A stretch of 39,142 bases of DNA, taken from Nitrososphaerota archaeon (lineage in GTDB: Archaea; Thermoproteota; Nitrososphaeria; Conexivisphaerales; DTJL01). The translations under genes were made by a program, and so were the position numbers. Position 1 is the stretch's first letter; every line of letters starts with the position of its first letter. This document shows, one piece after another, positions 1-39,142 of the stretch. The stretch is taken from positions 1-39,142 of the forward strand of contig JAJPJS010000021.1 of NCBI GenBank assembly GCA_021324115.1, in the 5' to 3' direction. A model generated the notes under the pieces. It did not search any database. It saw nothing but the letters and a program-made list of their open reading frames with translations, and was not told where the DNA came from.

Positions 1-85
1 AAATCTCTAACAATATTCCTGAACCTATTCATGCTGTACTATAATCATCTGAGGTGGCATCAAGGCATAATGTCTGTTCCAGGAG

Positions 86-352
86 GTGAGGTTATTTGAA
101 CAGTATCCCACGTGGATACCGCAACCATTATATCCACATGGAGAGAACTCTCGAACATTGCCCAAGTGGAAGAAGGACGCGACAGAGTTCACTGTCAGCG
201 TGAACTATCACCCGACGAGAGGGATTCTGGTTTTCCTCCCAAGACCACTGGCCAAACTCCTTGGGAACCCTTCCTCGGTCACCTTCACGGTGAAGGGGAA
301 GAGAATCGAGTTGAAAGCGGGAGAGTCTGAGAAGACGAATGAGGACAACTAA
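86..352 (+). CDS. hypothetical protein, start uncertain
   Basis: Unrecognised 88-residue protein. The second half (about residues 30-80) alternates hydrophobic and charged residues like a small beta-rich domain, with FTVSVNYHP, GILVFLP and VTFTVKGKRIEL. The only usual start in frame is GTG at 86, but a strong Shine-Dalgarno stretch (81-89) overlaps it, so that GTG cannot use it. The same stretch is well placed for TTG at 96, which is in another frame and closes after 35 codons. Either the true start is the internal TTG further in, or there is an indel near the 5' end. The gene converges with the restriction-modification gene and their ends overlap by four bases. No function is proposed. Confidence 0.45.
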   Translation: MRLFEQYPTWIPQPLYPHGENSRTLPKWKKDATEFTVSVNYHPTRGILVFLPRPLAKLLGNPSSVTFTVKGKRIELKAGESEKTNEDN

Positions 353-2865
353 GCCTCCAGCCTCTCCACAAACTCGGTCTGCTCATTCAATAACTTGTGC
401 CTCTCCTCTATGATGTGCCTGATAGTCTCTCCGAGTTTACGCCGTTGACCATCATCCTTCGGGATTGGAAGGACGATTTCTCGGATTCTGTTCCCCAGTG
501 TGTCAATCACATCACGGGTGAACTGCTTCGCCTTCACCTGACGCTTGACTATGGGTGTGTTCAGGATTGCCAGGAGCAGGAACGGGTTGAGCATCCCGTT
601 ATCCTTCTTCACCCTGATTTTGTAGATGCCCCCACAGTATAGCAATCTGGTCTGGTCAGGCATCAGTATGCAGGAGGCTCCGACCAGGTATGTCCCGTCC
701 CGAACGAACAGGATGTCGTGAGGCCTAACGTCCTGCCTGTCGCTGTATTTTTGGTAGATGAACTCGCTGACTCCCTGCTTCGGGTCGACCTTCAGCTCCA
801 AGTTGGTCAGGTCGGAAGTCCTGATGAAGGGAATGTCCCCAGTCCCGTATGCCATCTTGCCGACCTCATCTCCCGTCGAGAGTTCCAGAATCCCCTTCTT
901 CTCAAGCTCGCCGAAGGTGACCATCTCATACGTCTTGGAGAGGTCGTTGATCCGCTTCAAGATATCAGGGTCATAATACTTGGGGATGAGGATATTTTCC
1001 CTGACCTTGTCTATCGGAAAGCGGAAACCCAGCGAGTTTGTCTTGAGTTCACCTCCTGTCATCCCCAACCTGAAGCGTTCTGCGACCAGAGGAACGTCGT
1101 CCATCAGGTGCTTCTTCCCGTCTGGTTCGACCCTGATGGTGGGGTTTCCTCTCGAATCGTGGCCGCACCACTTCGCCACCCCCATCAGGATGTCATAGTG
1201 CTCATCAGGAATTGTCTTCTCCACAAAGACCACGCAGACCTTTGCGTGGGTATGCGGCTGGAACAACTCCTCAGGCATCGTGACTATTCCGAGAATCTTG
1301 TAATTCTTCTTGAGCCAGCCTACTATGTATCGATACTTCGGCATGCCGAACATGCTTTCTGGGAGGATGATACCCATTCGCCCACCCTTCCTAAGGAACT
1401 GAAGGCAGCGTTCAAGGAATAGGATTTGGGGCGGCTGTCTCTCCATCAGCTCGTTCTTCTTCAAGAAGATGTCCTTCTTGTCGGAGTCCCACCTGTGTCC
1501 GAGGTCGTACTGCGACAAAATGGACTCTTCTTTCACAGGAATCTTCGTTCCAAATGGCGGATTTGTGATTAGAACATCTATCGACTCAAGTTCGATTCTG
1601 TCTCGGGTCTGAGGCTTCCACTCTGACGGAACGTCCAGACTGTTCTCGTCGAAGACACCACCCCTTCCGTCCCCGACTATCGCCATGTATGCCTTGGTGA
1701 CCTTCGCCAGAAAGTCGTCTTTGTCAATCCCTCTGAAATATCTAGTCGCAATGTCCATCTGCGACTTCAGGATTTCCTTGTCGGGGATACCCTTCTCCTT
1801 TCCCTCCTTCTCGACCTTCTTCCAGACGTATTCGAGGGCGTAAATCAAAAAACCTCCGCTGCCGCAGGCAGGATCGAGAATCATCTCCTTCGGTTCTGGG
1901 TCGAGGATATCGACCATCATCCTTACGACGTTGCGGGGCGTGAAGAACTGCCCCTTGTCGCCGCGTAGAGCAGGCCCTATGAAGACCTCGAATGCGTCCC
2001 CGATTGCTTCCCTCGGAAGCCTCTCATCCGTAATAGTGTAGTTCTGAAGCTCGCCCACCACATACTTTATCGACCTCGCATCGAGTTTTATCCGCTCGTT
2101 CTGGTCAAAGACATCGTTATACTCGTGAACGACCTCCGCGAACAGTTTGGTTATCTCCTCCTTTACCCTCAGGGGCGACTCCTCTGAGTCCGCGACGAAT
2201 CTCAGGAACTCATCCATTCCAGTGTTGTGCTCGTCGTAAATCTTGCAGAAGAGGAGATTGATTATCTCTCGGGCGAGTGTTTCGTCCCTCGTCGTCCCTT
2301 TCGCATTACCCGCGAGATGGTTCCTGATGTCCTTGAAGATGGCCCTCAGGTTCACAGGAATGGTTAGTTCCTTGCGCCTCAGCTTACCTATGGCCGAAAT
2401 CGGTTGGAGATACTTCGGGACGGTGGGTATCTCTCGAAACTCAAAGCGACCCTCCTTTGTCGGGACTTTCAGGAGATAAAGGTGGTCGCCGCCGTTGAAC
2501 CAGACCCCTACCTGAGCAGGGCACAGGTTCATGTAGATTTTGAGCTGCTTGAGCCCGTCCTTCTTGGTCGGTCTTTTGCACTCGACTATGATGTAAGTGT
2601 CATCATATCTTCTCTCGGGCTTGGTGAATACCGCGATATCGACGGGCCACTTCTCTGCCCCCGATGGACTTTGCTTGACTCTGAACTGGGGCCGCGTTTG
2701 GATGAACCCCTTCGGGTAGCCCAGTTCATCGACGAGTTTATGCTCGAAGACTTGGACGGCGTTCACTTCCTCTGGTGTTGCCTTCACATACTCGTCCGAG
2801 ACGTAATCAACAATTTGCCCTTGAGGAGGTGTTGCCTCTTCGCCTTGAAGCGTATGCTGCGGCAA
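349..2865 (-). CDS. fused restriction-modification protein (HsdR_N-like nuclease, N6-adenine methylase, specificity domain)
   Basis: Single-chain restriction-modification enzyme of 838 residues. Residues 30-150 resemble the HsdR N-terminal nuclease domain: D76 in PVDIAVF and E95-C-K97 in IIVECKRP form a PD-(D/E)xK core. Residues 170-620 are a type I HsdM-like methylase with the SAM motif DPACGSGGF (331-339) and the catalytic NPPF (435-438), which methylates adenine N6. From about 640 to the end lies an HsdS-like target-recognition half ending in a coiled coil. The order nuclease-methylase-specificity matches type IIG or compact type I enzymes. No helicase motor is fused or adjacent, so cleavage is probably local. 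The start is TTG at 2865 without a clear Shine-Dalgarno; the frame stays open up to 2883. All key residues seen are intact. Confidence 0.9.
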   Translation of the reverse strand: MPQHTLQGEEATPPQGQIVDYVSDEYVKATPEEVNAVQVFEHKLVDELGYPKGFIQTRPQFRVKQSPSGAEKWPVDIAVFTKPERRYDDTYIIVECKRPTKKDGLKQLKIYMNLCPAQVGVWFNGGDHLYLLKVPTKEGRFEFREIPTVPKYLQPISAIGKLRRKELTIPVNLRAIFKDIRNHLAGNAKGTTRDETLAREIINLLFCKIYDEHNTGMDEFLRFVADSEESPLRVKEEITKLFAEVVHEYNDVFDQNERIKLDARSIKYVVGELQNYTITDERLPREAIGDAFEVFIGPALRGDKGQFFTPRNVVRMMVDILDPEPKEMILDPACGSGGFLIYALEYVWKKVEKEGKEKGIPDKEILKSQMDIATRYFRGIDKDDFLAKVTKAYMAIVGDGRGGVFDENSLDVPSEWKPQTRDRIELESIDVLITNPPFGTKIPVKEESILSQYDLGHRWDSDKKDIFLKKNELMERQPPQILFLERCLQFLRKGGRMGIILPESMFGMPKYRYIVGWLKKNYKILGIVTMPEELFQPHTHAKVCVVFVEKTIPDEHYDILMGVAKWCGHDSRGNPTIRVEPDGKKHLMDDVPLVAERFRLGMTGGELKTNSLGFRFPIDKVRENILIPKYYDPDILKRINDLSKTYEMVTFGELEKKGILELSTGDEVGKMAYGTGDIPFIRTSDLTNLELKVDPKQGVSEFIYQKYSDRQDVRPHDILFVRDGTYLVGASCILMPDQTRLLYCGGIYKIRVKKDNGMLNPFLLLAILNTPIVKRQVKAKQFTRDVIDTLGNRIREIVLPIPKDDGQRRKLGETIRHIIEERHKLLNEQTEFVERLEA

Positions 2866-2983
2866 AGGTGGGGCAGGTGTAAGCTATGACCTTCTCTTAA
2901 GTGTATCCCTCCATGTCCCGACAGTTAATGCTCGGTCGGGTGTCCCGAAGAGTTAGGAGAACCAGCTAGCAATTCATGGAGTG

Positions 2984-2994
2984 GCTTAATAATC
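2984..2994 (+). promoter_or_regulatory. putative TATA box for the 3007 gene
   Basis: The AT-rich CTTAATAATC lies about 20 bases before ATG 3007 and about 28 before the in-frame ATG at 3016. The second spacing fits a leaderless archaeal transcript better and argues weakly for the later start. Confidence 0.4.
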
Positions 2995-3006
2995 AGTGTT
3001 CGTTCT

Positions 3007-3801
3007 ATGGCCGTGATGAACGAGCAACGCCTCACCGGAACCAAAGTAAAATTGAACGGTGAAGATGCTAAGCTTTATGAGAACGATCAATCAATAATGT
3101 TCGAAAGGAAAGGAAGGATAGAAGGTATTACAAAAGACTCGATTCAGATGGTCATACCAAGCGATGATGGCATATTGGTGGCATACTCGACCGGGAGCAA
3201 GGTCAAATCTGCCAAGATTGAACCGCTTGAGGCAGCAGAAGCACTCCTGCTCCTTGGAAAGACCCCTCCAGAAGAAATAAGCAAGCTCTTCGATGCAATG
3301 TTCGCAGAATACAGTGCATATCTCGAGTCTGCATATGCTAACGTCAGTCGAGGTTTTCTAGACAGTTTCGATGCCGAGGAGGTCGAGAGGGTTGGTGGGA
3401 AGTGGAAATTCTTGGAAAGCTTACTCAACATAAGATTTGAAATTGAGCAATCCAGCGCTAGCGTACGACTATGGCAGGTCAGAAACATGCCACTACCCTA
3501 CCAGATTGGTTGGGCCAAGTGCAGGTATATCGAATTCATGCTCAGAATTACAGAATGTATTGCCAACAAAACAGCAGGATGGTGGGACGCCAAGGGTCCA
3601 GAGGGTCAATTACTCCCGGTTCCCTATGAAGATGGATATGGCATGTGGCCGGAAGACTGGGAGAGGTTATTTCTCCATTATTCAATTGTGAGGCACCCTT
3701 TTCTGACTGAAGAAGTTAAGAAAAGAGCAAAAGACAATTCGATGGTTTCGACTGTTCTTGTTGATGAACAGGCACCTTCGGACTACAAGTCTTGGTTCTA
3801 A
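3007..3801 (+). CDS. hypothetical protein, 264 aa
   Basis: Unrecognised soluble protein. Residues 1-75 look like a small beta-rich domain (repeated short strands around YENDQSIMFERKG and DGILVAYSTGSKV). The rest is mainly helical, with a Trp/Tyr-rich C-terminal third. No signal peptide, membrane segment or catalytic motif is obvious. A TATA-like element at 2984-2994 suggests its own promoter and a leaderless message, possibly starting at ATG 3016. It is divergent from the restriction-modification gene and ends two bases from the convergent TrbL-like gene, with no visible terminator between. It could be restriction-modification accessory or mobile-element cargo; I cannot tell which. Confidence 0.7.
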   Translation: MAVMNEQRLTGTKVKLNGEDAKLYENDQSIMFERKGRIEGITKDSIQMVIPSDDGILVAYSTGSKVKSAKIEPLEAAEALLLLGKTPPEEISKLFDAMFAEYSAYLESAYANVSRGFLDSFDAEEVERVGGKWKFLESLLNIRFEIEQSSASVRLWQVRNMPLPYQIGWAKCRYIEFMLRITECIANKTAGWWDAKGPEGQLLPVPYEDGYGMWPEDWERLFLHYSIVRHPFLTEEVKKRAKDNSMVSTVLVDEQAPSDYKSWF

Positions 3802-3803
3802 TC

Positions 3804-5870
3804 CTACCAAGGCAAAGGCGATTCATTTTCTTTAGCAAACTGCCTTGCATCTATTTCCCTCTTGATGTTTCTCAGCGCCTTGGCGCCTTCAACACTGTTC
3901 GGATTAATCGACGAAATCTTGTTGGTCACTAGTTTATAGGCTTGATCAACCAGGTATGGATTCGTGGCCTCTGTTTCACTGAGTATTCCGTGCCTCACCG
4001 ATTCAAGTTTGAATTGTTCTTTATTGATGTTTGTCCATGAGGCCCTGTACTTGGATGCAATTTGTTGGCCAGCCTCCGAACTGGGATTCCAGTTGGCAGT
4101 TTGCTCAAACGCCTTTCCCTGTATGGTCAGTCCACTGTAGTCGACGTCTGTACCCGCCATCAACTGAGCAAGCCTTGTGCTGATTCTGGGCAAAGCGACT
4201 GAAGCCTGCTGCTGTTGCCCCACGCCTGTCAGCACCTGTTGTGTCTCCCCGAGAGGCCTCATGGGAGCTATTCTGTCTATCATTTTGGAAGCCTGCGTAG
4301 CTCCCGCCATGCTGACGGCCCCGGTTGTCGCGCCTACCATCAGGTTCTGAAGCCCATGCGCAGTCCCCGTCGCGAAGTGTGGAACGAAACCCTTCAATCC
4401 CGCAGCCAGCTTTTGGCCAGTTGTGGCCGTCGACCCGAGCGCACTCATGGCGCCCATTCCAGCCTGCACACCCGTGGCCATCCCCATTCCCGCGGGACCC
4501 AGCGCCATCGTCCCGGCCACAGTAGCTGTACCTACAGCAGCCATCGTGGTTTGCGCCGCAGTCTGGAAGACCAGGCCGGTAAGAGGGGCGAACACCGTAG
4601 GCACCAGGACCGCTGTAAAGAGTGCAGCGGCGGCCACCCAGCTTGCGATGTCTACTATGCCGGTGCCCCCGAAGATGCTCGAGTTGAAATTCGAAGTGAG
4701 GATGACGGCGGCCACTCCTATTACGATCGAACTCATCAGGGACGCGAGTATCAGGCCGTACAGTGTGTCCTCGACCATCTCGCTCAGCTTCTTTGTGAAG
4801 GGTATCAGCTTCAGCCCCATGGATATCGGGAAGGCTATCACCATGATGGCAACGAGCCATATCCTGATTATCCCGAGGAAAATCGTCATGAGGTAAACGA
4901 TCAGCCCTACCAACCACTTGGCGATGACCAGTATCCCCGCGGTCAGCACGTCCCAGAAGGTCAGACCCTGCATCCCCACGAGGTAGCTCCAGACGGTGTC
5001 TATCGGCTGGGTGTAGCTCGTGTACGGATTCCCCGGACCGGCGAGGATGGACATGTCGAGGAAGTTCACGATCCTGGCCACGTTATTGTAGATCAGAGGG
5101 AAGAGCAGAATGACGAGGACCCCTATCACGAGGTCGAGTACGACGTTCCTTTTGTTCTCCCCGAAGGATTGAGAGGCAAGGCCGACCAGGAACCCGACAC
5201 CCAGCAGGATGAGGGCAATTATCATGATGAAGTTGTACAAACCCCCCAGAGGGAGGATGCAGGGAGCGTCGGTGACGCAGGCCACCGTCGCGCCAAGCAT
5301 CTGGTCGTCGAACTGTGGAAGCTCCATTATCAAATCAAACATCTGGTTGTTCGGGGCAGATGACGAAGAATAGCTGGTGGTGCCGAGGAACTGGTCTCCC
5401 ACAGGATACGAATATGCATTTACAGTTGCGCCTAACTGAAAGCCACCGGTGCAGCTGAACCCAGCAAGGGCGCCGGCCGTGAAGTTAACTGATGTCTGCG
5501 CCGGATAGCTGAGCGGATAGGGACCGAAGTCAGTCGGCACCAGATCAATGGTCTGGTTGATCGGGTTGCCACCCACTGACTGCCCCATTACGATTACGCT
5601 GCCGTTGAATTGTATCCCTCCCGAGTATCCGCTCCCGGAGACCTGGACGGTTCCTGATACCGAAATTTCCCCGGGCGACCTTGCCGTAGGTTGAATGCAG
5701 TTGGTGACAGAGAGGGAAGCGATTGTCAGCGTCAACGGGGGGTTGGAGCCTGATTGTGCAACGGTCGGGCCTACGATGGAAGCCAAGAGAGCGAAAATGA
5801 CGAATATCCTAGAACTCTTCCTATAGTAGGTTGACGCCCTCCTCAGAATTCGTCTGGTGCCCATCTTCAC
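3804..5870 (-). CDS. TrbL/VirB6-like polytopic membrane protein
   Basis: Likely inner-membrane core component of a type IV secretion or conjugation apparatus. After a basic N-terminus comes a signal peptide (IFVIFALLASIVGPTVAQS), then about 150 residues of secreted beta-rich, Ser/Thr/Gly-rich domain. Around residues 210-450 are at least five hydrophobic helices, followed by a Gly/Ala/Met-rich segment and a cytoplasmic C-terminal tail, the profile of TrbL/VirB6 proteins. GTG 5870 gives the longest product. The ATG two codons later (5864) lies 26 bases from a TATA-like element (5886-5894) and is the better leaderless start. It follows the two-helix membrane gene by 49 bases. The family call rests on topology and context, not on a signature motif. 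Confidence 0.65.
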   Translation of the reverse strand: MKMGTRRILRRASTYYRKSSRIFVIFALLASIVGPTVAQSGSNPPLTLTIASLSVTNCIQPTARSPGEISVSGTVQVSGSGYSGGIQFNGSVIVMGQSVGGNPINQTIDLVPTDFGPYPLSYPAQTSVNFTAGALAGFSCTGGFQLGATVNAYSYPVGDQFLGTTSYSSSSAPNNQMFDLIMELPQFDDQMLGATVACVTDAPCILPLGGLYNFIMIIALILLGVGFLVGLASQSFGENKRNVVLDLVIGVLVILLFPLIYNNVARIVNFLDMSILAGPGNPYTSYTQPIDTVWSYLVGMQGLTFWDVLTAGILVIAKWLVGLIVYLMTIFLGIIRIWLVAIMVIAFPISMGLKLIPFTKKLSEMVEDTLYGLILASLMSSIVIGVAAVILTSNFNSSIFGGTGIVDIASWVAAAALFTAVLVPTVFAPLTGLVFQTAAQTTMAAVGTATVAGTMALGPAGMGMATGVQAGMGAMSALGSTATTGQKLAAGLKGFVPHFATGTAHGLQNLMVGATTGAVSMAGATQASKMIDRIAPMRPLGETQQVLTGVGQQQQASVALPRISTRLAQLMAGTDVDYSGLTIQGKAFEQTANWNPSSEAGQQIASKYRASWTNINKEQFKLESVRHGILSETEATNPYLVDQAYKLVTNKISSINPNSVEGAKALRNIKREIDARQFAKENESPLPW

Positions 5871-5885
5871 GTAAGGAGATGCTCT

Positions 5886-5894
5886 GAATAAAAG
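5886..5894 (-). promoter_or_regulatory. putative TATA box for the TrbL-like gene
   Basis: On the minus strand this reads TTTTATTC, about 26 bases upstream of ATG 5864, the spacing expected for an archaeal leaderless transcript. Confidence 0.35.
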
Positions 5895-5919
5895 GAAAAA
5901 ATCGGAAACGGCTCTACGA

Positions 5920-6291
5920 TTATTCGCCGCTGGCTTCCATCAGCGACCCCACCAGCCTCACCGCTGTAATGATCGCCACGACTATAGCGATGAAGATCAG
6001 GAATGCGTTGAACGCGTTCATGATTGGTATGGGGAGAGACGGGTCGGTCGAGAGCTGAGCAGCAGTGTCCGCGCATGCGGCTGTGTGCTCCCAGATGTAG
6101 GCTACGTTCGTCGTGTTGTTTGGGCAGGCAGGGACTATCCCGTATCCCACCGGCGGCAGGCTTGCAGCCCCGAAGGCGCTGGCCACTATGTAGAGGATGA
6201 AAGATATGATGAGTGGAGTGAGAAGTGCGAGGACGATGATCGTTATCCTCTCCCTCATGTTCTGAAGCGCACCAGCTTGTCTCTGGCTCAT
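5920..6291 (-). CDS. small two-helix membrane protein of the conjugation block
   Basis: This 123-residue protein has two long hydrophobic helices, one around residues 15-42 and one around 90-115. Between them is a roughly 45-residue extracytoplasmic loop with two cysteines (PACPNN and AACADT) that could form a disulfide. This resembles TrbC/VirB2-type or other small type IV secretion subunits, but no diagnostic motif is present. Its ATG overlaps the stop of the AbrB-like gene (ATGA at 6288-6291), so translation is probably coupled. The TrbL-like gene follows 49 bases downstream. A pilin-like or channel-accessory role is inferred from topology and position only. Confidence 0.65.
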   Translation of the reverse strand: MSQRQAGALQNMRERITIIVLALLTPLIISFILYIVASAFGAASLPPVGYGIVPACPNNTTNVAYIWEHTAACADTAAQLSTDPSLPIPIMNAFNAFLIFIAIVVAIITAVRLVGSLMEASGE

Positions 6292-6455
6292 GCTTCAGCA
6301 TCCTCCCTTCTCGTGAGAACGACCTTCTGGCTGTCAGCCTCGATATTTACCATGTCATGAATGTCGAGGTCGAGCAATCGAAGTTCCTTGGTGAGAGCTA
6401 CGTAGAGAGCGCCGCCCGTGCGGCAGACTCGGCCTTGTCTGAGTATTCTTGGCAT
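6288..6455 (-). CDS. AbrB/MazE-like swapped-hairpin DNA-binding protein
   Basis: This 55-residue protein has the AbrB/SpoVT pattern: a basic beta start (RILRQGRVCR), a central LTKELRLLDLDIHDMVNIE and a closing strand VVLTRRE. Such proteins bind DNA as dimers and act as regulators or antitoxins. The frame is open upstream to 6524, but ATG 6455 is preferred because a TATA-like element sits 22-28 bases upstream, giving a leaderless message. It heads a short operon with the two-helix protein (ATGA overlap) and the TrbL-like protein, so it may autoregulate the transfer genes. No toxin gene adjoins it. Confidence 0.65.
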   Translation of the reverse strand: MPRILRQGRVCRTGGALYVALTKELRLLDLDIHDMVNIEADSQKVVLTRREDAEA

Positions 6456-6473
6456 TGTTGTAAAGCACTGTTT

Positions 6474-6484
6474 GAGTTTATAAG
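6474..6484 (-). promoter_or_regulatory. TATA box for the AbrB-like gene
   Basis: The minus strand reads CTTATAAACTC, centred about 25 bases upstream of ATG 6455. It is one of the clearest TATA elements in the window. Confidence 0.55.
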
Positions 6485-6508
6485 ATGCAGGAAACAACAA
6501 GACTGGCC

Positions 6509-6862
6509 TTACTTCTGGTTGCAATCATCCTTCTTCGGTTGCTTGGATGTGTTACTGACCTGCATCTTCCGGAAATCACTTCTGTTTGTCAGATAGTAGA
6601 GAAGTTGCAACTCAAGAGGAATCAGCTTGACGCGCCTTGCTGAGATCACATACCCAAGCAAAGCGAAGCCCAGTAGAACGCCTGCCTTACCTCCGAATGA
6701 CACCTCTGCTATAGGAACATTGAGCGGGAGAGACAGCAAATAGCCGATCAGGGTGAAGGTGACTAGTGTTAGCAGCTGTCTAGGCGACCCGGAGAAGAAA
6801 CCTAGCTGTATGCTCTTCTTCTCCCACCAGGACTCCTCAGCCCACCAGATATTCTCCGACAC
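6509..6862 (-). CDS. PrgI-like small membrane protein
   Basis: This 117-residue protein has two adjacent hydrophobic helices (about residues 29-46 and 55-73) flanked by a short polar N-terminus and a basic, Lys-rich tail. The segment RRVKLIPLELQLLYYL after the second helix resembles the PrgI/TcpE-type proteins found beside conjugation ATPases in Gram-positive bacteria and archaea. It lies upstream of the AbrB-like gene on the same strand and has its own TATA element at 6881-6890. It probably anchors a secretion ATPase to the membrane; this is inference from topology and context. Confidence 0.6.
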   Translation of the reverse strand: MSENIWWAEESWWEKKSIQLGFFSGSPRQLLTLVTFTLIGYLLSLPLNVPIAEVSFGGKAGVLLGFALLGYVISARRVKLIPLELQLLYYLTNRSDFRKMQVSNTSKQPKKDDCNQK

Positions 6863-6880
6863 GGAAGCAAAATCCCAGGT

Positions 6881-6890
6881 ATCTTAAAAC
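6881..6890 (-). promoter_or_regulatory. putative TATA box for the PrgI-like gene
   Basis: The minus strand reads GTTTTAAGAT, about 23-28 bases upstream of ATG 6862. No Shine-Dalgarno is visible, so the transcript would be leaderless. Confidence 0.4.
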
Positions 6891-6963
6891 AGTCAACTCG
6901 GAACGCGCAGAAGCAATCCTAGGTTCCCTTGGTTGCGCTTTTTAGCTGGTCTGGAATATGTGA

Positions 6964-7425
6964 ATGATGATCTCGACTTGGGTGATTGCTTACACCCCCC
7001 TGGCGCAGTTCGTCGTTTCGTACCTCTTGGCTTACAGAAATGAACCCCTCAGGCTTCTTCACCCATGCAGGCAGAGAACAGGAATGACGGCATGGAATGA
7101 GACCTTCATGAAACTAGGACTTGTTGGTAGAGTCCCTTTACGACAGGACGTGTTTCATGACATTCAACAGATTTTGAAAGTATTCGGTATACCATGTTTA
7201 CTATCTCTGTTGGTGGATTTGTTTGGGCCACAACTTTCTGGGCGGCAATTCCCTAAGGCCGACTGCTGGTTAATCGAAGCCTGCCTCCAATTCATTCCGG
7301 CGATCATCCTGCTCCTGGCTCTCCGGAAATCATTCTTGGGCCCTCTTCCCAACTCGCCCAGGAGAGTCCATCTGATGTATCCGCGGCTGGGCTCAAGAAT
7401 AAGGCATCTAGGTGACAGTGAGTAA
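6964..7425 (+). CDS. hypothetical membrane protein
   Basis: Unrecognised 153-residue protein with a hydrophobic N-terminal stretch (about residues 3-24) and two further hydrophobic segments (around 74-86 and 105-121), with basic residues after the last. Its TAA overlaps the ATG of the next gene by one base (TAATG at 7423-7427), which supports it as a translated, coupled gene. It starts divergently from the PrgI-like gene about 100 bases away. Its position ahead of the ATPase-accessory protein suggests a membrane component of the same transfer apparatus. Confidence 0.55.
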   Translation: MMISTWVIAYTPLAQFVVSYLLAYRNEPLRLLHPCRQRTGMTAWNETFMKLGLVGRVPLRQDVFHDIQQILKVFGIPCLLSLLVDLFGPQLSGRQFPKADCWLIEACLQFIPAIILLLALRKSFLGPLPNSPRRVHLMYPRLGSRIRHLGDSE

Positions 7426-8453
7426 TGGTAGACCTGAACAAGGTGCTGTTCTTCAACGTCGCCCTAAAGGATGGTCACATCATGTCCAGGCCGAAGTTTG
7501 AGCCTCAGCAGGAATTCGTGGCCACTTTGGTTCATGAAATCGAAACATTCGACCCGGAATTTGCTTGGATTCAGTTCGTGTTCGTGTTGAAAGACTACAC
7601 GAGGGAACTCACTTCTCTGAAGGTTCGCCTTTACAACTTCAAGCGCTCTGCAGACACGCCTGTCAAGAAGCGCACCAAAGATGGAAAGGAGTATGCAGTT
7701 GAAAGTAGGGAGAGAGCAAGCGAGTGGTACCGCACAGTAGAAGCCAGAACGAAGAATATTGAGGAAGCCAGGTCGTCCGCGAAGGTCTTGATGGGAATAC
7801 AGGGTATGTGGGTAAACCGTGAGAGTCATGACACTGACGGCGTTCCCCTCAATACATTCAACAAGTGCAAGGACGAGATAGACAGCCTGGCGATCTTCAC
7901 GTACAATGATCCAAGAATGCTGGAGGAACTGGTCAGCCGAAGGATAGTCACGGACCTCGCCAAGTACTTCGTGACTTATCATAGGTCCAGGGCAGAATCG
8001 CCGAGCCTGATACTGACTCCTGATGAGTTGCCGTACTTCATCCATTTGCCCTCGGGCGGGTCGGTCGGGAAGCTCACCTCATTCGTGCCGGGAGTCGCTG
8101 CTGACGCTCCTGTTGAGAATGACCCATTCATCCCTGCCATGGAAATAATACCCGGCGAGCCAGACAGGCGTGAAGTGGGGTTGCCTGCTGTTTCCTCACT
8201 TAAGACTGTGCCGAACGTTGCAGAGCCGTTAAAGGAAAATGACGTGAGCAGGCTACAGAACATCGCTTCAACCACAACCAGAAGCTTCGAAATCATGTAT
8301 GATGACTCTCGGACCAACTTTCTTGTGAGTTCTCGAAAGCAACACGACTTGCAATTAGTCAAAAAACAGCTCCTCTTCCTCTATCCTGGAACGGAGTTTG
8401 CCTGCGTGACTCCTATTCCGAAATACATCGAAGCGTTGGCAAAAAATAAGTGA
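7425..8453 (+). CDS. conjugation ATPase accessory protein (N-terminal-domain-like)
   Basis: Soluble 342-residue protein. A helical N-terminal part (residues 25-200) leads to SPSLILTPDELPYFIHLPSG. In many conjugation ATPases a similar 'LT.DEL..  ..LPS' segment sits just before the P-loop domain. Here the P-loop domain is encoded by the separate gene at 8924, so I read this as the detached N-terminal half of a coupling-type ATPase. The C-terminal 60 residues form a compact alpha/beta tail. The start overlaps the upstream stop by one base. The gene ends in the 470-base gap that holds a foreign gene fragment. The homology is inferred from pattern memory. Confidence 0.55.
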   Translation: MVDLNKVLFFNVALKDGHIMSRPKFEPQQEFVATLVHEIETFDPEFAWIQFVFVLKDYTRELTSLKVRLYNFKRSADTPVKKRTKDGKEYAVESRERASEWYRTVEARTKNIEEARSSAKVLMGIQGMWVNRESHDTDGVPLNTFNKCKDEIDSLAIFTYNDPRMLEELVSRRIVTDLAKYFVTYHRSRAESPSLILTPDELPYFIHLPSGGSVGKLTSFVPGVAADAPVENDPFIPAMEIIPGEPDRREVGLPAVSSLKTVPNVAEPLKENDVSRLQNIASTTTRSFEIMYDDSRTNFLVSSRKQHDLQLVKKQLLFLYPGTEFACVTPIPKYIEALAKNK

Positions 8454-8510
8454 CGGGATGATCAGAAATCCATGCAATGGGCTCTTGCGAAAGGCATGAA
8501 CAAGACGTGA

Positions 8511-8801
8511 ACGACACGAATCCAAGTCACATTCCAAAATTCCGTGCAAATATCTGGCTCATTTTCAACTTCCTATTCAGCTTCGTTATACATCATGATG
8601 GCGAGTCGGTTTGCCGAATTTAGCTCTGGCTCTGGCGTACCTCAATGCACAGCATTTTTTTCTTCGAATAAGGGACAAGGTTCTTCTGCAAAGGTGAGCT
8701 GGAGCCTGCCGCAAGGACAATTCTATTTTGTCGTTCTTAATCCCTGGAAAATTCAATCAACTTTCACAACGAATGATGGTATAAAGGCTGCGTCCTCCTA
8801 A
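8511..8801 (+). pseudogene. fragment of a secreted beta-sandwich protein
   Basis: The frame is open from 8511 and reads like the C-terminal domain of a secreted archaeal protein: VQISGSFST, then SASLYIM, a Ser/Gly-rich loop, SWSLPQGQFYFVVLNP and a last strand. In intact relatives a signal peptide and more strands come first; here nothing in-frame precedes it except a stop at 8508-8510. GTG 8544 could start a short product without signal peptide. It lies between the accessory protein gene and the large ATPase gene, so it is probably a leftover insertion. A small secreted protein in its own right is less likely. Confidence 0.4.
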
Positions 8802-8923
8802 GAGCTTCCGTTGTTCTGGTGAGGACATACTGTCAAAAAGCCAGTTAGGAAGCCTATGTGGAACGTGAGGAGGAGTGCCTTCCGGTCGTACTGGGTTAAA
8901 TCCCCCTCACGCATTCATACGTC

Positions 8924-11533
8924 ATGCCGGCAGGTTACGGTTTCTCGCTCGACGACATACTTTCACACATGTATTTTGTAGGGGCCACCGGTTCAGGCAA
9001 AACGAGTACCTTGGTCAGACTGATTTACTACCTTTCTCTTGAAGACAGACAGAAGAAGCTTCCCTGCTCCATAATCTTCATCGACCCGCATGGAGACGCT
9101 TCGGTGCTCCTGGCCAGGCTGATGAGGGACTGGCAAAAACTCATTCTTCTCGACCCGCAGTACGTCAGCTTTGGAATGAACCCAATGGAACTGCTTCCAG
9201 CACCATCAAGCGAAGCAGAGAAGGCGATGCAAATACAGAATCAGGTCTCGGAACTCGTCGTCGTCTTGGAAGATGTCCTCAAGACGGACATCTCCATGGC
9301 GCCGAGGCTGACCTGGATATTCAGGGGAGGACTCTACTACCTCTACAGCTTCACGGATTCCCCCACCTTCCTCGACCTGTATTATCTCGTAACGGATATG
9401 CTGACCATGGACAAGGCTGAGGTGAGGGAGATGCTCCTCAGGGGAGGGGTCCAGGAGGAGCTGACGACGAAGACGATCGAAGCGATAGCGGGCCTCGAAA
9501 AGAGCGCGTTCACCGCCGTCCTGAACAGGATATCCAACTTCGTGATCCCTCCCTCCTCGCTGACTGCAAGGACGTTCTGCACCAGAAGGACCACCCTCCC
9601 CTTCGACAGAATGCTCCAGCCTGGCAACGTCACCATATTCAGGCTCTCCCAGTTCGAGCTACCCAACGACTTCAGGGACCTCCTGACGAATGCTTTGGTC
9701 CTGAAGATATACTTCCTGACCCAAGAGAGGGCTAGGAGGCTAGAGACGGAGGGAAAGGACTCCTCCGCCAGGACACCCGTCTTCCTCGTCATAGACGAGT
9801 TCCAGAACATAGAGAAGCTGACTGTGCTCGAAAAGATTCTCTCCGAGGCCAGAAAGTTCGGCCTCTTCCTGATCCTGGCCCACCAGGGACTGTCACAGCT
9901 GCACAGGAAGGAGCTGCAGGACAGCATACTAGACAACTCCGGTACGATGGGTATCTTCAGGCTGGGCCCGGACGACGCGAGCACGATGGCGAAGGTTCTG
10001 GGAAATGACAGAGGCTGGCGGGACGACCTAGTAAAGCTTCCCAACTGGGCCATGGTGGTGAGGCGGAACCCCGCGGGGCTGAAGGGATTGGCAAGAGTCC
10101 ACGTCATGAAGTTCTCTCCACTCCCTGAGCCTGCACACCAGCAGAGCGAAGTCATCGAATTCATGAAGACGGAGATGAACAGGCTATACGGCGGTGCGAC
10201 CGAGGACAGGGTTCCGACCTACAGGAGTTCTCTGGAGGAACTCAGGAAGGAGAAGGGGAGTCCCGTACTGAACCCGGGGAGGTGGGCCCTCCTTACCTAT
10301 CTTTACCTGCACGGGGGCCCTCAAGAGCTGTCTGAAAGGACTATCAGGGAAGCGTTCCGGAACAGGTACGGGTGGGACGGCACCGTTCTGGCCAACGCGG
10401 CGCAGTACTGCCAGGAAAGAGGGTACATAACAGAGAGATCAGTCATCGGCAAGGTCTACAGGGGGAGGGATACTGACACCGGGATGTCGATATACGACGA
10501 GCCTCAGAACCAAGACGAAAGGGACAGGGCCAGGGTGACGTACTATTCGCTGACAGACTACGCCAGACATGAATTCTTCGACAAGGAGATCCATTCTCTC
10601 CGTGCTGGAGGCTCTATACATCTCAAAGCAATCAGGACGCTCCTCCATGAATACTGGGAGGAGGGCTGCTGGACTTCCATAGACTGCGGAGAGTTCCATG
10701 GACAGAGGCCTGACATCGCCGTCTTCTCTCCTTTAGTTACGACAGAGATGAAGAAGGACAGGGTGATTGAGAAGAGGGACTCACAGAGCTTCGACTACTC
10801 AACGGCGACGGCGGTTGAGGTCGAAGAATACCCTGTCAAGAGCCAAGCCCAGCTGAGAAAGAACTATGAGAAGAACATCGAGTCGAGGATGTACAGAAAG
10901 GTGCTCTTCGTGGTGACCCTGCCAGAGCATGTCGAGCAAGTGAAGAAGATACTCGTGGACAAGGACCCGAATACGTACGAAGTGAGGTACCTGAACCTGT
11001 TGAACGTCGAAGAAACTCAACCTGAAGCTGGCCCGACAAACGAACCTTCTGCCGGGAGCAAGAATGAGGTTAGGCCCCTTGATGCGGAGGGTCTGAGAGA
11101 CGAATCAACAACTCAAGGAATGGCGGATCAAGGAAAGATGGCTGTCCAAGAAAGTCTGTCTAACTCGTCCGAGCCCACAAGCCTGAAGATATCACTCGAA
11201 GCGCCAACTGATTCGAGAAGTAAAGTCGAAAGGCATGAAGAATCGCCTCTGCAAGAAGATATGGACCGAGAGCAAAAGTCGGTCAGCAAAGAAGTCAAGA
11301 AGTTGGCCCTCCTGTCAATCATTTCGAGGCGAGGATACAACAGAGCAGATATCGCGAAAAGGCTCGGACTCACGGAAAGGCAGATTTCAAGATACGTGCG
11401 TGAGCTTCTCGCTGACGAGTATCTTGCGAGAGACGGAAATTCAGTGGTGATATCGGATAAGGGAAAGAATCTCACCAAAGTTCTAACCGGCCCAAGTAAT
11501 GATCAATACGCCCTTCTCAGCAGGTCTGGGTGA
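8924..11533 (+). CDS. type IV secretion/conjugation coupling-type ATPase with nuclease-like and winged-helix domains
   Basis: Motor ATPase of 869 residues from the VirD4/TraG-HerA superfamily, expected to pump or couple DNA at the membrane. It starts almost at the P-loop (GATGSGKT, residues 20-27). IDPHGD follows, the Walker B is FLVIDEFQ (about 287-294), and LAHQGLSQL (about 326) matches the sensor segment. About residues 590-680 resemble a PD-(D/E)xK-type fold (PDIAVF, then AVEVEEYPVKSQ and a strand KVLFVVTLP). A charged linker leads to a winged helix (about 795-860, DIAKRLGLTERQISRYVREL). The usual N-terminal domain is missing and seems to be the separate gene at 7425. A weak TATA-like GTTAAAT lies about 27 bases upstream. 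Its stop overlaps the next ORF. Confidence 0.85.
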   Translation: MPAGYGFSLDDILSHMYFVGATGSGKTSTLVRLIYYLSLEDRQKKLPCSIIFIDPHGDASVLLARLMRDWQKLILLDPQYVSFGMNPMELLPAPSSEAEKAMQIQNQVSELVVVLEDVLKTDISMAPRLTWIFRGGLYYLYSFTDSPTFLDLYYLVTDMLTMDKAEVREMLLRGGVQEELTTKTIEAIAGLEKSAFTAVLNRISNFVIPPSSLTARTFCTRRTTLPFDRMLQPGNVTIFRLSQFELPNDFRDLLTNALVLKIYFLTQERARRLETEGKDSSARTPVFLVIDEFQNIEKLTVLEKILSEARKFGLFLILAHQGLSQLHRKELQDSILDNSGTMGIFRLGPDDASTMAKVLGNDRGWRDDLVKLPNWAMVVRRNPAGLKGLARVHVMKFSPLPEPAHQQSEVIEFMKTEMNRLYGGATEDRVPTYRSSLEELRKEKGSPVLNPGRWALLTYLYLHGGPQELSERTIREAFRNRYGWDGTVLANAAQYCQERGYITERSVIGKVYRGRDTDTGMSIYDEPQNQDERDRARVTYYSLTDYARHEFFDKEIHSLRAGGSIHLKAIRTLLHEYWEEGCWTSIDCGEFHGQRPDIAVFSPLVTTEMKKDRVIEKRDSQSFDYSTATAVEVEEYPVKSQAQLRKNYEKNIESRMYRKVLFVVTLPEHVEQVKKILVDKDPNTYEVRYLNLLNVEETQPEAGPTNEPSAGSKNEVRPLDAEGLRDESTTQGMADQGKMAVQESLSNSSEPTSLKISLEAPTDSRSKVERHEESPLQEDMDREQKSVSKEVKKLALLSIISRRGYNRADIAKRLGLTERQISRYVRELLADEYLARDGNSVVISDKGKNLTKVLTGPSNDQYALLSRSG

Positions 11534-11760
11534 ATTCGACTCGTTGTTCGCTAATAACGAACATTAGTAAGGTCGAACGAACATCAAACCGTAACTTGAG
11601 GGCAACGAAGAATATATTCGAACCCAAGTCCTCAAGGGTTATCAGAATTCTCCTCTCTAACCCGGGCAAGCCATGGACCCTCAGGGAGCTGGCTGTCGAG
11701 GCGGGGACCAGCCTTGGTCATACGTACGCAGTCTGCTCAGCGCTCATCTACGGAAGATAG
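11530..11760 (+). pseudogene. truncated winged-helix regulator
   Basis: The last 45 residues carry the first helices of an archaeal winged-helix domain (RVIRILLSNPGKPWTLREL, then AVEAGTSLGHTYAV), but the frame stops before the recognition helix and wing are complete. The N-terminal 30 residues look non-native. It overlaps the ATPase stop (GTGA at 11530-11533), so it may be translated as a short product. It abuts another gene remnant on the opposite strand, which suggests the missing part was lost by insertion or deletion near 11760. Confidence 0.45.
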
Positions 11761-11783
11761 ATTGACCCGTACTATTGCGCGTC

Positions 11784-11975
11784 TTAAATATCGACTGTCG
11801 CTCTATGGTCACCTATCTTTAGCATTGGTAACCCCAAGTCAGGTCGAACTCGCCCCGTGACATCGGTAAAAATGTCACCTGTATTCTGCCAGCCATAGAT
11901 ATCTGTGAAGAGCCCGTAGGATGGAATGTCCTGTGACAAAGCAACGCTGACAAACGAAACATGAGATAGGTTGTC
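11784..11975 (-). pseudogene. remnant of a hypothetical (possibly secreted) protein
   Basis: The minus strand between two in-frame stops reads like the C-terminus of a real protein: NLSHVSFVSVALSQDIPSYG, then LFTDIYGWQNTGDIF and TGRVRPDLGLPML, ending at TAA (11784-11786). No start codon lies near the 5' end. Beyond the TGA at 11979-11981 the same frame continues with protein-like YSTNGEAWSVQVQL up to about 12100, so a longer gene may have been broken by that stop. That upstream part overlaps the candidate structured RNA and may be chance. The family is not recognised. Confidence 0.35.
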
Positions 11976-12049
11976 CTGTCAGCTTTCCCTGCGGTTCGTA
12001 GACGGGACTCTAAACAAATCTTCTGAGGTATTTTGAAAGAAAGAGAAGG

Positions 12050-12197
12050 ATGGGGTGCAGGCCAGCTGTACCTGCACCGACCACGCCTCCCCGTTCGTGC
12101 TGTAACCACGAACAGAACCAAAGCGTGGTTCTACCTTTAAGCGGAGCAGAAGTGCGGGACGACAAGCCGGAATGCTATCTTGTCCTCCGCTTTTTTT
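12050..12197 (+). ncRNA. candidate structured RNA ending in a U-tract terminator
   Basis: Three consecutive helices fill this gene-free stretch. The first is a perfect 8-bp hairpin (12054-12061 with 12071-12078). The second is ACCACGC/GCGTGGT (12080-12086 with 12123-12129) enclosing a perfect 7-bp hairpin (12093-12099 with 12107-12113). The third is a hairpin of GACAAG/CTTGTC (12161-12166 with 12079-12084 offset by 100, i.e. 12179-12184) plus GCGG/CCGC (12154-12157 with 12187-12190). Seven T residues follow directly (12191-12197), as in a terminator. It matches no RNA family I recognise. It could be a small RNA, an antisense copy-control RNA or an operon leader/attenuator. The start is the first stem, not a mapped transcript end. 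Confidence 0.5.
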
Positions 12198-12216
12198 CGT
12201 GTACGCAGAAGATGAA

Positions 12217-12244
12217 CGACCTACTCGAATGCCCGAGTAGGTCG
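12217..12244. repeat. perfect 11-bp inverted repeat before the cargo operon
   Basis: CGACCTACTCG (12217-12227) and its exact reverse complement (12234-12244) flank a 6-base spacer, about 20 bases before the Shine-Dalgarno of the first operon gene. It could be an operator for a dimeric repressor or an RNA hairpin. No T-run follows, so it is not a typical terminator. Confidence 0.55.
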
Positions 12245-12276
12245 CTCGAACCGGGGAACCCAAGGAGGGGATGTGA

Positions 12277-12465
12277 ATGAATGGCATGACAAACACGTTG
12301 ACCGTACCTTATGAATCCGCCTGGACCAGCAGTTTGATGAACGAGGCAGAATTGCTGGATCCCTCGTCGATCGGTTGTTCCGAGAGGGATGAAGAGAGAG
12401 CCACACGATGGTTCCACAGGATGGAGGAGCTGATCGCAGCCATCGCAGAGAGTCATTCGAGGTAA
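12277..12465 (+). CDS. hypothetical small acidic protein
   Basis: Unrecognised 62-residue acidic protein, probably helical in its second half (RATRWFHRMEELIAAIAESH). GGAGGGG (12264-12270) lies seven bases before ATG 12277, a good ribosome site. It is the first gene of the cargo operon; the next gene begins six bases after its stop. It overlaps no other credible frame. Function unknown. Confidence 0.65.
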   Translation: MNGMTNTLTVPYESAWTSSLMNEAELLDPSSIGCSERDEERATRWFHRMEELIAAIAESHSR

Positions 12466-12471
12466 ACATCC

Positions 12472-13020
12472 ATGCCAAAGGGACAGGCAAGCATCAGGAT
12501 GGATGTTGATGCATTGGACCTCGCAGCAGAGCAAAGACGCGTAGTCAACCAGGTTGACGGGAACGGTAGAACGGATACGCGCGCACCTCGGACGAAGTCT
12601 CAAAGAAGCATCGGAGACATGATCGTCCAGATGGAAAAACAGAAAGAACTCCAGCGCTTCAAGGAAACATTCGGCCTCGATGAAAAAGACATCGTATCGC
12701 AACCGTCGACTTTTCCGCCTTACGTCCGCCTGCAGGCAAGGATCCCCAACGCGGGAAACATGAAGATATTCAACTTCCCGTTTCCAATTCACGACACCAG
12801 GCCTGAGGCGCTCTTCTCCCCGGAAGAGGTCAGGGTCGCCAAAGAACTTGCAAGCCATTATTCGGGGAAGGTGACCGTGAGCACAGACTCAAAGAGGGGT
12901 CTGACGGCGTTGGCGGTCGTTACTGAAAGAGATACGATTCGAGTAGCAACTCTGCCTGACAAAGGAGACACGGCGAAGAATGGCACAACCCCAGCTGTCA
13001 ATAGTTCAGGTTCTGCGTAA
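12472..13020 (+). CDS. hypothetical protein, 182 aa
   Basis: Unrecognised soluble protein. Residues 1-50 are charged and probably disordered. A helix around 50-72 (MIVQMEKQKELQRFKETFGL) could be a short coiled coil. Residues 80-165 look like a compact alpha/beta domain (VRLQARIPNAGNMKIFNFPF, then FSPEEVRVAKELASHYSGKV). GAGGT stands about eight bases before the ATG. Its 3' end overlaps the next gene by 41 bases in another frame. No known domain seen. Confidence 0.7.
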   Translation: MPKGQASIRMDVDALDLAAEQRRVVNQVDGNGRTDTRAPRTKSQRSIGDMIVQMEKQKELQRFKETFGLDEKDIVSQPSTFPPYVRLQARIPNAGNMKIFNFPFPIHDTRPEALFSPEEVRVAKELASHYSGKVTVSTDSKRGLTALAVVTERDTIRVATLPDKGDTAKNGTTPAVNSSGSA

Positions 13021-13567
13021 GATACGAAGTACAAGGAAGGTCGAGGTGCGGCTGTGGTTCTGCGATCAGTGCAATTCGATGTACAGAAGCTGGCAAACCA
13101 GTGATCCTTCTTTGCCCACGACAGGCTGGATGAATTACGACAAAATATCGAGACCCTATGTAAGATGCCCTCGAGGACACGAACTGCGATGCCTGCTCAT
13201 CTTGGATTCTCGGTTCGCGCTTCCACTGACCAAACGTTGGCAACGTTTCAGAACTCGTGCAGGCCACAACAATGAGAATCGGATAATGAAACGCAAAAGG
13301 GGAACAAAGTTGCCTCAGCTCCCTCAATTTGTCTCTCCTGACTCTGGACCTTGGAAGGAAGCCAGACATAGGGAGCCAACACTGCATTACCTGATCGATG
13401 TTGCGACGATCGGCGGGAACCCTGAGAATCCAATGTACGGAAAGTTCTTCCAACTGATGGCGAAGGAATACGTAGCAATTCACTCGGCGGAACAGAATGA
13501 GGCCGCAAGGGCTAAAGTGCATTACCCTGTTTTAAGTGATATGTATCCCAGTAGTGATGGCAATTGA
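12980..13567 (+). CDS. hypothetical protein with zinc-ribbon-like cysteines
   Basis: This 195-residue protein has a possible zinc site in its first 75 residues: CDQC (about 28-31), CPRGH (about 63-67) and a further Cys. This resembles nucleic-acid-binding zinc ribbons, but the ligand set is not complete enough to be certain. The middle is very basic (RIMKRKRGTK) and the C-terminal part helical. The start overlaps the upstream gene by 41 bases; AAGGAG lies about 13 bases upstream, slightly long, so the start is not firm. Its TGA overlaps the TTG of the next gene. Function unknown. Confidence 0.65.
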   Translation: MAQPQLSIVQVLRKIRSTRKVEVRLWFCDQCNSMYRSWQTSDPSLPTTGWMNYDKISRPYVRCPRGHELRCLLILDSRFALPLTKRWQRFRTRAGHNNENRIMKRKRGTKLPQLPQFVSPDSGPWKEARHREPTLHYLIDVATIGGNPENPMYGKFFQLMAKEYVAIHSAEQNEAARAKVHYPVLSDMYPSSDGN

Positions 13568-14046
13568 CAGAGGAAGAAGCGACGAAGGAGCTTACCATCT
13601 GCAGACACATTCCGTCCTCCCGACAGTACGTGCCTGCCGACTACATCATCATCAGGGAGTCCTTTCCATCCAGAGTGCGCTGGAAGGAGGCTTTCGAAGA
13701 ACTGATGAAGCAAGCGGAAGAGATGCTGGCTAGCTGGCCTCAGAAGAAAGATTCGTGTGCTGAACAGAATGGCACTTCAGACTTGCTCGATGCCAAGCAG
13801 CTGGAATCTCTCCCCTGGAAGTCTTACAGGGACGGCAAGTTCGACGGATGGATATTCTCCAACGCAAAGGGGGCCGAGTCGTTGCTGCAGAGGCTGCGAA
13901 AGGAGAAGGTGGTCAAAGTCGATGGCGTCTCATACAGGCTTTCAGGACCAGAACAGAACCCTGAGATGTTCATCAGGAGGTCCAGAGATGGCGAAGCAAA
14001 GCAGCAACTTTCGGCGACCGTGAACCCGAAGGTCCGACGTAACTAA
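13564..14046 (+). CDS. hypothetical protein, 160 aa
   Basis: Unrecognised protein. Its TTG start overlaps the previous stop (TTGA, 13564-13567), suggesting coupled translation. It has a helical N-terminal half (KEAFEELMKQAEEMLASWPQ) and a second part containing YRDGKFDGWIFSNAKG, then LLQRLRKEKVVKVDGVSYRL, which looks like a small winged-helix or modified-beta domain. It precedes the GHKL ATPase gene by about 50 bases. Function unknown. Confidence 0.65.
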   Translation: MTEEEATKELTICRHIPSSRQYVPADYIIIRESFPSRVRWKEAFEELMKQAEEMLASWPQKKDSCAEQNGTSDLLDAKQLESLPWKSYRDGKFDGWIFSNAKGAESLLQRLRKEKVVKVDGVSYRLSGPEQNPEMFIRRSRDGEAKQQLSATVNPKVRRN

Positions 14047-14084
14047 CGATCTCATTTCGTCCGTCGACGTAGCGGATACGAACT

Positions 14085-14094
14085 GAGGAGGTGG
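14085..14094 (+). promoter_or_regulatory. ribosome binding site deciding a TTG start
   Basis: GAGGAGGTGG ends four bases before TTG 14099, fixing this rare start for the GHKL ATPase. The same layout recurs at 16286-16295. Confidence 0.75.
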
Positions 14095-14098
14095 TTTT

Positions 14099-16267
14099 TT
14101 GGAGAAGGAAATCAGGATATTCAAACCCAATGTGACTGAAGAAAAGCCGATCGGGGTTGGAATTGAAGAATTGGCTTATGCGCCAAGGCTGCTCGCAGCA
14201 TCGAAGGACGGCTTCATCCCGGTCGACCTGGAAAAAGATGTAATAATTCAGAGGGTATCTCATGACCTGTATGCGTCTCCGAAGTCTGGCTTCAGGGAGC
14301 TCTATGAAAACGAAGCAAGGGCGTGCAGGGCAGCGAAGGAGAACGGATCCAACCCAAGGATTGAGATAACCGTTTCTCCCTCGAACAGAAAGCTCGTGAT
14401 ACATGGCATCGACAGCATGGGCATTTCCCAACAGGTCTTCATCGAGCTGTACAGATACCTGGGGAGGTCTGACAACTGGAGCGGCAGGGAGGTGGGACAG
14501 TACGGGCTGGGGAAGGCCAGCTACGTGACCCTCTCCGATACAATGCTCTTGGAGACGTATTCAAGAGAGGACGGCACCAGATACGCCGTGGTCGGCAAAA
14601 GCGCCAAAGGCTACAGCCTCGCACCAGAGCCGAAGGACCTCGACGAATATGGAACTAGACTTACGATGATACTCAGGGACGACGTGGACATCGGGTCGCT
14701 CCATGAATACATCGTCGAATGCACAAGATTCTCGGGCATCGAGACGTACCTCAATCTCGAAGACGACCTGACCGATGAGTTCGGTGGCTCCAAAATAAGA
14801 GACGCAGGGCGTTACAGACTCGGTCCAGAGAGCTTCGATGAATACCTGGAGAAGCAGGTAAAGAAGGAGTCGTACTACGTCGAAAAGCTCGTGAGGTACA
14901 TCCCCATAAAGGTCGAAGACGAGGACTTTTCGCTCTACGGCGCCTACATCATCAAGCATGGCTACTCTGGGGACTCGGCGGTGGAGAGCGGTCGCCTGGC
15001 CTCCGACGTGTTTCTGCTGGGCGTGCCAGTCGAAGCGCGAAGCATAAGACTGCCCTTCTCGGGCTGGGTTCTCAACCTGCTTGACGAAAGGAAATATCAA
15101 CCCACTGCCGACCGCGAAAGGCTGCAGGAAGAATCTGAATCTGCGCTGATGGAGAAGGTCGAACCCAAGCTGCGCGAAGCGCTCTCGTTCCTAAACATCG
15201 AATCCATCAACGAGTATCTGAACTCTGACTACAAGGAGCTGTACCACGGCTTCGACGAGCTGGGCCTCGAATACTACCTGTCAGACAGGACGGTGGACAT
15301 CTGCAGGTTCCTGACCACTCCTGTCAAGGAGCTTGGCAATAGGAGACACGGTAAGTTGTACGAGCTGCTCAGAGAATCCAGCCCTGACAACCTCTTCTAC
15401 CTTTCAAGAAGCGATTACAGGAGGGCTTCGGTCATACAGGCCAATGTTCCTGGCGCAGCCGTCTTCGTCCTGAAGCACCCCGGCCTGGAGTCGATTGAGA
15501 GGCTGAGGAGATACGGCGTCAACGCTGGTGAGGAGTTCATTCGAGAGAAGAAGCTCAGGGGGGACAGAAATCCAGGAGGGGACATAGCCGTTCACAGCGC
15601 GGGCACGGGATACTACAGCTGGGAGAGGTTCAAGACTGTCAGAAAGCACGTGGATAGAGTGACGGTCGGACAGCTGGATGAGCAAACGGTGAGGGTGCCG
15701 AAAGGAAGGTCTAGGCCTTACCTTGCGCTTCTTTCCGCCCTGCAGACGAGCTACAAAATAGCCCTGGACAACAAGGAACTCTCAGGAGGCATCCTGCTCT
15801 CCGACTTCGTCAACGCAGTCGGGTCAAAGGAAGTGAAAACTAACCGCGGCATGATGTCACCCAGAGAGATGCTGAAATCCAATGACAAAGTGAGGCTCCA
15901 CCTGTACAGCGACCCGGCACTCTCAGAGTTCTATGCGGGCAAAGAAGGCATCGAAGTCTTCGGCGAAAGCGACCTGCTCTTCGAACTTGCCGTATTTCTC
16001 ACTTACAACGGAGCGAAGTACGAGATCGACGAATCAGAGAAGATAGAATTCGAAGCCGAGTTCCCTGACGTATCCTACAGGCCGTTCCTGAACGACCCCG
16101 ACTATGCAAAGATTGGGGACTCTGAAATTCTTCACAGCGTCATGCACGTCTTGAAGGCCGTAAAGGACGAAGGCCTCAGAGCGATGTTCCTCAACGCGGT
16201 CCGGTACAGCAGGGACGCAGAGGAAGTAAGGTCGATGAGGGAGACCGCGCTGAGGCTGGACAATTAG
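14099..16267 (+). CDS. GHKL-fold (Hsp90/MutL-type) ATPase
   Basis: Large ATPase of 722 residues with a Bergerat (GHKL) nucleotide fold: N-box ELYENEARA (E67, N71), G1 box IDSMGI (D105, G108), G2 lid GQYGLGKAS (133-141) and a likely G3 element YGTRLTMI. The N-box places E67 where GHKL enzymes have the general base. Residues 270-722 match no family I know and contain mixed alpha/beta and helical segments. No kinase, MutL nuclease or topoisomerase domain is evident. GHKL proteins of this size occur in phages and plasmids (e.g. RIIA-like) and in Morc-type defence systems. It is the largest gene of the cargo operon, so probably its motor or switch. TTG start with a strong Shine-Dalgarno. Confidence 0.8.
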   Translation: MEKEIRIFKPNVTEEKPIGVGIEELAYAPRLLAASKDGFIPVDLEKDVIIQRVSHDLYASPKSGFRELYENEARACRAAKENGSNPRIEITVSPSNRKLVIHGIDSMGISQQVFIELYRYLGRSDNWSGREVGQYGLGKASYVTLSDTMLLETYSREDGTRYAVVGKSAKGYSLAPEPKDLDEYGTRLTMILRDDVDIGSLHEYIVECTRFSGIETYLNLEDDLTDEFGGSKIRDAGRYRLGPESFDEYLEKQVKKESYYVEKLVRYIPIKVEDEDFSLYGAYIIKHGYSGDSAVESGRLASDVFLLGVPVEARSIRLPFSGWVLNLLDERKYQPTADRERLQEESESALMEKVEPKLREALSFLNIESINEYLNSDYKELYHGFDELGLEYYLSDRTVDICRFLTTPVKELGNRRHGKLYELLRESSPDNLFYLSRSDYRRASVIQANVPGAAVFVLKHPGLESIERLRRYGVNAGEEFIREKKLRGDRNPGGDIAVHSAGTGYYSWERFKTVRKHVDRVTVGQLDEQTVRVPKGRSRPYLALLSALQTSYKIALDNKELSGGILLSDFVNAVGSKEVKTNRGMMSPREMLKSNDKVRLHLYSDPALSEFYAGKEGIEVFGESDLLFELAVFLTYNGAKYEIDESEKIEFEAEFPDVSYRPFLNDPDYAKIGDSEILHSVMHVLKAVKDEGLRAMFLNAVRYSRDAEEVRSMRETALRLDN

Positions 16268-16285
16268 ATGACTGGATAAAATCAG

Positions 16286-16295
16286 AAGGAGGTGA
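16286..16295 (+). promoter_or_regulatory. ribosome binding site deciding a TTG start
   Basis: AAGGAGGTGA ends five bases before TTG 16301. The in-frame GTG at 16292 lies inside this site, so it is rejected as the start. Confidence 0.75.
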
Positions 16296-16300
16296 TTTCA

Positions 16301-16585
16301 TTGGTAAGAATATACCGACAAGGCGACGTGGTGTTGAAGACGATAAAGCGACTGCCGAAGAACAGCACGGTCACAGGAGAAAAACTCGAGGTTGCGAGCG
16401 AAACAGGCAACCCCCACCAGCTCAAGGGCAAGGTGTACATGTCGAAAGGTCAGCAGTACGTGGTTCTTGAGACGGAGGCAACGATACAGCATCCACAGCA
16501 CAACGAACTGAGGATCCCTGCAGGGATTTACGCTGTGTCGAACGTGCACGCGAGGGATTACGCCCCCAGGCAGACGATGGATTGA
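16301..16585 (+). CDS. small plasmid/phage-type hypothetical protein
   Basis: This 94-residue beta-rich protein has the pattern of a small family common in phages and plasmids: an N-terminal YRQGDVVL, a central strand region, then QHPQHNELRIPAGIYAVSN and a final RDYAP. The biochemical role of that family is unknown to me. TTG 16301 is chosen because the Shine-Dalgarno at 16286-16295 is correctly spaced for it. Its TGA overlaps the TTG of the next gene (16582-16585). Confidence 0.75.
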   Translation: MVRIYRQGDVVLKTIKRLPKNSTVTGEKLEVASETGNPHQLKGKVYMSKGQQYVVLETEATIQHPQHNELRIPAGIYAVSNVHARDYAPRQTMD

Positions 16586-17037
16586 GCCGACTCCAAATGA
16601 ACAGATTCATGGATGCCGAATTCATGACTGCGGCGGAGAAGAAGACAGTCCTGATCCAATGGACGAAGTTTCTCGCTGGACGGTTCAGGCTCATCGACTT
16701 CACCGAGGAGCTTTACAAACATTTGATCCTTCACGCCAGCTTCATCGCACATTTCAGCAGACAGGGGTTCTGGACTACCTACTTCGAAAATCCCGAAGAC
16801 ACCGTCGTCTTCCTGAAGCAGTTCGATAAGGACTTTGGATTCAGAAGCGTCGAGTGTGGTGGTCCGTGGTGGCTGCAGGGAGAGTATGAAGACATCAATA
16901 CGGCGATGTGCGAGGTTTTCGAAGTCAGCAAAGGAGCGATATACGAGGAACTGAACAGAAAGATTACCGAAAGGGACCTGGCCATGGCACAGGCCCTGTT
17001 GGCCAAGCACCACATCGTCCTAGACGGGAAGAGGTGA
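16582..17037 (+). CDS. plasmid-type hypothetical protein, 151 aa
   Basis: Mostly helical 151-residue protein. The segments FMTAAEKKTVLIQWTKFL, LYKHLILHASFIAHF and GFWTTYFENPEDT resemble a family of unknown function on plasmids and integrative elements that carries a conserved 'LHxxFIAHxxRxGF' stretch. TTG 16582 overlaps the previous stop; the internal ATG at 16597 is an alternative. Its TGA overlaps the GTG of the next gene, so four genes in a row are translationally coupled. Role unknown; it marks the operon as mobile-element cargo. Confidence 0.7.
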   Translation: MSRLQMNRFMDAEFMTAAEKKTVLIQWTKFLAGRFRLIDFTEELYKHLILHASFIAHFSRQGFWTTYFENPEDTVVFLKQFDKDFGFRSVECGGPWWLQGEYEDINTAMCEVFEVSKGAIYEELNRKITERDLAMAQALLAKHHIVLDGKR

Positions 17038-17702
17038 AGAACGGAGTGAAACTGCTGGAGGAGAGGGGCAACACCCTTCTCCTCATCACCGATGACAACC
17101 GAGTGGAACTGAGGAAGAAAGACTCCCACACGCTCCTCCGCTGCAAGTACTTCGAAGGTAAGAGAATCAGTCTACTTATGAAAGAAGGCGAAAACACTGG
17201 ACTCGTCGAAGAGGACGCCGAAGGGAAGTTCGTGTGCTCCTTGAACGGCATTTCGTTGCGCATCGATGCGGCGGACGTGATCTCAAGGGTTGCCCAGGAC
17301 TACATCGAAAGTGGCAGCATGGCCGCGTTCGTGTCGGCCTTCAGGTTCTATTTCATCCTGGACCAGCTCGGTATCCGAGTCAGGTACGGGCTCCATACGA
17401 GGCCGCTTCAGCTGGACCGTGAAGGTATGTTCTACTGTCCGCGGAACGTGGAATTTCACTTCACAGAGTTCTGCACATACAAGGACGGGTCGAAAGTAGC
17501 CAAGGCAGTGTTTCACAACTCCGGCTCAAGGGATACCTACGGCGTGTTCCGGGAATCGAGGACAAGCGTCGCCCTGATGGGTTTGGACGAAGCGAAACAA
17601 CACTGGATGCATTTCCTTCCTCCTACATATGAGAACAGAACGATCGAAGAATGTGAATTGTGGCTCGCTGGCGGAGAGGAAGGAGACGAAATCGTATTCT
17701 GA
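17034..17702 (+). CDS. hypothetical protein, 222 aa
   Basis: Unrecognised protein. The frame is open further upstream, but GTG 17034 is chosen because it overlaps the preceding stop (GTGA), like its neighbours. The first 80 residues form repeated short strands (NTLLLITDDNRVELRKKDS, CKYFEGKRISLLMKEGE). The rest is mixed alpha/beta with aromatic-rich strands (YCPRNVEFHFTEF) and a very acidic tail. No catalytic motif or membrane segment is seen. Confidence 0.65.
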   Translation: MKNGVKLLEERGNTLLLITDDNRVELRKKDSHTLLRCKYFEGKRISLLMKEGENTGLVEEDAEGKFVCSLNGISLRIDAADVISRVAQDYIESGSMAAFVSAFRFYFILDQLGIRVRYGLHTRPLQLDREGMFYCPRNVEFHFTEFCTYKDGSKVAKAVFHNSGSRDTYGVFRESRTSVALMGLDEAKQHWMHFLPPTYENRTIEECELWLAGGEEGDEIVF

Positions 17703-17713
17703 AAAGGAGGTGG
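17703..17713 (+). promoter_or_regulatory. strong ribosome binding site for a 42-residue ORF
   Basis: AAAGGAGGTGG begins right after the previous stop and lies six bases before ATG 17720, strong support that the tiny ORF is translated. Confidence 0.7.
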
Positions 17714-17719
17714 TTCGGG

Positions 17720-17848
17720 ATGCAAGGAATTATGACAGAAACCAGAGGAATACTTTCAGTGTCAGCTTCGGTTTTTGGTGAAAGTAATCGTTTCAATGAG
17801 TTCATTTCGGTTCAAGGACGCGTATCATACGGACGGTCCAGACCATGA
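17720..17848 (+). CDS. small protein, 42 aa
   Basis: A 42-residue ORF with one of the best Shine-Dalgarno sites in the window and an ATGA overlap with the next gene (17845-17848). The product is polar with a basic end (GRVSYGRSRP) and no recognisable domain. It may be functional or mainly a coupling leader for the downstream gene. The ribosome site and overlap are the evidence; the sequence itself is uninformative. Confidence 0.55.
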   Translation: MQGIMTETRGILSVSASVFGESNRFNEFISVQGRVSYGRSRP

Positions 17849-18339
17849 GCACAAGGGGAATGGTGGTCGTTCAGAGGTGCACGAACTGCGCCTACGAACT
17901 CTACTACAGGCATTATGATACATACCCCCAGGCTCTTGGCGTGGAGCTGGTTCGCGCGATGACCAAGGGAAAGAAGATCGAACAGGTGATGCTGGAGGTT
18001 GGGGCAACGGCAGAGTCCAAGACGACGAAGAGTCCCGAAGATGCTTTCCTAAAGGTCCAAGGCGACCTTGAATGGATATATTGCATAGAAAATCTTGATC
18101 CTGAAGGTTGCATCACAAGCAGAACCTCGCTGGAAATCTACAAGACGAGCTGCCCATACTTCTGGTTCAAAGGAGATGGGAATGCGATAGACTTTGTCTT
18201 CAGAGTCTGGGGATGCTCCGTCGACTACTTTCCGAATGACGTCGAGGCCCAGATGAATCTGTTGGACCTCATGTCTCACGTCGTACTACGAGGTCTTTTC
18301 GCCTACGCCAAGGCGAGCGGGGCCCCGGTGAACCTGTAA
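17845..18339 (+). CDS. phage/plasmid-type hypothetical protein (MSTR... family)
   Basis: This 164-residue protein begins MSTRGMVVV and continues YRHYDTYPQALGVEL, the hallmark of a small family in phages and plasmids ('MSTR..I......YRHYDGYP'). It then has LEWIYCIENLDPEG in the position where relatives carry 'DxEYxYxID'. That family's function is unknown to me. It is coupled to the 42-residue ORF by an ATGA overlap and ends the continuous part of the operon. The next gene follows after a 79-base gap. Confidence 0.7.
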   Translation: MSTRGMVVVQRCTNCAYELYYRHYDTYPQALGVELVRAMTKGKKIEQVMLEVGATAESKTTKSPEDAFLKVQGDLEWIYCIENLDPEGCITSRTSLEIYKTSCPYFWFKGDGNAIDFVFRVWGCSVDYFPNDVEAQMNLLDLMSHVVLRGLFAYAKASGAPVNL

Positions 18340-18418
18340 TCCTGAAACAGTCCACTGTTGATGAAAGTTACTCGCAATAGCACTATTCACTCAGGGACCG
18401 TGATGAGTCAAATTGGGT

Positions 18419-18886
18419 ATGGATTGCATCGCACTCAACCCGACTTCTGACGAATACGGCGGCTTCCAACTGAACTGCTCCGGCTGGACCTACATGGGGC
18501 ATCTGATATCCCAATGTGTGTCGAATGCCTCACAGGTCACGAAGGACTGGGCAGGAACGAACGATGGCCAGGAAGTGTCAGAAAAGGATGCAAGAGCGAT
18601 GGGCGAAGCGCTCCTGAAAGCCTTGAAAGAAGGACGAATCAAGGAGATGAGGGTTAAGGACAAACGGTACACAGGTGGTTACTTCAGCGTAGCATTCGTG
18701 GAAGGTTCGGCCATACCGTTTCTCCAATACGATTTCGAAGAGACGGAAGGAAGCCCATACGCCGCTAAGGTGACTCCGATCTTTCCAGTTCCAAATGACC
18801 TCAGACCTCTCCAAGAGGGGACGAAGAAGTGGATCGAAAGTTTCGCCATGTTTCTGCTGAACTGCGGTGGCTTCGCACAGTGGTGA
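18419..18886 (+). CDS. phage/plasmid-type hypothetical protein (GMD... family)
   Basis: This roughly 155-residue protein opens with MDCIALNPTSDEYGGFQLN, resembling a family in phages and plasmids that begins 'MGMDVYGxNP...GxYFxNNxWxWxPL'. The middle is helical (KDARAMGEALLKALKEG) and the end hydrophobic. TTG 18413 is in frame two codons earlier; ATG 18419 is preferred, but neither has a clear Shine-Dalgarno. Role unknown. Together with the genes at 16301, 16582 and 17845 it gives the block a plasmid-like character. Confidence 0.65.
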   Translation: MDCIALNPTSDEYGGFQLNCSGWTYMGHLISQCVSNASQVTKDWAGTNDGQEVSEKDARAMGEALLKALKEGRIKEMRVKDKRYTGGYFSVAFVEGSAIPFLQYDFEETEGSPYAAKVTPIFPVPNDLRPLQEGTKKWIESFAMFLLNCGGFAQW

Positions 18887-18916
18887 AGAGCGCGCGACTC
18901 CACTCTTCGTTTTTGT

Positions 18917-19141
18917 ATGACTGACATCAGAGACGTGGTACAACGGATGAATGAGTTGCTGGAGAAGGGCGACATACGAGGTTTCAAGGAACTGGTGAAG
19001 GAAAATCGCAAAGAAGCAGTGGTGGCAGCGAACTATGTAAATGCAAAATATAGATATCTGGCGCAATGGATTGCAAGCGCGACGCTGGACAAAACGCAGG
19101 AACAAGAACTAAGAAAACAAGACGAATTCCTAGAAGGATAA
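18917..19141 (+). CDS. hypothetical small helical protein
   Basis: Unrecognised 74-residue charged protein predicted to be almost all helix (VVQRMNELLEKGDIRGFKEL, then VKENRKEAVVAANYVNAKY). It lies 30 bases after the previous gene on the same strand. No strong Shine-Dalgarno is seen. It is the last ORF before the hairpin-rich segment at 19153. A coiled-coil or small regulatory role is possible, but there is no direct evidence. Confidence 0.55.
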   Translation: MTDIRDVVQRMNELLEKGDIRGFKELVKENRKEAVVAANYVNAKYRYLAQWIASATLDKTQEQELRKQDEFLEG

Positions 19142-19152
19142 GACGAGACGAT

Positions 19153-19426
19153 GGGGATGCTTATCCTGACTTTTGACGAAAAGTCGGACTATTCCCTGCA
19201 GAAATGCAGGATGATCCTTGCTTCTCAAGCAAGGATTTCCCCCTGATGATCCCGACCTATCCCAGAAGGTAGGCGACGGGTGCTCAACCACTATAATGGT
19301 TGGGTTGGTCCACTAGGGACCGAAATGCGCTCCGTTGAAGCGCGCAGGCTAACTCGAACGGGGTGTCTGCGCGTGGAGGGGGCATTGGGGCGGTTGAGCA
19401 GACTGGGTTTTCCTCTGCTGGGCACC
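19153..19426 (+). ncRNA. candidate structured RNA / hairpin array
   Basis: A 270-base gene-free stretch packed with helices. It holds a 7-bp hairpin (19168-19174/19179-19185), a 6-bp hairpin closed by a GAAA tetraloop (19195-19200/19205-19210) and a 10-bp hairpin (19214-19223/19227-19236), all inside GGGGA/TCCCC (19153-19157/19238-19242). It also holds a two-part hairpin (19251-19254/19277-19280 and 19256-19261/19268-19273) and a 5-bp hairpin (19307-19311/19317-19321). A 9-bp long-range helix pairs 19281-19289 with 19392-19400; it excludes a local hairpin (19283-19290/19297-19304). CGCGCAG/CTGCGCG (19341-19347/19367-19373) also pairs. No known RNA family is recognised. It could be a transcript, a leader of the 19444 gene, or a hairpin-rich replication/transfer origin. 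Strand is assumed from neighbours. Confidence 0.5.
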
Positions 19427-19443
19427 ACTAAATCATTAAACTT

Positions 19444-20634
19444 ATGAATTTCGGTGTTGACCCGAACATTGTGACCTTTTCTCCTGTAGAATTCTGGAAT
19501 GAACTTGGAGTTGACTATGATGATCTGTCTAAGGATGCGAGCGCCACAGGAGGTCGAGCTGTAACAAGGCTATTTCATAGGTTGGTCGAGAAAGGAGATC
19601 AATGGAGAATCGTATTTCGGAACGTCTTAGATTTGCCTTATGACGACATAAAGACTTGCCTCCAAATAATCTATGCTCAGAAAAAGGGAGATTTCATTGA
19701 TGTCCTTGCAACCCTTGCTCTCGCTAACAAAGTAGGAGAGAGGACCCGTCTGATTGGGGTATTCGAACGCGTCTGTACTGGCCTTCAGGAGTTATTCAGG
19801 TCATTTCCAAGCGTAGACTTGGCTGTAATGGTATTCTGTATCTACCATGTAAATCCAGAGGAGGTAAGAAATTGGTATTATGAATGCCTAATCGAGTCAA
19901 AGGAGGGAAAGAGATTCCGCTCAAGAAATCGCATAGAGCAATATGGAGCAACGACACATGAGGACATCAAAAGGCTCATGGATGAATGGCAACTTGGCAA
20001 GGGTCGGAAGGGCACTCTTCACCTTTGGTGGAGTAAGTACGAAGCAGACATACTCAAAATGGCGTTTAGGAAACAACGAAAGGGAACAACTCCATTGCAA
20101 CTTCTTCACAAGAATGAATTCATTCGAACAGCAAGCCAATCCTATCTCGTGTTTTATGATAACTTGAACGAATTGGAAATAATCTCGAATCGAGTAACCA
20201 AGGAGCAACGAGAATTGGCCGAGTTCATAGCCAAGAAACTCTCGGGGGTGACTGTAGCCTACGAGGAGATTTTCCGTGAGCAGTCTATTCCCGAATTCGC
20301 GAACTTTCTAGACCAATTGGCTAGCGGGCAAATGAATGATATCATTCTTACGGAGGTGCACAGAAGGAATGCCCCATTGAGAGGATCGCCGCTGCTTAGC
20401 CTGCTTTCCGAAAGTGGCGAATCGATAGCCGACGCCTTGAATGATCTCGAATCAAAACGAGTTCCGATCTTGGATTCCCCCCAGGACATCGTGAAAATAG
20501 GAGTCATAATATCAGGCGTCAAGTTCTTTATCAAAGTGTGGACGAACAGGAAAGGAAATGTGGAGTTCGGGATAGATCGAAGATATCACTCGCCAGGCCA
20601 GATGTCGCTTCTTGGGCGCCTCTTCGGAGCGTAA
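19444..20634 (+). CDS. hypothetical protein paired with a nuclease gene
   Basis: Unrecognised 396-residue, largely helical protein. There is a basic, Trp-rich stretch around residues 170-215 (HLWWSKYEADILKMAFRKQR) and a C-terminal beta segment (VIISGVKFFIKVWTNRKGNV). No signal peptide or known catalytic motif is visible. Its TAA overlaps the ATG of the nuclease gene by one base (TAATG at 20632-20636), so the two probably act together. There is no Shine-Dalgarno before ATG 19444, and the AT-rich stretch 19429-19440 is too close for a leaderless promoter; the hairpin-rich segment may be its leader. A substrate-recognition or inhibitor partner of the nuclease is plausible. Confidence 0.7.
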   Translation: MNFGVDPNIVTFSPVEFWNELGVDYDDLSKDASATGGRAVTRLFHRLVEKGDQWRIVFRNVLDLPYDDIKTCLQIIYAQKKGDFIDVLATLALANKVGERTRLIGVFERVCTGLQELFRSFPSVDLAVMVFCIYHVNPEEVRNWYYECLIESKEGKRFRSRNRIEQYGATTHEDIKRLMDEWQLGKGRKGTLHLWWSKYEADILKMAFRKQRKGTTPLQLLHKNEFIRTASQSYLVFYDNLNELEIISNRVTKEQRELAEFIAKKLSGVTVAYEEIFREQSIPEFANFLDQLASGQMNDIILTEVHRRNAPLRGSPLLSLLSESGESIADALNDLESKRVPILDSPQDIVKIGVIISGVKFFIKVWTNRKGNVEFGIDRRYHSPGQMSLLGRLFGA

Positions 20635-21749
20635 TGAATTTGGAACCAATTCGATGGGTCAAACTTAGAAAGGGCTACTCGATCTCGGAGGATAACAAGA
20701 GGGCGGTCGAGCAGTTGCTAGCTCTCCAGAAAAGAGGAGTGATTCGTGTACAGAACCTCTCCTATGTACGATGCAAGCATTGCGGGTCTGCAATTTTGGT
20801 GCCCAGTACTGCAATCGAAGAGGATAGATTGCCCTGCGGAACATGTGGAAAAAAACGAGTCATTACTTCAAAGTCGATCATCAAGGAAATGCAGGTAAGC
20901 GACATTGACTATGACCGGTTATCTTCAATCCTTGGCTCATACCTGTCAGACATGCTGGGTTCTCAGTATGTCGAATTCGATGGAATACGAAGAGTATGGT
21001 TTTGCACCATTGAGGGTAAGAGAATACCTGTCTTTATGGATAATTGGTCGAACTTCAATTTTTTCCTGCCCCCCGAAGGTGCGGGGGCATGGTTGTGTAT
21101 CACTACAGATTATGAGACGAATAGAAATGCGTTAAATTCTCTTGACCGCAAGAAAATCATCGATATTGTCGAAGTTTTGGAGACAGAAGGGAAAGTGCTG
21201 AAGATTATCCATGAGGTAGGATTGGACTACGACCAGGTTCCGTCATTTGAACAAGAATCTCGCTTTGATGCTCTTCTGAAGGAGCTGTCTTATGACGAGT
21301 TTGAAACTTTGGTTACCCGCTTTCTTGACAGACTAAAGGGGAACAAGAGTGGGCTTGGAAAATATTACCGCTTCTTGTCACAATATGAAGATACGTTTGT
21401 GAATACGAAGTATGTAAAGGGAGGAGGTCCTGGCTTGCCCGATTTTCTTAGTTTCAATCTAAAGAACTATATCGAGAGTGGTCTCGCGCCAGATAGAATA
21501 GGTGAATGCAAGATGTATTTAAAAAGCAGAATCAAGATCGAAGACTACAACGAGGCAGTGAGCATGGCCCAACATCATGGCGGTGAATTCTTGATGGTTG
21601 CTTCCACGAACGATGTCGCTCCTAGTGTTTGGCATAATATACATGAAGCCCGGAAAGGTGTACGATACCCTCAAGTGCTGTTCGATAAGGACACACTCCT
21701 GTTGTTGTCGAATGTCTCAGGAGAAGACCTGACCCTTCAAGCCGATTGA
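20634..21749 (+). CDS. zinc-ribbon plus PD-(D/E)xK restriction-type endonuclease
   Basis: Predicted DNA nuclease of 371 residues. An N-terminal zinc ribbon uses C47/C50 (CKHC) and C68/C71 (CGTC). Residues 100-200 are a beta-rich middle domain. From about 215 comes the nuclease: a helix LSYDEFETLVTRFLDRL, then GPGLPDF (D270) and IGECK (E291, K293), giving the D...ExK core, followed by a helix DYNEAVSMAQ and the strand FLMVAST. This order matches Mrr-like/restriction nuclease folds. ATG 20634 is chosen because it overlaps the upstream stop, although the frame is open to 20538. With the 19444 gene it makes a likely two-gene defence unit. The zinc ribbon suggests DNA binding. Confidence 0.75.
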   Translation: MNLEPIRWVKLRKGYSISEDNKRAVEQLLALQKRGVIRVQNLSYVRCKHCGSAILVPSTAIEEDRLPCGTCGKKRVITSKSIIKEMQVSDIDYDRLSSILGSYLSDMLGSQYVEFDGIRRVWFCTIEGKRIPVFMDNWSNFNFFLPPEGAGAWLCITTDYETNRNALNSLDRKKIIDIVEVLETEGKVLKIIHEVGLDYDQVPSFEQESRFDALLKELSYDEFETLVTRFLDRLKGNKSGLGKYYRFLSQYEDTFVNTKYVKGGGPGLPDFLSFNLKNYIESGLAPDRIGECKMYLKSRIKIEDYNEAVSMAQHHGGEFLMVASTNDVAPSVWHNIHEARKGVRYPQVLFDKDTLLLLSNVSGEDLTLQAD

Positions 21750-21895
21750 TTGTGCAGAGTATAATGCCAAGAAGACAGTCCGATATGCTCTTGTAATTTG
21801 ATTTGTGGACCAAAAGACCTCGGCATTACAACTAGCAATGCGTACTGTCAACTTGACCATTTGACTGATATTTTCTTGGAACACAGTTTAAGAAC

Positions 21896-22546
21896 ATGCT
21901 TACTCACTGGAAGAATTGTTTCGGAGACATAACAGATATGGTTGCCCATATTCCCCAAAAAGACTGGGAAGAAAGTTACGTTGGACCATCGAAGTGCGAT
22001 GAAAGAAGACTTCATAGAGAGAAGGAAGTAGATGATGCGTGGAACAATCTTGGACTTCAAAAGTTCAACCCGGAGAACATCGTCAAGCTCAATCCTGCTC
22101 TTGATTTATTCAGAGAAGCTTGCTCCTGCTACCAAAATGGCGCCTTCTTAGCTTCGGCCATAATGTGCGGAGTCTCGGTCGAATCCGCTCTCTACCTATT
22201 GGTAAGCAGAGCTAAGAAAAATCCAGCAACAATGGCTGAAGAAATTGATTTTAGCTAAATGCACAAAAAATGGAGTGAAATATTCTCGGAAGGGAAAAAC
22301 ATGAATATTGTTAATCACCAAACGGAAGTGAAGATCAAAGTGGTACGCGAATTAAGGCACTTCGGAGTTCATTATTCACAGAGGTTTGATAAGGAGCTGA
22401 TTGAAATCACAAGAAAGATCTTGCAGCCAAGCGATTTGAGAGGGTGGATAACAAAGGCTGACGCCAGTCAGTCCTTAATGTTGTCTGCCAGCATTCTGAA
22501 CCACTTCATTTCCACCGCCGAGACACAAGCATCATCCGCAAGCTAG
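21896..22546 (+). pseudogene. DUF4145-like helical protein interrupted by an in-frame stop
   Basis: Two ORFs lie in the same frame, divided by one TAA (22256-22258) directly followed by ATG (22259). Read through, they give one 216-residue helical protein: LNPALDLFREACSCYQNGAF, ASAIMCGVSVESALYLL, then VRELRHFGVHYSQRF and a C-terminal helix. That pattern resembles DUF4145-type domains, which often accompany restriction and defence genes. Either a point mutation created the stop, or the TAAATG junction allows re-initiation of two half proteins. An AT-rich GATATTTT about 27 bases upstream could be the promoter. Domain assignment is tentative. Confidence 0.55.
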
Positions 22547-22633
22547 GATGCAGGCCGTTGCGGGTTTTCCTCCTACTTTGCCTAAAAAAATTTTTGAATA
22601 ATTAGGATGTAAGACAATGTCTGACTTGGTTCA

Positions 22634-22771
22634 ATGGTTGATACTGATTTAACGGCACTCCGACCGGTATCGTTGCAGGACTTCACAGCTTATGCGCTCT
22701 TCTCGGGGACCTTCTTTCCTTTCTTGGCCTTCTTCTCCGGCATCGAAGAGTGGTCCAACGATTCAGACTAA
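22634..22771 (+). CDS. possible 45-residue membrane peptide
   Basis: ATG 22634 opens a 45-codon frame with one hydrophobic helix in its second half (AYALFSGTFFPFLAFFSG) and an acidic end. Upstream lies an AT-rich stretch (22586-22605) that could hold a TATA box, and ATG 22618 opens an 11-codon frame that ends within it. It resembles the end of a larger membrane protein or a small toxin-like peptide. There is no Shine-Dalgarno and no recognisable family, so it may be chance. The rest of 22547-22843 shows nothing else. Confidence 0.3.
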   Translation: MVDTDLTALRPVSLQDFTAYALFSGTFFPFLAFFSGIEEWSNDSD

Positions 22772-22843
22772 AATAAGTTTCAGTTTCGATTGGACTTTAA
22801 TCTCAAGAATCATTGTCGAGGAGGTTACTACCTTCCCCCTTTA

Positions 22844-23506
22844 TTACGGAGGTTCTGAAATGGCAGATCGGACATTCCTTATTCTCAAGCTTGTCGGAGG
22901 ATGTGATCTGAAACGTTTTGTAATGTAATTTGCTCTGTATCTCCCCTCACATTTGTCTCCAAAAATGAGAGCTCCTATCAAATCGTCAGGGTTTACAAAT
23001 TTGATTGCACCTTTATCACATGCCAGCTCAAAAGAACGGCTTTGTGACAGAGCGATGAACAGCCAGATTGCGAAGATTCCTGAAGCACCTGCATCGAGCG
23101 TTAGTGGATAGCTCACCAGCGAGTTAAAACCAAGGAGCATAAGAAGTGGTGACTTTGTGAGTAGGACCCACCAAGCGATTACAGAAAGTAAGGTCCCCAG
23201 GAAAAACCTTACTATTATTCGCCAACTCGTTCTCAGTTGAACGTGCATAAATTCGTGTGCTGCAGCAGCCAGAAATTGTTTATTCGGTACTTTGTTCTTA
23301 AAGTCAGTCTGGAAAAAGATGATGTTTCCGAAAGTTTGTGCCTTGAATGCGTGTACCGTGCAATAGTACCTCTGGTTAGGGTCTTTGGGTAGTCGTTGAA
23401 GGACTTGCATCTGAGCGGCCAACCTGTCGAGTTCCTCAGAGGCGAATGGTGTCGCCCGAAATAGCCTGACAGCAAAATCCGAAGCCAGACGGGAAAGCGA
23501 AATCAA
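22844..23506 (-). CDS. M48-type zinc metalloprotease, membrane-bound
   Basis: Predicted integral-membrane metalloprotease of 220 residues. HEFMH (84-88) gives the HExxH zinc site and FELACDKGA (E160, D164) gives the third ligand and the M48 'ExxxD' element. Hydrophobic segments lie between and after them (about 98-115, 119-133, 141-153), as in HtpX-like proteins. TTG 23506 is chosen over the longer frame because GGAGGTG (23511-23517, minus) is four bases upstream and TTGA overlaps the stop of the nuclease gene. The pairing with a nuclease suggests activation of a defence effector by proteolysis or membrane action rather than housekeeping; that is inference. Confidence 0.75.
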   Translation of the reverse strand: MISLSRLASDFAVRLFRATPFASEELDRLAAQMQVLQRLPKDPNQRYYCTVHAFKAQTFGNIIFFQTDFKNKVPNKQFLAAAAHEFMHVQLRTSWRIIVRFFLGTLLSVIAWWVLLTKSPLLMLLGFNSLVSYPLTLDAGASGIFAIWLFIALSQSRSFELACDKGAIKFVNPDDLIGALIFGDKCEGRYRANYITKRFRSHPPTSLRIRNVRSAISEPP

Positions 23507-23926
23507 AAGGCACCTCCGACTTTTATACTTCCATCCGCGCCGAACAAAAATACGACAAAACACAATTTGTCAAGATTTGCTCTTATCGAATCCGCTAATC
23601 GATTGTCTTGAGAATCATCTGGAAGGGCAATCCCTACGGCGACATTTTCATTCTGGCGTTTGGAAAGATATTGAATCAACTTCAACAAGACGCTCGCCAA
23701 AGTGATTCTCTTTCTGACTCGAGGTGAATTCCCTTCCATGCAGCTTTGAGCCCATTTTGGAGCTCGTCTCCCCTTCCGCTTCAATGAGCAGTAATCTTCC
23801 GGTTGGTGAACGCGCACTGACATCAATCCCATGTTGAATGATGTCGGCTTTCTTGATGATGTTGTTGTAGCCATTCTCTTCTAAGTACTTGATAGCGAGT
23901 GTAAAGACATTACTTTCAGTAAGCAT
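23503..23926 (-). pseudogene. restriction-type endonuclease with a one-base frameshift
   Basis: ATG 23926, with an upstream GGAG, opens a frame with HGIDVSARSP and RLLLIEAEGETSS, a D...ExE-type PD-(D/E)xK nuclease core, then REFTSSQ. The sense continues in the next frame as LASVLLKLIQYLSKRQNENV, then VAVGIALPDDSQDNRL and LDKLCFVVFLFGADGSI, ending at 23503. Removing one base from the AAA at 23699-23701 restores a single frame of about 140 residues across the junction. The product would be a compact DNA nuclease, translationally coupled to the M48 peptidase (TTGA). A sequencing error, a recent mutation or programmed slippage would each fit. Confidence 0.65.
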
Positions 23927-23988
23927 GTCTCCTATCTCCTCAAATGGCCATTAGGAATCTCCATTGCCCATCCTTCGACGCGTAATCC

Positions 23989-23997
23989 TCAAATATA
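23989..23997 (+). promoter_or_regulatory. TATA box of the Dpd-like operon
   Basis: AAATATATC lies 21-29 bases before ATG 24018, near-ideal for an archaeal leaderless transcript. It is the only clear promoter seen for the operon running to 35185. Confidence 0.6.
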
Positions 23998-24017
23998 TCA
24001 TCTACTTGATTAAAGGT

Positions 24018-24206
24018 ATGATTTATGTTGTGAGAGCAGGGGAGCACGGCCGGCTGTTTTCTGAATTCCAGAAAAAGAATGTGGTGGCTATAGGGTGGAA
24101 CTCCGTAGGCGATCTTTCGAATGTCTCTTCGCTAAACGAAATCAAGGCCCTGTTGAGGAAGGCGTTCCCTCGCCACGTCTTGATTCCAAATTTGGAGGTA
24201 CGCTGA
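24018..24206 (+). pseudogene. truncated N-terminal domain of a restriction-type protein
   Basis: The 62 residues start MIYVVRAGEHGRLFSEFQKK and continue VVAIGWNSVGDLS. This is the conserved N-terminal domain that usually precedes an Mrr-like or other nuclease domain in predicted restriction proteins ('VVRAG..G.....F.....VAIGW'). Relatives run on for well over 150 residues; this one stops right after KAFPRHVLIP. ATG 24018 is chosen from the TATA box at 23989-23997. It heads the Dpd-like operon and lies 22 bases before dpdA. It is either a remnant of a lost effector or a minimal regulatory version of the domain. Confidence 0.5.
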
Positions 24207-24218
24207 AGAAGGGATTTC

Positions 24219-24224
24219 GGAGGT
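24219..24224 (+). promoter_or_regulatory. ribosome binding site of the dpdA-like gene
   Basis: GGAGGT lies four bases before ATG 24229 and supports this start after the truncated leader ORF. Confidence 0.65.
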
Positions 24225-24228
24225 AATC

Positions 24229-25260
24229 ATGCACACTTCTAATCTGCTATTTTGGATTGTGGAAAACGATAATCCGATCGAGCGAAATCGCTCTGCAGAC
24301 TATATCATGGACTCGGCGATAAACTATTACAATTATGATAATCCTCATTTACCATACACAGCTGGACAGTTATTCCTGGATAACGGAGCCTACACAGCCG
24401 CCAGCCAAAATCTCAATTTGGAAGTCGACAGAATCGTGGCAGTACAAGAAGCTATTTGGCCAAATAAGACGATTCCACTCGACTATCCTTTGCGTCCCGG
24501 GATGGGCCTATCCGCCATAAAGAAGAATTGGGGTAACACAAAGAGAAATATAATGTACTGGCAGGAAAACACACGTCTTAGCAAAAGGCTCGTTGCACCT
24601 TTGCATGCATGGGATAAAGAGTCTTTAAAACGGAACATAGGATGGTTACAGAAGTATGCTGACACAGACTTGTTAGCAGTAGGGAGCTTGGTGAATTACA
24701 ACGAATTTGGAGGATATTTTGGGGATCGCCAACCCCGAAGAGAAACTATTGATTTGCTAACACTTGCTGTCCAAACCATTAATAAAGAAAGCGACTTCAA
24801 GGTACACCTTATGGGCTTTGGTGCATCGCCTTTGACTCTTCACTTGGCCTACTATATGGGCGCTTACAGCACGGACTCCTCAGGATACAGAAGGAAGGCT
24901 GCTTATGGTAAAATAGTGCTTCCTGGGAGTGGCGAGAGATACGCAGGAAACTCGTCTGCTACCTTCGGATTAACCATGTACACACACAGAGACTTGGATT
25001 TGCTAAGCGAATGCCGATGTCAAATCTGCAGAGCCAACCCTGATGTCCTCTGGTCGAGTTGGCGCGCGCGTGCAGCGCATAATGAATTTGTTATGAAGCT
25101 CGAGGCTGCTAGAGCTGACGCGTTACTTGCTCAAGGAAGAGACGCATATGCTCTTTACTTGGAAGACGTTTTCTCGCGTTCTTCCTTACGATATTTGTGG
25201 AAACACACCAAGGAAAGGGTGAGGTACCATCGGATTTCAGAGTACTTGGTTGGAAGATGA
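24229..25260 (+). CDS. dpdA: DpdA-like DNA 7-deazaguanine transglycosylase
   Basis: Predicted base-exchange enzyme of the tRNA-guanine transglycosylase (TGT) fold. In the Dpd system such an enzyme replaces guanine in DNA with preQ0. The 343 residues carry FLDNGAY (D51, in place of the TGT 'DSGGF'), IPLDYP (D85), LLAVGSL (149-154, TGT 'GLAVGE'), HLMGFG (193-198) and TDSSGYRR (D216, likely nucleophile). The zinc site is CRCQIC with H284 (C262, C264, C267). It lacks the PUA-type domains of archaeal TGT and is shorter than bacterial TGT, which favours a DNA-acting DpdA over a tRNA enzyme. It begins a string of overlapping genes; its stop lies inside the next gene. No preQ0 synthesis genes adjoin. 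A tRNA-type substrate is not excluded. Confidence 0.72.
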   Translation: MHTSNLLFWIVENDNPIERNRSADYIMDSAINYYNYDNPHLPYTAGQLFLDNGAYTAASQNLNLEVDRIVAVQEAIWPNKTIPLDYPLRPGMGLSAIKKNWGNTKRNIMYWQENTRLSKRLVAPLHAWDKESLKRNIGWLQKYADTDLLAVGSLVNYNEFGGYFGDRQPRRETIDLLTLAVQTINKESDFKVHLMGFGASPLTLHLAYYMGAYSTDSSGYRRKAAYGKIVLPGSGERYAGNSSATFGLTMYTHRDLDLLSECRCQICRANPDVLWSSWRARAAHNEFVMKLEAARADALLAQGRDAYALYLEDVFSRSSLRYLWKHTKERVRYHRISEYLVGR

Positions 25261-26521
25261 TTCTTTGGTGGAAACTGAAATCCCGAACGTGAAATCTTTT
25301 CAAAGCATATTAAATGCCCTTGCCAAGCTAACAGAGAAGGCTGTATTTCACTTTACCGCAAGAGGGCTGAATATCAGTGGTGTTGATGAAAATGATATGA
25401 GCTATTTGGAAATCACCTTAAGTCCATCATACTTCATAAGTTATTCTCACAAGACTGATCTGATGTTTACCATCGAGACAAAGAAATTGAACAGAGTGGC
25501 CCAACTTTTATCTTCAAAAGAAAAGCTATTTCTTTCTGCAGGAAACCAAGGACTCACGATTCGAACTTTAGGGCATTGGAACAGTAATTTTAGATTCGTT
25601 GCATCCGACAATAGTTTTGAAAAGCCAAGTGAAATCAAGGAATTGGATTACACGGTGCACTTCTCGCTTCCGGCTAGCCAGCTTTTTGCCGAAATCAAGA
25701 AAGCTTCTGCCATATCTGAAGAAATCACTCTAGGAGCTATTGGCGATGACTTTGTGATTAGCAGTTCAAGCGGGACCTACGAGTTTGAAACCAAACGTCG
25801 TGGTGTTAAGTACAATAGCGAAAACGAGATAAAACCATGCAAAGTCACAATCAAATCGGAACCCATTATTTGTATGAACAATCTTGTAGGAGAGGACGAT
25901 TTAGTTGAGCTTTCATTTGCCGAGGGAATGCCACTTAGAATTATATTGAACCGAGCGAAATTAATACGAATAGTCATACACTTGGTGAGTAGTCGTGCGA
26001 TGGAATCACTTGAAAGGAAATTCGAGGCGGATTCTCTCCCATCGTTCCCAACCACAAGGTTCTTCCCGTTTCTGAGCTATGTTTCAAGCATTCCGAAAGG
26101 TATCTCTCAAAATGAACTCACGTCAACTCCATTCGAAACGGAAGGACTGAATTACTCGAAGATAGCTATCTCTCTCGGTTTCGCAGAACGAATCTCGGGC
26201 ACGCTAAAACTTACGAGGTTCGGAAATAACTTTCTGGACTTATACCATCAAAACGAATCACATGCGAAGCTCATGCTTCATGAAATAGCAGAAAAGCGTT
26301 GTGTGGCTTACCGGCTTGTTACTAGAGAGTTAATGAAGCGGCCTATGACGTTAGAGGCGCTCGTCGATCAACTTGATGCTCAAAAACTCAATAATATGTT
26401 GGAGGACATTGACAGGACAGACTTGGCTATCATGCTCGGTTTAGCTACGTGGTGCGGCGCAATCAACCGAAAACTGTCATTATACTACTTCGGTACACCG
26501 TTCAGAATTGTGGGTGATTAA
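25250..26521 (+). CDS. PCNA-like sliding clamp with an extra C-terminal region
   Basis: Residues 10-245 follow the PCNA plan of two similar halves. The first runs FQSILNALAKLTEKAVFHFT, ARGLNISGVDENDMSYLEI and a strand YFISYSHKTDLMFTIETKKL. The second runs VHFSLPASQLFAEIKKASAI, FVISSSSGTYEFE and, near the end, LVELSFAEGMPLRIIL, the position of the conserved PCNA 'LSFGNDMPLKL'. The remaining 180 residues, absent from PCNA, contain winged-helix-like segments (YSKIAISLGFAERISGTLKL). PCNA trimers tether enzymes to DNA, so this may recruit or activate the operon's other proteins. TTG 25250 overlaps dpdA by 11 bases; TTG or GTG a few codons later are alternatives. The assignment is by pattern, not alignment. 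Confidence 0.65.
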   Translation: MEDDSLVETEIPNVKSFQSILNALAKLTEKAVFHFTARGLNISGVDENDMSYLEITLSPSYFISYSHKTDLMFTIETKKLNRVAQLLSSKEKLFLSAGNQGLTIRTLGHWNSNFRFVASDNSFEKPSEIKELDYTVHFSLPASQLFAEIKKASAISEEITLGAIGDDFVISSSSGTYEFETKRRGVKYNSENEIKPCKVTIKSEPIICMNNLVGEDDLVELSFAEGMPLRIILNRAKLIRIVIHLVSSRAMESLERKFEADSLPSFPTTRFFPFLSYVSSIPKGISQNELTSTPFETEGLNYSKIAISLGFAERISGTLKLTRFGNNFLDLYHQNESHAKLMLHEIAEKRCVAYRLVTRELMKRPMTLEALVDQLDAQKLNNMLEDIDRTDLAIMLGLATWCGAINRKLSLYYFGTPFRIVGD

Positions 26522-28901
26522 TGTGACTCTTGAAGGGCAAAATACTTCGGTGGCACACTTCTACAATCTTGCCGAGATTCCCTTTGAGCCAACTGGTGCT
26601 GCGACGGAAAAGTATCCATATGTTGCGCCGAAGAAGTTCAGTGTTATCGAAGAAAAAATGGATGAAGTTGTCAATGAGAAGAAACTGTACGTTGTTCTTC
26701 TCAGAGCTCCCCAAGGTGGGGGCAAAACCGCAACAGCATCTGAACTGAAACGAAGGGTTGAAGCGAAGAAGTACGTCGGCGGAAAAGCCGTGGCGATAGT
26801 TAATAGGCTACTTGACCTTGATTTCGCACACTATGCCTCAGACTTCATTGAGCAAACGATACCACTGCTTCCCGAGTTCAAATGGGGGAAGTACGAAGGG
26901 AAGACCTCTCCTGGCGAACTCAAGAACGCCACGGTTTCTGCGCTCAAAAGGTTGGCCATAGATTACAAGTTGGTTGTTTGGGTAATAGATGAATTCGATA
27001 TCTTGGTAGACTATCCCAAGGAGAAGCAAAGTCAATTTCTTCAGATACTTCGAGAAATCATTGATGAACTCTCTAATGAAAGGCTTCCAATCCTATTCAT
27101 CATGTCTCACACGGAGAAATCCTCAAAGGAGTTCGAGAAACACCTCCGGGATATCCATGGTCCGCTTCAAAGCCGCGTTGTAACTGCCCTGGACATTGGC
27201 TATTCTTACAGCGAAGTCAAGGCCATAGTCGCAGCGAGGCTGCGCTCTGTTCGCAAAGATGAACAACCCTATAATTCTATCGAGCCATTCACAGAGGACT
27301 CATTGAAGGAACTGTACAACCTTGTACTCGCGACTGGTGGGACCGGAGAGCTCAACGACTTTAGATTGTTCGAGCGTTGCTGTTACTTTTCCATTCTCGA
27401 AGGAGTCCACAAAGGACAGAAACAGATTCTAAAAGATACGGTGCAAGAAGAATTCCAAAACCAATTGAAGCTGTGGGCAAAACCTGAACCTGACGAAAAA
27501 CTATCTCTCCCACTGCGTTCGGACAGAAACAATATCCTTGCAGGGACTCTGATGATGCGTAATGAGGCAATACTAAAGGGGTTGCTGAAGGGACTAAAGC
27601 TCACGGAAGACCAAATAAGCGAGCTTCTCGATGTAAAGACACGCGATCTAGGAGATTTGGCAGGGCATGTGCATGTCGGCGCCTTGCAATGCAGCGCCCA
27701 CCATAAACCGACCGATAAGTGGGTTTCAATTGCATGGGTTCTCGCTGCGAAAGAAGAAGGACTGATACTTCCTGATGATATTATGGAGATTAACGCGACG
27801 GCCGGAACGATTCGGGGTGAGGCCACGAGCTACGTGAACTTGTTGATAGTGAGTTATGTTTCGGAGTTCGACTTGGATACTTCTCAGATGACGAATGCGG
27901 ACCAAGTAATTCGAATATCATCGGACACCGCACGGGATTTGACTGGACTTGGTTTGGAGTCTGCCACCAAGGAGGACACAGATCTACTTCGGAAGAGTTT
28001 TGATTCCGAAATTGCCGTAGTGGTAAGACACATCTTGGAAATTAGTACTAGGGACATTACAAAGGATGTTACCGAAAGCGTTCAGCATCTTGCCATAACA
28101 CTGAATTTGATCCACTCTGCTGGTTCAAAGTTAACGAAAGAATCACTCAAAGACGAAAACAAGAAGCTATTTCGTTCTGGCAGAGTCCAAGATAGAAATA
28201 TCACCGACTTGATTTCACTTGGGTTTGCGAGGGAGGAAGGGACGCAGATAGTTCCTACTGTACCTAAAGCGCTATACTATCTTGATCAGCTACTGCGCAA
28301 AGAAGGCCCCTTAAAGCCCGAAGCAGTCCAAAAACAGTTCGGGCAAAACTCCGAGGCAGTTATCGGCATATCTAAGAAGCTAGGTTTGGTGAATATCGAT
28401 GATAATGGGGTAATCAGTCGCGCACAAATAGACAAAGACCTTGATGAACTTATCAGTTCAACAAAGGCTATCCTTTCTTCCGATGCCAAAAAGACCTTGG
28501 ACGGGGAAGAGGCAGACTTGATTGTCAAAGCCGTCGATAAAACGAGTTCAGACTCGATAACTGGAAACATTGTGAGATCAGCTGCTCACTTGTTGCTCCC
28601 TCAATTTAGACAAAACTTGGGGAAACTCTCAAGCCCAGCTACCGCAGAAAAAAAAACAGTTGAGCCTTCGATTCCTCAATCTAGCACGAAACCAACTCCT
28701 CCAACCACTGTCGTTCGAGACACTCTGAAGTACGACCCAACAATGTTCGAGAAAGCAGTAATCACCATTATCGAGGGCAGGGGTCAACCCGTAACGCTTG
28801 ATGAACTGAAGCAGGAGCTCGCTGGGTTAGGATTTTCGTACGATATCAATCCAAAGATACTCGGCATGATCATACAGAACAAATTAAAACTGGCGGCTTG
28901 A
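26508..28901 (+). CDS. AAA-type ATPase of the Dpd-like operon
   Basis: P-loop ATPase of 797 residues. Walker A is APQGGGKTA (about 67-75) and Walker B VVWVIDEFD (156-164), followed by a sensor-like strand LFIMSHTEKS, the layout of ORC/Cdc6- or STAND-like AAA proteins. An N-terminal FYNLAEIPFEPTG motif, found in many ORC-like ATPases, precedes it. From about 330 on it is helical with winged-helix-like units, a charged linker near 720-740 and a final small domain. It corresponds in position to the DpdH-type ATPase of bacterial Dpd operons. The start is TTG 26508, GTG 26514 or GTG 26523; it overlaps the clamp gene's end. The tail overlaps the next gene (TTGA). Confidence 0.75.
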   Translation: MWVINVTLEGQNTSVAHFYNLAEIPFEPTGAATEKYPYVAPKKFSVIEEKMDEVVNEKKLYVVLLRAPQGGGKTATASELKRRVEAKKYVGGKAVAIVNRLLDLDFAHYASDFIEQTIPLLPEFKWGKYEGKTSPGELKNATVSALKRLAIDYKLVVWVIDEFDILVDYPKEKQSQFLQILREIIDELSNERLPILFIMSHTEKSSKEFEKHLRDIHGPLQSRVVTALDIGYSYSEVKAIVAARLRSVRKDEQPYNSIEPFTEDSLKELYNLVLATGGTGELNDFRLFERCCYFSILEGVHKGQKQILKDTVQEEFQNQLKLWAKPEPDEKLSLPLRSDRNNILAGTLMMRNEAILKGLLKGLKLTEDQISELLDVKTRDLGDLAGHVHVGALQCSAHHKPTDKWVSIAWVLAAKEEGLILPDDIMEINATAGTIRGEATSYVNLLIVSYVSEFDLDTSQMTNADQVIRISSDTARDLTGLGLESATKEDTDLLRKSFDSEIAVVVRHILEISTRDITKDVTESVQHLAITLNLIHSAGSKLTKESLKDENKKLFRSGRVQDRNITDLISLGFAREEGTQIVPTVPKALYYLDQLLRKEGPLKPEAVQKQFGQNSEAVIGISKKLGLVNIDDNGVISRAQIDKDLDELISSTKAILSSDAKKTLDGEEADLIVKAVDKTSSDSITGNIVRSAAHLLLPQFRQNLGKLSSPATAEKKTVEPSIPQSSTKPTPPTTVVRDTLKYDPTMFEKAVITIIEGRGQPVTLDELKQELAGLGFSYDINPKILGMIIQNKLKLAA

Positions 28902-29920
28902 TAAAATCTTTGCAGCGCCTAAGAGTTGACAAATATCGGAAATTTCCACGGGCTTATGATTTAGGGAATGTAGGGCGATACCTCGAAGTCTTGCACGATT
29001 GCCCGATACCCCTAAGGGAAATCGAAGGGAGAAAATTGCAATTATCGCTGGCGCATGGAAAGATTGCCCGCGAAACGGGGAGTCAAATCCTTCAGTGGAA
29101 GAGAAAAAAAGGCTTAGAGAATGCTGACGAAAGCGAGTATCGGTACCTCCTACGGGACTTGGCTATCGTAGATGAGCGTAATCTAAGCGACGAATTTGAG
29201 AAGGATTTGCCAATCGGTGGAGACGGTCCACCCATTGGAGCCTTGGTTTCCCACTCGTCCAAAGGCCGACTGTACTATCTTAACGATTTGGGCGAGAAGT
29301 TATATCAATATTACAGTAGCGACAGGCCAGCATATCAATCAATGCTTTTCTGGTTAATCTTACGTAACCAATCGTATTTACCGTTGATTCAGCAAGTGAT
29401 CCTTGATAGGGAAAGCTATCATGGGAGAGACCTAAGAGAAGTAATGCAGACAAGTGATTCAACCAGTGTTAATTGTGCTTTACAATGGTTGAGATACTTC
29501 GGCATTGCCAAGTGCAGTCGGCCAAGTCAACGAGATGGGGATTCAAAAGCCCACCGGTCTAGCTGCAAACTAGGGGTTGGGACTCTCGGTTCCTACTTGT
29601 TGGCCGCTACCATTCTTGAGATCAATCAGTTCTATCGAAAGGGAGTGGATTATTACATTAAGGAGATCGAAGAACAATTGAATGAAACTTTCTCTCTTAA
29701 TCCATCATCAATCGATTTCGTCGCAGCAGTAGAGACGATTTTTCGGTATTGTCAACCTGTCGTCGAAGGATACGCTTCAAGCAGAGGAGACATCACCTTT
29801 CCTAATTTCCCCAAGATTTCGATTGTTAGGTTCGAAGACAAAATCCCCCTTTCAATCTTAATGAGAGTATCAAGGATAAATCTTCTCCGGCTAACGAAAT
29901 ATGCGAGGACAAACACATGA
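28898..29920 (+). CDS. winged-helix-like protein of the Dpd-like operon
   Basis: Unrecognised 340-residue protein. It shows repeated helix-turn-helix-like segments, such as SYHGRDLREVMQTSDSTSV followed by a helix ALQWLRYFGIA, and a long helical C-terminal half. No nuclease, ATPase or membrane motif is seen. It starts at TTG 28898 overlapping the ATPase stop and ends in an ATGA overlap with the helicase gene, so it is part of the coupled operon. By position and size it could be the counterpart of DpdG or DpdI, whose functions are themselves unclear. It may act as a DNA-sensing adaptor. Confidence 0.65.
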   Translation: MIKSLQRLRVDKYRKFPRAYDLGNVGRYLEVLHDCPIPLREIEGRKLQLSLAHGKIARETGSQILQWKRKKGLENADESEYRYLLRDLAIVDERNLSDEFEKDLPIGGDGPPIGALVSHSSKGRLYYLNDLGEKLYQYYSSDRPAYQSMLFWLILRNQSYLPLIQQVILDRESYHGRDLREVMQTSDSTSVNCALQWLRYFGIAKCSRPSQRDGDSKAHRSSCKLGVGTLGSYLLAATILEINQFYRKGVDYYIKEIEEQLNETFSLNPSSIDFVAAVETIFRYCQPVVEGYASSRGDITFPNFPKISIVRFEDKIPLSILMRVSRINLLRLTKYARTNT

Positions 29921-32433
29921 GTGCATCTAGCGAGCAAGAAAACGAGGTATTGCGCAGTATCGAAGAGATTGAAGCCCAGAATACACGATTGGGTCGTTAC
30001 GACTTCATTTCGGAAAGTTCTTTATCGCAAGCAACTGGGATAGAACCCGGCAGGCTCTCAGAGATACTTACTTCGCTGCAGACCAGAAGAATGGTGATTT
30101 GGGACAAATCTACAGGAGTTCGAAGCAGAACTGGGCATATATTATTTGCCCTTCTCAATTCAGAAGCAAGAAGTAGAACTCAGCCGGCGTTACGAAATGT
30201 CTCCGACCTGAAATACATCAGGTATGTCAAACAGATTCCAAAATACGCTATTGAGCTTAGTGACTCTGTAACGAACATCAAGCTTGACGAAATTTTACAC
30301 TTCAGCCGGCTAGAGGCTCAATCAGGTGCTGTGGTCACAACCGCGCTGTCCGCAATTGCCAGTAGGTACCCGAGAATCAGCCAGTTCCAGCTGAATTCGA
30401 CCGTCCATATACTGCAAATGCTCATCCACTCCCAAGATGATTCTGGTCTGGTGCTTGTGGCGGATACCGGAGGAGGTAAGTCTCTCGCATATCAGCTCCC
30501 TCTTCTTCTTTGGATTTTTACCAAGAAAGTAGATGCATATATACACAAGAAGCGACATGTCAATTGCTCAGCCCTACTGGTATTCCCAAGAAATGTTCTA
30601 GCTCAGGACCAAGCAGAGGATCTCGCCTCTCTTGGTCAAATCATCGACGAACGTTTTGACAGACTGCCCCTCCCTTCGGAGTTCAAAGACTTCCTTAAGC
30701 TACGCGTGAAGAGAGACTACGGCAGCGGAACGAAAGATCTGCAGACAAGACTTGCAGAGGTGTACGAAAGCGATCCTGACATCATCATTACGAATACGGA
30801 AGCTATGAAGAAGCGTTTGATGAATCCCATTTCTCACAAGGTGTATCGTGAAGGTGTTGACTTGGTCCTTTACGACGAGGTTCACCTTTACAGTGGCTTG
30901 CACGGAGCGTTCGTCGCGGGGTTGAACGCCAGGTTAAGAACCGTGTTGCCCCGTTCACCGGCGTTCGTTGGCATGTCGGCCACCATCGCAAGGCCGGAGA
31001 AACATTGCCAGAAGTTATTCTCAATTCAGATAAGACCGACGAAGATTAGCGATCGGGAAGACATCCTCGAGAAGAAAGTCATCGAACATCATGTTGCATT
31101 AAGACCGAGACCCGGAAGACCACCACTCGGTGTGGCGATTGATGCGACTTCTTGTTTGCTTCACAACCGTCGTGATGGCATTTCGGGTTCAAGGAGTGCA
31201 TTAGTAGAAGAAAGGCCCAAAAGTATTAGCTTTTCAGATTCACTTGACACAACTTCTAGGTGGACTTACGATCAAAACGACGCTGAATTCTTTGAGCCAA
31301 GAACGGTCCCGTTGACAGATTTCAGGAGGGGCTACCCTTCATTTTTCAGACCTGCCGCCAAGCAGGGCGTTAATCCCTACTTTGGGGAGCATTGCGTCTC
31401 CTGCCATGAAGGTCGGGAAGTAATCTGCTCTAATTGTGAGCACTATCTTAGGGGAGGGTGTTGGTGGTTTTCCCAAGACAGTGGCGACCCAGGATCGTGG
31501 ATTCGCGTTTCCGGTGATCTCTACGTGCCAGATGATTGTGTCAGGTCGAAACGGCTGACCGCCCAAGAGGTCCAATCTGAACGTGGAGGCAACGTCTACG
31601 ACCTCTTCACGATAAGCGGAGTACATGCCGGCTCGAACTTCGTACGGGTGGATTTACCAGGCGACAACATCATTGCTACTGGAGTATTGGAAGTGGGAGT
31701 GGATTTTAGGGGCATAAAAGAGATTATCATGTCTGGTGAAATACAGTCTCCAGCGAACTACAAGCAGAAGTCAGGAAGAGGTGCCAGGGAAGGAAACATG
31801 GAGGATGGACTGTTCGTGCTGACAATAGTGCCACAATTACCTCTGGCGAATTTTTACTATCGGCACTTTTACCGCTTAGTAAACCCAACTCTAACGCCGG
31901 TTCCACTAGAGCCATCGAACCCTGATGCGGTAGCATCTCATGCCTTCGCAAGTGTGCTGGACTACTTGGCCATGCAAGGTATCGACATCTTCAATATCAT
32001 TGGGATCAAGGTTGACGAACACGCTTTAGAAGCACAGTTCGACCGGGCGCTCGAGTTCATTCGCAGCGAAAGAGGAAACATAGAGGCCCACGTGATGAGG
32101 TTTCTTAGGATTGTCGATTCGAGCGATAAATCGATTGCCTCGGAAGCCGTCAATCACGTAGAGAGGCTCCTCTTTGATCTATCTGAGAAGGTGACTTTGG
32201 AAGGAGAAACGCGGAAATTCGTAACTTGGGTATTTGTTGGCGCACGTGACGGGCACATTATGAACGCGCTCGAGGAGAAAGTGAGAGGCGAATATGACAG
32301 TCTGCAGGGATCCGTCGAGACCACCCTCAGAACGGAACGACAATTCAGGGAAAGTCTCACCAAGCTACAAGACTATCTGAATGACCTGGGTGGTGATTAT
32401 TCTGCTATGTCTGCCAAACTCCGAAGAGAGTGA
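29917..32433 (+). CDS. DEAD/DEAH-type superfamily 2 helicase (DrmA/DpdJ-like)
   Basis: Helicase of 838 residues with an N-terminal helix-turn-helix-like segment (about 25-65). Motif I is ADTGGGKS (182-189), motif Ia LLVFPRNVLAQDQA, motif II YDEVH (319-323) and motif III GMSATI (352-357). A zinc cluster of four cysteines (CVSC 493/496, CSNC 504/507) precedes motif V TGVLEVGVDF (about 588-597) and motif VI QKSGRGAREG. This architecture, split from the DUF1998 protein that follows, matches DrmA-DrmB of DISARM and the helicase (DpdJ) of Dpd. It should translocate on DNA for restriction. The ATG overlaps the previous stop; the end overlaps the next gene (GTGA). Confidence 0.85.
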   Translation: MSASSEQENEVLRSIEEIEAQNTRLGRYDFISESSLSQATGIEPGRLSEILTSLQTRRMVIWDKSTGVRSRTGHILFALLNSEARSRTQPALRNVSDLKYIRYVKQIPKYAIELSDSVTNIKLDEILHFSRLEAQSGAVVTTALSAIASRYPRISQFQLNSTVHILQMLIHSQDDSGLVLVADTGGGKSLAYQLPLLLWIFTKKVDAYIHKKRHVNCSALLVFPRNVLAQDQAEDLASLGQIIDERFDRLPLPSEFKDFLKLRVKRDYGSGTKDLQTRLAEVYESDPDIIITNTEAMKKRLMNPISHKVYREGVDLVLYDEVHLYSGLHGAFVAGLNARLRTVLPRSPAFVGMSATIARPEKHCQKLFSIQIRPTKISDREDILEKKVIEHHVALRPRPGRPPLGVAIDATSCLLHNRRDGISGSRSALVEERPKSISFSDSLDTTSRWTYDQNDAEFFEPRTVPLTDFRRGYPSFFRPAAKQGVNPYFGEHCVSCHEGREVICSNCEHYLRGGCWWFSQDSGDPGSWIRVSGDLYVPDDCVRSKRLTAQEVQSERGGNVYDLFTISGVHAGSNFVRVDLPGDNIIATGVLEVGVDFRGIKEIIMSGEIQSPANYKQKSGRGAREGNMEDGLFVLTIVPQLPLANFYYRHFYRLVNPTLTPVPLEPSNPDAVASHAFASVLDYLAMQGIDIFNIIGIKVDEHALEAQFDRALEFIRSERGNIEAHVMRFLRIVDSSDKSIASEAVNHVERLLFDLSEKVTLEGETRKFVTWVFVGARDGHIMNALEEKVRGEYDSLQGSVETTLRTERQFRESLTKLQDYLNDLGGDYSAMSAKLRRE

Positions 32434-34619
32434 ATCAACCCATGAATAGCGACCAATTGTCGGAAATGCAGCAGTTTCTAAATGAGCTAAAAACCAAGAT
32501 CAGGGTAGATTCGAATATCTCAATAGAGAAAGTTGGGGACTTGTTCGAGAGTATTCGTAACTTGGAGTCCGCTATCAGCGAGTACCGGACCGCAATTTCG
32601 CAAGATGTCACACCAGATCTTGCCACTGTTGAGAGGCTTCGTCGAAAGTTGACTTTGATAGGTGCTATTCAAAGCATCCAGAACCCATCATATTTTGATG
32701 AGTTTGCATCTACCTTGGCTGAGCATCCGTACTCACTCCCAAAGGCTCTCTTCGATCCTCAAGGTAGGGAAATGGTAACGATAGATTTCCCCGGCAGTCG
32801 ATCGGATCAACAATTCCACAAGGTGAGAATGGACCTTGCACTGGGAATGCTTTACCCGGGATCGTTCACTTACAGATATGGACAGCCGATAAAGGTGGAA
32901 ACAGGTCGCTTCTCACAAAGATTCATAGCAAACCTTAGAATGCACACACTTAGCCCTGATCCAATATTCAAGATGAAGAGAGATGGCAGAATAATTGACG
33001 TTTACAAGCCCATCAGACTCAGAACAATGCAGGTCGTCGATAGAAACCCATTCATATGCAGGAACTGTCTCTCGATTTCTGGCCTGGATGAAGGCTGCTC
33101 GCATGCGCCTCGGATAAAACAACCTCGAAAACTTCCGTCTTCATCAGCGGTTACAGCAAATCAAGAGCTAGAAAGGCAAACAGAAGGCTCTGTGGCGCTC
33201 AGGGCTCCACTGAGCACCGTTATCACTTCAGTCAGTTTCTTGGAGAGATTCAAGGTCGGTCAAGCAGTGCTTGGTTTCGAGAGATCTGCCTTCAGACATG
33301 TCACCATCGTGGACTACGATCCTCCAATAGGCATGATCTTGGAAACGAAAGGAGTGGCCTTCGCCATCAACATACCTCCCGGTGTACTGGACCACCTCAG
33401 CAATATACCAATCCTGGTTCGGGACGTTCTGGCACAGTTACTAGCACACAAGTTGATAGATTCATTCTCTAGAAATGGAATGCCAAGCTACTATCTCGAA
33501 CCAATCCTTTCTGGGGTGATTTCTTCCTTGGGAATGGGGCAAGGCTCAAAGGACGTGACATCGGTTCTAAACACATTCTCATCAAGCAGCTGGGTCGAGA
33601 ATGCGATTCAGGCCACCTTGGCCGAGGGTGCCAATTACTACGAACGCTTTGATGTTCAAGAGCGTAGGTTACGAAGCCTATTCGAGTTACTCTCGCAGCA
33701 ATCGATTGAATTACAGACTATAAAAAACGAGATCAAGAACAGGCTCCTCCATTCGCTGGCGCACAACTTGTTAATCGCAGGATGCGTCACTGCGGGTTGC
33801 CTCCCATCCGATCTCGAATATCTGATATCTGACAACGAAATAGTGCTGTTCGATTCGGTGGATGGAGGAAACGGTTCCTCAGCGATGATTTTTGATTTCA
33901 TCAGCTCAAGAGACTCATTCAGTCTGACTGATGTAGAAGAGCCAACAAAAGAGCGAACTTTCAGGCCAAAATACTTCGATGAGGCATTCGCTGAGTTGAT
34001 GTTACCATGCCAACAAGGGGTATCCGAAAGGATTTTCCACCGCCAACTGCCCGTTCCTACACACCAAGAAATCAGCAGACGAATAACAGCGCTTGAAAGA
34101 CAACGGCAAGCCTATTCAGATGCCTACAAACAAATTTCGCAGATTGGGGTTGAAAACTGCTTCATCGCTTCGCTAGGATTCCATCTTCCGTTGGAGCTAG
34201 GAATGGATGTTCAAGCGGCGGAGAGATTCAAGGAGTCTGCAAGTGTTTGCCTCCATGGTTGCCCAGACTGCTTGGTTCTGGGAAATCGGTGCGAAGAAGG
34301 CGGATTCATGGAGAAGTTCAGCTTGAGTAAGGCTGCATTAGACGAGTATTTCCGATACATGACGAAATCTTATGTGCTTGATTACCGAGCGGAAGATTCG
34401 GTCATTGATTCTACTCTGAACACTCAAGGAGTCGCGATTCTCAGCATGCAGCTTACTCGCCCGGCAGAAGAAGGGTCTACCGATAAATTAGATGCGCGCA
34501 TTGCAGAATTTCGGGGGAGAAGATTGGGAGAACGATTCATCAAATTCGCGGGCTTCTGGGTCGATTCCCCGATCACGAGTAACGATGTCCGATACAGTGC
34601 CCTGTTGGTGCTTGTCTAA
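32430..34619 (+). CDS. DUF1998 (DrmB-like) protein
   Basis: Partner of the helicase, 729 residues. The N-terminal third is helical. A central zinc-type cluster CRNC...C sits near residue 208. The DUF1998 domain contains LLHSLAHNLLIAGCVTAGC (about 447-465), then IVLFDSVDGGNGSS and a C-terminal cluster CLHGCPDC (about 607-614) plus a later C, probably binding metal. DrmB in DISARM forms a complex with the DrmA helicase and aids DNA recognition. In bacterial Dpd the equivalent region is in or beside DpdJ. The start is GTG 32430 (GTGA overlap) or ATG 32442; the stop overlaps the next ATG by one base. All expected DUF1998 motifs seem intact. Confidence 0.82.
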   Translation: MNQPMNSDQLSEMQQFLNELKTKIRVDSNISIEKVGDLFESIRNLESAISEYRTAISQDVTPDLATVERLRRKLTLIGAIQSIQNPSYFDEFASTLAEHPYSLPKALFDPQGREMVTIDFPGSRSDQQFHKVRMDLALGMLYPGSFTYRYGQPIKVETGRFSQRFIANLRMHTLSPDPIFKMKRDGRIIDVYKPIRLRTMQVVDRNPFICRNCLSISGLDEGCSHAPRIKQPRKLPSSSAVTANQELERQTEGSVALRAPLSTVITSVSFLERFKVGQAVLGFERSAFRHVTIVDYDPPIGMILETKGVAFAINIPPGVLDHLSNIPILVRDVLAQLLAHKLIDSFSRNGMPSYYLEPILSGVISSLGMGQGSKDVTSVLNTFSSSSWVENAIQATLAEGANYYERFDVQERRLRSLFELLSQQSIELQTIKNEIKNRLLHSLAHNLLIAGCVTAGCLPSDLEYLISDNEIVLFDSVDGGNGSSAMIFDFISSRDSFSLTDVEEPTKERTFRPKYFDEAFAELMLPCQQGVSERIFHRQLPVPTHQEISRRITALERQRQAYSDAYKQISQIGVENCFIASLGFHLPLELGMDVQAAERFKESASVCLHGCPDCLVLGNRCEEGGFMEKFSLSKAALDEYFRYMTKSYVLDYRAEDSVIDSTLNTQGVAILSMQLTRPAEEGSTDKLDARIAEFRGRRLGERFIKFAGFWVDSPITSNDVRYSALLVLV

Positions 34620-35185
34620 TGGTTCATGTTACAGAAGAGAATGTTGAGATAATAGATGTTGACCTACTGATTCAAGAGTGTCTAAGAGCCAGCGAAGGAA
34701 AAGAGGCCTTCGCATATATTATTTCTCCATTCATTTCAGATTTTATACTTTCGCCTTCATGGCTTTCGTTTGTTAGTAACATAATCGAGGTTGCTGACAT
34801 CGATAGCTATGTGGATCTTGTCGGCTTGCTGCGTCATCATGGGGTCGATGTTAGAGTCGTTACTAGGTCTCCAGCGGACCTTCGCACAACAACCATTTCA
34901 CGTAAATTTATAGATAAGCAAGAAAGAACACTTGCACAGCTGGCTAAGATGGGTTGCGAAATTAGGACGAATGCATCCTTACACGCAAAGGCGACATTGA
35001 CCAGCGGGGGCGTTCTCGCAGGGTCCTTTAACCTTACGCAGTCTGGCAGGTCTTTGAACCTTGAAGCAGGCTTCTACTTTCCAAACACTTTTGGGATAGA
35101 GAAGAGGGAGTATGAGGATAAGCTAGAATGGGCGCAACGATTATTCTCCGAGTCTGTTCCGGTCAACAACTCTCGTCTAAGATGA
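34619..35185 (+). CDS. phospholipase D-like (DrmC/DpdK-type) protein
   Basis: A 188-residue protein of the phospholipase D superfamily. The single HKD-type motif is LHAKATLTSGGVLAGSFNLT (H and K, then the downstream Asn of the 'GSxN' element). Upstream is a typical strand VDVRVVTRSP. With one motif per chain it would act as a dimer and, as in DpdK and DrmC, is a candidate nuclease or phosphodiesterase. It is the last gene of the operon: ATG 34619 overlaps the stop of the DUF1998 gene, and a 389-base gap follows. It has no signal peptide or membrane segment. Confidence 0.8.
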   Translation: MVHVTEENVEIIDVDLLIQECLRASEGKEAFAYIISPFISDFILSPSWLSFVSNIIEVADIDSYVDLVGLLRHHGVDVRVVTRSPADLRTTTISRKFIDKQERTLAQLAKMGCEIRTNASLHAKATLTSGGVLAGSFNLTQSGRSLNLEAGFYFPNTFGIEKREYEDKLEWAQRLFSESVPVNNSRLR

Positions 35186-35574
35186 TCTCCGAGTTGTTCA
35201 TAATATGACGAACTTTGATACCGGCTGGGCCAGCATTAAGTTCTATGCATAGGGTATTTCCGATGACATAGTAACTTGACAAAGCGTTCAACTGGACTAC
35301 TGCCCCAATTATTATAGTCGAGTCCCCCCCCGTCTCGAACCCTTGAGTTGACTATCAACCGGGTGGGGAATCTCTTTCTCCAAAAGAGTGACGAATTTAT
35401 ACTCAGATGGTAAGACCATGGAGGTATGATGAAACCCGGATGGTCTCGGTTCGGAATGACGGAATATATTGGAAGCCGGACCCACCCCTACCGAGGGGTG
35501 GGTCCCACCGGGCCCGCAACCATTTGGGTGCATAAACAGGGTGCCGTTATGGGAGCAACGTTCAGCGTATAACT
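35186..35574. other. intergenic region between Dpd-like operon and integrase
   Basis: No credible gene. It holds a run of eight C (35324-35331) inside a stretch that resembles a tRNA 3' end (35317-35338), a TATA-like TTTATAC near 35397, and the strong hairpin at 35474-35512. A minus-strand frame of 90 codons crosses the hairpin but has no protein-like character. Confidence 0.5.
35474..35512. repeat. GC-rich perfect inverted repeat
   Basis: A perfect 12-bp stem (35478-35489 with 35494-35505, loop ACCG) with partly complementary flanks (GCCGG/CCGGGC). No T-run follows on the plus strand. It could end the upstream operon, mark a recombination site near the integrase, or be a small-RNA hairpin. 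Confidence 0.6.
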
Positions 35575-36205
35575 GTGAACCCACAAACTGAGTTTTTCTG
35601 TGCCATAAGGTCTCCAGTTACTAGGGAGAAATACGGAAAGAAGCTGAATCTTTCCTGAAGCATATGGGAATTGAAGGATTAAAGTTCGAAGAAAGAGCTA
35701 GAAACTTCACGAAAAAGGCTAGGGACACGCAATGGACGACCATGATAATAAACGACTACTTGAGGTCCCAGAGGGAGAGGGCAGAAAATAAGGAGATAGC
35801 AGACTCGTCTGTACCTAGCTATTACGGGCCGATTAAGCTCTTTCTCAAAATGAACGATATAATATTGAACTGGAAGAAGATATCAAGGAGAATACCTAGA
35901 GGTAGTAGCCATGCAAAAGACAAGACACCAACCAAGGATGAGATAAGGAAAATACTAACCTATCCGGATAGGAGGATGAAGCCTATCGTGCTAATTGTAG
36001 TATCTTCAAGAATAAGGGTTGGTGCACCGGATTACCTGAACCTTGAAGACATAGTCCCTGTCGAGAGGGAGAGAAGGGTAATAGCACCTAAGATGACATT
36101 CTACAGGAGACCAATGATGTGTATGAAACCTTCATCTCACCAGACGCCTACGGTGCGCTCCAGGAATACATCGACTTCAGGAAGTCGAAAAATTGTGCAC
36201 CATAA
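35575..36205 (+). pseudogene. decayed thaumarchaeal-type tyrosine recombinase (integrase)
   Basis: Three frames in sequence reconstruct an archaeal integrase. Frame one, from GTG 35575, gives CAIRSPVTREKYGKKLNLS. Frame two, from about 35648, gives FLKHMGIEGLKFEERARNF, YYGPIKLFLKMNDIILNWKK, DKTPTKDEIRKILTYPDRR and the first catalytic Arg region SSRIRVGAPDYL. Frame three, from about 36105, gives NDVYETFISPDAYGALQEYI and then a TAA at 36203. Such integrases from Thaumarchaeota run on another 100 or more residues to the R-H-R-H-Y active site, which is missing. Two frameshifts plus the truncation make it inactive. It marks an old integration event, probably of the neighbouring island. Confidence 0.75.
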
Positions 36206-36820
36206 ATATATGAATAGCTTTAGCAAACAAACAGACTCGGCGGATGCACCGAAAGTCGTATGAGCATACTGTAGATAGTGCGACTTTTCAAAACATCACC
36301 TTTAAAATCGATTTTTGGTAATGTTGCTGATTCTGCAAAATATGGTGAACGTGCGATTGCTGATTGTGAAGGGTCGAGGTGAGGATAAAATTAGACTGAA
36401 ATGCGTGTGCTGTCAGACTGGTATTGCTAAATGTGTCAGTTAGCCCGTCCGTTAGGTTTCAGTGGTCACGTCTATCTTACTCCATGTCGGCTGTTTTCCC
36501 TGAACATGCTAGCATAACAAGCGCCAAAATCCCAAGAACTGCACCAACAATCATACCCAAGACCTCAACAACATCAGCCAAGCAAGAACAAAGAGAGGTT
36601 GATAGAAGAGGTAATCGAGAAAGTATTTGTGTGAGTTAGTTGGGAACCGACATCTGTTATTTCATTTAGGACATGATAGTCGATGAAAACAGGAGCATTA
36701 ACTGTAGATATTGGAATTATGCTGCGATTTTGCATATGATCTTACCCGATCTCTGCTAGTCTTACCCACGTTTTCATCATTCCCACAACCAAAGAAATAA
36801 CCACAGCGACCTTCCTGTCC
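36206..36820. other. gene-poor stretch after the integrase remnant
   Basis: AT-rich and mostly featureless. A TTTAAAATC at 36301-36309 could be a TATA box for the small ORF at 36342. The frame 36424-36639 is Ser/Thr/Pro-rich and not convincing. No tRNA, repeat array or hairpin of note was seen. Confidence 0.5.
36342..36443 (+). CDS. possible 33-residue cysteine-containing peptide
   Basis: ATG 36342 opens MVNVRLLIVKGRGEDKIRLK, followed by CVCCQTG and a further Cys before the stop. A TATA-like TTTAAAATC lies about 36 bases upstream. The four cysteines could bind metal, or this may be the end of a lost larger protein. No Shine-Dalgarno. Low confidence. Confidence 0.22.
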   Translation: MVNVRLLIVKGRGEDKIRLKCVCCQTGIAKCVS

Positions 36821-37262
36821 CTATCCTGGTAGTTTTATAAGTTGATTGAATCCCTTTACTAGTTTTTTGCGGAGCTCCTCCCCAGAATTTGCATGAATAA
36901 GTTTTTCTCCATTAATTGTCGGAGGATTTTTAGGAAAGACAGTTCTATCCCTTTTCCCTATTTCGCAGAAAAACTTGTTTGATTCATTCCAATTTTTGTA
37001 ATGCTTTTGAAGAATGTCTGCGCACCCCCTTAGCTGTTCAACAACTTTCGTGTTTCCTCTTGATTTCATCTCAACTAGCAGTATGATGTTTTTCAAACCC
37101 ACCCTTCTAATCAGCACGTAGTCGCACCGGGCGTTCGTCCAATGTATTAGATCACTATAACATCCATCGATGCAGTAAATCTCAAAATCATTGTTTAGAC
37201 AGCTGAGTTCATCAGGACAATTGTTGCATTTTTCTATGGAAGGATCGAAACGAAACGATCAC
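36821..37262 (-). pseudogene. nuclease-like partner of the OLD-type ATPase, one-base frameshift
   Basis: GTG 37262 overlaps the ATPase stop (GTGA) and opens IVSFRSFHRK. After the five-A run (37229-37233) the sense moves one frame to CNNCPDELSC, YCIDGC, then ARCDYVLI and IILLVEMKSRGN (D...ExK), KVVEQLRGCADILQKHY and a C-terminal helix. Deleting one A gives one protein of about 145 residues. It resembles small proteins often encoded after AAA ATPases: a Cys-rich start followed by 'KCDYLLI....VELKG......QL'. Without the shift, no usual start precedes 37117. It would be the DNA-cutting half of a two-gene defence system. Confidence 0.6.
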
Positions 37263-38761
37263 CTGTCTAGAGCGTAAGAAAGATAGACGTTCTCGTCGTA
37301 AATCTCTTCGCTTATAGTATTGAATTCTGTAATCGAAATGCCTTCTTGTGAAGGTCGAACCTCTTCGGTTAACGTTCCTTCATCAGGTTGCTTGAAAAGG
37401 TAAACTGTACACTTTTCTGGATCAAGTGCTTCTTTGTCATCTATATCGAGTTTGGTACGCTTATTCCGTTGCACTTTGCTTGCCACGATAAGGTTGCTCA
37501 GCTTGGACAAAAGGTAATCACTATGGGTTGTTAGGATAATGTGCACACCCGCATTAACTAGACGAGCAAGAATCTTTGCCAGTTCTCTTATTGCTGCGGG
37601 ATGAAGGTGAGCCTCTGGCTCCTCAATAATTAGCAAATCTTTTTTAGATACGTAGTAGCGCAAGAATAGAACTAATGGCGATATTTCTCCTACCGAAGAC
37701 GCAGCTTGGAGTATGCTTATTTCATGCCCATTGTCAACATATACGAAATCTGCATGTTGTGGTTGGACCTCCTTGACCATGATACGACCACCAATGGTAT
37801 CCTTTTCGAGTTTATCCGCGATTTTCGATATTTCGTCTTCCTTACCTGCTTTGTGTGCACGGAATCTGCGTTGCAAGTCAGGTATTTGGAGAAGTTTCGA
37901 AATGAATTCAGAGTTAGCAGGACTTAGAGGAGGAAGAGACATGCCACGAATTGTCAAGAAAGGAGCCCCTGCAACCAGAGTTGCGGCCAACACTCTATGA
38001 CTCTGCATTACACCTGCCCTAGACGCAGGCAAATAGTACAATTGTTTGCCGCCCGGAGATAACGGTTCCGCTAGCTCACCCGCCAGTTCTTCAGCTATTA
38101 CTATATATAATGGCACAGTATGAAATGGCTTTCGCGAACTCCCTCGTGTTCTATTATTCTGAAGTCGTTGGAGAATTCGGTCGAATACTGGTTGAAGGTT
38201 GAAAGAAAAACTAGAAAACTCAACATCTCCATTCTTGGAAATCTTAACGTCGAAATTTAGCGAATCCGTTGTCAAGATTATTCGAGCGTAATCGGCTCCC
38301 CATTGTATGATCTGGCCAAGGGTCGTTCCCCCGAAGAATCTTGGTAGTTCCTTCTTAATTCCATTAGAAAGTTTCTTTTTCAAATAATTATTAAACTCTT
38401 CTTGGATCTTCGGAAAGGCATTATTTTTTAGGAACTGCATAAGTTCCAAGTTCCCCTTTTCCGCACCTTTTCTCATGCTCTCCTTCTCTATTATCTGTTC
38501 TTCTATTCGTTGGAGTTCTTCTATTTGTCTGAGGGTAAGAAATCTAAAGGTCAAATATTCATCTGGCACGTGACCCATCGCTGGGCCTACAATCATGTCG
38601 TAGATCGCCTTTATCAACAGGGTTGAGTACGATTTGCCTGTGTTGTTTTTCCCAATGAATATGGTCAATGGTCTTAGGGATAATTCAGACTTCCGTATAG
38701 GTCCGAAATTCTCCATAGATAATATGAATTTATCAGCCATCGCAAGTAAGTTGATGGCCAT
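37259..38761 (-). CDS. OLD/ABC-type AAA ATPase
   Basis: ABC-like ATPase of 500 residues with an SMC/RecF-type start: FILSMENFGPIRKSELSL, then Walker A IGKNNTGKS (36-44). A helical insertion follows (about 60-330). Walker B is LLIIEEPEAHLHP (about 379-391) and the switch strand is HIILTTHSDYLLS, as in OLD-family and Gabija-like GajA ATPase heads. No Toprim domain is visible, so the cutting activity must be elsewhere, probably in the overlapping downstream gene. ATG 38740 (residue 8) is a good leaderless start, with a CTTATTA about 26 bases upstream; ATG 38761 gives the longer form. The C-terminal 70 residues are acidic. Confidence 0.82.
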   Translation of the reverse strand: MAINLLAMADKFILSMENFGPIRKSELSLRPLTIFIGKNNTGKSYSTLLIKAIYDMIVGPAMGHVPDEYLTFRFLTLRQIEELQRIEEQIIEKESMRKGAEKGNLELMQFLKNNAFPKIQEEFNNYLKKKLSNGIKKELPRFFGGTTLGQIIQWGADYARIILTTDSLNFDVKISKNGDVEFSSFSFNLQPVFDRILQRLQNNRTRGSSRKPFHTVPLYIVIAEELAGELAEPLSPGGKQLYYLPASRAGVMQSHRVLAATLVAGAPFLTIRGMSLPPLSPANSEFISKLLQIPDLQRRFRAHKAGKEDEISKIADKLEKDTIGGRIMVKEVQPQHADFVYVDNGHEISILQAASSVGEISPLVLFLRYYVSKKDLLIIEEPEAHLHPAAIRELAKILARLVNAGVHIILTTHSDYLLSKLSNLIVASKVQRNKRTKLDIDDKEALDPEKCTVYLFKQPDEGTLTEEVRPSQEGISITEFNTISEEIYDENVYLSYALDR

Positions 38762-39142
38762 ACGGTAATAAGGTTTAGGGCAAACCTATCTGTCATGGAA
38801 GGCTTTGGCTGATGGCTTAATATTATTATATTGACGATCATTGAGCAGCTCTCAGGAGATGTCTCGCATTGTAGTATGTCTTCTATACGAGTGGTTTCTC
38901 CTAAAACTTCATTCACCTACTTCGATCAGGCGATATTCTTCTTGACATTAGAATTGGACAGTACCCTGACTGTAGACCTCATGACCACGGGACCGGGTTC
39001 AGAGTCCAACAATTGAGACTAGACCTTTGCTTTTCGCAGAGAGAGCGAGTGCTCTAAAACCTCCAGATCACTATGCTCTTTTTAGACATAGTGAAGCCGG
39101 GTTTCCTAGGTATGTTCTTAGGAGCATTCAAGTATGGGATGT
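38762..39142. other. intergenic end of window
   Basis: No convincing gene. It includes the upstream region of the ATPase gene and an 8-bp inverted repeat TCACTATG/CATAGTGA (39068-39075 with 39087-39094) whose loop carries five T. The short plus-strand frame 38831-39016 is not protein-like. Confidence 0.45.

Follow-up and report, generated by a model that had tools for sequence, protein, structure and literature searches.

Hammerhead ribozymes have been described between prophage genes and upstream of ardA, and in the archaeal haloviruses HF1 and HF2 a hammerhead lies 13 nt 5' of a helicase gene, where a transcript end was mapped at most 3 nucleotides from the cleavage site (PMC3088659). RNA processing between operons has been proposed for both the prophage and the HF1/HF2 hammerheads (PMC3088659). 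In a survey from 2023, no known hammerhead had more than 1-2 nt between A9 and stem II (PMC10085705). Here we describe an archaeal RNA that, judged from its sequence, is likely to be a structurally novel hammerhead ribozyme variant, which would cut the transcript between genes of a mobile or defence region. The RNA itself is real and evolutionarily conserved, as supported by covariation.

The RNA locus and its copies

The window, that is the whole stretch of DNA that was analysed, is one entire contig of 39,142 bases from a genome of 2.14 Mb in 27 contigs. A PCNA N-terminal domain among its genes and its kinship to the genomes compared below mark it as archaeal, probably of the class Nitrososphaeria. 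The region 19153-19426 contains no ORF of at least 70 aa and lies between ORFs that end at 19141 and start at 19444, in agreement with the preliminary description, which had reported a non-coding region. The features of the locus are as follows:

18413-18886, plus strand: upstream ORF of 157 aa (ORF157), no family; its 3' part is also found upstream of the C14 copy
18917-19141, plus strand: ORF of 74 aa (ORF74) directly 5' of the RNA, without family; also upstream of the C14 copy, and its end in C9
19153-19238, plus strand: three 5' hairpins including a GAAA-capped one, partly common to the three copies of this genome only
19239-19392, plus strand: conserved RNA core (model region), putatively of hammerhead type with a five-way junction
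19239-19242, plus strand: stem I, 5' strand (2.4-2.1)
19243-19249, plus strand: CUGAUGA core strand (C3-A9)
19250-19306, plus strand: 57-nt insertion between A9 and 10.1, with helices P2 and P3
19251-19254 with 19277-19280, plus strand: P2, extended by 19256-19259 with 19270-19273
19282-19290 with 19297-19305, plus strand: P3
19307-19321, plus strand: stem II (P4), 19307-19311 with 19317-19321, including G10.1-C11.1
19322-19325, plus strand: GAAA core strand (G12, A13, A14, A15.1)
19325-19385, plus strand: stem III (P5), base 19325-19328 with 19382-19385, extended by P6/P7
19386-19387, plus strand: predicted cleavage site after H17 (U19386), placed by the hammerhead register
19387-19390, plus strand: stem I, 3' strand (1.1-1.4)
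19397-19419, plus strand: 3' hairpin AGCAGA/UCUGCU, in W and C9
19444-20634, plus strand: downstream ORF of 396 aa (ORF396), gene 1 of a two-gene module; its first 68 codons are also found 3' of the C9 copy
20538-21749, plus strand: second module gene, 403 aa, with a zinc ribbon and a PD...ExK-like motif (PDFL...GECK; motif assigned by eye)

The dense helices that had first drawn attention to the region are real. On the plus strand, 19153-19426 folds at -126.3 kcal/mol, compared with -97.4 +/- 4.9 kcal/mol in 200 dinucleotide-shuffled sequences, none of which folded as well (z -5.86), and the minus strand reaches z -4.13. A strand bias of the fold is seen in the copy called G001 below (z -4.8 versus +0.4) and in the window copy W (z -4.3 versus -2.0). 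Searching the window against Rfam at gathering thresholds gave no match to this RNA, and permissive thresholds yielded nothing credible, with no hammerhead at E up to 10 in 19100-19460, L025 and L052.

Five copies of the RNA were found in three archaeal genomes. Three are in the genome of the window (W, C9 and C14); a covariance model of these identified the fourth in a sister genus of the same family (G001; 63 bits, E 5e-15), and the resulting four-copy model identified the fifth in another family (G026; 62 bits, E 5e-13). Rescans of 400 genomes of the class and 39 relatives of G026 with a five-copy model, as well as a scan of the phylum with the four-copy model, retrieved no further copies; once a scan covers more than 40 genomes, stricter filters apply and weak members may be missed. 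Model matches in G143 (22 bits) and G024 (18 bits) were rejected as chance. Exact-pattern scans of genome and viral collections returned no members, their matches being chance according to the covariance model, and neither BLASTN against plasmids and phages nor searches of viral contigs guided by the ORF396 and ORF157 proteins gave a hit.

The conserved unit comprises 19239-19392. The GAAA-capped hairpin of the preliminary description (CCUGCA-GAAA-UGCAGG, about 19195-19211) is present in the window; like the other 5' hairpins in 19153-19238, it is not conserved outside this genome. Two copies are truncated. In C9 the RNA is preceded by the end of ORF74 and followed by 68 codons of ORF396; in C14 part of ORF157 and ORF74 precede an RNA that extends to W position 19391, and the contig begins in what looks, by eye, like the 3' portion of a 23S rRNA gene. 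Between W and C14, identity is 83% in the RNA core compared with 64-66% at third codon positions of the neighbouring genes, and in sliding windows directly 5' of the RNA it drops to 47-63%. Because the core identity of W and C9 (80%) is below that of the adjacent ORF396 fragment (87%), C9 provides no evidence for constraint.

Eight helices are common to the four closest copies, in which 92% of the cells are paired (87% in shuffles), 10 pairs are changed on both sides (4.7 in shuffles; 1 of 500 as high) and the covariation score is 0.281 (0.184 in shuffles; 0 of 500 as high), far above slid registers; these figures come from a model alignment that leans towards structure, and a five-row count including the weak chance match L026 is similar. 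The same helices are reproduced by the unconstrained minimum-energy folds of G001 and G026. Changes on both sides occur in stems II and III, the stem I pairs 1.1-2.1, 1.3-2.3 and 1.4-2.4 vary as pairs, and the conserved helices include G-U pairs. Stem III has two conserved internal loops, GUUGAA/UGGA and CUAAC/GGUG, common to copies from different families. The suggestion that the region encodes a new structured RNA is thus borne out by the absence of an Rfam match, by homologues in two other archaeal genera and by the compensatory changes in them, which the preliminary description had named as a check.

Hammerhead-like core and inserted helices

The junction reads, in order, stem I, CUGANGA, stem II, GAAA, stem III, UH and stem I. 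Fixed in all five copies are C3, U4, G5, A6, G8, G12, A13, A14, A15.1, U16.1 and the G10.1-C11.1 pair, the first core strand being CUGAUGA, CUGAUGC, CUGAUGG, CUGAAGA or CUGACGA. Only N7 (U, U, U, A, C) and H17 (U, U, U, C, A; never G, and directly 5' of the stem I strand) vary freely, which are the positions allowed to vary in hammerheads. W, G001 and G026 keep the A at A9, which is replaced in the truncated copies C9 and C14. In stem I, 1.1-2.1 is G-C in four of the five copies and A-U in G026, and 1.4-2.4 is C-G or U-A; in stem III, 15.2-16.2 is U-A or C-G. A k-turn or C/D box reading of UGAUGA was considered and dropped.

The unconstrained minimum-energy folds of G001 and G026 leave the hammerhead strands open except for a weak U-G pair at G12. 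H17 is unpaired in both, and in G026 so are all seven CUGACGA nucleotides, next to a stem I of six pairs. Forcing the full hammerhead costs 0.4 kcal/mol in G001 and G026, 4.0 in W, 12.9 in C9 and 12.5 in C14; given these values, the copies with an intact core can form the hammerhead cheaply and the truncated ones cannot. The window copy prefers, by 4 kcal/mol, a competing fold in which CUGAUG is paired.

That W has such a competing fold, and that the RNA lies upstream of different genes at different loci, would also suit an RNA switch working through a 9-bp long-range helix, which the preliminary description had envisaged, here as an attenuator of the downstream module. The helix exists in the window: 19281-19289 (TGCTCAACC) is perfectly complementary to 19392-19400 (GGTTGAGCA), at -17.1 kcal/mol, which 0 of 300 shuffled tails equalled. 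In C9, however, it is weaker (-12.6 kcal/mol, matched by 5.7% of shuffled tails), and in C14, G001 and G026 it is not above chance. A helix restricted to W, apart from a weaker form in C9, gives no support to a conserved switch, and we regard this reading as very unlikely.

To our full hammerhead descriptor, about 1-2 matches in 10,000 are expected by chance per 274 nt, and 1 in 20,000 shuffles of W matched, figures that are somewhat optimistic as the descriptor was chosen after seeing the match. Searching both strands of 2.57 Mb of sequence with it returned family members only. Direct joining of stem II to A9 was tested and found in no copy, each having 52-77 nt inserted at this point, and we therefore call the RNA a variant rather than an ordinary member; there was also no match to a curated hammerhead covariance model. 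The insertion forms two helices, P2 (UCCC/GGG) and P3 (GCUC...GGGU), resulting in a five-way junction. A9/G10.1 is a metal-binding site in the hammerhead, and an insertion there could abolish cleavage.

Besides the missing Rfam match, this insertion and the competing fold of W, two further points speak against a hammerhead: there is extensive conservation outside the core that a plain hammerhead does not need, and only five copies are available, three of them close. A conserved structured RNA without catalysis, such as a leader, a protein-binding RNA or a small RNA of a mobile element, whose junction merely resembles the hammerhead core, would account for this large periphery (P2, P3 and the internal loops of stem III), for an insertion without hammerhead precedent and for the missing Rfam match. 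It would not account for a junction whose conservation is hammerhead-like at every position, both free ones included, nor for the chance of about 1e-4 of a full descriptor match, and we consider it improbable. The peripheral conservation suggests tertiary contacts or a second function. Tentatively, P2/P3 and the stem III loops might constitute a sensing or regulatory domain next to the catalytic core that controls cleavage, which would make the RNA a natural allosteric hammerhead between backbone and defence genes, a possible if rather unlikely extension of the hammerhead reading.

Gene neighbourhood and proposed processing

With a methylase/restriction gene, HerA/TraG-like and OLD-like ATPases, a Dpd-like cluster and a weak tyrosine-recombinase match, the window is a defence-rich and probably mobile region. 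Its positions 24229-35185 hold an operon resembling the Dpd 7-deazaguanine DNA-modification/restriction system, with TGT-like, PCNA-like, AAA, DpdJ-like helicase, MZB and DpdK-like PLD proteins. The RNA of W, G001 and G026 is flanked on both sides by genes of the same strand, and the next ORF follows after some tens of nucleotides. The flanking genes differ from locus to locus: ORF74 upstream and the nuclease module downstream in W, a zinc-finger-like ORF downstream in G001, and in G026 a downstream ORF that by eye resembles an FkbM-type methyltransferase and shares an operon with a ParB-like gene. Homology between ORF74 and the peptide encoded upstream of the G001 copy is not significant (12% of shuffles as good). 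CRISPR-, omega- and retron-RNA readings were dropped, as the homologues were not seen to have an RT, TnpB/IscB or Cas gene next to them.

The two-gene module (window 19444-21749; L011 9127-11395) has relatives in three other genomes of the class (G038, G062 and G086). Its first gene has no PADLOC match, and together the 396-aa and 403-aa proteins are a candidate uncharacterised defence module. In G038, the gap upstream of the module is AT-rich and without a hammerhead-like RNA, so the RNA is not part of the module as such.

Several further elements were observed. A second repeated, hairpin-rich element occupies 35292-35518 of the window and recurs at L010 3809-4032 (minus strand), L162 7394-7489 and L009 6363-6395 (minus strand). 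It is 94% identical between window and C14, has shorter matches in C7 and C9, folds with z -2.5 and follows the three RNA copies at distances of about 16, 14 and 3.4 kb downstream, sharing their orientation; from this arrangement, a variable cargo region may be enclosed between the RNA and the repeat. Short Argonaute-like (Piwi) proteins, mutually related at E 4e-12, are encoded at L010 8537-9790 (minus strand) and L031 7502-9022 (plus strand), about 8 kb (C14) and 0.7 kb (G001) from RNA copies, which may reflect chance co-location in defence islands or a link. A patch of about 80% DNA identity connects window 22558-22744 with L010 around 14598-14783 (window-C14), and L031 13587-17618 (plus strand) is an elongation factor 2 gene of 1343 aa with, by eye, a long intein-like insertion.

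A region with recombinase-like, HerA/TraG-like and integrated-element features, in which copies end at different points around the RNA, is also where a replication or transfer origin or a recombination site acting as hairpin DNA might be expected, and an origin was the other function put forward initially. Against this stand the bias of the fold to one strand, the G-U pairs in conserved helices, the lack of an initiator gene beside the homologues and the presence of the hammerhead core. With a strand-specific signal and conservation of ribozyme nucleotides, the origin reading is not supported and seems extremely improbable.

For the hammerhead variant, we infer transcription, cleavage, the cleavage site and a processing role. 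The plus strand would encode a self-cleaving hammerhead-type RNA of type I topology with an open stem I, enlarged by P2 and P3 in the joint from A9 to stem II and by a long, conserved extension of stem III. Co-transcribed with its neighbours, the RNA would fold and cleave its own U19386-G19387 bond. The upstream mRNA (ORF157-ORF74) would then end in a 2',3'-cyclic phosphate preceded by a stable structure, and the downstream nuclease-module mRNA would begin with a short 5'-OH leader, about 58 nt before its annotated start. By analogy with the prophage and halovirus hammerheads, the placement of the RNA fits processing between operons.

Comparison with known hammerheads

If the RNA cleaves, two helices can be accommodated at the joint of A9 and stem II in the hammerhead fold, and Rfam-type searches have consequently been blind to hammerheads built in this way. 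This would contradict the block model underlying current searches, and the hammerheads would gain an archaeal branch whose self-cleaving RNA keeps genes apart where a defence module borders on its surroundings. With its conserved extra domain, the RNA is a candidate for a naturally regulated ribozyme.

Type I hammerheads (Perreault et al. 2011, PMC3088659) share with the new RNA the CUGANGA and GAAA strands, NUH, the G10.1-C11.1 and A15.1-U16.1 pairs, the type I order of stems I, II and III with an open stem I, and a location between mobile-element genes, some of them in archaea and their viruses. In contrast to their three-way junction, the new RNA has a five-way junction, created by 52-77 nt and two helices between A9 and 10.1. 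It also differs from them in the two conserved internal loops of stem III and strong conservation outside the core, and it is missed by the Rfam models. The HHmeta and HHphage hammerheads from salterns and haloviruses HF1/HF2 (PMC3088659) resemble it in their archaeal setting, in a core insertion and in the position directly 5' of a gene, but their insertion consists of a few nucleotides near C3 and not of two helices after A9. The type SGC non-circularly permuted hammerheads (PMC10085705) likewise embed a hammerhead core in a larger novel motif with conserved periphery; compared with these, the new RNA keeps the ordinary order of the core blocks, and the change is an insertion.

Follow-up and report, generated by a model that had tools for sequence, protein, structure and literature searches.

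The second gene of a seven-gene archaeal operon encodes, as profile, alignment and fold comparisons confirm, a predicted sliding clamp of the PCNA type that carries a C-terminal module (423 aa; 25250..26521, + strand). The operon lies in a 39,142-nucleotide contig of a Nitrososphaerota archaeon (JAJPJS010000021.1), hereafter the window. Here and in three other genomes, the clamp gene directly follows a gene for a DpdA-like tRNA-guanine-transglycosylase (TGT) homologue, beside effector modules of two types. Sliding clamps dedicated to replication or to checkpoints are known; we found none described within a restriction-modification system. We lean towards the view that the protein is a dedicated clamp that would tether the TGT to DNA, as part of the modifying half of a 7-deazaguanine restriction-modification system in archaea.

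The clamp, its C-terminal module and the operon

The clamp reading frame opens with a TTG codon at 25250 (alternative starts are TTG at 25265 and GTG at 25268) and ends with the stop codon at 26521. Its PCNA domain, delimited by profile, alignment and model, spans residues about 8-245 (25271..25984, + strand) and consists of two halves. The protein scores 25.7 bits against Pfam PCNA_N (cut-off 20.3), a threshold passed also by two of its orthologues, and 76 bits against the NCBIfam PRK01115 clamp models (E=3e-21, residues 12-233); overall, full-length clamp models give scores of up to 76-86 bits. A phmmer search of the PDB with the window clamp retrieves PCNAs at 2.6e-9, and a profile of three orthologues (from the window and from genomes G267 and G317) matches Pyrococcus PCNA in the PDB with an E value of 1.3e-25 over positions 12-245. 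In the reverse test, a profile of four housekeeping-type archaeal PCNAs picks up all four operon clamps (E 1e-17 to 4e-4). Within the PCNA domain, the segment LSFAEGMPLRI (residues 221-231; 25910-25942, + strand) lines up, in an alignment with 18 PCNAs (housekeeping, paralogous and viral), with their late motif of the LEFSSDMPLKI type.

In the AlphaFold2 model of the window clamp, pLDDT is about 70-85 for most of residues 1-245, and every Foldseek match of this model is a PCNA (best E 3.6e-16, TM 0.77 by target length). The underlying alignment comprised the window protein and two viral PCNAs, which biases the model towards PCNA, so that the clamp assignment is carried by the sequence evidence; a single-sequence model was discarded (pLDDT 31). 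The PDB profile, PCNA_N and the model point to a two-domain clamp fold along the full length. An earlier note, made from the letters alone, had read a two-halved PCNA pattern at residues 10-245, had taken LSFAEGMPLRI for the conserved late motif and had proposed comparing the predicted monomer with PCNA; both readings are upheld by these comparisons, and the predicted fold is that of a clamp.

The extra C-terminal part comprises ~165 residues (about 258-423), rather than the about 180 claimed earlier, and two orthologues share it at 35% and 27% identity. A module of the winged-helix type was delimited there at about residues 262-423 (26033..26518, + strand) with the help of hhalign and of stand-alone relatives in the phylum. 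Its winged-helix character, likewise proposed in the earlier note, is suggested by weak matches to Pfam AAA_assoc_C (E 0.14 and 0.02, below cut-off) and by homology to HTH-like stand-alone proteins, and no model of this part is confident. Other members of the phylum encode these stand-alone relatives (about 225-260 aa; E 1e-7 to 1e-11), and one family of them adjoins a helicase that we take to be of the XPB type. At two loci (L079:11145-14779 and L081:6717-10354), relatives of the module lie near an XPB-type helicase and also near a protein of ~100 aa that has, close to its N terminus, a PTLFDFI motif reminiscent of a PIP box.

When the module profile was widened with the stand-alone relatives, hhalign matched it at 92% probability over 150 columns to a profile of four proteins, of which three, of ~299 aa, come from haloarchaeal loci, where they are encoded between TGT and AAA, and the fourth is a similar protein from G285; when the latter is left out, the probability is 72%. 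The candidate identification of the module as DpdG was rejected (<1% in the profile comparison). By these comparisons, the window clamp looks like a PCNA fused to a component that elsewhere is separate within a TGT-HTH-AAA triad, and the homology to the triad protein links the clamp with the transglycosylase part of the system.

The seven genes of the operon are tightly packed on the + strand, each touching or overlapping the next. The first encodes the TGT homologue (343 aa, 24229..25260; Pfam TGT 26.1 bits, just under the 26.3 cut-off). Its residues D51 and D216, presumably the active-site aspartates, and C262, C264, C267 and H284, which we take to be zinc ligands, are shared by all five TGTs of its clade. 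Downstream of the clamp are encoded an ORC/Cdc6-BrxD-like AAA ATPase (797 aa, 26508..28901, + strand; AAA_22 E 5e-4, BrxD E 0.0055 to 0.0098, all below cut-off); a conserved protein without assigned function (340 aa, 28898..29920, + strand), for which no family was found in Pfam, PADLOC or NCBIfam; the RecA part of a DpdJ-like DEAD/DEAH helicase of the YprA family (838 aa, 29917..32433, + strand; PADLOC DpdJ 145 bits); the second half of this split helicase, of the MrfA Zn-binding type (729 aa, 32430..34619, + strand; MZB E 8e-4, below cut-off); and a DpdK-like phospholipase-D-type (PLD) nuclease (188 aa, 34619..35185, + strand; PLDc_2 37 bits, DpdK 38-43 bits). In the HxKx4D motif, the Asp is missing from both the PLD protein and its counterpart in G267 (HAKATLTS), whereas Paenibacillus DpdK has it (HAKGIISD). 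The AAA protein is not favoured as a dedicated clamp loader because AAA genes are present also in clampless systems.

The operon is located in a mobile or defence neighbourhood. The same contig encodes an N6 methylase with an HsdR_N domain (349-2865), a TraD/TrwB-like coupling ATPase (8924-11533), an XerA-like recombinase fragment (35664-36263) and an OLD/AAA_15-type ATPase (37259-38761). Just upstream of the TGT gene, short restriction-enzyme-like fragments on both strands (23648-24206) are possibly the remains of another defence gene.

Recurrence of the clamp beside one transglycosylase clade

The clamp gene directly follows the TGT gene in four genomes (the window genome, G267, G317 and G174). 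In G267, from the same phylum and another class, the complete seven-gene order is kept; amino acid identity to the window proteins is 53% for the TGT, 26% for the full-length clamp, 33-35% for the AAA ATPase, 30% for the 340-aa protein, 43-45% and 35% for the RecA and Zn-binding halves of the helicase, and 49% for the PLD protein. G317 has the same TGT and a clamp of 437 aa, followed by an HTH-type protein, a large AAA protein, NurA and HerA; just upstream of the pair, in divergent orientation, are genes for QueC and a VUT-type transporter. In G174, the TGT gene overlaps the clamp gene by 4 bases, and the clamp is very divergent (255 aa, 25.6 bits to PRK01115) and lacks the C-terminal module; after it come an ArcS-like DUF5591 protein, HerA, AAA and a NurA-like protein for which no family match was obtained. 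Thus, the TGT-clamp pair is constant while the effector modules differ (helicase and PLD in the window and G267, HerA-NurA in G317 and G174), so the clamp appears to travel with the transglycosylase. The expectation that the same clamp would turn up beside other archaeal dpdA-type genes, rather than be absent from all related operons, is borne out by the full synteny in G267 and by the pairs in G317 and G174.

The window TGT is 54, 51, 47 and 49% identical to those of G267, G317, G174 and G423, respectively. Five close TGTs, four with a clamp and a clampless one from a virus-like contig, form a clade with 100/100 support. The operon clamps, which are 22-27% identical to one another, also group together (91/88), although their long branches make this grouping only indicative. 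The clampless member of the clade (L042:11095-12114) is 49% identical to the window TGT; its virus-like contig carries a polymerase-like gene, and there is no clamp within 20 kb of the TGT. Three archaeal operons combine a DpdA-like TGT with HerA, a NurA-like protein and AAA (L043:7513-17793 in G317, L078:903-10852 in G174 and L046:1420-10306 in G029), and two of the three contain an ArcS-like DUF5591 protein beside the TGT.

The TGT-clamp pair is rare, with four loci known. The genomes searched with TGT profiles numbered 400 in the window's class, 257 in that of G267, 40 in that of G174 and 398 in a phylum-wide sample. All open frames were scanned in 22 stretches, including Dpd (Paenibacillus), BRIGADE-type (Halorientalis, Halobaculum, Natronosalvus), STSV1 and other TGT loci; clamps were present in only these four loci, and none was found in the Dpd, BRIGADE, viral or other TGT loci scanned. 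Nor were relatives of the clamp found in viral contigs, phages or plasmids, and pattern scans of genome contigs with the clamp and the helicase, a weak test for divergent proteins, yielded none. A 334-409 match in G009 was dismissed as chance; its contig carries glycosyltransferase-type genes.

A normal housekeeping PCNA is encoded separately in the window genome, on contig 8; the operon clamp is thus not the replicative clamp of the host. All four clamp-bearing genomes have such a separate housekeeping PCNA, and all four encode elsewhere a genuine tRNA-modifying arcTGT (450.9 bits in the window genome), distinct from the 343-aa DpdA-type homologue, so the clamp and the TGT of the operon are both distinct from the housekeeping copies. 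The window genome contains also a third PCNA-like gene, on contig 17 (L003:1387-2244; 84.7 bits to PRK01115), which groups with the divergent PCNAs of G033 and G043. A QueC over cut-off, as a source of preQ0, is present in three clamp-bearing genomes, in G317 next to the pair; the fourth, G174, has none over cut-off. Phage DpdA is known to insert preQ0 into DNA (PMC6884629). The separation of the window TGT from the tRNA enzyme and its place in restriction-type operons suggest that its substrate is DNA as well.

What the clamp may do

Alignment of the four operon clamps with 18 other PCNAs reveals that two motifs known as parts of the PIP-peptide pocket, the MDPSHV loop and the C-terminal YLAPR, are replaced in all four operon clamps and retained in nearly all of the comparison proteins; in three operon clamps, VD[PE]xD[FM][CS]Y stands in place of the loop. 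The four helices that align with the ring lining carry a net charge of +3 to +6 in the operon clamps, whereas most housekeeping PCNAs have -2 to +1 there. With the lining helices net basic and the PIP pocket lost, DNA contact looks kept and partner binding looks changed; as a sign of a trimeric ring round DNA, the basic lining is only suggestive. In the partner proteins encoded in the operon, PIP boxes are isolated hits, none of which is conserved between orthologues (the candidate QLPLANFY in the helicase was rejected because its Q is lost in G267), and the TGT has neither a PIP box nor another visible clamp-binding motif. The search for PIP-box peptides in the neighbouring proteins that the earlier note had recommended thus turned out against a PIP-box mechanism: because the clamp's own pocket is replaced and no partner has a conserved PIP box, any private contact must differ.

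Under the reading that we prefer, the PCNA domain would trimerise around DNA, and the fused C-terminal module would hold the DpdA-like transglycosylase. The ring, probably loaded by the host RFC, would keep the enzyme on DNA and allow processive exchange of guanine for a preQ0-type base, possibly just behind the fork. Self DNA would be marked first, and an exchangeable effector module, the DpdJ-like helicase and PLD nuclease in the window and HerA-NurA in G317 and G174, would then degrade unmarked DNA. Coupling of the modification to replication is plausible because clamps are normally loaded at primer-template junctions and nicks. The earlier note had named both the transglycosylase and the restriction complex as possible clients of the clamp; we favour the former, since exchange of the effector module leaves the clamp next to the TGT. 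The note's further suggestion, the sensing of invading replication forks, belongs with the less probable effector-side role discussed below. Against this preference, related TGTs function without a clamp in other systems and on the virus-like contig, and at three of the four loci the remaining defence genes begin right after the clamp gene, which means that the two roles cannot be told apart by adjacency alone. The small number of loci, the missing module and strong divergence of the G174 clamp, the absence from G174 of a QueC over cut-off and the lack of a visible clamp-binding motif in the TGT count against it as well.

The loss of the PIP-pocket motifs and the high divergence of the operon clamps could also mean that the PCNA domain no longer encircles DNA and serves as a trimerisation or docking scaffold that joins the TGT, the C-terminal module and the AAA ATPase, in line with the presence of the module as a separate gene between TGT and AAA in BRIGADE-type loci. 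We consider this arrangement unlikely, if worth keeping in mind, given that the ring-lining helices are still net basic and the full clamp length is conserved.

Similarly improbable, in our estimate, is a role on the effector side, in which the clamp would bring the helicase-nuclease or HerA-NurA onto replicating or nicked invader DNA or would sense invader forks. The clamp shares its operon with the effectors, an AAA or HTH-type gene comes next after it in three of the four loci, and archaeal nucleases are known to use PCNA as a platform (PMC4929162). However, the effector modules vary between the clamp loci while the TGT is constant, no effector has a conserved PIP box, and related effector sets are clampless (G029, G653, Dpd and BRIGADE).

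Heterotrimeric PCNAs exist in some archaea (PDB entries), which, together with the third PCNA-like gene of the window genome, brings up an action on the host replisome, where the clamp would form mixed rings with the housekeeping PCNA or compete for RFC and would couple or arrest replication during attack. We give this scenario little credence: there is no sign of co-evolution with the local PCNAs, the operon clamps group with one another and not with the host PCNA, and the context is not toxin-like. Finally, the high divergence and the TTG start might be taken to indicate a chance neighbour or a decaying paralogue without a role in the system, but this is very improbable in view of the gene order and overlapping or abutting genes common to two classes, the full-length conservation and the recurrence beside the same TGT clade.

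If the clamp indeed serves the transglycosylase, it would provide a way for a base-exchange enzyme to be processive, possibly in a replication-coupled manner, it would explain how 7-deazaguanine systems without DpdB could keep self DNA marked, and the pair would define a portable TGT-clamp cassette. The broader proposition, that a defence system with its own PCNA couples base modification to replication, with the TGT-clamp cassette plugged into unrelated effector modules, is advanced tentatively, with more doubt than confidence.

Relationship to known systems

The window clamp resembles PCNA (PF00705, PRK01115) in its two-halved structure, late motif, basic ring-lining helices and predicted fold, and differs from it in the replaced PIP-pocket motifs, the C-terminal module and the defence-type operon context. 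With Dpd, the window operon shares the TGT homologue (DpdA), the DpdJ-like helicase and the DpdK-like PLD nuclease; unlike in Dpd, the helicase is split into two genes and the operon has its own clamp. DpdJ and DpdK are the best-matching NCBIfam families but fall short of the equivalog level (124 of 800 and 43 of 100 bits), and PADLOC and NCBIfam detect no match to DpdB, C, D, E, F or G among the operon proteins; by these matches, the system is classed as Dpd-like rather than as a Dpd system by definition.

BRIGADE, the haloarchaeal Dpd-ARMADA hybrids (PMC12458937), has TGT, an HTH-type protein and AAA in the same order, and its HTH-type protein is homologous to the C-terminal module of the window clamp; at the loci inspected, a Zn-binding half is encoded separately after the helicase. 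In BRIGADE, however, the module stands alone, there is no clamp, and the locus includes preQ0 genes that are absent from the window operon. The window system is not a BRIGADE system, which is defined by two YprA helicases, a preQ0 cluster and a haloarchaeal host, because it has one split helicase and no preQ0 genes in the operon and is not haloarchaeal by kinship. BREX-Related Capture (BRC) with HerA and TGT (PMC12839542) combines TGT, HerA and an ORC-like AAA, as do G317 and G174, but its published components include PglZ, DUF4007 and GNAT and no clamp, unlike G317 and G174, which have NurA and a clamp. Neither the survey of the YprA family that includes BRIGADE (PMC12458937) nor the survey of BREX-related systems that includes BRC with TGT (PMC12839542) mentions PCNA or a sliding clamp. 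The statement that Dpd has no clamp accordingly holds for these surveys and for the Dpd and BRIGADE loci examined, and a search of the non-subscription full-text literature on dpdA, archaea and PCNA found no paper.

Nor is the window system a DISARM system, which is defined by the DrmA helicase and a DNA methyltransferase: the window helicase scores higher with DpdJ (145 bits) than with DrmA (51 bits), and no methyltransferase family is represented among the operon proteins. A parallel in terms of working is with eukaryotic DNMT1, which shares the housekeeping PCNA via a PIP box. In both cases, a DNA-modifying enzyme would be kept at replicating DNA by a clamp; the window operon differs in that the enzyme is unrelated and the predicted clamp is a dedicated one.
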